Origin: Polytrichum commune
Taxonomy: Eukaryota; Streptophyta; Polytrichopsida; Polytrichales; Polytrichaceae
NCBI GenBank assembly: GCA_950295325.1
Contig: OX485809.1
Coordinates: forward strand, 25,978,001 to 26,042,000
DNA: 64,000 nucleotides
Direction of reading: 5' to 3'
Positions within the stretch are counted from its first letter, which is position 1, and every line of letters begins with the position of its first letter. Below the pieces are notes generated by a model, which saw only the letters and a list, made by a program, of their open reading frames with translations, had not been told where the DNA came from and did not search any database. The position numbers and the translations under genes are program-made. Shown here in pieces: positions 1 to 64,000 of this stretch.

Positions 1-470
1 GCGGACGAGGACTATGTTATGCTATGTCCATCTCAAGCAGAACGGAAATTTTGTGCAAACACAAGAAGAATTGGACCATTGGTGGCAACAAAAACATACA
101 AGGGGAACAACATACATTGGGACACGGATGCAAACATATGGGCGCCAAAAATAATAATTTTATTTTTACAAATCTCTATGTACAATTTGATTGGGGGGGG
201 GGGGACCGTGGTGAACGAGGGCATTCACACTATCCTAATTCTACATCTACAAAATTGGTTGCGCGCCGCCAAGGTCGAGCATAGTCGAGTGCAGGTGAGA
301 CGAAGGGGATCGCGGGGGGGCACGTTGGGGGGAGGGGGAGCAAGTGTAGAGCATGGGGGGCAGGGGGTGTGCATTTCCTCCTAGCAAGGGGGACACGACC
401 ACGCCAACAAGACAATGACCCAGCAAGTTTGGGTCGGTCGACCCAAACTGGGGAGGGCTCAGTGTATTAC
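1..470 (-). other. Intron 3 of the element I ParB/methyltransferase-like gene (partial)
   Basis: On the minus strand a GT donor follows the exon ending at 471. The sequence to the left edge is the counterpart of intron 3 in the other copy (35097-35586), including the stretch around 1-50 that matches the bases just before the HAD exon there. It contains one canonical palindrome at 427-448 (centre GT) and G-rich homopolymer runs around 190-360. The HAD exon itself lies outside the window. Short open frames here are not supported as genes. Confidence 0.65.
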
Positions 471-553
471 CTCGCCCTGGTCATGTCTCGACGATGTGGA
501 AGCCTCCACCGTCCCCGCTGCCCCGCCTCTCTCGCCACCGCCTTCTCCGACGA
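471..553 (-). CDS. Exon 3 of gene 2 (element I), 3' remainder beyond the solo LTR
   Basis: This stretch matches the last part of exon 3 of the other copy (about 35013-35096), including the donor sequence GAG|GTAATACACTGAG. It is separated from the rest of the exon only by the solo LTR and its 5-bp target duplication. Confidence 0.65.
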
Positions 554-1789
554 TGTGAGCCCAAAAGGGTGCCCACATTTAGTCTTAGACCCTTGAAACG
601 TTAGTTGATGCACTTTGAAGTAGCATGTTACTTCACAAAAATATAAAAAGAGTGAAATGTTAGTCTTAGAAGTACCATGTTGTAAGAGGCTAGGATGTGA
701 GTTGTTATTGTGTTTTTACCTTCGGAAGGATTTGAGTGAATGAGGATAGGTAAGGAGAACTTGGATTGAGTAGTTAGTGAGTAGGCTAGTACAAATGGAT
801 GGAGACAACCAAAGTGACTCAAGAGGCAAGTGCATTCGAATTGGGATGAATGGAGGATCACATGGAGCGCACAAGTGGACCACCTCATCATGGCCACTTA
901 ATGGGGAAGGCCCAAGGAAGAATGCAAGGTGGAGGATAAGCAAATTCTCAAAGCACCAATCAAATCACGAGTTAAGCATCGTGGTTTGAATTAAGTGGTG
1001 AGCGACGATTTGGGAAAGTAAGGGGAGAAAGTTATGGCGGTGGAAAGCGAAGGAGGCTAAGTTTGGGTTGAAGCATCCCAAATTTGGTAAAGTGTGGTAG
1101 GTAGAAAGCCAAGGCTAGTTAAATGTTCGAATTAGGATCCTTGTTGATCATTTGAGGGAGGAAGGCTTAGAAGATAGGATTGGCGCCTACTAAGTAGGAG
1201 GAAATCTCAAGGGCTTATCGTGAGCCTTGAGGGTGCTCACCCCCTCAAGCTTACTATATAATCCCTCATTCTTCCCTCACTCATCCTCTCTTTCCTTTGT
1301 GCTCCAAGGCACCCCACGAGTTATAAGTGTGGGTGTGGGAAGCCATATTGGAGCACATGTGTGTGCTTAGTTTTTAGTTTGAGAGCCAAGGCTTGTTAGC
1401 CTTGAAGAGGGCTTGACCTCTTGGTAGAATTAGTGTTGACGTGAAGGATTTTAAAGTTAATTCATGATTCCAATTTGTGGTACTTTAAGTTCATGTTTTG
1501 AATACACGTGGTTGCAAGTTCCATGTTTAAGAGTTGAGCACTTGATGTTGTGATGAGTGCAAAAATATACTTGTGTGGATTAGTTAGTCTTAGTGAAGTT
1601 AGGAAATTCTCTCTCCCCCTCTCCTCTCTAGGATTTTAGGATTTTAGGATTAGAGAAGAATTGTGTGATTAGAAAGGGGTTGTTAGTAGAATTAGGGAAA
1701 TTAGGTAGGAAGATTAGTTAAGGGCTTGAATAATTAGTGAGGTAGTTGGGGATTACAACTACAAAGTTGTGGGTTCATGAAGGAGCTAG

Positions 1790-2130
1790 GTTTATGAAGG
1801 AGCTGGGTTTGTTTAGTTAGAAAGTAAAGAGCTGGGTTTATGAAGGACCTGGGTTTGTTTAGTTAGAAGCTAAGAAGCTGGGTTCATGAAGGAGCTGGGT
1901 TTATGAAGGAGCTGGGTTTGTTTAGTTAGAAAGTAAAGAGCTGGGTTTATGAAGGACCTGGGTTTGTTTAGTTAGAAGCTAAGGAGCTGGGTTCATGAAG
2001 GAGCTGGGTTTATGAAGGAGCTGGGTTTGTTTAGTTAGAAGCTAAGAAGCTGGGTTTATGAAGGAGCTGGGTTTATGAAGTAGCTAGGTTTATGTAATTA
2101 GAAAGTAAAGAGATGGGTTCATGAAGGAGC
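1790..2130. repeat. Tandem repeat block inside the solo LTR
   Basis: Imperfect tandem copies of a gagctgggtttatgaagga-type unit alternate with tttgtttagttagaagctaag. The corresponding blocks in the other LTRs are at about 53170-53470 and 62275-62575, with different unit counts and point changes, consistent with slippage. Confidence 0.8.
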
Positions 2131-2355
2131 TTAGTAGATAGCCTACCTAATTAGCTTATAGACAAGTAGTTAGTTACATTATGCTAGTTAGTGTTATGTG
2201 TGGCTTTCACAAGTAAATGTATTTGAGATTGACTATAGAGAATAGTGTTTTTTTTAACACTTGCATCCTCTCTTTAAAAATAAACCACGTGCACAACTTA
2301 ATGGAGAATGTGGAGCACTCTCGCGATGGCAAGACAAAGGAAGCAAAGACCAAAG

Positions 2356-2690
2356 GTGCGAGGGAGAGATTGACATAAGTCACATAAGTATTTCTTAATA
2401 CTTAAAGGCTTATGTACGGTATGGAGACACCAAGTGAGACCTCTTATAGTAGCGATACGGAATACACAAGTGATAGTTCAAGTGGTAGTATAGAGTCAAC
2501 GGCACGGACTCCATTTAGGAGAGGGATATCCTTAAGGGCTTGTGTAGCTAAAGCAGCCGGATGGACGTTAGAAGCAAACAAAGACAAAATAGCACCCGAG
2601 CATAAGGAGGTTAAAATAACATAGTTAACTTGTGCATTCTCCACATACGTATTGAAATCGTACATTGAGTTGTTAAAAGTGAAATTCCAG
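2356..2690 (+). other. 335-bp segment present only in the solo LTR, bounded by GT and AG
   Basis: In the two other LTRs the sequence runs directly from ...gaccaaag to ttaaatcc.... Here 335 extra bases lie at that point, beginning GTGCGAGG and ending TTCCAG. The boundaries fit an intron lost from, or never present in, the full-length copy. It holds a 70-codon open frame (2412-2624, rich in Ser/Thr) with no recognisable domain. Confidence 0.6.
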
Positions 2691-2827
2691 TTAAATCCAA
2701 GACCACTTGAAGGGTGAACCTTGCACTATGGACTCATCCAAGTCCAAATCCAATACCGCGGAGGAATGTGAGCCCAAACCCACTACTCGGACTACGGACG
2801 CTTAAGGGTGGGGGGTTTGGCCTCACA

Positions 2828-4234
2828 GACGACGTCAGGAACCTTCTCCTGCAAACGATCGGCATCAGGCCCTTGTCCTAAACCAATCTCCGCATTTGCA
2901 TCATGCATGGGTTCATCGATTTGGTTAGGAGTAGAGGTATCACCAGGCCCTTGCAAGCCTTCAACATCTAGCATGGCCGTGTCTAGTTGACACCCATGTT
3001 GGTCAAGGGAGGACTGCGCTGCAACGGGGTTTGGGTCGGGCGACCCAAACTGTCCTGCATCTGGAGAGGGCCCTTCGGACACTCCAGTGGATGGTGGGTT
3101 TGGGTCGGTCGACCCAAACATCCTGGGGTCGTCCGATTGGTGAGGGGGCGCCATGACTATCGGGGGCCGAAGTGGTGGAGGGCCCAAAGGGGAGGAGGCT
3201 CCAGAGACGCGCCAGATGTTGGGGTCATCCACTTGCTGGACCGGCGCGTACGGAACTTGGTGGGGCCAAATCAAGTGCTGGAAGCTGAAAGACGATTGCG
3301 GCACAGGCTGCTGAGGGATGCTCTGCGGAGGGAAGCCGGGGGGCAAGTGCGGGAAGGAGCTGGAGGGAGCCACCACCAAACCTTGCGCCCACATTCCTTG
3401 TATCACTTGTGATATCAATTCGGCGTGGGACGGAGGTTGGGCCATCGCCCTCTGTCGTTCCTGCTCCAACAGGAGAGCCCTTAGCTCTGCTACCTCGTTC
3501 CGCATTGAGGGTTCTTCCGCGGCAGCCTTCTGCAGGCGGACTCGCTGCTCCTCGTCCCTCCTCATCTTCTCGTTCGCCTCCTCCACAGTCAGGACCTCGG
3601 GCTTCACCCTAACCATGCCAGCGAACGCTGTCGGGGACGGGGGATCTGATCTTAGCCGTTTGGCGAGCTCAATGTCATCGTCGTCCTCGCTGCTTATGGC
3701 AATGGTCTCCTCCACGGAGTAGTCGCCATACAGCTTCTTCCCCTTCATCTTCCTCCTCTCCCTGAACGTGGCGGTCGCGTCCCTGGAGTACATGTCCCGT
3801 GCATCGTCCACCGTCAGGACGGGCACGAGCTTACTCTGCGGGGTTGCCGCCCGCATCGCCTTCTTCCGTTGAGGGGCTTCGGATTCTTGCGTGAAGCCCG
3901 TTGCCCCTTCCTCCACGTCGCCTTCCTTCTCCGCCTCCTCGTGCTCCTCTTCTTCCTCCTCCTCCTCGACATCGCCACCTTCTGTGCGGGACGGATTGCC
4001 CGGATGCAACCCGACAAGAGGTTCGGGTTCTTGGGTTGTGGCCCTCATGGCCATTTCTTCCGGGTTGATCCGCCTCACCCTATCAAGAGGGTTTTCGCCC
4101 CCCTGAACAACCTCGTCGACGTAGCTACCCGGGATCCAATCGAGGATGTCCATCTTCTTCGCCAACGATCTCTGCGTCCTGTAAAATGGCAGATCGCCAT
4201 CCTCTATATAGGAGTATATACTCAGCCCCGACAT
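2828..4234 (-). CDS. Exon 3 of gene 2 (element I), main part: end of methyltransferase-like fold, acidic and coiled-coil linker
   Basis: Begins right after a TGTAG acceptor with MSGLSIYSYIEDGDLPFYR, which fits the strand and acidic residue that follow the SAM motif in methyltransferases. Then come a poly-Glu tract (near 3940-3970), a conserved block with KKLYGDYSVEETIAISSE (a possible SUMO-interaction motif, hydrophobic residues followed by acids), a predicted coiled coil rich in E/R/L (about 3440-3560) and a proline-rich tail. Two palindromes (3029-3050 and 3098-3119) are translated inside the exon as FGSPDPN and FGSTDPN. The exon is cut at 2827 by the solo LTR and continues at 553-471. Confidence 0.55.
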
Positions 4235-4304
4235 CTACACAATCCAAGTTATATAGACATTAGAATTAGGCGAGGGACATAAACAAGACCAAGTACAATG
4301 TGTA

Positions 4305-4506
4305 GTTTGGGTCGATCGACCCAAACCAACAAAGAGCCTAGTTTGGGTCAATCGACCCAAACCAACAAAGAGACTAGTTTGGGTTGATCGACCCAAACCA
4401 ACAAAGAGCCTAGTTTGGGTCGATCGACCCAAACCAACAAAGAGACTAGTTTGGGTCGATCGACCCAAACCAACAAAGAGCCTAGTTTGGGTCGATCGAC
4501 CCAAAC
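4305..4506. repeat. Six 36-bp tandem units, each with a 22-bp palindrome (intron 2 of gene 2, element I)
   Basis: Palindrome arms GTTTGGGTCG and CGACCCAAAC around AT start at 4305, 4341, 4377, 4413, 4449 and 4485, exactly 36 bp apart. Copies 2 and 3 have one arm mismatch each. The array fills most of the intron between 4235 and 4534. The open frame across it (LGRSTQT repeats) is the palindrome read in one frame, not a protein. Confidence 0.92.
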
Positions 4507-4534
4507 TGCGCACGAGTTATAGAAAGTCGCTTAC

Positions 4535-5866
4535 CATGGCAGCATAGATAGGTTTAGAGCCTCCGAAGACGTTGAAGATGCAATCCCCTCTCCTCGTCAG
4601 CGTCCTCATCATTCTCACGTAAAATTCCATCCGCAGCTCATCTAAAGGATAGTTCGCGTATTTAGCCTCGTCGTAGAGGCACTTGTTGACACCCAACCCT
4701 TCTGGAACTTGGAAGAGTTTGTCCATCCGGGATATAGGGTGGTTCGGCACCTTCAGCAACTCCGCTTTGTACACGAAGTACAAACACAAGACGTTGACGA
4801 ACTTGGTCTTCTTGTCCCTCAACGTCGTGTAAGCTCCCTCCGCCGGTGCGGCGATGTAGTGAGACTTGGAGACTGCATACTCCGGCTGCAGTTTCCGGAC
4901 AAGCTCGTACACCTGCTCCGCCCTCCTATCCTCGACTATCCAAAGCCAGATATCTACCTCCCTGAACTTAGGGCTTGCATAATCGACGAACTTAGATAGG
5001 AAGGGGTCATAGAAGAGGGTGCTCATCGTGCCCTCAAATGAGCTTCCAGGAATATTCCTGAAATCAATCATCCCAAAAGGAAAGCGGTCCCTTGCTTTCG
5101 TCCTTATCGCCATTCTGGCGTCTTGACCTGGCCAGCCCTGAATTTTCAACGGATCGGCGGTGACAAGGTTGAAGTACGCTTCCCCTTCAAACTGGACAAT
5201 CTTCTTCTCCTTGATGAAGTTCGAGAACGCACGCGCTGTGTGATCCGGAAGCGCCCGGTTCTTTCCACCCTTCACCATCTTGGCCCGCAAGAAGTCGTCC
5301 CCCGCTTCCCTTATTAGAGCCGCCATGGAGGCACTGGTGAACTTATATTCAGCTTTGAATGCTCTCCAGTTAGCCTCATGGACCTCGCCGTCCACGACAA
5401 TATTCCTCTCTGGCACTAGTTTATGCAGCTCCTGCACGATAGTCGTCTTCTTTTTCCTGTTATCCGTCCATTCCTTCATGGTGTAGCATGAAGGAACGAA
5501 GGATTTGGGCTTTTGGAAGACAATCTTCGGGTGCACCCAACACCTCTTCGCCGTGGGTGCCACGTGCAGGATGTGAGATGCCGCCTTCTCCACCTCCGTC
5601 TCTGACAGCCCTTGAAGAGTTCTAAAGAACTCTCTCACGAGAGGCTTCATCTGCTTGAAGCGCGAGGTTTGGCTGAAGAAAATGCCAGTGTCGGGGTCGA
5701 TCAAATCCCCTGTCTCGTGCTTTTCAAACACGGTTTTCCACTTCCTCCAAACTGAGTCAGATGCTGTAATCAAGTAAATCTCCCCCTTGAGGTCGCTGTA
5801 TTTCTTCTGCTTGTGGCTCGAATTATCAATGGAGGAGAATTTGTTGATCATTTGGTATTTGAAATC
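4535..5866 (-). CDS. Exon 2 of gene 2 (element I): degenerate N4/N6 DNA methyltransferase-like domain
   Basis: 444 codons, the same length as exon 2 of the other copy, phase 0 at both ends (acceptor GCAG, donor GTAAGC). The end reads RRGDCIFNVFGGSKPIYAAM, which aligns by eye with the S-adenosylmethionine-binding motif of beta-class N4/N6 DNA methyltransferases (GDxVLDPFxGSGTxxxAA). About 150 residues earlier YDPFLSKF sits where the catalytic DPPY-type motif would be, followed by WLWIVEDRRAEQVYELVRK. The order catalytic motif then SAM motif fits the beta class. DPPY to DPFL and DPFGGSGT to NVFGGSKP suggest a non-catalytic or altered fold, perhaps kept for DNA binding. The motif continues over the splice into exon 3. 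Confidence 0.5.
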
Positions 5867-5956
5867 CTGCACGTCCACAAAACAGAACATTTGAATGCGT
5901 GTTAGATATGTACATGTGATTTCCAACCCATATCATGACCAACATCTGCAACAACA

Positions 5957-6160
5957 GTTTGGGTCGATCGACCCAAACTAAATAAACTAGCTGCATCAGG
6001 AGTTTGGGTCGGTCGACCCAAACTAAATAAACTAGCTGGATCAGGAGTTTGGGTCGGTCGACCCAAACTAAATAAACAAGGCTGCATCAGGAGTTTGGGT
6101 CGGTCGACCCAAACTAAATAAACAAGACTGCATCAGGAGTTTGGGTCGGTCGACCTAAAC
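5957..6160. repeat. Five about 45-bp tandem units with the palindrome (intron 1 of gene 2, element I)
   Basis: Palindromes begin at 5957 (centre AT), 6002, 6047, 6093 and 6139 (centre GT). The spacer is an actaaataaacaag/ctgcatcagg-type sequence. They lie between the acceptor at about 5867 and the donor at 6169, so wholly within intron 1. Confidence 0.92.
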
Positions 6161-6169
6161 AATACTCAC

Positions 6170-7495
6170 CTCCCATTTGGGATTCTTGTCCTTCGCATTC
6201 TCCCTCTCCTTGGAAGGCCTACCATAGAACTCCCACACCTCCCGCGAGGCCATGATATTCCTTATCCAGGAAGCTTGGTAGGCCCTCTTCTTATTTCCCA
6301 TATTGAAGTACCGGGAGATGTCGCTGAGCTTGGTCTCGTCGTCAGACCACACCACTAGTGCCTTCCAAACCTTCAGCTTTTCCTTCTGATTGTTCGGATC
6401 ATCCCACTCATTCATGAGTTGGATTTTCTTGGATGCCTCCACGCTGTGCTGGCCGTCTATGAGCCAAAAATCGCCCTTCTGAATTGTGGGCCACATTTCA
6501 GGTGTAGGCATTTTCTTGAGACCCTGTGGCATCACTACTATCGTTTGCCTGTCGTCTTTAAACTGCTCGCAAACGATCTGCGCGATTATCCAGTCAACGT
6601 AGGCGTCCTCCTTTGCCCGGACACACTTCTCCGGTGGCGCTAGATGGCACTGGCTGATGTTCACGTCGAACTTAAAATCCCTGCCCATGAAAAAACAGTG
6701 GGAGCATTTCGTCGTGAAATTGTTCACGATTTTCTGCAGCTCCCCTGCATCCACCTCTTCGCCGGGCTTCGGCATGCGCAACTCCGGTGAGACTGGCTCG
6801 TCAGTCATCACAGATGACTCTCTCCCCCTCTTGGATGGAGTTGTTTGACGGCTCCCAGAAGGTGTAGGCGTCTCGCTATCCGCAGGTGTTTGGGAGGGAG
6901 TGGTCCTCCGCGAGTCAGCCGGTACTGGTCGCGGCTTCCTCACCGATTGAGGTCTTGACGACCCTGCTCCTTCCTCTGTGGTTGCTTTCCGCCTCACGGG
7001 TTGCTGAGACTTGGTTTTGCTCTGCAGGGCTTTGTTGAGCACGCTGATTGCATGCTTTAGTTTCGTGAATCTGCTCGACACCTTTGTGTTCGATGTACTG
7101 TTATCGATGAATATGGACTCCGGTTTGATGACGTCTGGTTCTACACATGTTTCTTTTGCATAGATAGCGTCAAAGGGTTCGGAGAACTGGTGCATAAACA
7201 TATGCGCGTTTTGGACAGCGTTGTTCTCGAGGATGACATCCACGTAGTCTCCAAGAGACTGAACCGATGCCACCTCCCACCCCGTAAGAGTAGCCCATGT
7301 GTGCTTCTCCACGGTCCCAACCTTCACAACAAAAATCATTTTGTATTGCGAACCCTTAACCACTTGTATAGACCACGCGAGGACAAGCCCGTCCTTAGGG
7401 GAATAGGAGTCATCCTGCGGGGTTTCGTGCTCCTGCCACAACATGTCCGGCGCAGGCATGAACCACCTTTCGCCGGGTCTTTTCTTTGGAGCCAT
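6170..7495 (-). CDS. Exon 1 of gene 2 (element I): basic N-terminus plus ParB/DGQHR-like domain
   Basis: 442 codons, phase 0 end at the donor GTGAGT. The start MAPKKRPGERWF is basic. A serine/threonine/proline- and arginine-rich linker follows at roughly residues 165-230. The C-terminal third carries FWLIDGQHSVEASKK (DGQHS at about residues 347-351), preceded by a block containing VVMPQGLKKMPTPEMWP. This resembles the core of ParB/sulfiredoxin-fold and DGQHR-type proteins, in which a DG(Q/E)HR-like motif lies in a nucleotide- or DNA-interacting pocket. A helical stretch, ISRYFNMGNKKRAYQASW, follows and could be a DNA-binding helix pair. The serine replaces the usual arginine of the motif, so activity is uncertain. 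No signal peptide or membrane segment is visible. Confidence 0.55.
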
Positions 7496-7521
7496 CTGTA
7501 AGAAAATAATGTGCAATGTTA

Positions 7522-7907
7522 GTTTCGGTCGTTCGACCCAAACATCTACGACATGAATAGGTTTAGATGGATTGTATATTTATATATTTCAGCATCATTT
7601 GTATTGATAATAAGAATGTTTTGATTATTGGGTGGATTTGCATTTTATATTGTTTGTGACATGCAGGATTACTTGATACTTTTCCTTGATACATTCCTTG
7701 ATTATTATTTTTTAGTGGATGTGAATTTTATATTGATGCAAAAATCATGGATTTCTTTATGAGTTTATAATTAGAAGACGTTGTTTGGGTCGTTCGGCCC
7801 AAACATGATGCTTTGTTTTGTGTTTGGGTCGGTCGACCCAAACAAGAGGCTGTGTTTGGGTCGACCAACCCAAACCTGTGGCCGTGTTTGGGTCGTCTCC
7901 CCAAACT
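7522..7907. repeat. Five dispersed palindromes in the leader intron of gene 2 (element I)
   Basis: Copies at 7522-7543 (TT), 7783-7804 (TT), 7822-7843 (GT), 7854-7875 (AC) and a decayed one near 7886-7906. Several have one arm mismatch, so this group is less homogeneous than the tandem arrays. The AG acceptor directly before the ATG at 7495 places them in a leader intron. Confidence 0.85.
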
Positions 7908-9020
7908 TTCCTATTTTAATGTAATTTTTAAAAGTTGGCACGTAGCATATACAATGCTTATGCGTTGTGTATGCTACAATACCTTCAATTGACAAACACT
8001 TATTGCATATAATAAAAGAAAATACCTTTGTTGTATGTAGCAGTTGTTGTAAACAGTTGCTTTAGAACAGGTGTTCTTCTTCCAATAACACAGAAACAGT
8101 TGAATGTAACCTCTCACACAAATCCACAATCTCTCATACAACTCCTAGATCTCTTTTGAATCTCTCAAACAACAATTCAATACTTCAAACAACCTCTGAA
8201 TCTCTAAGAACAAGTGAATCTCTCAAAACAATAACTGACTCTCTCAAATGACTTAGATATCTCTCAAACAACAATTGAGTGTTTCAAACAACCTCTGAAT
8301 CCCTAAGAACAAGTGAATCTCTCAAAACAATGACTGACTCTCTCAAATGACTTTTGTATCTCTCAAACAACAATTGAGTGTTTCAAACAACCTCTGAATC
8401 CCTAAGAACAAGTGAATCTCTCAAAACAATGACTGACTCTCTCAAATGACTTTTGTATCTCTCAAACACCTCCTGATTATCTTATAGAACTCCTAAATCT
8501 CACAAACTCTCCAACTACAATACAGCCTCCAAAACCCGCAAGCTTAGAATGTTGGAAAACCCTTCAACAATCTTCTACTTACTTCACTCTACAACAATCA
8601 CTCTACTAACTCTCACGCACTCTAAAACTCTCTCCTTAGGTTTCTGTTCTATTGCAAACACTTCCTAACTTCTACAGCAAGAGAAGGGAGGGAAGGAGAA
8701 GAATCAGTAGGCGCCAAAGCAACAAGAAGGGAGGGAAGAGAAGAAAATCGCCACCCTGAATCGCCACGGCGCTTCGCGAAAGCGGCGCTTCAGGAGAGGC
8801 GGCGCTTCCACAAGAGGCGCGGAGAGAGAGAGAAAGAGCGAAAAGTTGTGACGGCTGGGGTTTTGTATGCCTCGGGAATTGGCCCCCAACCGCACGAATA
8901 GGGTGCCAACGGGATTAGGGCACCAACGGAATTAGGATTACGGGGAACCCTAAATCCTAAAGCCAAACTGTAAACCCTTAGCGGGCATTAGTATTTTCAA
9001 GACACTTTGGAGTACCCTAA
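7908..9020 (-). promoter_or_regulatory. 5' leader and probable promoter region of gene 2 (element I)
   Basis: Read on minus, this region has a GC-rich, pyrimidine-rich part (about 8690-8870, gcgccgcttcg/tctctctctcc type) resembling the leader of the second copy near 28960-29110. It also holds a short block around 7945-7975 (GCATAAGCATTGTATATGCT) shared with 29669-29690. No clear TATA box was identified. No gene is evident apart from the leader. Confidence 0.4.
8162..8458. repeat. Three tandem 99-bp units in the 5' leader of gene 2 (element I)
   Basis: Units begin with ctctcaaacaacaatt at 8162, 8261 and 8360. Units 2 and 3 are almost identical. The block lies in the presumed transcribed leader upstream of the minus-strand ATG at 7495. 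No coding function is visible. Confidence 0.85.
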
Positions 9021-9551
9021 TGGGGCATTCCCACTTGACTTTAGTTAAGACCCTCACTATTTTATAAAGACCGGGTAAAGCTCCCTCGGTTATAGCGGAG
9101 GCATCCAACTATCCCAATGCACCTACAAGAACTTGCTCCGGAGATTTTCAAGTAGGTTTTAGTTAAGTAGCTTTCACACATGTTCATGGTTTTATCTACC
9201 AAGCAATGAATGTTGGGTAGTTTTTGTCCCATCCCCAAATGCCTTACTACTCACCTATCTTACCATCGGTTTTTGTTAATGAAGCTCCTCGTGCCCTCAT
9301 AGCTAAGACTAAAAAGCAACCAATCACAAGGGTGGGAGGCGACACTTTTAAAATTCCTATATTCTTGCCTAATGTTTAGGTACCGATGGGAGCGTCGGTG
9401 GTTGAGGCTTAAAACCTCCACTTTTAAGCCATGCCACATCATTTGCCACCTAGGCTCGGCACTAAAAAGAGCCATATGTGTGAAACCTAGATAACTAAAA
9501 CCGCATTTAGACTAATACTACTTCTAACTAATGTCAAGTGGGAATGCCCCA
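9021..9551. mobile_element. 531-bp MITE with TAA target duplication (PIF/Harbinger-like size and TSD)
   Basis: Left end TGGGGCATTCCCACTTGAC and right end GTCAAGTGGGAATGCCCCA form a perfect 19-bp inverted repeat, extended imperfectly inward. Flanks are TAA at 9018-9020 and 9552-9554. No transposase fits inside, so it is non-autonomous. A 3-bp TAA duplication is typical of PIF/Harbinger-type MITEs; the assignment rests on that alone. Confidence 0.75.
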
Positions 9552-9554
9552 TAA

Positions 9555-11333
9555 GGTGCACATCAAATGCGGTATTCTACAAAATGAAACCATTTATACA
9601 ACTAATGCATTTTTACAACGCAACGTTATGCTAAAACTAAGACTTAACCCCTACTCACATGACACCATAACCTAAATTTCCCAAACAAGTTGAAATCATT
9701 GGTTTCTCTTTTGTTTGAGCAAGTTAGAAAAATAATACAATTGCGTGACATTTAACGATGTAATCGTTGACATTTAGACTTTACCAATGATGCCAAGAAC
9801 TCACACAATATGCAATGAATAAAAAATATAACCCCCGTCCCCCAACATGAAATTCGGAAATTTAGGATATTTGAATGTGTTTGCTAAATGTATACCTTCC
9901 CCAAGAGCATTTTCTCAGGGTTTGGAATTGCATGATCCTTATGTCGAAATGCTAACATGCTCAAGTTTTTAGTAAATCCCTTACATACTCACTTGAATGA
10001 ATCACATAGTCGCCAATAAACCATGGATCGTGATATATGTACTTCGAATGTGATATAAAAGTAAATCGGAGAACCACAACATCAAATGAAGCCCTTTGAC
10101 GCAATCATGTTGTTATTGAATGTTCCCTCCACGTATATTACATAATGGCGCAAGATAAAGTTCATGTTGTTTGTATGTGGAGGTAGCAGTGAACAACTAC
10201 GAATTTTTGTATTTAGGGTTTAGGGTTTAGGGTTTAGGAGTTAGGTTTATAACATATTAATCTATCCAATATTAACATATAACATTGACTTACTGGTGAG
10301 AATAGGTTTTTACTGGAAGGTAATAGAAAAGACGATCTTGATTATGTTTATTTGTTATTACGGACGTTTAAACGTGATATAGTGAATGGTCTTGTGTTTA
10401 TTCAAATAACATGAAATGTTGTGGATGTTATTAGGGGTAAGGGGTTCAACTTTGGATGTTTTGCTCACTTTAGGGAATCACATAGTCGCCAATAAACCAT
10501 GGTTCATGATGTATTTAATATATGGAATGTGATGCAAAAGTAAATAAGAGAAGCACAACATCAAATGAAGCCATTCACGCAATCATGTTCTTATTCATTG
10601 TTCCCTCCACATGTATTGGATAATGGAGAAAGATATAACAGATATTGTTTGCATAATATGAAGAAGAGTCTAATAGGAAGGTTATAGTAAATACAATCTT
10701 GATCATGTTAATATGTTATTTGGGACGTTTAAACATGATATACTAATTGGTTTTGTATTTTGTCAATACGTATTTCATGTTGTGGATGTTATAAGGGTTT
10801 AGGGTCCAACTTTGGATGTTTTGGTCACACACATTAGTAAACTTGAAGTGAACTTGAGGATGGATTGAAATAACATTAAAAGATTGAACCAAAAAGCGAC
10901 ATTGCTAGTTAGTATCCCCTTAACAACGTCCACATACGTTTATCATTGCCACACTTCCATGCGAGATAATAGAGCCGCAATGTTCTAGGGTTTAGGGTTT
11001 AGGGGAGACAAATAAATAATTTTATTCATCATGACAATGGCCTCAAGCCTTGGAAACTCTCTCATAATTGCAACCTCCAAATGGCCCCAATCCCACCTAA
11101 ATAGGTTTGCACTTGAAAGCATTGAATGGAGTTGTGGTTGGGTATACATATTGGTTAAAATATACCGTTGTGACACTTGAAAAAATTAATGTGGCCGCCA
11201 CCCTTCCTCCCAATGTCGTATGTCATATACACACAAAACCAAAAAAAGATTAAATATCATAGACTAAGACATATGACGGCTGGGGTATGAGAGGGGCATT
11301 GAAAGATGCGCATTTTCTACAATAAACAGAAAA
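9555..11333. repeat. Gene-free spacer between the two divergent genes of element I, with a tandem duplication
   Basis: No coding region. A block starting at about 10001 (atcacatagtcgccaataaacc) is repeated from about 10478 to 10835, both halves ending in a ttcaactttggatgtttt-like sequence. The first half carries four telomere-type TTTAGGG units at about 10213-10237. A second short telomeric stretch lies at about 10985-11004. The rest is AT-rich. Confidence 0.6.
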
Positions 11334-11475
11334 CGGGGAATTCTGTCAGGAGGTTTGAAATAAGAAGGCGGGAAAGGCATCCAATGAGGAAGTCGGGCAA
11401 GTGGAGGTGGATAGTATAAAGGGGCGCACCCCCCAAAAGTTGGTTCTTTTTTGCTCTTCTCCCACTCCTGAATTC
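11334..11475 (+). promoter_or_regulatory. Conserved core promoter with TATA box, gene 1 of element I
   Basis: TATAAAG at 11415-11421 within a block matched in inverted orientation at about 25560-25700 in element II: gggaattctgtcagnaggtttgaa, ggcgggaaaggnatccaa, tagTATAAAG and accccccaaa are shared. The DUF7869-type coding region lies downstream on the same strand. Conservation around the TATA box, against diverged flanks, supports a promoter. Confidence 0.65.
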
Positions 11476-11689
11476 GTAGAGAGAACTCTTAGTCGGAGCT
11501 GTACTTCGAGGTTCGTTCACGCTGTTGTTCATGAGGACCTATTCACAGCATGCAAGTCCGCAGTGAACTTTGCAATGAGATGAAATTCCACACACCTCTC
11601 AATATCCGCTGCATTATACGCCGCATTATACGCTGTATTATACGTCGGTCGACACTAGTGTTGGCGGGTTTCAGTCTGACCCTTGTGAG

Positions 11690-12169
11690 GTTTGGGTCGG
11701 TCGACCCAAACCCCTCCACTAGTGTGGGCGGGTTCTAGTCTGACCATTCTGAGGTTTGGGTCGATCGACCCAAACCCCTCCACTAGTGTGGGCGGGTTCT
11801 AGTCTCACCCTTGTGAGGTTTGGGTCGGTCGACCCAAACCCCTTCACTAGTGTTGGGGGGGGGGTCTAGCCTGACCCTTGTGAGGTTTGGGTCGATCGAC
11901 CCAAACCCCTTCACTAGTGTTGGGGGGGGGGTCTAGTCTGACCCTTGTGAGGTTTGGGTCGGTCGACCCAAACCCCTTCACTAGTGTTGGGGGGGGGGGT
12001 CTAGTCTGACCCTTCTGAGATTTGGGTCGGTCGACCCAAACCCCTACCCCACTATGGGCGTTTATCGTAAAACCTTTCAGAAGGTTTGGGTCGGTCGACC
12101 CAAACCCCTACCCCACTATGGGCGTTTATCGTAAAACCTTTCAGAAGGTTTGGGTCGGTCGACCCAAAC
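11690..12169. repeat. Eight palindromes in about 64-68-bp tandem units, leader of gene 1 (element I)
   Basis: Palindromes begin at 11690, 11754, 11818, 11885, 11952, 12020, 12084 and 12148. Centres are GT except AT at 11754 and 11885. Spacers are cccctncactagtgttggg-type units, then a taccccactatgggcg type. Poly-G runs in some units differ in length. Probably in the leader intron, since an acceptor TGTGTAG lies just before the ATG at 12984. Confidence 0.9.
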
Positions 12170-12267
12170 TTTTTCGCACATCGTGAACGAATTGTTAATG
12201 GCCCTTACCCAAGGTACTCAGAAGGTTTGGACGGACAGAGTAGGAACCTTATCCCATCATATGTAAT

Positions 12268-12790
12268 GTTTGGGTCGAGCGACCCAAACCTCATCCCAGT
12301 GTGGGTGGATTTACACTGTGAAAGTTTGGGTCGACCGACCCAAACCCTTTCCCAGTGTGGGTGGACTTACCCTGTGAAAGTTTGGGTCGACCGACCCAAA
12401 CCCCTTCCGAGTGTGGTGGGTTTACCCTGTGAAAGTTTGGGTCGGTCGACCCAAACCCCTTCCCAGTGTGGATGGATTTAGCCTGTGAAAGTTTGGGTCG
12501 ACCGACCCAAACCCCTATCCAGTGTGGGTGGATTAACCCCGTCAAAGATTGGGTCGGTCGACCCAACCCCTTCCCCAGTTTCGGAGGTTGTAGTTGACCA
12601 TGACAAGGATTGGGTCGGTCGACCCAAAATTTTCCCCACAGCGTGATGGAATTCTAAATGGCCCTCAACCCATCATTGTACAAGGTTTGAGTCGGTCGAC
12701 CGGAACCCGACCCTATCCCACGGGCAAGGTGTGGATGGCCCTCAATCCCTGGTGCCACAGGGTTTAGGTCGGCCGACCCAAACTCCCACC
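12268..12790. repeat. Second palindrome array (about 56-bp units) upstream of gene 1, element I
   Basis: Canonical copies start at 12268 (AG), 12324 (AC), 12380 (AC), 12435 (GT) and 12491 (AC). Copies at about 12547 and 12603 have lost an end base, and those near 12687 and 12768 are decayed. Spacers are cccagtgtgggtggattnaccctgtgaaa-like. The frequent alternation AC/GT is the same dinucleotide read on the two strands. Confidence 0.88.
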
Positions 12791-12983
12791 CAAAATATTT
12801 TGTGGAACATTTTGTGGACTGGCACATAGTATTGGGAGCTCACATTGCATTTGTGTTGCAAATGTCTTGATCCTCAGTGTCCCCATTTATCGTGATGTTT
12901 TGCATTTTCCAATATTTGATTTTTTTGGACCCTTACGTTGTGTCCATGTTTGTTGAGGTTTCATGTGCATTTGTGTAGGCGCA

Positions 12984-15900
12984 ATGGAGGGAGTTGGTGG
13001 AAGAGGGGATTCCTTCTCTGAAGACATGGGCAACACCCAATCTCTGTCTGGGGATGAGCTAGACATTGTCGGGGAGGATAGTTTTGATGACAGTGCAGAT
13101 GAAGGTCATTTGGGGAGTCCTTCGCCATCTGACCCTTTTTGCCCCATTGTGGAATGTGCGGGGCTTTCACGAGCTTCATGGGTGAATTTGGATGTGGTAC
13201 TTGTTAATGACAGTGGAGTTGCTGTGGCGGAGGGTATTTGTCGTAACACACATCCACAAGATTGCATTGATGAACACTCCCTTGGCACCGAGGACGTTGG
13301 AGTTATTATATTAGAATCACTTGTACATTCGGAAGTCAATCCAACTCATAGGTTCTCGTTGCGAAGGTGGCCGTTGAGGAATGTGACAATTGAGGGGGTT
13401 AGTTTGCGCGACCATGAGCGACGACACGTCCAAATCCAACAGGAGCTCCAAGCAAACATTCGGCCACGCAAAGGCCTTCGGAAGTACGAAACATTGACAC
13501 GTCCTACTCCGTCTGCAAATAAGTGTAAACGTCAAAGGTTGCTCTGTGAGGAGTCTATTAGAGAAGTTGCTACGAAGGATTGTTGTGTACATCGTTGTTG
13601 CCAATTGTTCCCAAGAGATAAATTGAAGGCCATCCGTGAAGAAATGTGGCTTGGAGATTTCCGTCTAAGATCCACCAAAAAACTTGATGTCCATAGGGCG
13701 ATACATGTGAACGGAGCAGGTCGCAAGGTCATCACCCTTGAGAGCATAGACGTGTGTTGTACGGCATGGTACACCATTCACGGTGTGTCGAAAGCGGAAT
13801 TTTATAGACAAGCCGCGTATGCCAATGAAGGCCGCCGTGCCCGTCACCATGGGAACACGGGCTTAAAGAAACCAAGAGAAGCAACGAGACAAGCAACAAC
13901 CACTCTGGCAACCATCATTGTCCCCCTTGCCGATGCAATGCCGCACAAAACACGGACACTCGCAACCGGTGAAAAGGTTGTGGAGAAGGTTCTTCCTACA
14001 GGCACGAAATGGAAAGACATATTGTTGGACGTAAACGCAGTTGGCGAGAAGGCCGGGTTGGACCCTATTTCGTTGTCGAAACTGAGTGCTATCAAAAAAT
14101 CTCACTTTAGCGAATACATCACAAAAAGACGAGGCGACAAATTTGCCCGTTGTTCCAAATGCGAGAAGTTGAAACGCCTTCGAGATGCACACACGATGGG
14201 GACAGAGTCCTATGCCGCACATCAAATGAACTATTTCAAGCATGTGAACATGCAAGAGGCACACCGTAATGATTACTACACAAATAGAGCTTTGTCCATC
14301 TCCAGGCCTTTGGAAGTCCTTACAATCATCCATGACAAAATGGACCATGCCAAAACAGCCTCACCATGTTTTGCAAATCGAATAAAAGCCACGGACGGCC
14401 TTTTTAAGCTTCCTGTTTCGGTTACAGGTGATTTTGATAACAATTGCATTGCATTACCTAAACACAAATTTGTGCGTTTAGGTTTGTACTTGGGGCCATA
14501 CATGTACACCATGTGAATTTTTTGGTGTTATAGTTGAATATTAAACCATTGGGTTGCCTTTGCAGGAATGATTGCACATGGGCATGGAGATGTCAAGTAT
14601 GCTCATTATGCTCTTGATTTGTATCCGGGGGATTCAAACCACACGATAGGGTCATTTGCAAAGCTTTTACGTGATTTGGAGAAACCGCCGTCCTATTCAT
14701 CAAGATTGCTATTTGAAAACTCGGGATCAACACCTCTATATGAAGCGGTCTTGGATGGAAGAGATGTATGCGTGCACTCATTGCCGGAGCCACCAAGTGA
14801 AGATGTGATTGCCAAGAATTTGCCCCCAACTCTGCGTGTCCAATTGGACAATTGTGCGAAGAACAATAAAAGTAGATATGTTTTTGCATATTGGTCGTTG
14901 TTGGTTGCGAAAGGCATTTTCAAGGAGGTTTTTGTGTCCTTTCTATTGGTAGGCCACACGCACGATGATATTGATGCGTCCTTTGGGCGGTGGAGCATGA
15001 AGTTGCGCGAGGAGGATTTTCCAACAATCCCATTGTTGATGAAGTCGTACATGGATTTGGAGAACATTCCCGTCATCCCACATATGATTGAGGAGGTTCC
15101 AGACTTCAAGGCATTTATAGAACCGTATATTCGAAGCGGAGCTCACCGATTGATCGGGCATACGAAGGCACAACAATTTCGGTTCTACATGCGTGACGAT
15201 GGTGTCCCCGCCATGCAATACAAGTTGTTGTGCACATCACAAGACTGGAGCCCGCCGGAGGGTCTCCTTGTATGGCGTGTTGATGGGGAAGGAAGGACGA
15301 TGTTGCCTGACGGAGAGCCTAAGCCTTGCAAACCAATACCCATGAAGAATTTGGAGGACATTTGTAAAGGCATATCAGGCTTCATACAATATTGGGAGAG
15401 TTTGAGGGTAGCGGATGTTGGTGGATCGTGTTGGCTTCGTTACGGAAGTTGGATACAATATTGGACACGTGTTCGTGGCGCTTTGGCAAACCTTCATGAA
15501 GATACACCCCTTACTTTAAGGCATGGGTTTTGGCCACAAACACGTGTCAATGTACAAGCTTCGGAGGCTAGTCTTTTGGGAAATGGAGAGGTTCGAGAGG
15601 AGTTTGATGTGGACGACCATTACGTGGGGCCTGCTAGTAGTCGTCCGCCACCATCTTTCCGCATTGCAGTGGATTGTCATGAAGGTTATATGCTCATTTT
15701 GCGTCTTGGAGATGAGACATATGCAAAGCCAGTGTGGGTGGCAAGAGCTTTGTCCAAACCAAATTTTGTAACTTCCAGCCCTCATTTTCGACAAATACAA
15801 GTAGAGTACTACCGACCGACATCACGGAATGAAGATGTTGTTCGGCATTATACAGGCTGGGATACAAACCCTAACTTTCGGTGGAAGGTGGATTCTGAGC

Positions 15901-16052
15901 ATGGTCCATCTTGGATAGATACAGATTCCATATTCATAGCATGGAAACCACGGAAAAATCATAGTGGATCGGTGTCCATCCCTCAAAAGTACATAACTTT
16001 TGCAAAAGACAACCTTGCTCGGATCGCAGAAGAAGCAACCCACGTTAAATGA
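12984..16052 (+). CDS. Gene 1 of element I: DUF7869-type protein, probable DDE-like transposase (intact)
   Basis: Two exons, 12984-14427 and 14566-16052, with a 138-bp phase-1 GT-AG intron; about 976 residues. The ATG at 12984 follows a TGTGTAG acceptor, and the matching ATG in copy II is in the same place; an in-frame ATG at 12963 lies before that acceptor. Features in order: acidic N-terminus; cysteine cluster DCCVHRCC (near 13576); basic HGNTGLKKPREATRQA region; CSKCEKLKRL; then three acidic motifs HDKMDHAKT (14330), LDNCAKNNKSRY (14845) and GHTHDDIDASFG (14951). This is the pattern of DUF7869 proteins and fits an RNase-H-like D-D-D site. The C-terminus has a small beta-rich WVARALSKPNF...YYRP region. 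Position beside the terminal repeat supports a transposase role; that role is inference. Confidence 0.75.
14428..14565 (+). other. Intron of gene 1 (element I)
   Basis: Donor ACAG|GTGATT, acceptor TTTGCAG|GAATG. Joining restores the reading V-T-G-M-I-A-H-G-H, which is continuous and intron-free in the related gene at 51585-51605 (I-A-G-M-I-A-H-G-H). Copy II has the corresponding intron at 23108-23241. Confidence 0.85.
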
Positions 16053-16555
16053 GAAGTTGGTAGGATTGTGTTAGCATGATTATAGTGTAATATGTAATTC
16101 GACGAATATATATTACTCATATGTGTGCTCCTCAAACTTGGGGCAAAGTTTGGGTAGAACTTGCGAATGCTATATTGTTTGGGGTTGGATGAATATTCAT
16201 TTACTATATTTCAATACAAATGTGAAGTTCATTTTTTTATTAAGTTTGGGACTAAATTGTCCATTGAAGAAAAATGCATTTATTGCATGCACTTTGTATG
16301 TTGCAATGTCTATATTTTATTGACCATGCTAATAATATAAACCATTTTATATGTTTATTGGATGAAACTAGTTTGGAGTGCTCTACCCAAAGTGTTTTTG
16401 TTGATGAAGTTGGTGTTGAGTGCTCTACCATATGTGCTTATGTCCACACATAATAGATTTGGGATATTAGAACATATAATATATTTGAGATTGTTCGCAA
16501 TATAGTTTCGGAACACGGAATGTTGTTTGATCCATATATTAATTTGAGACTAGAG

Positions 16556-16583
16556 AAAGTCTCAATTTAACGAATATAGTGTT
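16556..16583. repeat. Right terminal inverted repeat of element I
   Basis: 28 bp identical to 37872-37899 and to the reverse complement of 21089-21116. Read inward it begins AACACTATATTCG. The sequence immediately outside is CAAA; the left end is off-window, so the target duplication cannot be checked here. Confidence 0.8.
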
Positions 16584-16781
16584 CAAAGTTTAAGCTCGTC
16601 CACGTCCAAAAACATTGAATTGAAAGGCGAAAAAATCTCAACCCGTCCCGAAACCGGTAATATCTATACAAGTTAAGTCTCCCTCAAGTTGGTACAAAAT
16701 TAGGAAAAAAGAACAGAAAAAAACGAGGATGTCGACATGTGACCACGGACATGTTAGGGACCTTGTGAAGAATCACCACTG

Positions 16782-16992
16782 CCCACGGGTGTTCACCCGT
16801 GGGACTCTCCACCTGGTGAGTGCAAAGGCCCACGGGTGTTCACCCGTGGGCCTCTCCACCTTGTGGGTGCAAAAGCCCACGGGTGAACACCCGTGGGCAC
16901 ATTCAACCGGATGGGGGGAGAGGCCCACGGGTGTTCACCCGTGGGCCTCTCCACCTTGTGGGTGCAAAAGCCCACGGGTGTTCACCCGTGGG
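16782..16992. repeat. Five copies of the second-type palindrome (CCCACGGGTG NN CACCCGTGGG)
   Basis: Copies at 16782, 16829, 16924 and 16971 (centre TT) and 16876 (centre AA), spaced 47-48 bp. Arms are 10 bp with a 2-bp centre, the same design as the GTTTGGGTCG palindrome. The spacer contains ctctccaccttgtgggtgcaaaag. The array lies outside element I, 200 bp past its terminus. Confidence 0.92.
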
Positions 16993-18060
16993 CACTTCAA
17001 ATATCCACTTTCAGATAACCGCGTTCACACTAACAGAAAAATTGGGATTTATGTAATGGACACTCACCAGGGTTCTTTGGGGGGACCATGTCAAAATTCT
17101 TTCAATACGAATGTGGTTTCCTGCACAAAACAAAACACAAGAGCATTTGTTTCAAACTATGCCTACATGTGCAATACATTCATACTCTCAAACATCTCAA
17201 TAGGTAAATTCTGCCCTCACATTCTTCTTGCATTCTGGTCTCACATTTTTATGAACATAACCTCTTGTCATTCATCTTGCATTCTGATTTGAGCATTTTT
17301 CTCACATTTCAATCAACTCTTCACACCCAAGCATCACACAACTCACATGCAAATCTCTAGTATTTCTGGGTTTGAAATTCTTCAAGCAATTCAAACCCTA
17401 GTGCACCAGAAATTTGAAATGCAAGCAAGAGGAAGAATGCAAGCAAGAGGAAGAATGCATGCAAGAGGAGGAATGCATGCAAGAGGAAGAATGCAAGCAA
17501 GAGGAAGAATGAAATTGAAAGAGAAAGCAAAAGAATGAAAGAGAGTGCAAAACATTGAAAGAGTTCAGAAACTTACAAGCTTGTGGGTTCTCAATTCTTC
17601 ATGATTGGAACTTCCCTCCACTTGCTTCAAGGTCGCCTTCCTCTTCTCCACATCTCACCTCTACCACATGCTGGATTGAGCAAGAAACAACTATGCTCAC
17701 CAAGAAACTATCACATATTCCAAGAAAATGCACACTGAATCTATTCCAGGGTTTTCTTGAGAAGAGAATCAAGACAAGGAGTACAATAATTGAATGAAGA
17801 GAAGAGAATGAAGAGAATGAAGAGAAGCAAAGCAAGTTCAGAATTGTGGGAGAAGAGTTTTGCAAGAGCATTCCAGAAAAGTTGAGAGTGGTGAAGGAAA
17901 GAGAGAAAGAATTGGGAGAGGAGAATGAGAGAGAGGGAGAGAGAGGGAGAGAGAGGGTGCGAAATGTTGCCATAATGACGAGCGGGTGGAAGTCGCATGA
18001 CACATAATGCCTCATTAGTACGAAGGGACATGATGGAGGAAATCTCGGGACGCGAAGAGA
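16993..18060 (-). other. Orphan leader-like region, minus strand, possibly the 5' end of a lost second-type element gene
   Basis: Read on minus the region is pyrimidine-rich (tctctccctctctctccc near 17930), then ends in a candidate donor G|TAAGTTTCTG at about 17570-17580, with the second-type palindromes further downstream. This is the same order as the leader and leader intron of gene 2 in elements I and II. No coding exon follows because element I begins at 16583. A run of imperfect 18-bp units (atgcaagcaagaggaaga) lies at about 17418-17510. I see no convincing protein. Confidence 0.35.
17418..17510. repeat. 18-bp tandem repeat, about five units
   Basis: Units of aatgcaagcaagaggaag with small variants (catgcaagaggagg) in direct succession; the open frame across it (QARGRM repeats) is a consequence of the repeat. 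Confidence 0.85.
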
Positions 18061-18139
18061 TATGCGATTTGGCGGCTAAAGTACGTTTTGAGGAGGGATG
18101 GGCGGTATGATGGTATTAGGACGTAGCGATAAAAAATTA

Positions 18140-18660
18140 TTGGTACTTTGTAAGGTTCGCCCTATTGGTATGATAATTATTAGTACTTAGTAAGATATCT
18201 AAGTATTAGTGAGATAATTATTAGTACTTAGTAAGATATCTAAGTATTAGTAAGACAATTATTAGTAATTAGTAAGATAACTGCATATTAGTAAGATAAT
18301 TATCAGTACTTAGTAAGATAACTCATATTAGTAAGTTCATTATTAGTACTTATTAAGATAACTCATATTAGTATGATTGATATTATTTTTATTGTTAGTA
18401 AATTGTCATATTCACTCTATTGTTAATATTAGTAATATTAGTAAAAATGATTTATAGTGATTAATAGTAATTACCAGTAATAGTAACTAATAGTAACTAA
18501 TAGTGACTAGTAGTGAATAATAGTGAATGCTAGTGCTTCATAGGTCATTATAGTCATTAATAATGTTTAATAGTGATTAATAATTATGAATTACTAATGG
18601 CTGACTAGTAGTGATTTATAGTAATAATAATAATCACTTTCAATCGATAAATGGTAATAG
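18140..18660. repeat. AT-rich degenerate repeats (ttagtacttagtaagata type)
   Basis: Imperfect units of about 40 bp built from attattagtacttagtaagatatctaag run from about 18165 to 18390, then grade into tagtaatagtaacta-type simple sequence to about 18660. No coding content. Confidence 0.75.
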
Positions 18661-20040
18661 TATTGATAATGCTTAAAATAGGTTCATATTATAACATAGA
18701 TTCCATACTTTAACATTCTAGTCTGTAACATAGATTCCTATTATAACATACCAAAGTCAATTGCACATTCTCATAATATGCGTGTAAGATGCTCAATCGC
18801 GCTTGACATCAAGCATAGCTATGATTTCCAATTCCTTATTGATGAAGTCGTGAGCATCCATAATAGGCCCACTTTCACCATAGCCCATGAACTCAAGTTC
18901 GATTGTTCTCTTGTTTTCTCTTGGACTATGAACCATTAGAGTTCCAAGAATTCAAAATTTTAAATATAACATATATTATGGCAACGAAAATAATGGCATG
19001 ACATAAGAAGCGGCCATGGATACTTATAAAGCATCAAAGTTGCTGGCCATTAGAAATCATCACACATAATACTTGCCGCGCATAATGGGTACATGCCCAC
19101 CTCCCATACCCAATAAACCCTACTGGATAGGTAAATACTACTAGGAATGAACATAAATCGTTTAACATAAAAAAAAAAATTAGGCAATTTTAGCATAAAT
19201 CTCTTTGTGGCTTTGCCCTCACCCCCATGCATTGAGAATCACTTCATAACTTGGTTTTAAAGTCATTCTCCTAGCGTTTATTCTTGTAATTGTATCTTAA
19301 GTTATATTATTACTAGATTCATTATGTGCTCTTCATTGGCTAAGATTTTTGACGTTCATAGTCGACATCTAATATGAACACACATGCTTGCGATAACACA
19401 AATTCAAGAATGACCTTCTCAAAGGCACTAGAGTTATCATTTATCCCACTCAAAGTTTTGGGTGGGGGTTGGTTGTTTTGCATGCAACACATATGGACTT
19501 AGCCAAAATTAGCGGTCAACTAAAGAGAAAGGACTTTGGAAACTAACATATTGAAGTACAAGGTGATATGCAAGGCCGCGGGAGACATCGGAATCGAAAT
19601 CATATTGAGAGGATGACAAAGGAGGTGGCCAACGAGTGGGCCACATCAAGCACCACATGAATCTCGAGCAATATTGAGATTGCATCTCCATAACCATACC
19701 TCATCGATTAAAGGGAATTCTAAATGATGGCATAAGATTTACGGAAATGAGAACTTGAATAGGAAATGGGTCAAACACTTCAATGAATGAATTCATGTAA
19801 ATCATGTGTACTCTATGAATTGAATGGTTTGTGGAATCTCGTAAAGATACTTTAGCGAGGAGTAGGTTAGGAATACATAAAGTCTTGAGACTCTTTCAAA
19901 TTGAAATATTGAAATATAATTGAATAGAGGAAGAATAATACGTAGGTCATTCAATCCATGAAAGAGATAAAAATAACTCCATAAGTTATTAGAGATGAGA
20001 ATGATTTACATGCATGAACACTTAGCTTTGACATTAATGT
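18661..20040. other. Gene-free interval between elements I and II
   Basis: AT-rich sequence with no open frame of recognisable content, no palindromes of either type and no clear repeat ends. I see nothing to annotate. Confidence 0.5.
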
Positions 20041-20286
20041 CTTAGGGACTCGGGGGGGGGGGGGGGCACTGGCGAAAAACGTAGGAACTACGTGCGATAA
20101 AATATAGGGTCTTGTATAAAAATTTGGCGTAAAATTTGTAAAATTATTAGATGTAGTATAGGGTGCTTTGGGATTGTGAAACATGATTATATGTAATATA
20201 GCATTTGACAAAACATGATTAAATTACCTAAGTGGTACATATAAAATAGCATGGACAAAAAGCGATAGTTTCAAAAATTAAATACT

Positions 20287-20583
20287 TTGCCACCAAAATA
20301 TGGCATGTTCTATATAGGAAGGGTTCAAAAGATAAGGGTGAAGGTTGGTACTAAGTGGGGCAATTGTTGGCAACCCATTGACTTGATGAAACGTGCAGTC
20401 CAGAACGGAAATAGAGAGACGCTCTTCCCAACTACTATGGCTTACCTCCATTGGTTAAAAAAACAGCTGGGTCTCAACAAATATAAGTATGTTGAGAGTG
20501 ATTGTGTGTGGGTTGATGTGGATGCTATTCTCTCAACAGTGTCTCTAGTAACAATGAATCAACTAGCAAAATCTACACCTTAG
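20287..20583 (+). CDS. Unrecognised 98-codon open frame downstream of a poly-G tract
   Basis: Encodes a plausible globular stretch (WQPIDLMKRAVQNGNRETLF ... YVESDCVWVDVDAILSTV). It follows a G run at about 20051-20066 preceded by CTC, like the CTCGGGGGG end of the MITE at 39172, which also carries a short frame containing DPIDLMD. I do not recognise the family. It may be a fragment of a captured gene inside a decayed small element, or chance. Confidence 0.25.
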   Translation: MPPKYGMFYIGRVQKIRVKVGTKWGNCWQPIDLMKRAVQNGNRETLFPTTMAYLHWLKKQLGLNKYKYVESDCVWVDVDAILSTVSLVTMNQLAKSTP

Positions 20584-21088
20584 ATGAGGTAGATGCAAAC
20601 TCATTGAGTGAGTTCATTTCAAATAAAAAATAAAACCTGCTAAATTTGTACTATCTCACACATGTGGAGATATAATTTGGAGAAAGGGCTGAATGATCAT
20701 TAGTATACCTTGAAATCTGTAGTAGCCATTTCAGTTCGATTACCCTCATATCTCCCACATGTGTAAATGGTAGCCTAGCTAGTTTAGGTGGATTTTGCTT
20801 GCATGGCGTGGGATTTTCTACCAATGTGTAGGATTGGAAGATCAAGGCATCAATTGTAGGGCTTCTGCAAACCTTGTAAATGTGACTTTGAGACACATGT
20901 GGCTGGCCTGTTCTTTAAGACCTCAAGGTTTCTAACTGTGTTATCCAACACAACTTTCATTCGTTGGCTCGTGTTGCTTAATGACATGTAATTGCAATCT
21001 TTTGTTGTTATTGTTTAGTGTTTTGCTTTGCCCGGACTTCAGTGTGACCCTGAACCCTAAACCCTAGTAAATGTTTGTTTCTCTTACT

Positions 21089-21116
21089 AACACTATATTC
21101 GTTAAATTGAGACTTT
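21089..21116. repeat. Left terminal inverted repeat of element II
   Basis: Begins AACACTATATTCG and is the exact reverse complement of 37872-37899. Preceded by TACT (21085-21088), which recurs at 37900-37903. Confidence 0.8.
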
Positions 21117-21621
21117 CTCTAGTCTCAAATTAATATATGGATCAAACAACATGAAGATGCCTGAAACTATATTGTCAACAATCTCAAATATATTAAATGT
21201 TCTAATATCCCACACCTATGATGTGCGGACATAAGCACATATGGTAGAGCACTCAACACCAATTTCATCAACAAAAACACATTGGGTAGAGCACTCCAAA
21301 CAAGTTTCACCCAAAAATATATATATAATGATTTCTATTATTAGCATGCTCCATAGAATATAGACATTGCAACATACAAAGTGCATGTAATAAATGCATA
21401 TTTTTTCAATGGACAATTTAGTCCCAAACTTAATAAAAAAATGAACTTCACATTTGTATTGAAATATAGTAAATGGATATTCATCCAACTCCAAAACAAT
21501 ATAGTATTCGTAAGTTCTACCCAAACTCTGCCCTAATTTTGAAGAGCACACATATGAGTAATATATGTTCGTAGAATTACTGTTTACACTATAATCATGC
21601 TAACACAATCCTACCAACTTC

Positions 21622-24600
21622 TCATTCAACGTGGGTTGCTTCTTCTGCGATCCGAGCAAGGTTGTCTTTTGCAAAAGTTATGTACTTTTGAGGGATGGAC
21701 ACTGATCCACTATGATTTTTCCGTGGTTTCCATGCTATGAATATGGAATCTGTATCTACCCAAGATGGACCGTGCTCAGAATCCACCTTCCACCGAAAGT
21801 TAGGGTTTGTATCCCAGCCTGTATAATGCCGAATCACATCTTCATTCCTTCCGTCGGTCGGTAGTACTCCACTTGTATTTGTCGAAAATGAGGGCTGGAA
21901 GTTACAAAATTGGGATTGGACAAAGCTCTTGCCACCCACACTGGCTTCGCATATGTCTCGTCTCCAGGACGCAAAATGAGCATATATCCTTCATGACAAT
22001 CCACTGCAATGCGGAAAGATGGTGGCGGACGACTACTAGCAGGCCCCACGTAATGGTCGTCCACATCAAACTCCTCTCGAACCTCTCCATTTCCCAAAAG
22101 ACTAGCCTCTGAAGCTTGTACATCGACTCGTGTTTGTGGCCAAAATCCATGCCTCAAAATATGAGGGCTATCTTGGTGGAGGTCTACCAAGGCGGCACGA
22201 ACACGTGTCCAATAATGTATCCAACTCCCATAACGATGCCAACATGATCCGCCAACATCCGCTATCTTCAAACTCTCCCAATATTGTATGAAGCCTGATA
22301 TACCTTTCAAAATATCCTCCAAATTCTTCATGGCTATTGGCTTACAAGGGCTAGGCTCCCCATCCGGTAACATGGTCTTCCCATCCGCATCCACGCGCCA
22401 CACAAGAAGACCCTCCAGCGGGCTCCAGTCTTGTGTCGTGCACAACAACTTGTATTGCATGGCCGGGACACCATCGTCACGCATGTAGAACCGGAATTGT
22501 TGTGCCTTCGTATGCCCGATCAATCAGTGAGCTCCACTTCGAATATAAGGTTCTATAAATGCCTTGAAGTCTGGCACCTCCTCAATCATATGGGGGATGA
22601 CGGGAACGTTCTCCAAATCCATGTACGACTTCATCAATAATGGGATTGTAGGAAAATCCTCCTCCCGCAACTTCATGCTCCACCGCCCAAAAGATGCATC
22701 AATATCATCGTGCGTGTGGCCTACCAATAGGAAGGACACAAAAACCTCCTTGAAAATGCCTTTCGCAACCAACAACGACCAATATGCAAATACATATCTG
22801 CTTTTATTGTCCTTGGCACAATTGTCCAATTGGACACGCAAAGTTGGAGGCAACTTCTTGGCAATCACGGGTTCATTGGGTGGCTCGGGCAACGAATGCA
22901 AGCATACATCTTTTCCATCCAACACCGCTTCATATAAAGGTGTTGAACCCGTGTTCTCAAATAACAATCCTGAAGAATAGGCTGGTGGTTTCTCTAAATC
23001 ACGTAAAAGCCTTGCAAATGATCCTATCGTGTGGTTTGAATCCGCTGGATACAAATCAAGAGCATAATAAGCAAACTTGACATCACCGTGTCCATGTGCA
23101 ATCATTCCTGCAATGCCAACCCAACGTGATTAGCATCTATGTATGAATAAACCATTATGAAGGAATCCATGTTCTCCAGTACATCACGGAATAAAAAACC
23201 ACAACATTTAGGGTATGTCATGACATTGTTTCGAAGTTCACCTGTAACCGATACAGGCAACTTAAAAAACCCATCCGTGGCCTTGATTCGATTTGCAAAA
23301 CATGGGGAGGTTGTTTTGGCATGGTCCATTTTGTCATGGATGACCGTAAGAACCTCCAAGGGCCTGGAGATGGACAAAGCTCTATTTGTGTAGTAATCAT
23401 TACGGTGTGCCTCTTGCATGTTTACGTGCTTGAAATAGTTCAATTGATGCGCTGCATATGACTCGGTACCCATCGTGTGTGCATCCCGGAGGCGCTTCAA
23501 CTTCTCGCAATTAGAGCACCTGGCAAATTTGTCCCCTCGTCTTTTTGTAATGTATTCGCTAAAGTTTTGTTTCTTGATTGCACTTAATTTTGACAATGAA
23601 ATTGGCTCCAACCCAATCTTCTCGCCAACTGCATTAACGTCCAACAATATGTCTTTCCATTTTGTGCCTGTGGGAAGAACTTTCTCCACAACCTTTTCAC
23701 CAGTTGTGAGTGTGCGTGTTTTGTGCGGCATTGCATCAGCAAGGGGGACAATGATGGTTGCTAGAGTTGCCGTTGCTTGCCTTGTTGCTTCCCTAGGTTT
23801 CTTTAAACCCACGTTCCCATGGTGACGGGACCGGCGGCCTTCCTTGGCATAAGCAGCTTGTCTATAGAAGTCCGCCTTCGACACACCGTAAATGGTGTAC
23901 CATGCCTTACAACACACGTCTATGCTTTCAATGGTGATTACCTTGCGACCCGTCCCATTCACATGTATTGCCCTATGGACATCAAGTTTTTTTGTGGATC
24001 TTAGACGAAAATCTCCAAGCCACATTTCTTCACGGATGGCCTTCAATTTATCCCTTGGAAACAATTGGCAACAACAATGCACACAACAATCCTTTGTGGC
24101 AACTTCTCTTATGGACTCCTCCCCAAGCAGCCTTTGACGTTTACAATCAGTTGCAGATGGAGAAGGACGTGCCACAGTATCGTACTTTCTTTGACCCTTG
24201 CGTGGCCGCATGTTTGATTGCATTTCCTTTTCGAGTTGCATGTGTCGTTGCTCATGTTCATGCAAGCTAACTCCATCAGTCGTGACATTCCTCAATGGCC
24301 ACCTGCGGAGGGAGAACCTATGAGTGGGATCCACCTCAGAAGGAACGAGTGACTCCAATATGACAATCCCAACGTCCTCGGTGCCAAGCGGATTTTGATC
24401 AATGCAATCTTGTGGATGGGTGTTACGACAGATACCCTCCGCCACAACAACCCCATTGTCATTAAGAAGTAACACATCCAAATTCACCCATGAAGCTCTT
24501 GAAAGCACGGCACACTCTGGAATGGGACAGTCCGGTACGGAACGCGAAGGTATATCGAAATGCTCTTCATCTGAACTCTCATCCATAGTAGCCTCCCCGA

Positions 24601-24685
24601 CAATGTCTAGCTCTTCCTCAGATGCAGATGGCCAAGTGGCCATGTCTTCTCCAGACGAATACCCTCTTCCAGTATACCCATCCAT
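21622..24685 (-). pseudogene. Gene 1 of element II: DUF7869-type probable transposase, inactivated
   Basis: Exon 1 24685-23242 and exon 2 23107-21622, intron 23241-23108, closely similar to the intact gene at 12984-16052. All three acidic motifs (HDKMDHAKT, LDNCAKDNKSRY, GHTHDDIDASFG) are kept. Exon 2 has a TGA at 22526-22524 where the intact copy has an arginine codon (GAH*LIGHTKA), and a frameshift near 21845 after EYYRPT. The downstream frame is still homologous to the end of the intact protein. The stop lies after the third acidic motif, so a truncated product would keep the putative catalytic core but lose about a third of the C-terminal exon. An in-frame ATG at 24745 lies before the acceptor and is less likely the start. 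Confidence 0.75.
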
Positions 24686-24877
24686 TTTGCCTACACACAT
24701 GAACATGGAACCTTGTAAAGAATTGACAAAAGCTATAGGGTCCAATAGAAAAACACAGAAACCTTATCATAACACATGTTGTATGAATATTATATCGATG
24801 GGTTCCAAAAAGATGGAGCGCACAACAGTTTATTCAGGATCCGTCTATGCACATCCCCATTGTGTGCATGAGGGTGG

Positions 24878-25379
24878 GTTTGGGTCGAGCAACCCAAACC
24901 TCGTGACAGGATGGGCCTGCTAATCCAGGCCCAACCCCTGACAGGGGTGGGTTTGGGTCGCTCGCCCCAAACCTCACAATGGAGGTGTGTTTGGGTCGTG
25001 CGACCCAAACCTCATGACAGGATGGGCCTGGCAATCCAGGCCCAGCGCGTGATAGCGGTGGGTTTGGGTCGCTCGACCCAAACCTCATAATGGAGGTGGG
25101 TTTGGGTCGAGCGACCCAAACCTCGTGACAGGATGGGCCTGCTAATCCAGGCCCAACCCGTGACAGGGGTGGGTTTGGGTCGCTCGACCCAAACCTCACA
25201 ATGGAGGTGTGTTTGGGTCGAGCGACCCAAACCTCGTTACAGGATGGGCTTGCTAATCCAGGCCCAACCCGTGAGAGGGGGTGGGTTTGGGTCGAGCGAC
25301 CCAAACCTCGTGACAGGATGGGCTTGCTAATCCAGGCCCAGCCTGTGATAGGGGTGGGTTTGGGTCGAGCGACCCAAAC
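24878..25379. repeat. Nine palindromes in 111-bp higher-order units upstream of gene 1 (element II)
   Basis: Starts at 24878 (AG), 24951 (CT), 24989 (TG), 25062 (CT), 25100 (AG), 25173 (CT), 25211 (AG), 25284 (AG) and 25358 (AG). Spacing alternates 73 and 38 bp until the last units. The 73-bp spacer holds gacaggatgggcctgctaatccaggcccaac. AG and CT are one dinucleotide seen in two orientations, so neighbouring sites tend to be inverted relative to each other. Confidence 0.9.
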
Positions 25380-25559
25380 ATTCCGCAAATTCCGCCTTAA
25401 ATTGCGGTAATCTTCCATATTCAGCTACGTGGATACTAATTGGAAGAATTCAGGCCGTGCATGGCTGTTGTAATTAGCTACTCATCAACGGATGCATACA
25501 CGAACCTTGCACTCCACCACTACTTGAGAGAGCTTGCAACCATTTCAGAATGGAGAGAT

Positions 25560-25760
25560 GAGAAAAAAGGAGCAAAGTTTGGGGGGTTTGGTACTTTATA
25601 CTACCCGCCTCCGCCTTGGCCTTCCTCTTTGGATCCCTTTCCCGCCCGAACGTAAACCCTAAACCTAAGTTCAAACCTTCTGACAGAATTTCCCGCTTCT
25701 TGTTGGTAATAGAGCATCCATATTTAGCTTGCCTCTTCGTGGCGCCAACCATCAAATGAC
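25560..25760 (-). promoter_or_regulatory. Conserved core promoter with TATA box, gene 1 of element II
   Basis: The TATAAAG box (25600-25594 on minus) and flanking blocks match the promoter region of element I (11334-11475). The coding start is about 0.9 kb downstream at 24685. Confidence 0.65.
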
Positions 25761-28700
25761 CTTGGACAACTAACCTCCTAATTCCGCTATTAAATAACTA
25801 CACAAAATATGATGTGTGGATTTGATTATATGTAGTGTTGTTACCACCAGTGTCCGAAAAGTTTTTGAAGTTATTGAGGTTAATTGCCTACCTCTTTAAA
25901 AGGGCATAGGCTATTTCCCTCATGGCATAGGTTGCATCCTACAATATCAAATTTTTGTAAGTTGAAAACCTTTTGAGTTTTTAAGTTACCTGCCAATTGC
26001 CTTTAAAACTAATTTTTAGTAGGTTAAAATCCTTCATATCTTTTAATGTTGTAGGCTTTAAATTCAAAATTTGAGTACTAAGTGGTATCCTTGGCAGGAA
26101 TTGAACCTGGCTAAGCCCTTCACCACGTTTGAAGGCCAAGGATTAACCAACTCCTTTTTAAAGAGTTGATTATAAGTTATGAAAGGTTGCTAAAATTCAA
26201 ATGAGTTTAAGGGTGAAAGTCCTCACCATCTTCTGATTCAACCTCTATGCGGTGATGGGGCTTGGGCTGTGGTATTTGTAAAGATCGACGGGGAGGGAGT
26301 CAGGGCTATTATTGATATCCGCCTATGTGCCACTCAAGAGCCCCGAGTATTAGCCTAAAGATATGTACTTAGGCCAACTAATTTCCCAATTTGAAGAAGG
26401 ATTAATGGCTAAAATCCGCTCTTTTAAAAACTTTGTAGGCAAAATTTCCTACATGTTTTTTACCACATAGGTTGATATCCTATGTTTTAAAATTGTCCAT
26501 AGGCTCTTTGTCCTACACTTTCAAAATTTTATAGGCTAAGTCACAAATTTTGTAGGCTGCATTTACACTAGCCTTAGGCTCTTGGCGGACTATGGTTACC
26601 ACCCTTACATGCTCAACATTAATTTTCAATCCTATGACAGTTAGTGTTAGAAGTAAATGTGTTGCTACCTTCTACTCTCACGTATATTTCTTCTTTTCAC
26701 ATCCTTACTAACACTAAATTCAAACATGTCAATGCCACATATTACTATAGCTTATATTTAATGTTTATTACTTTCATATGGTTATTGATATATTGTGTAT
26801 TCACTTGTATTTAGTGTATCAAACACTAAATATCATACTTATTGTAGTTGTGTTTTGTACCTATAGTTTTTATTGATTTGGTTTGCCAAAAAAAATGTAA
26901 TCAACTTTATTTGTTTTAACAAATGTTTGATGAAAAATCTAAACATATATAGTTGTATCTATTCAATGCAAGTTGAGCAGAACATGTCCTTAAATACATG
27001 TTGGTGTGTTCTAGTGTCACTACACTAAATAAGATATTTAGAGATTTATACACTAAATATGAACACATCTACGACGTAACATAACATACATAACAAACAT
27101 AACATGAAATGTAACCAACGTTCATGTTCATGAATTAGACTATTGTGATATCTATATACATTTGTTTTTAGAACCACAAGCGACTTGGCCCCCTCATTTG
27201 ACCTATGCGCCATTCATTTATGGCTTCGAGTGCAACAAGACACATTTATATACCCTAAACCCTAAACCCTACACCCTACACCCTACACCCTACACCCTCG
27301 TAGTTGTTCAGGGTTGCTTCCCACGGGTAGGTCACTTAGTGCATTTTAAAAACGACGTGCGGCATAATATAGAGAGGATTGAAATCATTTGAAATAAAAA
27401 TTATAAAGGAATTCCAAATAATGAAGGGGCCATTAAATGTAGACAATCCCATTATAAGTAAGTTAGATGGACATAAAATGTGGGCCATTATTTTTTTGTA
27501 AAATTAATATAGGGGCTGAAGATAAGGTTCCTAGAAGGTATGTTTAGTATAATGTTTGCTATGGTCTCCTATGTGTTTTCTTCATAACTTTGTTTGCAAT
27601 GATATTATTGTTTGCACCCTTCTTTGTTTCCATGGTTTCCCTTAACAGGAAGTAGATTAGCTTTTATTACTTAAAAGGAATATAGAGTACAAAAAATTGC
27701 AGTGACTTGGACAATATAAGTAATGGAAGGGTGCAAACAAATGGGCCATTTTTGAAATTCAAGTAATTATAGGGAGGCTTTAATTCAACCCTTGAAGGTA
27801 AATAGCCCCAAAACAAAAAACCCTGAGCCGCACGTGGTGCACAAAAATGCCTTAGAGTGACCTACCCGTGTGGCTTCCATATAGAACACCATCTACTGTA
27901 ATTTGTGCCTCATTTCCTAATAAGATATGTTGTTTAATATATGTGGAGGGATCATCCAACAACAAAGTGATTGCTTAAATGGCTTCATATAATGTTGAAC
28001 TCCACATATTAGTATTTGATAGCTTCATATTTGTATACATGGTGCTTCTCTCATTTACTATCACTATATTCAATATTTGTAGACTTTATCTTGTCTCAAC
28101 TAAATATATGAACAACAACAACATTGTCTAATGTTTGGGTCGTCCTACCTAAACCATCTTCATATGAGTTCTTAATTGGGTTCTTCAGCAAAAACACCCG
28201 CTTCAATATATTTGTATCTCATAAATATGTAAACTTGTAAATAAGTATGTTAATGTTCCATCATGCTATAAATCAAACAACATCTTTGTTGCTTTTCGCA
28301 AACAACAATGATATTAAGTTGTCAACACTTAATATTGCATAATTCCATATTATAATGAATGACACTACATAAACTTGTATAATTAGATTTAGTTCAATGG
28401 TATGTGTTAACGGATCCATCGTAGGCTATAGCATTGTCCTTTACCAACAACCTTCATAGATAATTACAATATATAACTCGAAACCATTCATTGTGTAAAT
28501 GGTTACCATAGTTATATTATTCCATTATGTAATTGCCTACGAGGATTGCAATATAATTATTAAATACTCCTCTTAGTCTAGTATCTATCATTCTCGATTC
28601 ATGCATATGTGTAGATTACTAAAATTACAAAACCAATACAGTTTCATTATTTGATATTAGCAAATCCATCGGGGGACCATTAAATTAAAAACCTTAGGCT
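25761..28700. other. AT-rich central spacer of element II
   Basis: No gene recognised. Telomere-type CCCTAAA/CCCTACA units at about 27252-27298. A stretch beginning CACTATATTC at 28062 resembles the left 65 bp of the element itself, and 28133-28230 resembles the 3' flank of gene 2 (37715-37830), so a fragment of a related element may be nested here. A tRNA B-box-like motif occurs on minus near 26100. Confidence 0.45.
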
Positions 28701-28759
28701 ATAAAGGTTTTTTAGTATCCTCAAGGATGGTATGGGATAGGTGGCTAAAGGATACCCAC

Positions 28760-29790
28760 CTGCGAGGCCTATCGACCGTCGATGGGCCTGGGGCTCTCCA
28801 ATGGCTCAGATTGTGTATTCGTTTGGGCCATGGAGCGCCCCGTGACACGTGGCGGCCATGAGCCGAACGGACACGAAAGGCGCCGGCCCGAATGGGTCCC
28901 GCCCTTGAGTGACCTTCCCCCTTTCACTCTCCCCTCCGCACTTTCTCCTTCTCTCTCCTCCGCTCCAAGCTCCTCCTCCTTTGTACGTTCCTCATACTTT
29001 CTGGAGGCGCCGCCGCTCTTGAAAGCGCCGCCTCCTCCCTTGCATTCTCTCTCTCCTTGTCGAACTCGCATTCCCTCTCTCCTTCCCTCTTCATCATTAT
29101 CTCATTCTCTCTTTCACTCCTCCTCTTCTTTTGATCTATTTTGTTGTTCATTGAGTGCGCATTGACCGAGTTCTGAGTGTAGTATGAGTTTAGGGTTTGT
29201 TTTTGTATTAAAGTCTATACATTTTAGCCATTTCAGAACGTCTTTGTTGTTTTGGAGTGTGAGTGTTGTTTCAAAGTGGTTGTGTCAGTTCCTCCTGGTC
29301 TTAGAAACATTCATGTGTGAGTGTAGAGTGATTTCGGAATTAGAATGATTGTTCGGAAATCAGGATGCATGTGTGGCCTTCAGATAGCTTCTTTGTTCAT
29401 GTTTGTAAACACTTGTTACATTCAGAGTGAATGTTTGTGAGGGATTGTTTAATTCTGAGTGAATGTTTGTGAAAGCTTCTTCAATTCAGAGTGAATGTTT
29501 GTGAGGCGTTCTTAGTTTTCTGATATCCAATCCTTTCTAGAATCAGCTTCCAAGACTAGCTTGTTAGAACTGCTTCCAACAGCAGCTTGTTGTGTAGTTT
29601 GCAAAGCAAGGTGATTTCTTCAACTTCTTTATGTGTGTCAATTTCTTTAGAGTTTCGCAGCATCTACAATGCATAAGCATTGTATATGCTGCGTAAACAC
29701 ATTATAAAGGTCTCTGGAATCAAAAGTGTTTCGAGAGACGACCCAAACTTCAGTTTGAAACCCTAAAACACTAAACTCTGCAGCTGGTTT
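28760..29790 (+). promoter_or_regulatory. 5' leader region of gene 2 (element II)
   Basis: A GC- and CT-rich block (28780-29150) is followed by a leader with repeated gtgaatgtttgtgagg motifs (29410-29510). It contains GCATAAGCATTGTATATGCT (29669-29690), shared with element I. The 127-codon frame at 28782 is Ser/Pro/Leu low complexity and is more likely untranslated leader than protein. Confidence 0.4.
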
Positions 29791-30416
29791 GGGTAGAGCG
29801 ACCCAAACTCTCCAGCTGGTTTGGATCGTTCGACCCAAACCATAAGCATTGTTTGGGTCTAGGGTTTAGCCAAACTCCGCATCAAATGTTCATTTATAAT
29901 TAATTTAATCATCATCTTGGGTGAATATCTAACCCTATCGACCCAATCCATCTGCAGAGTTTGGGTCGCTCGACCCAATCCATCTGCAGAGTTTGGGTCG
30001 TTCGACCCAAACAGCGCATGAAATGGTAATTCATAATTTAGGTAATCATCATCTTGGGTATGATCTAAGGCCATAGCCGATCATTCCATACCGCTACAAA
30101 GTTTGGGTCGAACGACCCAAACTCTGCGTAAATTTTTACTGCTTACGAACAATACTTACACTTATAAACAACAACTCAAACACCCAAGCAATAATGAAAT
30201 GACCCACAACTAGAACACTAGCTCGTGATGATTGTTGTATCCATGAACTTAAAGATTGGTTTTCGTAGCCAAATAATATATTATTCATTAGCCATTGTAG
30301 GCACAGGTTTGGGTCGTTCGACCCAAACCTGTGAAAAGTAACCCCATATATAAATGTTACTAAACCCAGACATAAGCCTATATGATTTGAAAGAGTTTGG
30401 GTCGCCCGACCGAAAC
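29787..30416. repeat. Seven dispersed palindromes in the leader intron of gene 2 (element II)
   Basis: Copies at 29787 (AG), 29819 (TT), 29959 (CT), 29991 (TT), 30101 (AA), 30307 (TT) and 30395 (CC), some with one arm mismatch. The AG acceptor at 30439-30440 directly precedes the ATG, so all lie upstream of coding exon 1. Confidence 0.88.
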
Positions 30417-30440
30417 TAACATATGTATTTCTACTTGCAG

Positions 30441-31769
30441 ATGCCCCCCAAGAAAAGACCTGGAGAACGATGGTTCAAGCCGGCACCAGACGCGATCTGG
30501 CAGGAGCACGAAACTCCTAAAAACCAATCCTACGTAGCAAAAGAAGACCTTGTAATTGCATGGTCCTTTCTTGTAGTAAAGGCAGCTCAATTCAAAATCC
30601 TCCTTGTTTTGAAGGTTGGCACGGAGGAGCAATACACATGGGATGCTTTGACGGGATGGGAGGTGGCATCAGTTCATGCTCTAGGAGAGCACGTTGACGT
30701 CATCCTGGAAAACTCTTCTCTGGAAAATGTGCACATGTTCATGCATGAGCAAGCCGAGCCATTCGATCCGGTATACGTGAAGGAATCCTGCGCTGAGCCA
30801 GACATTGTTAAACCGGATACAATCTTCATAGATGCGATCATTTCAAACACGAAGGTTGCAACCAGGTTCACTAAACTTAAGCAGGCAATCAACGCAATAA
30901 ACAAGACCCAGCAAAGCAAGTCAAAATCTCAACAAGCTGTGAGGCGCAAGGCGACTGCTGAAGAGGGCGCAGGGTCGTCAAGACCTCAAACAGTGAGGAA
31001 GCCCCGACCGGTTCCAGCTGACTCGAGGAGAACAACACCTACGGCAACTCCTGCTGATAGTGAAACACCGACGCCATCACAAAGCCGGCAGACGACACCA
31101 TCTAAAAGGCCGAGAGAGTCAGTATCTGCCATGACAGATGAGCCTGTTTCACCGGAGCTACGTATGCCCAAGCCCGGGGAAGGAGTGGAGCCATCGGAGA
31201 TCCAGAAAATACTCAACAATTTCGACACCAAGTGTTTACATTGTTTTTTCATGGGCAGAGAATTCAAGTTTGATGTCAACATCGCACAATGCCACCTAGC
31301 GCCACCAGAGAAGTGCGTTCGGGCAAAGGAAGATGCGTATGTTGATTGGTTAATCGCCCAGATGGTGAGCGACCAGTTTAAACATGATAGGCAGACTATT
31401 GTTGTCATGCCTCAGGGACACAAAAGAATGCCTACACCGGATATGTGGCCTTCTATAGAGAAAGGCGATTTTTGGCTGATTGACAGTCAGCACAGTGTTG
31501 AAGCTTCAAAGAAACTTCAACTGATGACGGAGTGGAATGATCCTAATGGTCTAAAGGAAAAATTGAAGGTATGGAAGGCATTGGTCGTGTGGTCGGACGA
31601 CGAAACCCGGCTGAGCGATATCTCCCGCTATTTCAACATGAATAACAAGAAGCGGGCATATCAAGCTTCTTGGATTAGGAACATCATGGCATCGCGGGAT
31701 GTGTGGGAGTTCTACGGCCGGCCTCCCAAGGAAAGGGAGAATGCAAAAGACAAGAATCCAAAGTGGGAG
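30441..31769 (+). CDS. Exon 1 of gene 2 (element II): ParB/DGQHR-like domain
   Basis: 443 codons, ATG right after the acceptor CTTGCAG, ends WE|GTGAGC. Closely similar to exon 1 of element I (MPPKKRPGERWF start). The motif here is WLIDSQHSVEASKK, with Ser in place of Gly, so the DGQHS signature is altered in this copy. A Thr/Pro/Ser-rich, basic linker precedes the domain. Reading past the donor runs into translated palindrome repeats (FGSLNPN and similar), which supports the splice position. Confidence 0.6.
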
Positions 31770-31792
31770 GTGAGCATTGTTTCTCAAACAGA

Positions 31793-31934
31793 GTTTGGGT
31801 CGCTCAACCCAAACTTTGGGTTTCTTCATACAGTTTGGGTCGCTCGACCCAAACTTTGCGTTTCTTCATACAGTTTGGGTCGCTCGACCCAAACCTTGTG
31901 TTTCTTCATACAGTTTGGGTCGCTCGACCCAAAC
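31793..31934. repeat. Four 40-bp tandem palindromes in intron 1 (element II)
   Basis: Starts at 31793, 31833, 31873 and 31913, all centre CT, spacer tttgngtttcttcatacag. Wholly inside the intron 31770-32042. Confidence 0.92.
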
Positions 31935-32042
31935 CTTGTGTTTTAGTTTGTGTTTGTCTACGCAGTTTGTTGTTCATCATTTTTCTTCTTTGTTTGGAAA
32001 CAACATATTAAGAATTAACACGCATTCTATGCTCTTGTGCAG

Positions 32043-33374
32043 CTTTTCAAATACCAAATGATAAACAAGTTCTCCTCAATTGACAATTCAAGTCACAAGC
32101 AAAAGAAGTACAATGAGCTAAGAGGAGAGATCTAGTTGATTACATCATCCGACATGGTTTGGCAGAAGTAGAAGACAGTGTTTGAGAAACACGAGACAGG
32201 GGATCTCATGGATCCTGACACATGCAACCTCTTCAACTCGTCCTCTCGATTCAAGGCGATGAAGCCTCTCATGAGAGAATTCTTTAGAAGTCTGCAGGGT
32301 CTTTCGGAGGCGGAAATGGGGAAGGCGGCAACGCACATCTTGCACAACAACCCGACCCCTAAGAGATTTTGGGTGTACCCCAAAATAGTCTTCACCAAGC
32401 CGAAATCCTTTGTTCCTTCATGCTACACAATGAAGGAATGGGCGGAGAATAGGAAGAAGAAAACAACGATCGTCCAGGAGCTGTAGAAGCTAATCCCGGA
32501 AAAGAACATTTTTGTCGATGACGAGGTGAACGAGGTGAACTGGAGAGCGTTCAAGGCTGAATACAACTTCACCAGTGCATCCATGGCAGCTCTGATCAGG
32601 GAGGCAGGAGAAAACTTCCTAAAGTCAAAACTGGTGAAGGGTGGGAAGAACCTGGCTCTTCCAGAACACTCGACGCGTGCCTTCTCGAACTTTATAAAGG
32701 AGAAGAAGATTGTAAGTTTTGAGGGGGATGCGCATTTCAACCTTGTCGCTTTTGACCCTATTAAAATCCAGGGATGGCCCGGCCTTGATTCCAGGAAAGA
32801 AATACGAGTAAGAGCAGCGGACCGGTTCCCCTTTGGTATAATAGACTTCCGGAGCATTCCTGGGAGTACGTTTGAGGGCACAATGGGTACACCCTTCTAC
32901 GAGCCCTTCATGTCGAAGTTCGTGGAGTATGCAAGCCCTAAGCTTAGGGAGGTCGATATGTGGCTGTGGATAGTAGAGGATAGGAGAGCAGAGCAGGTGT
33001 ATGAAATTGTGAGGAAATTGCAGCCTGAGTATGCGGTGTCTAAGTCTCACTACATTGCTGCACCGGCGGAGGGGGTGTACACGACACTAAAGGACAAGAA
33101 AACCAAAGTCATGAATTTGTTGTGCTTGTACTTTGTGTTCAAAGCAACCTTGCTGAAGGTGGAGAACCACCCCATAACCCAGATGCAGAAACTATTCCAA
33201 GTTCCAGAAGGCCTGGGCGCAAGTAAGTCCCTCTACGACGAGGCAAAATATGCCATATACCATTCGGACGAGTTGCGGATGGAATTCTATCTCCGAATAA
33301 TGAGGGCCTTGACGAGAAGAGGGGACTGTATATTCAACGTCTTCGGCGGCACCAAGCCCGTCTTCGCTGGCATG
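32043..33374 (+). pseudogene. Exon 2 of gene 2 (element II): methyltransferase-like domain with three TAG stops
   Basis: 444 codon positions, same length as in element I. TAG codons near 32133, near 32168 and at 32484 interrupt the frame; downstream the frame 32526-33374 stays open to the donor. The end RRGDCIFNVFGGTKPVFAGM keeps the SAM-motif-like GD...F.GG pattern. The catalytic-motif position reads YEPFMSKF here and YDPFLSKF in element I, so the acidic residue is not strictly kept. The length without indels suggests the stops are recent. Confidence 0.55.
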
Positions 33375-33403
33375 GTAAGCTCATTACCATAATTGTTTTC
33401 ATA

Positions 33404-33497
33404 GTTTGGGTCGAGCGACCCAAACTAACACCGATGCTAGTTTGGGTCGCTCGACCCAAACTAACACTGATGCTAGTTTGGGTCGCTCGACCCAAAC
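33404..33497. repeat. Three 36-bp tandem palindromes in intron 2 (element II)
   Basis: Starts at 33404 (AG), 33440 (CT) and 33476 (CT), inside the intron 33375-33596. The period is the same as in intron 2 of element I (36 bp), but the centres differ (AT there). Confidence 0.92.
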
Positions 33498-33596
33498 TAT
33501 AACCTTTGCAATTGATATTAGGTCTTGTATGTACTTCCCCTTTTCGGTGGAATCACATGTTATGCCATATAATAACATCTGGTGGGATTTCTGCAG

Positions 33597-35096
33597 ATGC
33601 TGGGGCTGAACGTGTACAGCTATGTAGACCTTAATGACATCCAATTCTACAAGGCCCAAAAATCATTGGCGAAGAAGATGGATATACTAGACTGGATCCC
33701 TGGGAGCTACGCCGAGGAGACTGTTGAAGGGGGTGAGAGCCCGCTGGATAAGGCGAGGCGTGTCAACCCTGAAGAATTGGCCATAAAGGTTCCAGTTGCT
33801 GTACCAGAGCCTCTGGTCCAAGTGCATCCAGGCACATCCTCTCGGCGACCGCGTGACGAGGAGGGGGAGGAGGAGGAGGAGGATGAGGAGGTGGAAGAGG
33901 AGGAAGAAGAGGCTAACGTGGAGGGCGAGGTCGAAGAAGGGGGAACAGGCTTCACTCAGGAATCTGAAGCCCCTCAACGAAAGAAGGCAATGCGGGTAGC
34001 AACTCCACAAAGTAAGTTGGTGCCCGTCCTGACGGTTGATGATGCCCGCAACATGTACTCCAGGGATGCGACTGCCGCGTTCAGGGAGAGGAGGAAACTA
34101 AAAGGCAAGAAACTCTATGGCGACTATGCCATCGAGGAGACAATTGCCATTAGCAGCGAAGACGAGGACGACATGGAGCTCGCGAAACGGCTCAGGTCGG
34201 ACCCTCCCTCTCCAGGTGCCTTCGCAGGGATGGTGAAGGTGAAGCCGGAAGTCCTCACCGTGCAAGAAGCCAACGAGAAGATGTTAAGGGACGAAGAACA
34301 ACGCGTCCGCTTGCAAAAGGCCGTTGCTGAAGAACCCTCAGTGCGGAACGAAGTCGCAGAGCTAAGGGCTCTCTTATTGGAGCAAGAGCGACTGCGGGCA
34401 TTGGCGCAACCTCCAACTAGTGCGGACTTGATCACGCAAGTGATTCGAGGCATGTGGGCGCAGGGTTTGGTGGTAGCTCCCCCGGGCTCATTTCCACACT
34501 TGCCCCCCGGCTTCCCTCCCCAGAACATTCCTCCGCAGCCCGTGCCGCAATCCTCCTTCAGCTTTCAGCACATGGTTCCCCCCCACGTCCGTCCGTATCC
34601 GCCGGTTCAACAAGCGGATGACCCCAATATATGGCGCCTTCCCGGGTCTTCTAGACCTGTGACCCCCCCACCACTTCGGCCGCCCCTGGTGATCCCCCCG
34701 CCCCATCAGCAGGACGACCCCCACATGTTTGGGTTGTCCGACCCAAACCCGCCCCCCCTTACAGTGCAACAAGGCCAATCTCATGATGCACGAGAGTTTG
34801 GGTCGGCCGACCCAAACCCCGTTACCGCTCAGTCTTCAATGGACCAGCATGGGTCTGAAAGAGACACACCCATGCCTGATGTTGAAGGACCTCGAGGGCC
34901 TGGTGATACCTCTACTCCTATCCCAATCGATGAACCTATGCATGATGCACATGCGGAGGTTGGGTTAGGAGAAGGTCCTGACACTGAGCGCTTGCAGGAG
35001 AGGGGTGCTGACATCGTCGGAGAAGGCGGTGGCGAGAGAGAACGACAAGCGGAGGCGGTGGAGGCTTCCATGGCGTCCAGGCATGACCAGGGAGAG
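33597..35096 (+). CDS. Exon 3 of gene 2 (element II): end of methyltransferase-like fold, acidic/SIM-like/coiled-coil linker
   Basis: 500 codons, phase 0 both ends. Opens MLGLNVYSYVDLNDIQFYK, which continues the SAM-binding fold from exon 2. Then a poly-Glu tract (33860-33930), the block KKLYGDYAIEETIAISSE with acids after it (possible SUMO-interaction motif, 34125-34170), a Glu/Arg/Leu coiled coil (34270-34410) and a proline-rich tail. Palindrome-derived peptides FGLSDPN (34727-34748) and FGSADPN (34796-34817) sit at the positions matching those in element I. Probably a flexible nuclear linker; no enzyme motif. Confidence 0.6.
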
Positions 35097-35118
35097 GTAA
35101 TACACTGAGACCTCCTCA

Positions 35119-35140
35119 GTTTGGGTCGCTCGACCCAAAC
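35119..35140. repeat. Palindrome in intron 3 (element II)
   Basis: One canonical copy, centre CT, 22 bp after the donor; intron 35097-35586. The matching intron of element I has its copy at 427-448 with centre GT (AC in gene orientation). Confidence 0.9.
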
Positions 35141-35586
35141 TCCTGGTCTATTGTCTTGTTGCCGTGGTCATGTCCCCCCTAGCTAGGAGGAACTGCCCCC
35201 ACCCCGTCCATCCGCTCTCGCATCCCTTCAGCCCCCCCCCCCCGACGATCACTAACGTCGCCCGTCCCACGATTTTACTCGAACTTGGAGGCGTGCACAC
35301 AATTTTGTAGATGTTGAATTAGGATAGTTTGAACGGATCATTCAACGCGGCTTCGCACCCCTAGGCATTTTGTACATAGAGCATTGCAAACAATAAAATT
35401 ATTATTTTGTGCCCTTATGTTTGTTTTCGTGTTCAAATGTATATTTTTTCCTCTTGCCCCCTCTTGCATTTGTATGGCCGCCTATGCATAGTGGTTCTTG
35501 TATTTTTCACAGAAAATATTGTATTCACTTTAAGTGGACATAGCATGACATAGTCTTCCCCCGCCTTATGTCGCTCGTCTCCACAG

Positions 35587-36399
35587 GGATCGGAGCATAG
35601 CGTCGCGGCTCCCCGCCGGGCCTCTCCAAGAAGCGAGGAAAGTAGCGCGATGGTCCCCCCCATTTTACCCGTTCCACCTTTGCCGCCTAAGACCCGGTTC
35701 CTGGTGTTAGACCTCAACGGGGTCCTCGTCCAATGCGTTCATTGCCCGAGGACCCCCACGGTGCCCTTTTGCAAGCCCGAGGACGCGAATTACGACAGGC
35801 CGCCCACGTTCATAAAGAGCAAGCTAATTCACCTCCGCCCGTGGCTTCGGACCTTCCTCCAGATCGCCCAACAACGATGGTGGGTGGTCGTGTGGAGCTC
35901 CATGAAGGCCGAGAACACCAATGCAGTCGTGGAGTTCATTTTCAAGGGCATCGAGCCCCCCTGCATGGTCCTAGCACAGGAAGCCTGTAGAATATTGTAC
36001 ACACCGGACGGCAAAGTCGTCAAAAAACCAAACAACCCCGCTTCCCCCCAATACCTCAAGGTCTTGAAGCCCATTTTTTGGGACCAGCGTCCGTCATTGA
36101 TAGGTGTCCCCTACGACGTCCGTCCCACCCGGGAGAACACGCTCATGGTGGACGACAGCACCGCAAAGAACATGTTGAACCCGACGGCCAACTTAATAGT
36201 TTGCCCTACGTGGACGGTCGAGAAGGTCCGGGACCGATTTTTGTTAGACCTTAGTAAATACCTCCAGGCGCTCAGGGGAAGCGGACTACCTGTAAACAAT
36301 TTTGTTAGGAATAATCCGATAGGCGAGAGATACTTGGATCCACGAGACCATTTGTACAGAGAGTTGTTCTCTCACGCGAAATTTAACAAGCTCATTTGA
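35587..36399 (+). CDS. Exon 4 of gene 2 (element II): FCP1/NIF-type HAD phosphatase-like domain
   Basis: Follows acceptor CCACAG and is in frame with exon 3. About 20 linker codons lead to MVPPILPVPPLPPKTRFLVL, then the HAD motif I DLNGVL, motif II VVVWSSM, a lysine region (YLKVLKPIFW) and motif IV MVDDST. This is the order of FCP1/small-CTD-phosphatase (NIF) proteins, which dephosphorylate serines of the RNA polymerase II tail and other proteins. The second Asp of DxDGT is Asn here (DLNG), as in some plant NIF-like proteins, so catalysis is doubtful. The frame could instead start at the ATG at 35650 as a separate gene, but the phase-0 join favours a fusion. It ends at TGA 36397-36399. Confidence 0.65.
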   Translation, partial: GSEHSVAAPRRASPRSEESSAMVPPILPVPPLPPKTRFLVLDLNGVLVQCVHCPRTPTVPFCKPEDANYDRPPTFIKSKLIHLRPWLRTFLQIAQQRWWVVVWSSMKAENTNAVVEFIFKGIEPPCMVLAQEACRILYTPDGKVVKKPNNPASPQYLKVLKPIFWDQRPSLIGVPYDVRPTRENTLMVDDSTAKNMLNPTANLIVCPTWTVEKVRDRFLLDLSKYLQALRGSGLPVNNFVRNNPIGERYLDPRDHLYRELFSHAKFNKLI

Positions 36400-36403
36400 G
36401 GCA

Positions 36404-36407
<4 letters not shown>

Positions 36408-36434
<27 letters not shown>
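36408..36434. repeat. (TG)n microsatellite after exon 4
   Basis: About a dozen TG dinucleotides, 10 bp after the stop codon. GT steps in it could serve as a donor for a downstream exon. Confidence 0.9.
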
Positions 36435-36438
<4 letters not shown>

Positions 36439-36544
36439 CGCCCGCCCACTTTGTGTAATATATGCTTCATATGTATCTTGATTTTCACGCGCTCTAGCAA
36501 ACCCTCTTCCTTTGGGTTTTGTTTCGTTTCCTTTTTTGCGCCAG

Positions 36545-37347
36545 CGTTTGGAGCCCTCGATTGACATCGTCAGCGAGTCAGAGTTGGGGAGCTTCTTCTA
36601 CGAGACCGTTTACGACGCCGCGTCAACCATTGACTACTCCAAGGAGCCTATTGACGCCGGCGTCGTCGATAGCCCCCCACCCAAGCAAATCTTACGGCGA
36701 TCTCCGTCCCCGTCGCCGCTCAAGGGCATAAATCGCAAATGCGTCCGGACATCCCCCTCTCGGCCCGGCGGAAGTATTACACCTCAACGGCGGCTGCGGA
36801 TGGACGCACGGCCAACGAAGAGTGGAACCCTTCCTATTCCTTTGCGGGACGCCTTGCCCCTCCTTGCCAACTCCGATGGGAACGCCCCCGGTGACAAGGT
36901 GAACCCCCCCCCCTCTCTAAAACATGGTTAATCGCGCATTACAATCATTTTGCACTTAAAAAATGATCGTGTGACACGTTTGGGTCTTCCTCCCTAAACT
37001 AACACATGTGGTCTTGCAATGACGCGTTGCAGGTTGCTCCCACCCGTAAACCTATGCGGTCTAGTGCGTCCATCGAGTTCGAGCGTATGTACGCCATGAC
37101 CATAAATGCGAGACAATCCACTTCATCGTATTCGAATTCTTTGACGTATATTTCGGGCGGCCGATGGACTCCAAAATGTCTTATGGATGGCGGTCACCCC
37201 AAGAATGGCTATAGTCGCGGGGCGGAGATTTTCAGGAATGTTGAAGCAATGCGAGCAAAAGAAGCCGCAGCAAAAGAAAAAGAGGCAAAAGAAAAAGATA
37301 AAAAAGATAAAAAAAGCAAAAGAAAAAGAGGCAATCTCCGAGGCTAG
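36545..37347 (+). CDS. Possible 3' exons of gene 2 or a small separate gene (element II)
   Basis: Two open blocks, 36545-36898 and 37033-37347, join in phase 0 (GACAAG|GTGAAC ... TTGCAG|GTTGCT). The first starts right after a CGCCAG acceptor and reads RLEPSIDIVSESELGSFFYE, then basic Ser/Pro-rich sequence. The second ends in a highly charged Lys/Glu tail (KEKEAKEKDKKDKKSKRKRG), nuclear-localisation-like, and TAG. Codon phase matches the rest of gene 2, so they may be its last exons with the TGA at 36397 as a mutation; no domain is recognised. The intron between them holds a decayed palindrome at about 36979. Confidence 0.4.
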
Positions 37348-37439
37348 ATAGGCCATAGTAGGCGTAGGGTTTTGGGCCATAGGCAACATCATTTTGGGTC
37401 GCACTATCCAATGTATGTGTGGTGTTAGCATGCTATGCA

Positions 37440-37740
37440 TTTTACATGCCATACTTTGTATGTTTTTTTTGCAATAATATAAGTGTCACATGATTTCCCC
37501 TTCAATATGGTCCAAGGTTTGGATTGCCCTAACTAAACCATCACAAATATGAGTTTGGAATATTTTGTATGTTATATTATATTGGTTCACATAGTTCCCC
37601 TTCAATATGGTCTAAGGGTTTGGAGTGCCCTACCTAAAACATATTCATACAAGATCTCATATTTTGTGTGCGATAATATGAATGTTTTAAGATTTCCCCT
37701 TCAATTTGGCCTAAGGTTTGGATTGCGCATCCTAAACAAT
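37440..37740. repeat. Three about 100-bp tandem units in the 3' flank of gene 2 (element II)
   Basis: Units are anchored by ttcaatatgg at 37501, 37601 and 37700; each carries a decayed palindrome of the form GTTTGG..TG....CTAAAC. One further copy of this sequence is at about 28133. Confidence 0.75.
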
Positions 37741-37871
37741 CCCAAATATGAGTTATTAATGGGGTTCTTGTTCTAAATACCCGACACAAAGTGTTCGCAT
37801 CTTACAACTTTCTCCAATATGTGTTCCATTTATCCTTGTTCTTATTTATGTGAATGTCTCAAAATGCCCAA

Positions 37872-37899
37872 AAAGTCTCAATTTAACGAATATAGTGTT
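37872..37899. repeat. Right terminal inverted repeat of element II
   Basis: Ends CGAATATAGTGTT, exact reverse complement of the left end, followed by TACT at 37900-37903. Confidence 0.8.
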
Positions 37900-37903
37900 T
37901 ACT

Positions 37904-39163
37904 TTGTACACGTGCTTCTAACGAGAATTCTACTGTATCATACACTTTAAGGAATGGGGGCAATCAGGGGGGGAAAATTGCATATAAGTAATATAGGGTA
38001 CCATAAAATCAACCATCCAAGAATTTATAATTACCAATAGGGTGCAAATAATCACAACAATTTACCATTATTTCAAAAATTAGCATCCCTTATAATCCTT
38101 TCTCATAGGTAAATAGCCCCCATTTTAATAGGTCATTATCGCAGGTGTATGCAAAATATACAAGGGAATCCCCCCCCCCCCGAGCTTAGGGAACATCAAC
38201 TTGAATTCTAAAGGCACTGACTCACTTAAGAATTATTGGACAAGGATATCATATTGAGATTGGAAATTAGTAAACATATGATCACAGATCCTCAACATAG
38301 TTCACATGCCAACCCATACCCCATTGTATGCCAGACTATCTCTTCATATGTGAACGCTACATGAGGTATAACTTAGAGCCATGTCATGATGATGGATGAG
38401 TTCATCCATTGACCTTCTCATGTTAGCAACTTGTGATGCAACATTGTCATGGATGATTGCTATATTGTCTACTGTGATATAGTGATAACGTACATGTTCA
38501 TATTAAACGGTTTTGTTAATTCCCACTACATTCCCAAGGGTAAGATGCTTAAGCTCACTATTGGCAAGTGTCATGTGTTTCATTTTAATATTTAAGAGGA
38601 ATACATCCTTAAGCATACTAATGGCATGTCATGTCAAGATTTTAATAAGTGCACTCAAACACCCAGTGTCATGTGACGACACTTACGGTGTTGTTGTTAA
38701 TCTGCAATATAACATAGCATACCCTTCAAAATAGGGGTTTCCATTACTGTGGGTTTTTCATCTGTATATTTGGATGAAAATCCAATCTAAGGCAAGGAAA
38801 GTACAATAATATTACAGTGGGCCACACTAAAAATGAACAACAGAACTTAGAATAATATAAGGTTTCAAAAATGGCAATGGACATCTTTAAAGTACTATAG
38901 GGTATGGAAGAATATGTAATTTGGAATTATATGAAATGCAAGGCTTTTTCTATTAATCCAAGGTTGAAAATGCTAATGAAATAAATAACCCTAAACCCTA
39001 AACCCTAAACTCTAAACCCATTAGTGTGGTAGTCCACTTAGTGTCGGACCTTACTAGTTGCTCGCCATCTATTTGTGTCCTACTCATATGCAATTAGGAG
39101 TCTAGTAACAACTAATTCTCTTTTATCGCGCATCCATGTGCAAACAACCACTATTTTATATGG
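37904..39163. other. Gene-free interval with dispersed repeat and telomere-type units
   Basis: No gene recognised. The stretch 38820-39000 is repeated at about 46345-46520 and, inverted and partial, at about 39930-40070 and 48360-48530. Telomere-type CCCTAAA units at about 38990-39021. A C run at about 38169-38180. Confidence 0.55.
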
Positions 39164-39171
39164 GGTTATTA

Positions 39172-39906
39172 CTCGGGGGGTGCACTGTACTAAACATGTA
39201 CGAGTATACGTGAGTGCACATGAGGGGTATTGATTTGGACCTTGCCGTATTACGTATACATATGGTATACATGTTATAATTTATAGTTACGTACATATAT
39301 GGAAGGCCTTTAAAAAGTATACAATAATTGTACTTGTATGGTACTGTTACCATACTACATATCATAAGTTTTCATATTGGATGAAATCGTTTGGAAATCG
39401 TTTGGAAATCATTTGGTAATCGTTTGGTGGAGTATAGGGATCCAATTGACTTGATGGACCATCCATCAAACGTGGAGATTGGTTTATGTTGGTATCAAAA
39501 AGGGGCTAACAACAAGTGGACATATGATCTTACTGATCATTTAATGGTAGACTTAGAAACAATAATTGTATTGGCTACAATGACATATATTGGTGAATCA
39601 AATGTTTATGAGTTACATCCGGGAGATGAAAAAGTTTTCAACGACTTTGCTGATGAAAGCTAGGATATTTTGTTATACATATTATAGGGGTTGATTATTG
39701 TTCAAAAGTATATTTGTATACATATGTTAATGACTATATATGAATGGATGTTTTTTTGTGTATACATATTGTCACTTGTATATTTATTGTTGCAATTGTA
39801 TGTGTATTACTTCATTTCACAAAAAATAACTTGTATATAGGGGGTTTTTAGAGTATGCAGTGAACGCACGTGATTCTAGGTTTTAATGAAAGGTGCACCC
39901 CCCGAG
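39172..39906. mobile_element. 735-bp MITE with 8-bp target duplication (hAT-like)
   Basis: Ends CTCGGGGGGTGCAC and GTGCACCCCCCGAG are perfect 14-bp inverted repeats. They are flanked by the direct repeat GGTTATTA (39164-39171 and 39907-39914). The related sequence at about 48311-48350 lacks the insert and reads straight through, so it acts as an empty-site paralogue. The 8-bp duplication suggests a hAT-type transposase in trans. A 90-codon frame at 39391-39663 is inside, of unknown nature. Confidence 0.8.
39391..39663 (+). CDS. Unrecognised 90-codon open frame inside the MITE
   Basis: Encodes YRDPIDLMDHPSNVEIGLCW and DLETIIVLATMTYIGESNVY; acidic, no transposase motif. Too short for a hAT transposase (hundreds of residues). 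It may be a captured gene piece; the DPIDLMD part recalls QPIDLMK in the frame at 20287. Confidence 0.25.
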   Translation: MEIVWKSFGNRLVEYRDPIDLMDHPSNVEIGLCWYQKGANNKWTYDLTDHLMVDLETIIVLATMTYIGESNVYELHPGDEKVFNDFADES

Positions 39907-39914
39907 GGTTATTA

Positions 39915-42900
39915 CTTTCAATTTTTTTCTTCACATGCTATGATTATGTAGTTTTCTTAGTCGGGTTAGTAGAAAAGGGCCTTGCATTAATTACAAATCC
40001 AAATAATCGATTTGTTCCATACCCTATAGTACTTTAATGATGCCCAGTGTCATTTTTGACACCCCATATTATATTTGCTTTAACATGGGCGGACGTTAAA
40101 TACCCCCTCACGAACTTTTGGAGGTATCTAATCTGGGTTGGGGCAATCTTGTAGAGAAAATTTCTAAACCCGACCAAAAATTGCATTCTTGAAGGCTGCT
40201 TGACTACAAATCCCATATTGAGTGCACTAAAATCCGCTTGACTTACCATAAATAACTTATATTTGTCATTCTAATGATAGATTAGTGCAAGTGTTTATAA
40301 GAGAATAAGGTATAAATAAATGATATGTTATTTGGAATTAGACTCGTGGGACAACGTTATAGATGGGGTATATATTACTGAGAAAATCATAAGTTTCTGA
40401 CTATAGCCTATCTGAATTATTTAATAATTTATCCTCATCACATATTGTATTATCTTTCAAATCACATAGTGTATAACCGTTACTTTTAAATAAATATAAT
40501 TATATGATACTAATACTAATATTAATACTAATATTAATATTAATACTAATACTATTATGCAAATACTAATAATAACAATACTAATACTAATATTGAATTG
40601 AGTTTTTTAGTTCACCAATTTATCATAAGGTGATATATATTATTGTGCCATATTACAAATGTTTGAACAATCACACATGTGCAAAATAAATGAATTATGA
40701 ACAAAAAGATGTCTATGACAACACTTCATAATTATATATTGCACACATTGATATCTTACAATATTTATCAAAATAACCATGTGAAATTCAAAGCCACATC
40801 ATGGCCTTGGAAACATCTCATGGGAGGTTGGAAAATAGGCTTAGAGCATCCAAGGCCACATCATTGCCCCTTGCCAACAAATTAATATTTATAAAATAAC
40901 TATGAGGGAGAAAGTAGGTCTTACATGCCAACTCGGAGGTATTTCACTAAAGTAAGCTCCATCCGAGCTTCTTGATGGACTCATCCGATTTTTGTTACCG
41001 GATGACTTTACTTGAGTGCCACGAATCCCCGGCCATTTCAAGTGGGCTTGTACGGTTAAGGTATTTGTTGACTTTCATATTTACGGCCTCGAATGTCCTT
41101 CCCAAAGTGCACATCTAAGGGTACTCATGTAAGTATAACCATGCTATCACATAGAGCCTTATTATAACCTAACATAGTCAATCGCACACTCTCAAAATAT
41201 TTTCGGTCATTGTAGGGTCGATAGTGCACATGGATTGACAACCTAAGTACCAAAGTACTAAATTTGAGCAACAACAAATCCCACATGGATGCAACATCTA
41301 TGGCTACACGGTCCAAAATTGAGCTTTTATATTCTCCTTAAAGGTGATTTCAAAAATACTTTATGGCAAGTCCACAAGTCATACCCATGGATTGGAGCAT
41401 GACATTATGGAAAGGTTACTTAAAGGTTACTCAAAGGTATTTGACCCCGATTTTAAAGAGTAGTTTAATAATCTCTAAATAGAAATCTCTAGTCCTATTG
41501 TTACCAATGCTTTCGACTTCCCCTCCCTTGGTCTCCCTCCCCTTAGTAGATGTTGTATTGAATCATCCCATGATACCTACCTATGGTGCAACAATTAGAG
41601 TTTATTGCATTGAGTACTGACTGTTGTTTTGAGAGCTCACATGCTACATAACTAAATAAATTCATTTTTATTTTAGCAATTAGTTAAAAAAGACAATTAG
41701 TTAACAAAGATAATAAATTCATTTTTTTTATTTTTTTTCCCAAAGCGGGTCACGGGGGCTTATGAGTGGGGCTATGTGCGTACATGCACATGAAGGTTTT
41801 ACAGGGGCATGGGCATATGGTTTGCAAGGGTTAATGTATGTGGTTGGGTTCATGCAAGATATGAACCCAAAATGATTCATACAAACTGGTGTAATGGGTC
41901 AGGATGGCACATGCCCAAACTAATAAGGTATGTGGGGCTCATTGATAGTTGTAGTTTGAGGAGGGAAACTTGACTAGCTTGGTATTCTAGCACATGGAAA
42001 TTGATTTTCATTTGAGCGGAGAAACCTTGGTTTTTATATACATTGTTAGTGTGAACCATAATTTGTTGTATTTACATTGAGAGTTCATGATGCCATGTTC
42101 TTACTATTCAAACCTTGCCCAAAGTTTTCTTAATTTATGGAGATTTTGTTTTTCATTTTTCTAGCATCCCATGATTAAAAATCAATCAGTCTAGTCAATC
42201 AACAACTAAAGTGCGTCAGTACAAGGATGGCCACGTTTCAACTTGTGTTTTGGGCAACGAGCCGAATCTGCTACCCCCCCCCCCCCCAACCACCATTGCC
42301 ACTCCACATGGGAGTGCTCAGTCCAAAAGATGCTTGAAGATACCGGCAAAACCTTCACCAACGTCAGAGAACTCTATTTTGTTTCACCAAAACGATTGGT
42401 ACATGAAAGTGTGCCCTAACTTGGGCTAGACTAATTTGGGGTCAATTCAACTAAATAGGGTTTCCAATAAACTTTGAAAAATAACCTCCTTACTACATAC
42501 TAGTTTAAAGTTTCATTGTTGGATGAATGAGAGTAATATGCTCGTATGCGATAATCCCATTTCGTTGGCCAAAAAAACATTGATATGTATATAGGGCCTC
42601 ACATTAGAAGCCCAAGCCCTTGAGGATGTAAATGCTATCACAAATTCCCCATGCGTAGGCAAAGCCTATCAATCCGAGGGCAAAGACAAGAAAACCTGCT
42701 CACATACAAGCACACCCAACATTCATCCAAAAACATTTTATTTAAAAATTCAATTGGTTTGACACCGTAATTAGCTTCAAAGTTACGGAATTAGTCTAAA
42801 CCAAGGGGGTTTAGTTTTATATTTTTTGTTGGATCGATGAGAGGTACTCTTGAATGTGAGGTTTTTCTCCACATATGGAAGAGCACATCCTGAAAAGGGG

Positions 42901-43440
42901 AAGAAATTTTTATTAGGAAAAATTGAGTATGTTTGCTCTATAATGTACATGAGTTTGGGGGTGGTGGGGGGGGGGGCTCATTATAGGGCTTATTGCCTTC
43001 CTTTTGGAAGCCGGGCTATGTTGGGTGCAACTATCTATTTGGGGCATCCAAGTTTGGGAAGAGGGGGTTGACATTGCAACCATTGTATCTCATTGCATCT
43101 ATTAAGGGGTTTGTATGTGTTTGTTTTGTATTGTTGTTTCAATGTATGTGTTGTGGCATAAGGTTTAGGTTAAGGAGTATATGTCCTCTAGTTGCATTGG
43201 GAGTTCCAATCACACACGTGGTGTCCAAACTAAGTCTACCCAAACATGTGCATTATCCAAGGACATGTCAAATGATTGGAGTCGCGTTTTTCTACAGCCT
43301 TGTCGATCGGTCAGCCTTAAGCCATCATTTCGACATGGGATCTCAAAACGGTCATCCAAAGGGCATAAGTGGTGGGCCCATAAGTATATAGCGTAAAACC
43401 TAGGAAGTGCAGCTAGAAATGTAGTGGACACATACCGGGG
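39915..43440. other. Gene-free interval
   Basis: AT-rich DNA. The first 160 bp match the 48340-48520 repeat. Simple aatactaatactaat-type sequence at about 40505-40600 and C runs near 42282. Open frames are short and unrecognised (for example 42993-43391). No palindromes of either type. Confidence 0.5.
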
Positions 43441-43446
43441 GGGGGG

Positions 43447-46200
43447 TGTGAACCCTTTGAGTGGTCCACCACTCTGCGGGATCACTTTTAGTTAGAATGT
43501 TAGCATTAAAAGTTAGAATTGATAGGGAATTTAGGAAAAATTAGTTCATTTAGCATTTAGCCTAGAAGAAGGAAGGTCAAAATGAAACTAAGTAGTGCTA
43601 GAAGATAGCAAAGTAGAAAAAATGTGCTAGCTAGTAAAAACAACTAGCTAAGCAAATATTAGTAGATGCTAGTTATTAAGCAAATGTTAGTAGATGCTAG
43701 CTAAGCAAGTGTTAGTTTATTAGTTAGTGTGAGGCACACAAGACTATTGGAGGTGTTTTACGTAAGAAGATAAAATCGGCGTGAAGAATTTTGAAGACAA
43801 AAAAGAAAGAGAGCAAGGGGGATACTTGCCCACTTGCCCCCTTGCCAACTCGATGGCGGAAAAATTAGAAAGATTTCTAAAGGTTTTTTGTCGGAGCCAC
43901 CTCGGCGAGAGGGTGGCAACCTCAACCGGGAAAACCCCCGAGCCAAAATTTCGGGAAAGGGTTTGAAAAATGGATCCGGTGGAAGAGGGGTCCAACCCTT
44001 TTGTGAGAGGGTTTAAAAACCCCTCCTTCCACCTTGTAGCTCTCTCTCTTTCTCTAGTTTTTGGGCGAAGCCCTGCTTCAATGTAGTTAGAAAAAAATCC
44101 TTTAGCATGTATTCTCAATGGTCTAGAAGAAAGGCTTGAGAACCTCCTCTACTCTCTCTCTCCTAGTTAGGTTGTGTGTTTATTAACACACCAACAAAAT
44201 TATTCCTTCTTTTGTAGAGGTAGGTTGGATGGTAGAGTTTTGAGTAGAGGCATTATAGACCTCATCTGCCAATGCCCTGAAGGCTTAGTTCAAAAGCTAG
44301 AACAAGATACTTATCATTTTTCTCTTAGAGAGATTTCATATAGCCATCCATAGCCGTTTCCCATTTGTGATTTGGTTGAGATGACAATTAGTTATGGATT
44401 TTCAAAGATGGAGTAGAAAAAACTGGGTGGTCTTGTGGGTAGCGGCTGCTGGATCAGACCTGCGAGCCCAATAGGAATTTTAATTCCAAGAAATTATATT
44501 TTTCCCAAGTAGAACTTTTGTGTAGCTTTCCAAAATGGCTTAGAACATTTGATTTGAGCATGATTTGAATTAGATATGAATTGTGCAAGATGGGACACAT
44601 AGTTTGAGAACTTTTGGTTGACTGCTGCATTACAGAGGACCTGCTGGGTTCACTTCGGCTTACCTTTCTAATCACATATTTTTATCAAATACATCTTTTT
44701 AATATCTCTCCAGGGTCATATAGAACGTTTGATTTGACTAAGATTTGAATTAGATATGAATTGTTGAAGGCGAGATACATAGTTTAAGCCTTCTTGATTG
44801 ACTGCTGTGTTACAAGGAGTCCGCTGAATTTCTATTAGCTTAACCTGCTGATGTCATAATTTTTCTAGTTAGAGCTTGTTCATAGCTTTCCAATGGTATA
44901 AGGAAAGCCTAGATCCAAGTAGTAAGGAATGTGCTATGAATTTTTGAAGTTAGAAGGTAGATAGGTGGGTTGGAAGGGTCGGTTGAATCGACCTCACACT
45001 TCCAACCCTCATAACTTTTGCATTTCTTATCCGATTAGAGTGATTTTTAGATCATTGGAAAGATAATTTGGTGCACTAAGTATAAATATTATGCTTAGGA
45101 TTAAATTACAGGGCAGAATAACACTTTATATTTTAATTGTTAACTAAGGTACGCTTACTACCAAACTAGTTACAAAGAAGGAGGCAAGGTCGACGCTCGG
45201 AAAGTGGAGCAAGGAAGGAGGTAGCGGCTCGGCCTACATCAAGCCCAAATCAACCGAGGAAAATTGAGGTAAATTAACTAACCTTAAGCCTTCCATTTAG
45301 GATTGGAGGGAGCACGGCTAAGGTACGCATTTCTAAACCCACTCACCTATCCCGTAAGGTCAAGTGGCTTGACCACTTGACCGCCAAGGGAGTACCCAAT
45401 TCCATTGTTTTCGGGGCCCTTGGTATGTTTTGTGGTAGTAGCTTCATTTATTAGCAAGTTTCATGTGTGGTAAGTCGGATTAATCACCGACATAACCACT
45501 CTGAATGTTGTTGGTGGAAAGGTGGGGTTAATGACCCGCGAATCCACTATTATGTTGTTGGCCCCATAGATTGGGAGTAATGGCCCCAATTTATGAAGAT
45601 TGCGCAACAGGTTGAACCTACAGGTCGCCCGTCACCCTGGTCCCATTGAGTTGCATTTCGTGGTCTATCCAGTGTAAACACATTTAACAATCAAAACATA
45701 CAAAATAAATCGTAAACCCTTGTTGGCAAGAGACCCGAGGTAAGGGGTGATGCCTAATATGTTAATGTAGTGAGTTAGGACGTGCAAACAAAAGTAAGTA
45801 ATTAAGAAGGAATTTGTGTGAAGGGTGGGACTTAGGCCAAGTTCCCCCGCTTAGAAAACTAAATAGAACTAAATAAAGAAATAGGAAGAATTGAATGGTC
45901 CATCAAATTGTCGTTATTCCGTTCGTTGAGTTAGGGTGGTATGAGTCACAACCGGTTGGGTGTATCAGAACCATCCCAATTCACAAATTAGGATTGCCTT
46001 GGTTTCAAGGCTGGTGCGTCTGCGCGTAGAATAGGTTGTAGGTTAAGGTTAGAACTAGATATGAAATTGGTTAGTGGAGTTTAAAGCCACACTAGTAAAA
46101 AACTAAGGCCTAACCTCCGGAGGTATTACGACGCATATTTAATCTCCCTTAAAAATCTAACTACTCACGTTATACACCTATCATCCGGGTTCGGCTTGGG
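43447..46200 (+). mobile_element. Possible decayed LTR-retrotransposon end and leader
   Basis: Begins TGTGAACCC, resembling the LTR start TGTGAGCCC. It contains gctagtta/gttagtagatgctag repeats like the agttagaagct repeats of the known LTR. Near 45310 it reads ggagcacggctaaggtacg, close to ggagcgcggcgaaggtacg in the leader of the intact element (54076). No coding part and no second LTR were found. I treat it as a remnant of a related family at low confidence. Confidence 0.3.
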
Positions 46201-46269
46201 CGCCTGCAAATGCAGGCCACCTTCACCGAAGGGCTTGTGTGATACTTTTAGGCTCCCTCGAAAGGGGGT

Positions 46270-48620
46270 GGCCCAAAAGTACCACAGGGGGGTTGTGATG
46301 TATTGGAGTAGAAATATACGTGCGAAAAATTGAGAGGGTATATGGGGACGTAAAATGAACAAAATGATTTAGAATAATATAGGGTGTCAAAAATGGCATT
46401 GGACATCTTTAAAGTACTATAGGGTTTGAAATAATAGGTAACTTGGAAATATAAGTAATGCAAGGCCCTATCCTACTAACCCAGAGCTGAAAATGCTAAG
46501 GAAATAAATAACCTTAAACCCTAAACCCTAAACCGGTTTATAAATGGATCAACATCTCTAGCGTAGTGCTATAAATTTGATGATTTCCCCAGTGTAAATA
46601 GGGCATTGACGCCCGAGTTGGCCACATATATATATATATATATACATACATATAGACACACACACACATATTTGTGGCAAAGGAACTCTATGGTATGTTG
46701 CTACATGTCCAACATCATGATTGATAAGAATGACAAGTGATGCTAAAAGATGAAAAATGGGTTGTGCAAATCAAAGAGGTGCCATGAAAATGGACTCTCT
46801 CTCCCTCTCTCTCTCTCTTTGGTGGCATTTTGCATGTTTCAGTCAATACATGCAAATTCATTTTGTAACATGTGGCGCTTTCAAGTCAAAGATGGATTAA
46901 CCCTAGGCTTGAGCTATTGGGAGAAGGGTCGAATTGTCAAATTGTGTATAATGCCATAGTAGGAGTCTAGGTAGGTATTGAGTCATCACATCCTATATCA
47001 TACTATTAATGGGGGTGGGCGAGGCAAGGTTGTGGCAAGTTGACAAGGCTGGGCATGGTCACGAATCATTGGTGCTAAATTTGAGGTCACATGAGAAAGT
47101 TATTAAATGGGCATCTTGGATAACTTAACTTGATAAAACCACCACAAGCCATTGTGAACCGTTGATGATGAGGTTGAGGTTGTTTGGGAAGAGTGTTCAA
47201 CAATCATCTTGGATAACTTAACTTGAAAAAACTGCCGTGAACCATCGGGGTTTAGGTTGAGTTTGAGGTTAAGGTTGAGATTGTTTGGGAAAGGTGGTCC
47301 ACTTAACTTCATAAGTATAAATTCAAGGTTTTATGTTTTGATGTAATAATTCTCAATGGTCATCTTCGATAACTTAAGTACATGATTGTGACCTTAGGGT
47401 TTTGATGTTTAATATTTCAAAGTCGTGAACAAAACCAAGAGGTTTATAAAGGAAAGTGACACATACTCCTTTGGTAAGATGAATCCACAAAAGTGCAAAC
47501 TCAAATTCATGATTTAACAAAGCAATTTAGCGATAGGTTCTTCCAATTTCATTGGAAATATGAACCAAGTTCATTATTTAAACAACCAATTTCAGTACAT
47601 GTTGTGAACAATTTCATGATTTGGTACCCATATTCAAAACTTCACAAAATCAATTTTAGGAAATGCATAACTCTATTTCACAAAGAACATTACATCATGT
47701 ATAGGATTATGCTAGTAAACAAATTGCTCCCTATTCCGCACAACTATACACTACACTCCAAAAACGTTATGCGCTTTGCTCACGCTACCAACACTCTTCC
47801 CATAATCAAACCCCCAACTACACTACGTACACTCTCAAACCCATGAGATTACACACTCCAACTATGTTGGGTATGAGTTGTTTGCTTTGATGTACAATAA
47901 TCAAAGACCAAAGGAAAAATGACATTGCTTGCTTCTAACTCCAAGGTAGTGTAATGAAGACCAAAGAAAATTTGACATCAAGGCTAGAGGCTTCCAAGTA
48001 AATACAAAACAATGAGAAGGCAAAGAATGCGAAATGAGGCGGCGAGAATTTGAGAAATAAAAAAACCATAAAGTGTGAACTTGATATGGAAGATTCACAA
48101 AGTTGATAAAGATAAATGTCCACTATCATGAAATTGAGGTGTGCCACATGTCAAGTCGGTTAAGAAGAATGATCATGGGGATACAACAAAACATTTGCTC
48201 ATGAAATACAACATTGGACAATGGGGTGGAGCGAGGCAAGTTGACAAGGCTAGGAAAGTATAAGTATCTTGGGGGGGGGGGGGGCAGTGTGTTAAAAAGT
48301 TAAGGATATAGGTGCGAACAACCATTATTTTATAGGGGGGGTGTTACTTTCAATTCTCTTATTTTTCTCACAATGATGCTATCATTATGTAAATTTCTAC
48401 TTTGGGTTAATAGAAAAATGGCTTGCATTACTTATAATTCCAAATTACCTATTATTCCATACCCTATAGGACTTTAAAGCTGTCAAGTGTCATGGTTGAT
48501 ACCCTATATTACTCTTAACTCCATTTATAATTTTTAGCCCCCATGTTTTTAAAATACCCTATCATTTGTTCGCACGTATATTGCTACTCCAACCAATGAC
48601 TACCCCCCCCCCCCCCCGAG
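46270..48620. repeat. Possible large inverted-repeat-bounded segment
   Basis: Left end near 46290-46325 (gggggg...ttggagtagaaatatacgtgcgaa) and right end near 48565-48615 (ttcgcacgtatattgctactccaa ... cccccc) are inverted copies. No target duplication could be fixed because of the homopolymer runs. Inside are a (TA)n/(CA)n microsatellite (46626-46670) and no recognisable gene. Confidence 0.35.
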
Positions 48621-49260
48621 AGAAGTATATGAAACTATTCCGAAGTTGCAACACAATGGGCCACAATGCTAGTTGCTCTAAAAGGAGCAGGCTAGTGTTG
48701 AGCTTCAAACCTCGAATTTGGGTGCAATCATATTCCCAAATTAGACTGCAATCATGAAAGATAATAGTAGCTTTGACCGGGTTATCCTTGCACCTTGCCC
48801 ACAAAATAGGCATCCTATTCACAATTATAAAATATAAAGGAACTATAACTCTGGTGAGAGAATCCCATGTCGTTGTTAACTCTTGCGGATGAAACAATAC
48901 CTAACCTTCATACTATTCATTTTGCAAGGGTGCCCATCATAAGTGGTGGACCTGTTATGTGTGCACATGTCCTTATGTAATTTTGGCATGAGTATGCTTG
49001 GTAGTGGTATGAGGTGTATGCAAAGGTTATCCAATGATCATTGGTACCGCAAAGACTCTCCTTCGCCTTGTAAAATTTTTTCACTCCATGTACATACGAT
49101 GTAGAACCCCACTACCGAAGGTCATCATTATTCAATATGAGGAAGGTTAGAACGTGATTAGCTAATAGCGATAGGAATTGGAGGGAATGACGTCTATGTA
49201 CTTACGAATTTGGAGGGAATGCCTTGTACTTCCTCATGAGAAGTTGATGGCCATGCTCAC
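48620..49260. other. Gene-free interval upstream of the second-type DUF7869 gene
   Basis: No coding region or repeat recognised apart from the flank of the preceding repeat. Confidence 0.45.
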
Positions 49261-49264
49261 GACC

Positions 49265-49345
49265 TATATAAAGGCCACCATTTGGAGGGTCATTTCTTTC
49301 TCCTCATTTGAGTCCACCCCCCTTCACCCTTGAGGAGCAACCATG
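49265..49345 (+). promoter_or_regulatory. TATA box and leader of the second-type DUF7869 gene
   Basis: TATATAAAG at 49265-49273 followed by a pyrimidine-rich leader, then ATG at 49343 in the context ACCATGGAG. A candidate donor GAG|GTTGGT follows at about 49373. The first coding exon cannot be confirmed, because no homologue of this N-terminus is in the window. Confidence 0.45.
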
Positions 49346-49405
49346 GAGAGCGTGCCTCACATGAGTGAAGAGGTTGGTTTTATAACCCCAATGTGCATCC
49401 ACTTT

Positions 49406-50269
49406 CCCACGGGTGCACCCGTGACAACACTCTAGCCGTACCCCTCCTGTACGGCCAGTCTGCCACGGGTGTTCACCCGTGGGAGACTCTGGCACCCGGT
49501 TTGGGGCCCCCACGGGTGTTCACCCGTGGGAGCTTATGGTTTTTATTTCGGTTATCCTAGCATATGTCAGAATAGAAGTTATCCATATGCTCATGTGTGT
49601 GACAAACTTTCTAGTAGTAGATGTCAGCATGGTAGCCTCCCACGGGTGAACACCCGTGGGAGAATCCGGCACCAGCATGGAAGCCCCCACGGGTGAACAC
49701 CCGTGGGAGAATCCGGCACCAGCATGGAAGCCCCCACGGGTGTTCACCCGTGGCAGTTCATGATTTGTATTTTAGTTCTCCCTACATATGTGTGGTTATA
49801 AGATAGGCATGTATCATGTGTGTGACATACTCAATAGTTGTATATGCAATTATGCTTATTTGTAAATTTCCTGCTGAGTATGTGAAATATGTTGTCAATG
49901 GGTAATTGGTACATATTATTACGAGTTGGGAGTTTCGTGATGCATTATGATAAATGATGACGATGATATTCGTTAAACTGGAATGTTGACACTATCCTGA
50001 ATGGCAACTATTTCGCTTGCACTTGGGCCAGCAGATGTGACACCTACATGCATAGTAATAATTGTACACAAGTAAGTGTTAGGGGTGATAGTTTTGGTGT
50101 TTGGGCTTTGTGGAAACTGGTAATAAGGGTCATTCTCCCAATGGGGATATGATAAGTAACACATACTTCACTTGAGTTGTGTGAAGTGAGGTGTAGAGCT
50201 CACCCCTATATGTATGTAAATATTCTGCTGAGATGTCAATGTTGTCCCCCACGGGTGAACACCCGTGAG
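49406..50269. repeat. Second-type palindromes in the leader of the second-type DUF7869 gene
   Basis: Copies at 49462 (TT), 49509 (TT), 49639 (AA), 49686 (AA), 49733 (TT) and 50248 (AA), arms CCCACGGGTG and CACCCGTGGG, some with one end mismatch. A copy at 49406-49425 lacks the two central bases altogether. They precede a likely acceptor at 50312-50313 and so probably lie in introns. Confidence 0.9.
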
Positions 50270-51952
50270 CTTTTGGTCAATGTGTGTTGACATACTTTGA
50301 TATCTATGTTCAGATTCCACATTACATTGGACTGTCGAGGACGGACTTGAAGGGGAAGGCCGTTGTGCTCTTTGATGATGAGGGCCATGCTTTGTGTGAT
50401 GGATTGATTTGCAACACAAATCCGTTGGATTGTGTTGACAATAGCATCCTAGGGGCTGAGGATGTTGGAGTTATTATCTTGAACCCAACTGACAATGTTA
50501 TTTCGCGGGATTGGGAGAATACGCTGCACCGATGGCCACTTTCACTCACCAAATTTGAAGGACATACATTAGCGGAAATATTGTTGGTCCATCATAATGC
50601 GACCCGCGAAGTTCAAAGTCATCGGCGCTTGCTTGGAAAACGCCAATACAACACTGTGAGGATGTGTGCACCTTGGCCACCTGGGAAGAAAATTTGGGGA
50701 GCCACTGAGGAGCATGCGCGGATGTTATCAGCGGTGGATTGTTGTTCCGAGCATTGTTGCCAGGTATTCCCAAGGCCTTTGTTGATGAGTATTCGGGAAC
50801 ACTACTTCGCATTGCCATTCAATGCTCGGAAGCTCATAGCCCTGTCGGTGTTCCAATCGATCCAGAAACATGAGCACAACGGACGTGAAATGGTGCAGTT
50901 GGAAGGGAGAACAATATGCACTCGAGCATGGATGAACATCTATATGATATCAAGGGCACAATATAATAGGAACAAGGCTGAAAGCTTGATGGGGGTTAGA
51001 TCTCGAGATCATGGAAATACAGGAACTAGAAAACCACGGGCGAATACAGTGCAAGCACGAGCCACCCTTGGAGTATTGGTTGAGGGTAGGGCGGACGCCA
51101 TGCCCCATATGACTCGGACTCTTCCAACTGGTGAGAAGATAGGGACGGAGATGCTCCCTGTGGGAACAACGTGGTGCAACCTATTGCAGGAAGTGAACAA
51201 CTTGGACGGAGACCTAGGGTACACGCCTATCTCCACGTCCACCTTTAGCTGCCTACATCGACAACATTTCAAGCAGTATGTTATAAAGAGCCCCGGCGAC
51301 AACTTCTCGCGTTGTGGAACTTGTGCAGCATTCAAGGATTTGTTGCGAATACACACAAAGAACACAACTGGTCACTTGGCCATCTCGAATGCTAGCCTTC
51401 GTCATCTAACATTGCAGGAGGCTCATAGAAACAGTTACTATAAAGATAGGATTTTGTCAAAGTATGCTCCCAATGAGGTGCTTTGTATAATCCATGACAA
51501 AATGGATTATGGGAAAACGGCTCTTCCCGTCTTCGCGCACAAAAACAAACGTGTTGACAAATACGAGCGATTCCCCATATCCATTGCGGGGATGATTGCA
51601 CATGGTCACTCAGATGTGAATTATGCGCATTATGTCCTTGATATGTACCCATCCGATGCCAACTTCACTATCACCTCGATGATGAAGTTGCTTTGTCAAC
51701 TTGAGGTACAACCTGTTTGCTCTAGTAGACACATTCCGATTTCGTCCATAGGTGATCCTTTACACGACGCATTGGTGGTTGGTGTAGAGAAGTGTTCAGG
51801 AGTACTTCCCTTGCCACCGCCCGCAAGTATTCCTCCTACAGGTTTGCCACCCCTCCTCCTTGTTCAAATGGACAATTGTGCGAAGGACAACAAATCAAAA
51901 TACAACATGTTGTTTTGGTCAGCTCTGACTGCAAAGGGAATTTTTCGGGAAG

Positions 51953-53845
51953 TGTGAGCCCAAAAGGGTGCCCACATTTAGTCTTAGACCCTTGAAACGT
52001 TAGTTGATGCACTTTGAAGTAGCATGTTACTTCACAAAAATATAAAAAGAGTGAAATGTTAGTCTTAGAAGTACCATGTTGTAAGAGGCTAGGATGTGAG
52101 TTGTTATTGTGTTTTTACCTTCGGAAGGATTTGAGTGAATGAGGATAGGTAAGAAGAACTTGGATTGAGTAGTTAGTGAGTAGGCTAGTACAAATGGATG
52201 GAGACAACCAAAGTGACTCAAGAGGCAAGTGCATTCGAATTGGGATGAATGGAGGATCACATGGAGCGCACAAGTGGACCACCTCATCATGGCCACTTAA
52301 TGGGGAAGGCCCAAGGAAGAATGCAAGGTGGAGGATAAGCAAATTCTCAAAGCACCAATCAAATCACGAGTTAAGCATCGTGGTTTGAATTAAGTGGTGA
52401 GCGACGATTTGGGAAAGTAAGGGGAGAAAGTTATGGCGGCGGAAAGCGAAGGAGGCTAAGTTTGGGTTGAAGCATCCCAAGTTTGGTAAAGTGTGGTAGG
52501 TAGAAAGCCAAGGCTAGTTAAATGTTCGAATTAGGATCCTTGTTGATTATTTGAGGGAGGAAGGCTTAGAAGATAGGATTGGCGCCTACTAAGTAGGAGG
52601 AAATCTCAAGGGCTTATCGTGAGCCTTGAGGGTGCTCACCCCCTCAAGCTTACTATATAATCCCTCATTCTTCCCTCACTCATCCTCTCTTTCCTTTGTG
52701 CTCCAAGGCACCCCACGAGTTATAAGTGTGGGTGTGGGAAGCCATATTGGAGCACATGTGTGTGCTTAGTTTTTAGTTTGAGAGCCAAGGCTTGTTAGCC
52801 TTGAAGAGGGCTTGACCTCTTGGTAGAATTAGTGTTGACGTGAAAGATTTTAAAGTTAATTCATGATTCCAATTTGTGGTACTTTAAGTTCATGTTTTGA
52901 ATACACGTGGTTGCAAGTTCCATGTTTAAGAGTTGAGCACTTGATGTTGTGATGAGTGCAAAAATATACTTGTGTGGATTAGTTAGTCTTAGTGAAGTTA
53001 GGAAATTCTCTCTCCCCCTCTCCTCTCTAGGATTTTAGGATTTTAGGATTAGAGAAGAATTGTGTGATTAGAAAGGGGTTGTTAGTAGAATTAGGGAAAT
53101 TAGGTAGGAAGATTAGTTAAGGGCTTGAATAATTAGTGAGGTAGTTGGGGATTACAACTACAAAGTTGTGGGTTTATGAAGGAGCTGGGTTTATGAAGGA
53201 GCTGGGTTTGTTTAGTTAGAAAGTAAAGAGCTGGGTTTATGAAGGACCTGGGTTTGTTTAGTTAGAAGCTAAGGAGCTGGGTTCATGAAGGACCTGGGTT
53301 TATGAAGGACCTGGGTTTGTTTAGTTAGAAGCTAAGGAGCTGGGTTTATGAAGGAGCTGGGTTTATGAAGGAGCTGGGTTTGTTTAGTTAGAAGCTAAGA
53401 AGCTGGGTTTATGAAGGATCTGGGTTTATGAAGGAGCTAGGTTTATGTAATTAGAAAGTAAAGAGATGGGTTCATGAAGGAGCTTAGTAGATAGCCTACC
53501 TAATTAGCTCATAGACAAGTAGTTAGTTACATTATGCTAGTTAGTGTTATGTGTGGCTTTCACAAGTAAATGTATTTGAGATTGACTATAGAGAATAGTG
53601 TTTTTTTTAACACTTGCATCCTCTCTTTAAAAATAAACCACGTGCACAACTTAATGGAGAATGTGGAGCACTCTCGCGATGGCAAGACAAAGGAAGCAAA
53701 GACCAAAGTTAAATCCAAGACCACTTGAAGGGTGAACCTTGCACTATGGACTCATCCAAGTCCAAATCCAATACCGCGGAGGAATGTGAGCCCAAACCCA
53801 CTACTCGGACTACGGACGCTTAAGGGTGGGGGGTTTGGCCTCACA
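51953..53845 (+). repeat. 5' LTR
   Basis: TGTGAGCCC to CCTCACA. Contains a TATATAA-like box (ttactatataatccc, about 52650-52662) and a tandem repeat block at 53170-53470. Short open frames in it recur in every LTR copy and are not separate genes. Confidence 0.95.
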
Positions 53846-53849
53846 TAAT

Positions 53850-53868
53850 TGGTGCGTCCGCCGGGAGC
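53850..53868 (+). other. Probable primer binding site
   Basis: TGGTGCGTCCGCCGGGAGC lies 4 bp after the 5' LTR. TGG followed by acceptor-stem complement is the usual layout. The first ten bases would pair with a tRNA ending GGACGCACCA, such as a plant tRNA-Arg type; pairing beyond that is not checked. Confidence 0.5.
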
Positions 53869-54754
53869 GAAGCGGAAGGTAGTTACAAGACTTGGAGGCG
53901 ACTAGGAGACTTGGAGGCAACTAGGAAAAATTGGAGACACAAACTTGAGAGAAGGGAAGGAGCACCCGAAACTCGGTAAGTATTCTCTCTTTGGGTTACA
54001 TTTGAATTCATTGTATTTCAACTATTCCTTGGAATGAATTGCATTGTCAATTACGCAAATTCATTTTTGAGGAAGGAGCGCGGCGAAGGTACGTCCTCAA
54101 CCTTTTTGGGGATTTGCTAAGAACTTAAAAGGAACCTATAACCGAGTAGCTCATTAAAACATTAGAGGGTAAATTCACCTTAGGACATTGAACTTTGACA
54201 CTCACCTCGGGGTGAGTCTCAAAGTTTTGGGAGTTGTCATTTCATGCTCTAGATTAAATTAATATTTCACAAAGTTTATGGTGTTGTTACATTGAGTCAC
54301 GATTGAGGGGAGTGCTAACTCACAGGGGGATGCGATTGCTCAAGGTATGTTTATTTCTTCAAAGTGAACTCATTAACTAATTAAGGAATGCCTTTTGTAC
54401 TCGTGATTGTTGTTATCCGTTGTAGAGGGTAATTCCCGAATTGTGGATGGTGTGAGAAGTTGAAGGGTGAAGCCTCGACTTTTAACATAATCTACTCGGA
54501 AGGTCACCCCCTCACAATCGGTATTGTGGTGAGTGTTAATTTGCGGGAAGGTGCGGAGGTGATGCTCCGACTTAACCAAAAAATTAACATGAACATGCCT
54601 ATCCCCTATTGGGATTCTTTCACCTAAGTGGGCTTGCAGGTTCTTTTCCTCACCTCCTAAAAAAATTATAACCACACCAAGACAAGTGAAAATATTAAGA
54701 GGGGAATTGCTAGGATTATGTGTGGTCAAGTGAGGGTCGATCGATTCTTATGGA
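53869..54754 (+). other. Untranslated leader of the retrotransposon
   Basis: Between the primer site and the gag-pol ATG. No coding content or palindromes; several short upstream ATGs precede the main frame. The phrase ggaggagc/gcgcggcgaaggtacg near 54070 recurs in altered form at 45310. Confidence 0.5.
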
Positions 54755-57700
54755 ATGCAAGGTAGGACTCGCTCACAAAAACCAAGTTTGATAGTAGGAC
54801 TAGAGAAATCTACTCGAAAGAGGCGGTCCTCTAAAATCAGTGATAGATTAGAACAAGATAATGTTAGAATAGAGAGTTGTTTGAACGTCGAACCTAGGAC
54901 TAGGTCAATTCTAGACACCTTAGAACTTGGAGCTCAACTTGAAGAGGAGATCACTCCCTCCAAATTGAGTGGTGAAACTTCTTCGGAAAATTACACACTT
55001 AGAGAAGAATTCCCGGTAGAAGTTGATAGGGGATTGTTGAATAGTTCACCGGTCACCATGGCCGAGGAACGGGGGATGGATCCACCACCCATACCCCCAA
55101 TTCCGCCCATACCTCCTATACCTCCAATAGACCCATTGGTTAGGCCAAGAGGCCTACCAATTGTGGTTCCACAAAATTTAGCGGCGATGGATATGCCATC
55201 TCATCTCCCTAAATTTTATGGGACCAAGGATGAGGACCCCTCTCGGCACATGGAACGGTATATCGAACGGTTGGCTAGCTTCCTCATAACCGACCCGGGT
55301 TATTGGTTAGTGTGGTTTCCTACCACTCTAGAGGGGGAAGCCTATGAATGGTATCGGGATCATGCCGAGGGACATTTTAGGGGATGGGAACAATTACAAA
55401 GGGAGTTTCTTAACGAATTTAGGCCGGAAGTGGGTCAAAGTACCGCATTAAGGGCATTGTCGTCATTGAAGCAAGGAAGGGAGAAAGAAATTTCGGCTTA
55501 CATTAGGAGGTTTGATTTAGTGTGCACTAGATTTGTGGGTACCATGCTCAACGACGACACGCTAAAGCAATTTTTCATTCAAGGGTTTTTTAAGTCCGGA
55601 ACTATTAGGGGTGTTCTAGAAAGGAATCCCTTGACCTTGGCGGATGCCAAGCGTGCGGCTAGAGATATTGAAAACTTGGATAAAGATCACGAAAGGCTAT
55701 GGAGAAGGGAGGATGAATTGATCCCACAATTCATCCCCATACGCCCTAGGGTGGTAGCGGTAGAACCCGCTAAGTATGAGAACCAAATTCCATATGCCAT
55801 TGTGGACACCGGTCCCCGACCTTTAGCGGTTAGGGAACCGGCACCTCTTTTGGCACTACCGGCCCCTAGAACGGATCCACACTTGGAGGAGGTTGAGAGA
55901 AGACTAGGTGCTAGCCAACTAGGATTCCAAGAGGCTATGATAAAACAAATGCAAAGCCTCACGGATCAAATGTCATTAATGATCCGGAGTCAACAACCGG
56001 GGCCTCCACCCCCGGTTGAGTCGGGTAGGCATTCTTCCGGATTATGGTGTGTCCAATGTGGCCAACCGGGCCACACGCGTCAATTTTGTAGAAGTGGACA
56101 AAACCGTGACCAAAGAGGAAACGGTAACCCACCTCAACAAAATCAACGAGGTCAAGCGCCACCTCACTATGGAAATGGAAGCAATAGAGGACCACAACCT
56201 AGAGGGCAAGGTGGCCAAAATTTAGAGAAGAAGGAATTTCATCCCTTTTGTGGAAGGTGGCACGCTCAAGGACAATGTTGGTCCGAAGGTCAAGAGTTTA
56301 ATTGTAGCAATTGTGGAGGAAGTCATCCCTCGGATACGTGTCGCCAACCGGACAAAATAATTAATGTCCCTTACCCGGTGGCTAATCCACAACAACAAGC
56401 AAGGGATAATATGCGAGGTGCTAGGCCACAAGGAGTACCGGCCAATGAACTTAGGCCACCTAACTTATACTATGACCATAGTAATGCTAGGCAAACTTTT
56501 CATCCACCGGCGGGCTTGCAAACTACAACCGGTTACATTCCAATACAAAATAGACAAGGAGTTCCACCTAATGGTAGTAACGGGAGACAAGCGCCTCCAA
56601 CGGATCCGGGACCATCTAACTCCCAAGATGTTAGGTTCATGGATGGAGTGTTGGAGGCCACATGTGATGACATGCTTCCTCTCCCAACGAGAATTGGAGA
56701 GGAGCAAAGTCAATGGCCTCCTCACACCAATGCTATTACATATGAGTTAGTGAAGGGTAAGGGTGTGGTTGAAGAAGCACCTGCACTAGCGGTAACTACT
56801 AGGGCTAGGAGAGGGGATGCCCCGTTGGAGGTAGGAATAGGAGAGCAAGGAAATTACTCTTCGGATGAAGAGATTAATCTCTCCGAGTTGGATAGGGTAG
56901 CTAGAAGAGCTACTAAGGATGTGGAGAGGGAAAATATAATTTTACAAGATAGGGAGAGGACTAATGCGGTACATGACTTGGATAATAGCGATGTGGGTGA
57001 ATGGGAAGGACCGGGGGTTCCCGTAGACGAATTCGACGTAGTGGGTAATTCTAAGGTGGAAAGATCTACCGGGTACGACTTGTGGGCGGACCTTAGTACA
57101 CTCAAGGCGGATATTACTTTCGGCCAACTATTGGAAATTTCACCCACGGCAAGGAAAACATTAAAGGAGGGAATGCCGGTACACAAGAGGATGAGGAAGG
57201 TGAAAGCTAAAATAGCCGCTAGGATCCAATCACAAGGTGGAAGAGACGTGAAAGCTATAGAAATAGAAGTTGTTATAGTAGATAAGGTGGTTCCTAATGT
57301 GCTAGTCGACGGAGGGAGTAGTCTAAATATACTACCGGAGGATACTATGAAAAAATTGGGACTTGGACTCACGGGGCCTTCACCTTTGGTCATAAATATG
57401 GCAAATCAAAGTTCGACTACGCCTTTGGGGATGATCAAGGATTGTAGAATGACTACGGGAGGTGAGGAGTACTTGGTCACCTTCCATGTCATTAAAATGC
57501 ACTCCAACAAGGACACCTTCCCCATTTTGCTAGGTAGGCCTTGGTTGCGGATGGCGAATGCTATGGTCAATTGGGGTGGACCTAAACCATCCATCACTTA
57601 TGGTCCGGAGGGTAATAGGGTCATAGTGTCCATTGGTTCATTAGAAGGATGGATGAAGAAGGAGATGTATTTGCCATTGGAGAAGGAAATTGATGACTTA

Positions 57701-60700
57701 AACGAGAATGAGATTGGCAAGGCATTGGTGGGAGTCGTCCATCCCGAAGGTCAAAGGGTTGTTATAGATTCGGGCTCGGGAAGTCTAGGTCCTAATTTTT
57801 ACAATTATGGGGATAATGGGGATTATGCCCAATGGCTAAGGGAGTACCCCGAGTCCGAGGTTGATGTAATGGTTACATTTCACCAAGTAGGCTTAGGGAG
57901 TGAATTTCCTAGTGTTAGTTTAGGAGAGGGCTCATTGTTGGAGCCATGTGAGGTGCTCACCGAGGAAGAGTGGGTTAGCGGTGGGTTAACACCTTGGGTA
58001 GATGACGTGGAAGAGGGTGAGGTTAGTTTAATTCATGTAGATGGGACTCAAGAGGAGGATGTGATTATTGAGTCATCGAAATTGGAGGAGCCTTTACATT
58101 TCAAGACCACGTCTACGGGGATAGTTGTAGGTCAAGATGTGAAAGATTACCCCAATGTGCCTTCCGATTGGTATCGGAACAAAGAGGAACAAGCACATGT
58201 GTCGGAAGCGGATTGGCGGTACGTGGATGTGAAATTAAAGAATGGAAAAACCCGACAAATGAAGATGGGCTCCAAATTGGGGGAGAAAGAGGTTAGGGAG
58301 TATAGCAATTTGGTGGATGAGTTTAGTGATACTTTTGCATGGTCCTACGATGAGCTTAAGGGAATTCCTAGGGAAATGGTAGAGCACCGGATTCCTTTAA
58401 TTCCGGGGGCGAGGCCAATTAGACAAAAGGAGAGGAGGATGAATCCTCAATTGCAATTGTTGGTGAAAGCGGAATTGGAAAGGTTATTGAAGGCCGGGTT
58501 TATCAAGCCGGTGGAAATCACGGATTGGGTTTCTCCTATGGTCTTAGTAAAGAAAAAAAATGGGAAATTAAGGGTTTGTGTCGACTATAGGAAATTGAAT
58601 TCGTGCACACAAAAGGATCACTTCCCCTTACCTTTTATCACCTTGTTGCTTGAGGAGGTTGGAGGTCATTCGCGATATACCTTTATGGATGGGTATGCGG
58701 GTTATAATCAAATTTCCATAGCCCTCCAAGATATCCATAAAACGGCTTTTACTACACCTTGGGGTACTTTTGTGTGGGTAGTGATGCCATTTGGGTTATG
58801 TAATGCCCCGGCTACTTTCCAACGATTAGTAATGTATATCTTCACCGACTTGTTGTTCAAATCCATGACCGTCTTTGTGGACGATTTTAGCACACAAAGA
58901 AATGTGGATGATCACCTACATTGTGTTAGGGAGGCATTGGTTAGGTGTAGGAAGATGAGGTTAGCATTGAACCCGGATAAGACATTTTTGGGAGTGAATA
59001 AGGGAGTGTTGTTGGGTTATGTTGTTAGTGAGAAAGGTAGAGAACCCGATCCGGATAAGATTGCGGCCATAAGCGACTTGGCAACTCCAACCAATTCCAA
59101 GGGGATCTCTAAGTTGTTAGGACATGTGGGATGGTACCGGGAACTTATTCCTAATTTTTCAAAGATAGCGGTGCCCATTACCCATTTGCTCAAAAAGGAT
59201 GTCAAATTCGAGTGGACGGATGCTTGTCAAAAAGCCTTTGAGGAATTGCGGGATAGGTTGAGCACCTATCCGGTGTTGATACCACCCAATTGGGGTAAAC
59301 CTTTTCACGTCTATTGTGATGCTAGTAATGTGGCAATAGGGAGTGCGCTTTGTCAAGCAACGGGAGAAAAAGAGAAGGATCAACCTATAGCTTATGCGAG
59401 TAAGCAATTGACCCCCGCCGAAAGAAACTACTCTACAACGGAGAGGGAGTGCCTAGCCATGGTGTTTTCCGTTAAAAAGTTTAGGCATTACCTCATGTGC
59501 AACCCGGTTGTATTTTTTGTTGACCACATGGCTATCAAGTATCTAATTAACAAGGCGGAGTTAAGTGGTAGGTTAGCTAGGTGGGTTTTGTTATTAGAAG
59601 AATTCGACTACACGGTGGAATATAAACCGGGTCGTATGCATTTACAAGCGGACCACTTGTCTAGGTTGTCGGAGGAGATAGGAAAAAATCCGGTAAATGA
59701 TATGTTAGTAGATGATAGCCTCTTTGTGGTCACTTCTACACCGGAGTGGTATGCGGGCATAGTGGAATTTCTAACAACCCACAAGTTGCCCAAAGAGTGG
59801 ACAAAAGAAGAGAGAAGGAAGGTGAGGGTAAATAGTAGGCAATTTGTTGTAGTGGGCCATAGGTTGTTTAGAAGGGGGTCCGATGGTATTTTACGACGAT
59901 GCGTGTCAAAAACGGAGGTTGAAGCGATTTTAATCGCTTGCCACGATAGCGCTTGCGGCGGTCACTTCTCGGGTCAACTCACCGGGCAAAAAATACTTAG
60001 AGCGGGCTACTTTTGGCCTACACTATTTAAGGACGCCCATGACTATGTAAGGAAATGCGACGCTTGCCAACGGTATGCCCGAAACGACCTTAGAATGGAG
60101 ATGCCTTTACATGTATCATTACCCTTAATTCCTTTCGAAAAATGGGGCATCGACTATGTGGGTGAGGTCCATCCCCAATCTTCAAAAGGAATGAAATATA
60201 TTGTGGTGGCAACCGAGTACCTCACCAAGTGGGCGGAAGCCAAAGCGGTGAAGACCGACACGGCGGAACACGCGGCAACATTTATGTACGAAAACATAAT
60301 TTCGCGGTTCGGGGTGCCGAAGATCCTAGTAAGCGATAGGGGTACTCACTTTTTGAATGACTTGATTCGAGAGATGACAGAGAAATTTAAAATTGATCAC
60401 CGGAAGACTACTCCCTACCACCCACAAACCAATGGACAAACGGAAAGGGTTAACGGAATTTTGGTGAGTATACTACGCAAGACGGTTATAGACTCGAAGC
60501 GGGATTGGGATACGAAACTAACGGCGGCACTTTGGGCATACCGTACAACCTATAAGGTAACTACGCGTGCTACACCATTTTCCTTAGTCTATGGTCTTGA
60601 AGCGACACTACCAATCGAATATGAAGTCGAGTCACTTAGGGTGGCCGTGAGTACGAGACTTACCGAAAGTCAATCCTTACGAAATCGACTAACCGATTTG

Positions 60701-60994
60701 GAAGCACTTGACGAAGGGAGGAGAATGGCGGCTCAACATATTGAGGCAATCCAAAGAAGGAGAAAGATTACTTTCGACAAACGACATAAGAGAAGGGCCC
60801 TAACACCGGGAATGATGGTCATGATTCAAGACGCACGAAAGCTTGAATTTCCGGCGAAATTCAATGCGGTATGGTTAGGACCTTACCTTGTCTATGAGGT
60901 CTTTCCTAATAATTCAATTCAATTGGAAACGTTGAATGGTGAGCTCTTTCCTACCCGTACATCGGGAAGTAGATGTAAGGAGTACCGAGCTTGA
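54755..60994 (+). CDS. Gag-pol polyprotein of the Ty3/gypsy element
   Basis: 2079 residues, one open frame. In order: Gag capsid-like region (about 145-310), CCHC zinc knuckle CVQCGQPGHTRQFC (about 430) and a second cysteine cluster CSNCGGSHPSDTC, aspartic protease with VLVDGGSSLNIL (about 849), reverse transcriptase (about 1210-1450) with catalytic FVDDF (about 1373), RNase H with VYCDASN (about 1520), integrase with the HHCC zinc region (about 1730-1770; CGGHFSG, CDACQRYA) and the DDE core WGIDYVGEV, SDRGTHF, NGQTERVNG (about 1798-1895). It makes particle proteins and the enzymes that copy and insert the element. The FVDD variant of the usual YxDD is unusual. No frameshift or stop between gag and pol is needed. 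Start chosen as the first in-frame ATG; later ATGs are possible. Confidence 0.93.
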   Translation: MQGRTRSQKPSLIVGLEKSTRKRRSSKISDRLEQDNVRIESCLNVEPRTRSILDTLELGAQLEEEITPSKLSGETSSENYTLREEFPVEVDRGLLNSSPVTMAEERGMDPPPIPPIPPIPPIPPIDPLVRPRGLPIVVPQNLAAMDMPSHLPKFYGTKDEDPSRHMERYIERLASFLITDPGYWLVWFPTTLEGEAYEWYRDHAEGHFRGWEQLQREFLNEFRPEVGQSTALRALSSLKQGREKEISAYIRRFDLVCTRFVGTMLNDDTLKQFFIQGFFKSGTIRGVLERNPLTLADAKRAARDIENLDKDHERLWRREDELIPQFIPIRPRVVAVEPAKYENQIPYAIVDTGPRPLAVREPAPLLALPAPRTDPHLEEVERRLGASQLGFQEAMIKQMQSLTDQMSLMIRSQQPGPPPPVESGRHSSGLWCVQCGQPGHTRQFCRSGQNRDQRGNGNPPQQNQRGQAPPHYGNGSNRGPQPRGQGGQNLEKKEFHPFCGRWHAQGQCWSEGQEFNCSNCGGSHPSDTCRQPDKIINVPYPVANPQQQARDNMRGARPQGVPANELRPPNLYYDHSNARQTFHPPAGLQTTTGYIPIQNRQGVPPNGSNGRQAPPTDPGPSNSQDVRFMDGVLEATCDDMLPLPTRIGEEQSQWPPHTNAITYELVKGKGVVEEAPALAVTTRARRGDAPLEVGIGEQGNYSSDEEINLSELDRVARRATKDVERENIILQDRERTNAVHDLDNSDVGEWEGPGVPVDEFDVVGNSKVERSTGYDLWADLSTLKADITFGQLLEISPTARKTLKEGMPVHKRMRKVKAKIAARIQSQGGRDVKAIEIEVVIVDKVVPNVLVDGGSSLNILPEDTMKKLGLGLTGPSPLVINMANQSSTTPLGMIKDCRMTTGGEEYLVTFHVIKMHSNKDTFPILLGRPWLRMANAMVNWGGPKPSITYGPEGNRVIVSIGSLEGWMKKEMYLPLEKEIDDLNENEIGKALVGVVHPEGQRVVIDSGSGSLGPNFYNYGDNGDYAQWLREYPESEVDVMVTFHQVGLGSEFPSVSLGEGSLLEPCEVLTEEEWVSGGLTPWVDDVEEGEVSLIHVDGTQEEDVIIESSKLEEPLHFKTTSTGIVVGQDVKDYPNVPSDWYRNKEEQAHVSEADWRYVDVKLKNGKTRQMKMGSKLGEKEVREYSNLVDEFSDTFAWSYDELKGIPREMVEHRIPLIPGARPIRQKERRMNPQLQLLVKAELERLLKAGFIKPVEITDWVSPMVLVKKKNGKLRVCVDYRKLNSCTQKDHFPLPFITLLLEEVGGHSRYTFMDGYAGYNQISIALQDIHKTAFTTPWGTFVWVVMPFGLCNAPATFQRLVMYIFTDLLFKSMTVFVDDFSTQRNVDDHLHCVREALVRCRKMRLALNPDKTFLGVNKGVLLGYVVSEKGREPDPDKIAAISDLATPTNSKGISKLLGHVGWYRELIPNFSKIAVPITHLLKKDVKFEWTDACQKAFEELRDRLSTYPVLIPPNWGKPFHVYCDASNVAIGSALCQATGEKEKDQPIAYASKQLTPAERNYSTTERECLAMVFSVKKFRHYLMCNPVVFFVDHMAIKYLINKAELSGRLARWVLLLEEFDYTVEYKPGRMHLQADHLSRLSEEIGKNPVNDMLVDDSLFVVTSTPEWYAGIVEFLTTHKLPKEWTKEERRKVRVNSRQFVVVGHRLFRRGSDGILRRCVSKTEVEAILIACHDSACGGHFSGQLTGQKILRAGYFWPTLFKDAHDYVRKCDACQRYARNDLRMEMPLHVSLPLIPFEKWGIDYVGEVHPQSSKGMKYIVVATEYLTKWAEAKAVKTDTAEHAATFMYENIISRFGVPKILVSDRGTHFLNDLIREMTEKFKIDHRKTTPYHPQTNGQTERVNGILVSILRKTVIDSKRDWDTKLTAALWAYRTTYKVTTRATPFSLVYGLEATLPIEYEVESLRVAVSTRLTESQSLRNRLTDLEALDEGRRMAAQHIEAIQRRRKITFDKRHKRRALTPGMMVMIQDARKLEFPAKFNAVWLGPYLVYEVFPNNSIQLETLNGELFPTRTSGSRCKEYRA

Positions 60995-61055
60995 CTAGGC
61001 AACTTACCCTTGGAGCAAGAGATGTTTGGATTCATCCCCCGATGGTCGCCAATTA

Positions 61056-62948
61056 TGTGAGCCCAAAAGGGTGCCCACATTTAGTCTTAGACCCTTGAAA
61101 CGTTAGTTGATGCACTTTGAAGTAGCATGTTACTTCACAAAAATATAAAAAGAGTGAAATGTTAGTCTTAGAAGTACCATGTTGTAAGAGGCTAGGATGT
61201 GAGTTGTTATTGTGTTTTTACCTTCGGAAGGATTTGAGTGAATGAGGATAGGTAAGGAGAACTTGGATTGAGTAGTTAGTGAGTAGGCTAGTACAAATGG
61301 ATGGAGACAACCAAAGTGACTCAAGAGGCAAGTGCATTCGAATTGGGATGAATGGAGGATCACATGGAGCGCACAAGTGGACCACCTCATCATGGCCACT
61401 TAATGGGGAAGGCCCAAGGAAGAATGCAAGGTGGAGGATAAGCAAATTCTCAAAGCACCAATCAAATCACGAGTTAAGCATCGTGGTTTGAATTAAGTGG
61501 TGAGCGACGATTTGGGAAAGTAAGGGGAGAAAGTTATGGCGGCGGAAAGCGAAGGAGGCTAAGTTTGGGTTGAAGCATCCCAAATTTGGTAAAGTGTGGT
61601 AGGTAGAAAGCCAAGGCTAGTTAAATGTTCGAATTAGGATCCTTGTTGATCATTTGAGGGAGGAAGGCTTAGAAGATAGGATTGGCGCCTACTAAGTAGG
61701 AGGAAATCTCAAGGGCTTATCGTGAGCCTTGAGGGTGCTCACCCCCTCAAGCTTACTATATAATCCCTCATTCTTCCCTCACTCATCCTCTCTTTCCTTT
61801 GTGCTCCAAGGCACCCCACGAGTTATAAGTGTGGGTGTGGGAAGCCATATTGGAGCACATGTGTGTGCTTAGTTTTTAGTTTGAGAGCCAAGGCTTGTTA
61901 GCCTTGAAGAGGGCTTGACCTCTTGGTAGAATTAGTGTTGACGTGAAGGATTTTAAAGTTAATTCATGATTCCAATTTGTGGTACTTTAAGTTCATGTTT
62001 TGAATACACGTGGTTGCAAGTTCCATGTTTAAGAGTTGAGCACTTGATGTTGTGATGAGTGCAAAAATATACTTGTGTGGATTAGTTAGTCTTAGTGAAG
62101 TTAGGAAATTCTCTCTCCCCCTCTCCTCTCTAGGATTTTAGGATTTTAGGATTAGAGAAGAATTGTGTGATTAGAAAGGGGTTGTTAGTAGAATTAGGGA
62201 AATTAGGTAGGAAGATTAGTTAAGGGCTTGAATAATTAGTGAGGTAGTTGGGGATTACAACTACAAAGTTGTGGGTTTATGAAGGAGCTGGGTTTATGAA
62301 GGAGCTGGGTTTGTTTAGTTAGAAAGTAAAGAGCTGGGTTTATGAAGGACCTGGGTTTGTTTAGTTAGAAGCTAAGGAGCTGGGTTCATGAAGGACCTGG
62401 GTTTATGAAGGACCTGGGTTTGTTTAGTTAGAAGCTAAGGAGCTGGGTTCATGAAGGAGCTGGGTTTATGAAGGAGCTGGGTTTGTTTAGTTAGAAGCTA
62501 AGAAGCTGGGTTTATGAAGGAGCTGGGTTTATGAAGGAGCTAGGTTTATGTAATTAGAAAGTAAAGAGATGGGTTCATGAAGGAGCTTAGTAGATAGCCT
62601 ACCTAATTAGCTCATAGACAAGTAGTTAGTTACATTATGCTAGTTAGTGTTATGTGTGGCTTTCACAAGTAAATGTATTTGAGATTGACTATAGAGAATA
62701 GTGTTTTTTTTAACACTTGCATCCTCTCTTTAAAAATAAACCACGTGCACAACTTAATGGAGAATGTGGAGCACTCTCGCGATGGCAAGACAAAGGAAGC
62801 AAAGACCAAAGTTAAATCCAAGACCACTTGAAGGGTGAACCTTGCACTATGGACTCATCCAAGTCCAAATCCAATACCGCGGAGGAATGTGAGCCCAAAC
62901 CCACTACTCGGACTACGGACGCTTAAGGGTGGGGGGTTTGGCCTCACA
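61056..62948 (+). repeat. 3' LTR
   Basis: Same length as the 5' LTR. Preceded by TCGCCAATTA with no purine tract directly at the boundary. Ends CCTCACA followed by the GGAAG target duplication. Confidence 0.95.
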
Positions 62949-63343
62949 GGAAGTCAGGGTGTCTTTCCTTATTGTTGGACATACGCATGAGGATGTGGAT
63001 GCAATGTTTGGGAGGTTTGGACAAAGGCTGAAGATTGAGGATTGCCATACACTCCCATACCTCATGGCATCGTTCATGGTTGTTGGGGAACCCACTATTG
63101 TCCCCTCCTTAATTCACGAGGTTGCAGATTTCAAGGAATGGGTGAAGGGATACTACAATGAGTATGGTCAAGATCGACTTATTGGGCATTCCAAGGCGCA
63201 CCAATTCCGTTTTTATGTAGATCCTCAAGGAGTGCCATTGATGCAGTACAAAGTGTATTGTACAGATCCAAGTTGGGTGCCTGATGGAGGAATTGCTCTT
63301 TGGAAGGTGGACCCTATCACAAAGAAGACCATGGTCCCAACAG

Positions 63344-63482
63344 GTTAGTGGGTCCCTTGTTTGTATTGCTTTGGAAGTGCACTAGAAAATACATGGTGTG
63401 AAGTATGTGGCCCACGGGTGATCACCCGTGGGCAGTTAGTCCGTGGTATTGCTCCGAGCTCATTGTATGTTTGTTTTTGTAG
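63344..63482 (+). other. Intron of the second-type DUF7869 gene containing a palindrome
   Basis: Donor ACAG|GTTAGT, acceptor TTTGTAG|GG, 139 bp; joining keeps the frame (TGCPRPVPKREMKDSVNIKL, similar to the corresponding part of the 12984 gene). The palindrome at 63411-63432 has arms CCCACGGGTG and CACCCGTGGG with centre AT. Confidence 0.8.
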
Positions 63483-64000
63483 GGTGCCCCCGTCCCGTTC
63501 CAAAAAGGGAGATGAAAGATTCCGTGAACATAAAGCTTGGGGTGCAAGGTTTTATTAAGTATTGGAAGGATACGGCAGATCAAGATAGTTCGGGTCAATA
63601 TATGGAGTCCATTGCACCAACAATTTTATATTGGGAGAATGTGCTTGCGGCTATGGATCAACCTTTACTCCCAACTCCATCTGAACTTAGCGAGCCATTC
63701 TGGCCAGCTACACGGTTCTCCATTGCACCAACCCTCCATGTGGATAATGTGCATCTACTTGAGGAAAACATCACTGATTATGCTTACGTGGGGCCAGCTA
63801 GTTGTCGACCTGTTGAGACCTTCCGTCCCGGCGCACATATCAGGGTTGGCCATTATATGTTACTACGTCCTAGTGAGGATTGTCCTAATCCAGTGTGGAT
63901 GGGACGAGTGATTTCTGAGCCGAATTTGGCACATATCGGTCCTAATCCTCGTTCCATTGAGATTGTCTATTATGTACCGGTCCTTGGCCAAAGGAACAAG

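What the first reader, a model, noticed from the sequence alone, without database searches (positions are those of the whole stretch)
21089..37899. Complete 16.8-kb two-gene transposon pairing a DUF7869-type transposase candidate with a ParB/methyltransferase/HAD-like gene
Perfect 28-bp inverted repeats and a TACT duplication enclose two divergent genes whose 3' ends point at the termini. Element I shows the same arrangement in the opposite direction with an identical right end. The pairing in two copies argues that both genes belong to the mobile unit. DUF7869 proteins are known as a domain family; I know of no description of this gene pair.
Basis: partly seen in the sequence, partly recalled or inferred. 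Interest (0 to 1): 0.92.

Follow-up and report, generated by a model that had tools for sequence, protein, structure and literature searches.

The report
Two-gene plant transposon with private palindromes
This is a young, abundant jumping gene, probably of a moss, that carries its transposase, a second large protein gene, and about two dozen copies of a 22-letter palindrome private to its family; related jumping genes carry other palindromes at the same places, which suggests a self-recognition system that changes its password as families diverge.

Summary
21089-37899 is a complete DNA transposon: perfect 28-bp inverted ends, TACT duplication, and an exact empty site elsewhere in the genome (60 of 60 bases). 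The exact end occurs 672 times genome-wide; 19 of 22 copies examined have exact 4-bp duplications. Gene A (DUF7869) is very likely a DDE-type transposase (RNase H-like model). Gene B is multi-domain: a DGQH/ParB-like motif, a catalytically degenerate methyltransferase-like fold (weak model), and a NIF/HAD block. In a related family, 43 of 53 gene-B places have gene A divergently beside them, so the pair is real.

In the two families mapped it clusters 5' of both genes and in gene B introns: the sequence changes, the positions do not. GTTTGGGTCGnnCGACCCAAAC occurs 9,231 times, reversed control 0. I read these as binding sites of an element-encoded dimeric protein, most likely gene B, keeping the element's promoters active, as VANC does for VANDAL transposons. 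The mobile unit is shown; binding and anti-silencing are inferred. Palindromes show no protection from CpG decay.

The parts
21085..21088 (.). target duplication, left copy (TACT)
   Evidence: empty site
21089..21116 (+). left terminal inverted repeat, 28 bp
   Evidence: 672 exact ends genome-wide
21622..23107 (-). gene A exon 2: C-terminal part with most of DUF7869; this copy has a TGA at 22524-22526 and a frame change
   Evidence: one 499-502-aa frame in 8 of 11 copies
23200..24763 (-). gene A exon 1 region (553-aa frame, start codon not fixed); intron 23199-23108 inferred from GT..AG and from element I
24877..25379 (.). palindrome array GTTTGGGTCGnnCGACCCAAAC 5' of gene A
29787..30417 (.). 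palindrome cluster 5' of gene B
30420..31790 (+). gene B first coding block with low-complexity stretch and DGQH/ParB-like motif (DSQH in this copy); end of block inferred
31792..31934 (.). palindromes in gene B intron 1
32037..33392 (+). gene B second block: ends in a methyltransferase-like fold with DFR(N/S)IP in place of the catalytic motif; interrupted by a stop in this copy
33406..33499 (.). palindromes in gene B intron 2
33576..35108 (+). gene B third block: continuation and low-complexity region; two palindromes in coding sequence (34727-34748, 34794-34819)
35118..35141 (.). palindrome just after the third block
35554..36399 (+). NIF/HAD-like coding block (last domain of gene B, or a separate gene)
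   Evidence: E 2.8e-15
36482..36931 (+). last coding block of the + strand gene(s); dN/dS 0.16 between copy b and element I
37872..37899 (-). right terminal inverted repeat, 28 bp
37900..37903 (.). target duplication, right copy (TACT)
1..16583 (-). element I, related copy in opposite orientation (rest lies left of the window); TTTG duplication; same palindrome

Best explanation
A cut-and-paste DNA transposon (family F1) of a plant, probably a moss. Gene A encodes a DDE-type transposase that acts on the 28-bp ends and makes 4-bp duplications. Gene B encodes a large multi-domain protein derived in part from a methyltransferase-like fold that has lost its catalytic motif. Arrays of a family-specific 22-bp dyad lie at the promoters of both genes and in gene B introns. 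Most likely a dimer of an element-encoded protein, more probably gene B than gene A, binds these dyads and keeps or makes the element's own promoters active against host silencing, as VANC does for VANDAL elements. When families diverge, protein and dyad change together, so each family addresses only itself. Shown: the mobile unit, the gene pair, selection on both genes, family-specific dyads with kept position in two families. Inferred: which protein binds, and that the effect is anti-silencing.
Against: Among 11 recent copies dyads are not better conserved than other noncoding DNA (0.0039-0.0046 against 0.0026 minor alleles per base), and CpGs in dyads decay slightly faster than elsewhere (17 of 1184 against 118 of 13423), the opposite of protection from methylation in the germ line. 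No binding, expression or methylation data. Gene B was not found by profile in F3, whose gene A still has its own dyads. The gene B model is poor (pLDDT 43). Half-site likeness does not follow gene A likeness strictly: L060 shares 8 of 10 bases with F1 at 38% identity.
Confidence: 0.45

Rival explanations
1. Gene A, the transposase, is the dyad-binding protein. The dyads are operator or enhancer sites for autoregulation or for assembling the transposition complex; gene B does something else.
For: Dyads occur 5' of gene A in the five families sampled, including F3 where no gene B was recognised by profile. Half-site likeness roughly follows gene A likeness: 79% aa, same half-site (F1-I/F1-II); 71%, 9 of 10 bases (F4/F5); 57-61%, 6 of 10 (F1/F4); F3 and F6 against the rest 1-5 of 10. 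L060 is an exception (38%, 8 of 10 with F1).
Against: No dyad lies in the 28-bp ends or near the termini: the first and last exact sites of copy b are at 3864 and 14484 of 17271. Dyads also sit at gene B's 5' end and introns.
Confidence: 0.25
2. The dyads are recognised by host factors (transcription factors or silencing machinery) and the families have each settled on a different host binding site.
For: Position at promoters and introns fits regulation. Host transcription factors with palindromic sites are common (general knowledge).
Against: 9,231 and 1,147 copies of two long 20-base-specified dyads; 77 of the first 100 listed F1 sites lie in three elements covering 2.4% of that stretch. Host sites would not be expected to diversify with the transposon's own protein.
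Confidence: 0.15
3. The dyads are passive: perfect palindromes that expand by replication slippage or hairpin formation, without a binding protein.
For: Many sit in tandem arrays with periods of 32-111 bp; no conservation signal among recent copies.
Against: The same 20 specified bases recur in unrelated flanks and array units in elements I and II, while the 2-bp centre varies; positions are kept between F1 and F4 although the sequences differ.
Confidence: 0.1

Closest known systems
VANDAL / VANC anti-silencing system (MULE transposons of Arabidopsis)
   Same: Element-encoded second protein, family-specific motifs forming rapidly evolving tandem repeats in noncoding DNA upstream of the transposase gene and in introns (PMC5735166, abstract and two sections read).
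   Different: Different transposase family (DUF7869), different accessory protein (no DUF1985 or DUF287 hit), long 22-bp dyads instead of 9-base motifs arrayed in one orientation, plant of another lineage. Anti-silencing not tested.
Sola superfamily (Repbase)
   Same: 4-bp duplications and a DDD-type transposase (features recalled; the defining paper is not held).
   Different: Homology to Sola transposases could not be tested; no accessory gene or dyads are known to me for Sola.
CACTA / EnSpm with TnpA subterminal motifs
   Same: TIR contains CACTATA; large element with short repeated protein-binding motifs (recalled).
   Different: 4-bp, not 3-bp, duplications; ends are AACACTA; dyads are internal, none subterminal; transposase is DUF7869.
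KDZ transposons carrying TET/JBP genes (fungi)
   Same: DNA transposons with a DNA-modification-related companion gene (PMC12730594, search listing only).
   Different: Companion here is methyltransferase-like, not a TET/JBP dioxygenase.

Membership tests
Cut-and-paste DDE DNA transposon | terminal inverted repeats and fixed-length target duplication | tested here: met
Cut-and-paste DDE DNA transposon | transposase with RNase H-like fold and acidic triad | tested here: met
   [not shown]
VANDAL (MULE) element | MULE transposase and long (about 9-bp, recalled) duplications | tested here: not met
   DUF7869, 4-bp duplications
VANC-like anti-silencing system (works like) | family-specific motif arrays upstream of transposase gene and in introns | tested here: met
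VANC-like anti-silencing system (works like) | accessory protein binds the motifs and lowers methylation | not testable with these tools
   no binding or methylation data; CpG decay in dyads is not reduced
Sola superfamily | 4-bp target duplication (recalled) | tested here: met
   19 of 22 exact
Sola superfamily | homology to Sola transposases | not tested
   no Sola sequence on hand
CACTA / EnSpm | termini CACTA and 3-bp duplication (recalled) | tested here: not met
   ends AACACTATATTCG, 4-bp duplication
piggyBac / Kolobok | TTAA duplication | tested here: not met
   19 duplications of varied sequence
Active beta-class (MT-A70/N6A/N4C) methyltransferase, gene B second block | catalytic (D/N/S)PP(W/Y/F) motif (recalled) | tested here: not met
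   DFR(N/S/T)(I/F)P at that place in the 7 of 8 homologues that cover it; 49 of 50 rows of the fold comparison are methyltransferase entries but the model is poor, so the register is inferred
ParB-like, gene B first block | Pfam or NCBIfam ParB/DndB profile match | tested here: inconclusive
   no match; DUF6551 at E 0.03 for P0126 only; motif DGQH in the 3 homologues that cover it

The most novel reading that the evidence does not exclude
A transposon group that carries its own re-addressable recognition system: an element-encoded dimeric protein, evolved from a dead DNA methyltransferase-like fold fused to a DGQH/ParB-like and a HAD-like domain, binds a 22-bp dyad present only in its own family, at promoters and introns, and opens those copies against silencing. 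Families have moved to new dyad sequences while keeping the dyad positions, a VANC-like strategy reached independently of MULEs in bryophytes.
Probability: 0.35. Interest if true: 0.92.

Novelty: new variant of a known kind. Interest (0 to 1): 0.82.

Why it matters
VANC-type sequence-specific anti-silencing is described in Arabidopsis MULEs (PMC5735166; PMC10398659, abstract). A second, unrelated transposon lineage with the same layout but a different protein would suggest a general strategy. Five dyad families, two of them with their matching gene pairs in hand, give a ready set for testing how a DNA-binding protein changes its target, and possible tools for addressing chosen loci in plant genomes. 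It also gives a likely function, transposase, to DUF7869, a domain of unknown function in Pfam.

Tried and rejected
CACTA: rejected on duplication length and ends. Subterminal TnpA-like sites: rejected, no dyads near the ends. Chance palindromes: rejected (reversed controls 0; dinucleotide shuffles of ten loci reached at most 1 shared palindrome in 20 shuffles each, observed 2-10; that script then stopped with an error, after five control stretches scoring 0 or 1). L052 scored only 2 in that strict test but holds 37 F6 sites at up to 2 mismatches.

Gene B by sequence: no PDB match; NCBIfam gave only two unrelated hits at E 0.15-0.23. Gene A: no PDB sequence match. DUF7869: 0 of the tool's 14 control genomes; in viral contigs none of 60 pattern stretches confirmed; in prokaryote genome contigs 3 of 50, one of them (L060) apparently plant contamination. 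Paper searches: DUF7869 0 papers; palindromic + moss + transposon, Physcomitrium + palindrome, moss DNA transposons showed nothing like this in the rows listed; in PMC7466625 (passages) the DNA transposons discussed are Mariner-like. Sola searches. Bao et al. 2009 is not held. The F3 palindrome count did not complete.

An F3 gene B was looked for: an open frame beside F3 dyads in L049 has no profile match, so it is not claimed. Relatives of the F6 gene-B candidate: 7 unnamed proteins.
Full report
WHERE. The window is C7:25978001-26042000 of an unnamed 408-Mb, 64-contig genome. The host is probably a moss: the named relatives of gene A are from Ceratodon purpureus, Physcomitrium patens and, more distantly, the liverwort Riccia sorocarpa; this is inference.

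THE UNIT. The element runs from 21089 to 37899 with perfect 28-bp inverted ends and a TACT duplication. The exact 28-mer is found 330 times forward and 342 times reverse in the genome; the same letters read backwards, 0. Among the 90 exact ends listed on C1, 34 neighbouring pairs face inward within 65 kb, 21 at 14-20 kb; with strands shuffled the mean is 9.6 and the maximum 18. Of 40 full-length left ends, 33 pair with one of 40 right ends within 65 kb, 23 at 16.6-20.2 kb, the longest at 60.8 kb; 7 have no partner in that capped list. I read 11 copies in full and the ends of 10 more, plus element I: 19 of 22 have exact 4-bp duplications. The exceptions: two inverted copies on C4, 0.6 Mb apart, have swapped flanks (TAGT/CTTG and CTTG/TAGT), as an inversion by recombination between them would leave, and one copy has GCAT/GTAT. 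The duplications vary in sequence. The 11 full copies are 99.1-99.7% identical, so the burst is recent.

EMPTY SITE. Element II sits inside another transposon copy (family F3). A copy of F3 on C2 matches both flanks at 98.4-98.9% and runs straight through; its sequence equals the joined flanks minus one TACT over 60 of 60 bases.

BOTH GENES BELONG. Between copy b and element I dN/dS is 0.08-0.21 in six of seven coding blocks; the seventh (gene B first block) has saturated dS. The 11 full copies carry both regions, with various frame breaks. In the related family F4, 53 places match a gene-B homologue at 73-79% to P0126 in the first block (53 of 1860 candidates scored), and 81 places match F4 gene A (81 of 1539 scored). 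Of the 53, 43 have gene A divergently oriented as nearest listed neighbour within 30 kb (41 of these within 10.2 kb), 1 on the same strand, 9 with none listed. In family F6 an open frame divergent to gene A carries a gene-B-like segment (28-30% over 93-94 aa, E 3e-5 and 7e-5 against P0122 and P0126). In F3 none was recognised within the 12 kb upstream of gene A that I read on C2.

THE DYADS. GTTTGGGTCGnnCGACCCAAAC occurs in the interiors of elements I and II and, in exact form, nowhere else in the window. The 11 copies hold 18-31 exact ones each, 18 in the window copy. Genome-wide it occurs 9,231 times, reversed control 0. I then read upstream stretches of ten other DUF7869 genes, chosen by hand from the 150 listed (of 1491 candidates) for different frame lengths. 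By the strict de novo test 9 of 10 had at least three palindromes sharing an arm, against at most 1 in shuffles; the tenth carries an array of the same kind at looser match. They fall into four further classes: CCCACGGGTGnnCACCCGTGGG (F3: L053, L054, L059 and the third DUF7869 element of the window), TTTACGGACGnnCGTCCGTAAA (F4: L055-L057), TTTACGAACGnnCGTTCGTAAA (F5: L058), GGTGAGGCAnnTGCCTCACC (F6: L050-L052). In the 13 element loci compared each class is confined to its family, except that F4 loci hold 3-4 sites that also pass for F5 at two mismatches; three non-element stretches and L060 hold none. A contig with a DUF7869 gene apparently of another plant, found in a cyanobacterial bin, has CAGTTTAGCTCGACTCGAGCTAAACTG about 0.5 kb before the gene. 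Arms are near-invariant and the central bases vary in F1, F3 and F5, as expected for a dimer site; in F4 and F6 the centre is mostly CG and TA. Half-site likeness roughly follows gene A likeness: 79% aa, 10 of 10; 71%, 9 of 10; 57-61%, 6 of 10; F3 and F6 against the rest 1-5 of 10; but L060, at 38%, shares 8 of 10 with F1.

POSITION IS KEPT, SEQUENCE IS NOT. In F1 copy b, of 27 exact dyads 14 lie within 1.5 kb 5' of gene A, 5 within 1.5 kb 5' of gene B, 4 in intron 1, 1 in intron 2, 2 in coding sequence of the third block, 1 beyond it (exon limits inferred). Of the first 50 F4 dyads on C1, 16 lie 5' of gene A, 17 5' of gene B, 3 in intron 1, 2 just after exon 2, and 12 could not be assigned, mostly because no listed gene pair is there. 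The F4 dyad occurs 1,147 times, control 0. Of the first 100 listed F1 sites, 77 fall in three elements covering 2.4% of that 2.16-Mb stretch; one of the three has only one exact end and its length was assumed; the other 23 lie in clusters without an exact end.

MECHANISM. This layout is that of VANC targets in VANDAL elements: family-specific motifs, tandem repeats, upstream of the transposase gene and in introns, diverging fast (PMC5735166, abstract and two results sections read; PMC10398659, abstract). I therefore favour an element-encoded dimer, most likely of gene B, binding the dyads and countering silencing. Gene A as the binder is the main rival.

AGAINST. Dyads are no better conserved than other noncoding DNA among the recent copies, and their CpGs decay somewhat faster than other CpGs in the element (1.44% against 0.88%; non-CpG transitions are equal, 0.30% against 0.32%). 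So if the sites are kept open, it is not visible as less CpG decay. F3 has dyads without a recognised gene B. No functional data exist here.

NOVELTY. No paper in the held library names DUF7869, and targeted searches showed no such system in the rows listed; most subscription papers are not covered. As a mobile element it is a DDE transposon; as a strategy it resembles VANC; the combination of this transposase, this second protein and re-addressed dyads is, as far as I could check, undescribed.

Noticed in passing
16584-21088, 37900-51952, 62950-64000: Remains of one F3 transposon copy (third DUF7869 family), into which element II, probably element I, and an LTR retrotransposon have inserted.
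   Followed up: partly
51953-62949: LTR retrotransposon with gag, protease, RT-RNaseH and integrase in one 2086-aa frame and LTRs of about 1.9 kb, inserted in the F3 gene A; a related solo LTR lies in element I at about 554-2828.
   Followed up: partly
G000 C4:4509972-5139957: Two inverted copies with swapped 4-bp flanks indicate an inversion of about 0.6 Mb by recombination between transposon copies.
   Followed up: partly
28060-28099: An end-like sequence (7 mismatches to the 28-bp terminus) after TTTACT, without partner, present in all 11 copies read: perhaps a relic of a related element end inside F1.
   Followed up: partly
[not shown]
   Followed up: no
L060 (4327 bp, in a cyanobacterial genome bin): DUF7869 gene 52% identical to the Physcomitrium protein, apparently plant contamination, with its own 27-bp palindrome upstream.
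   Followed up: yes
27252-27298 and 38987-39019: Short arrays of telomere-like 7-base repeats, internal to the chromosome.
   Followed up: no
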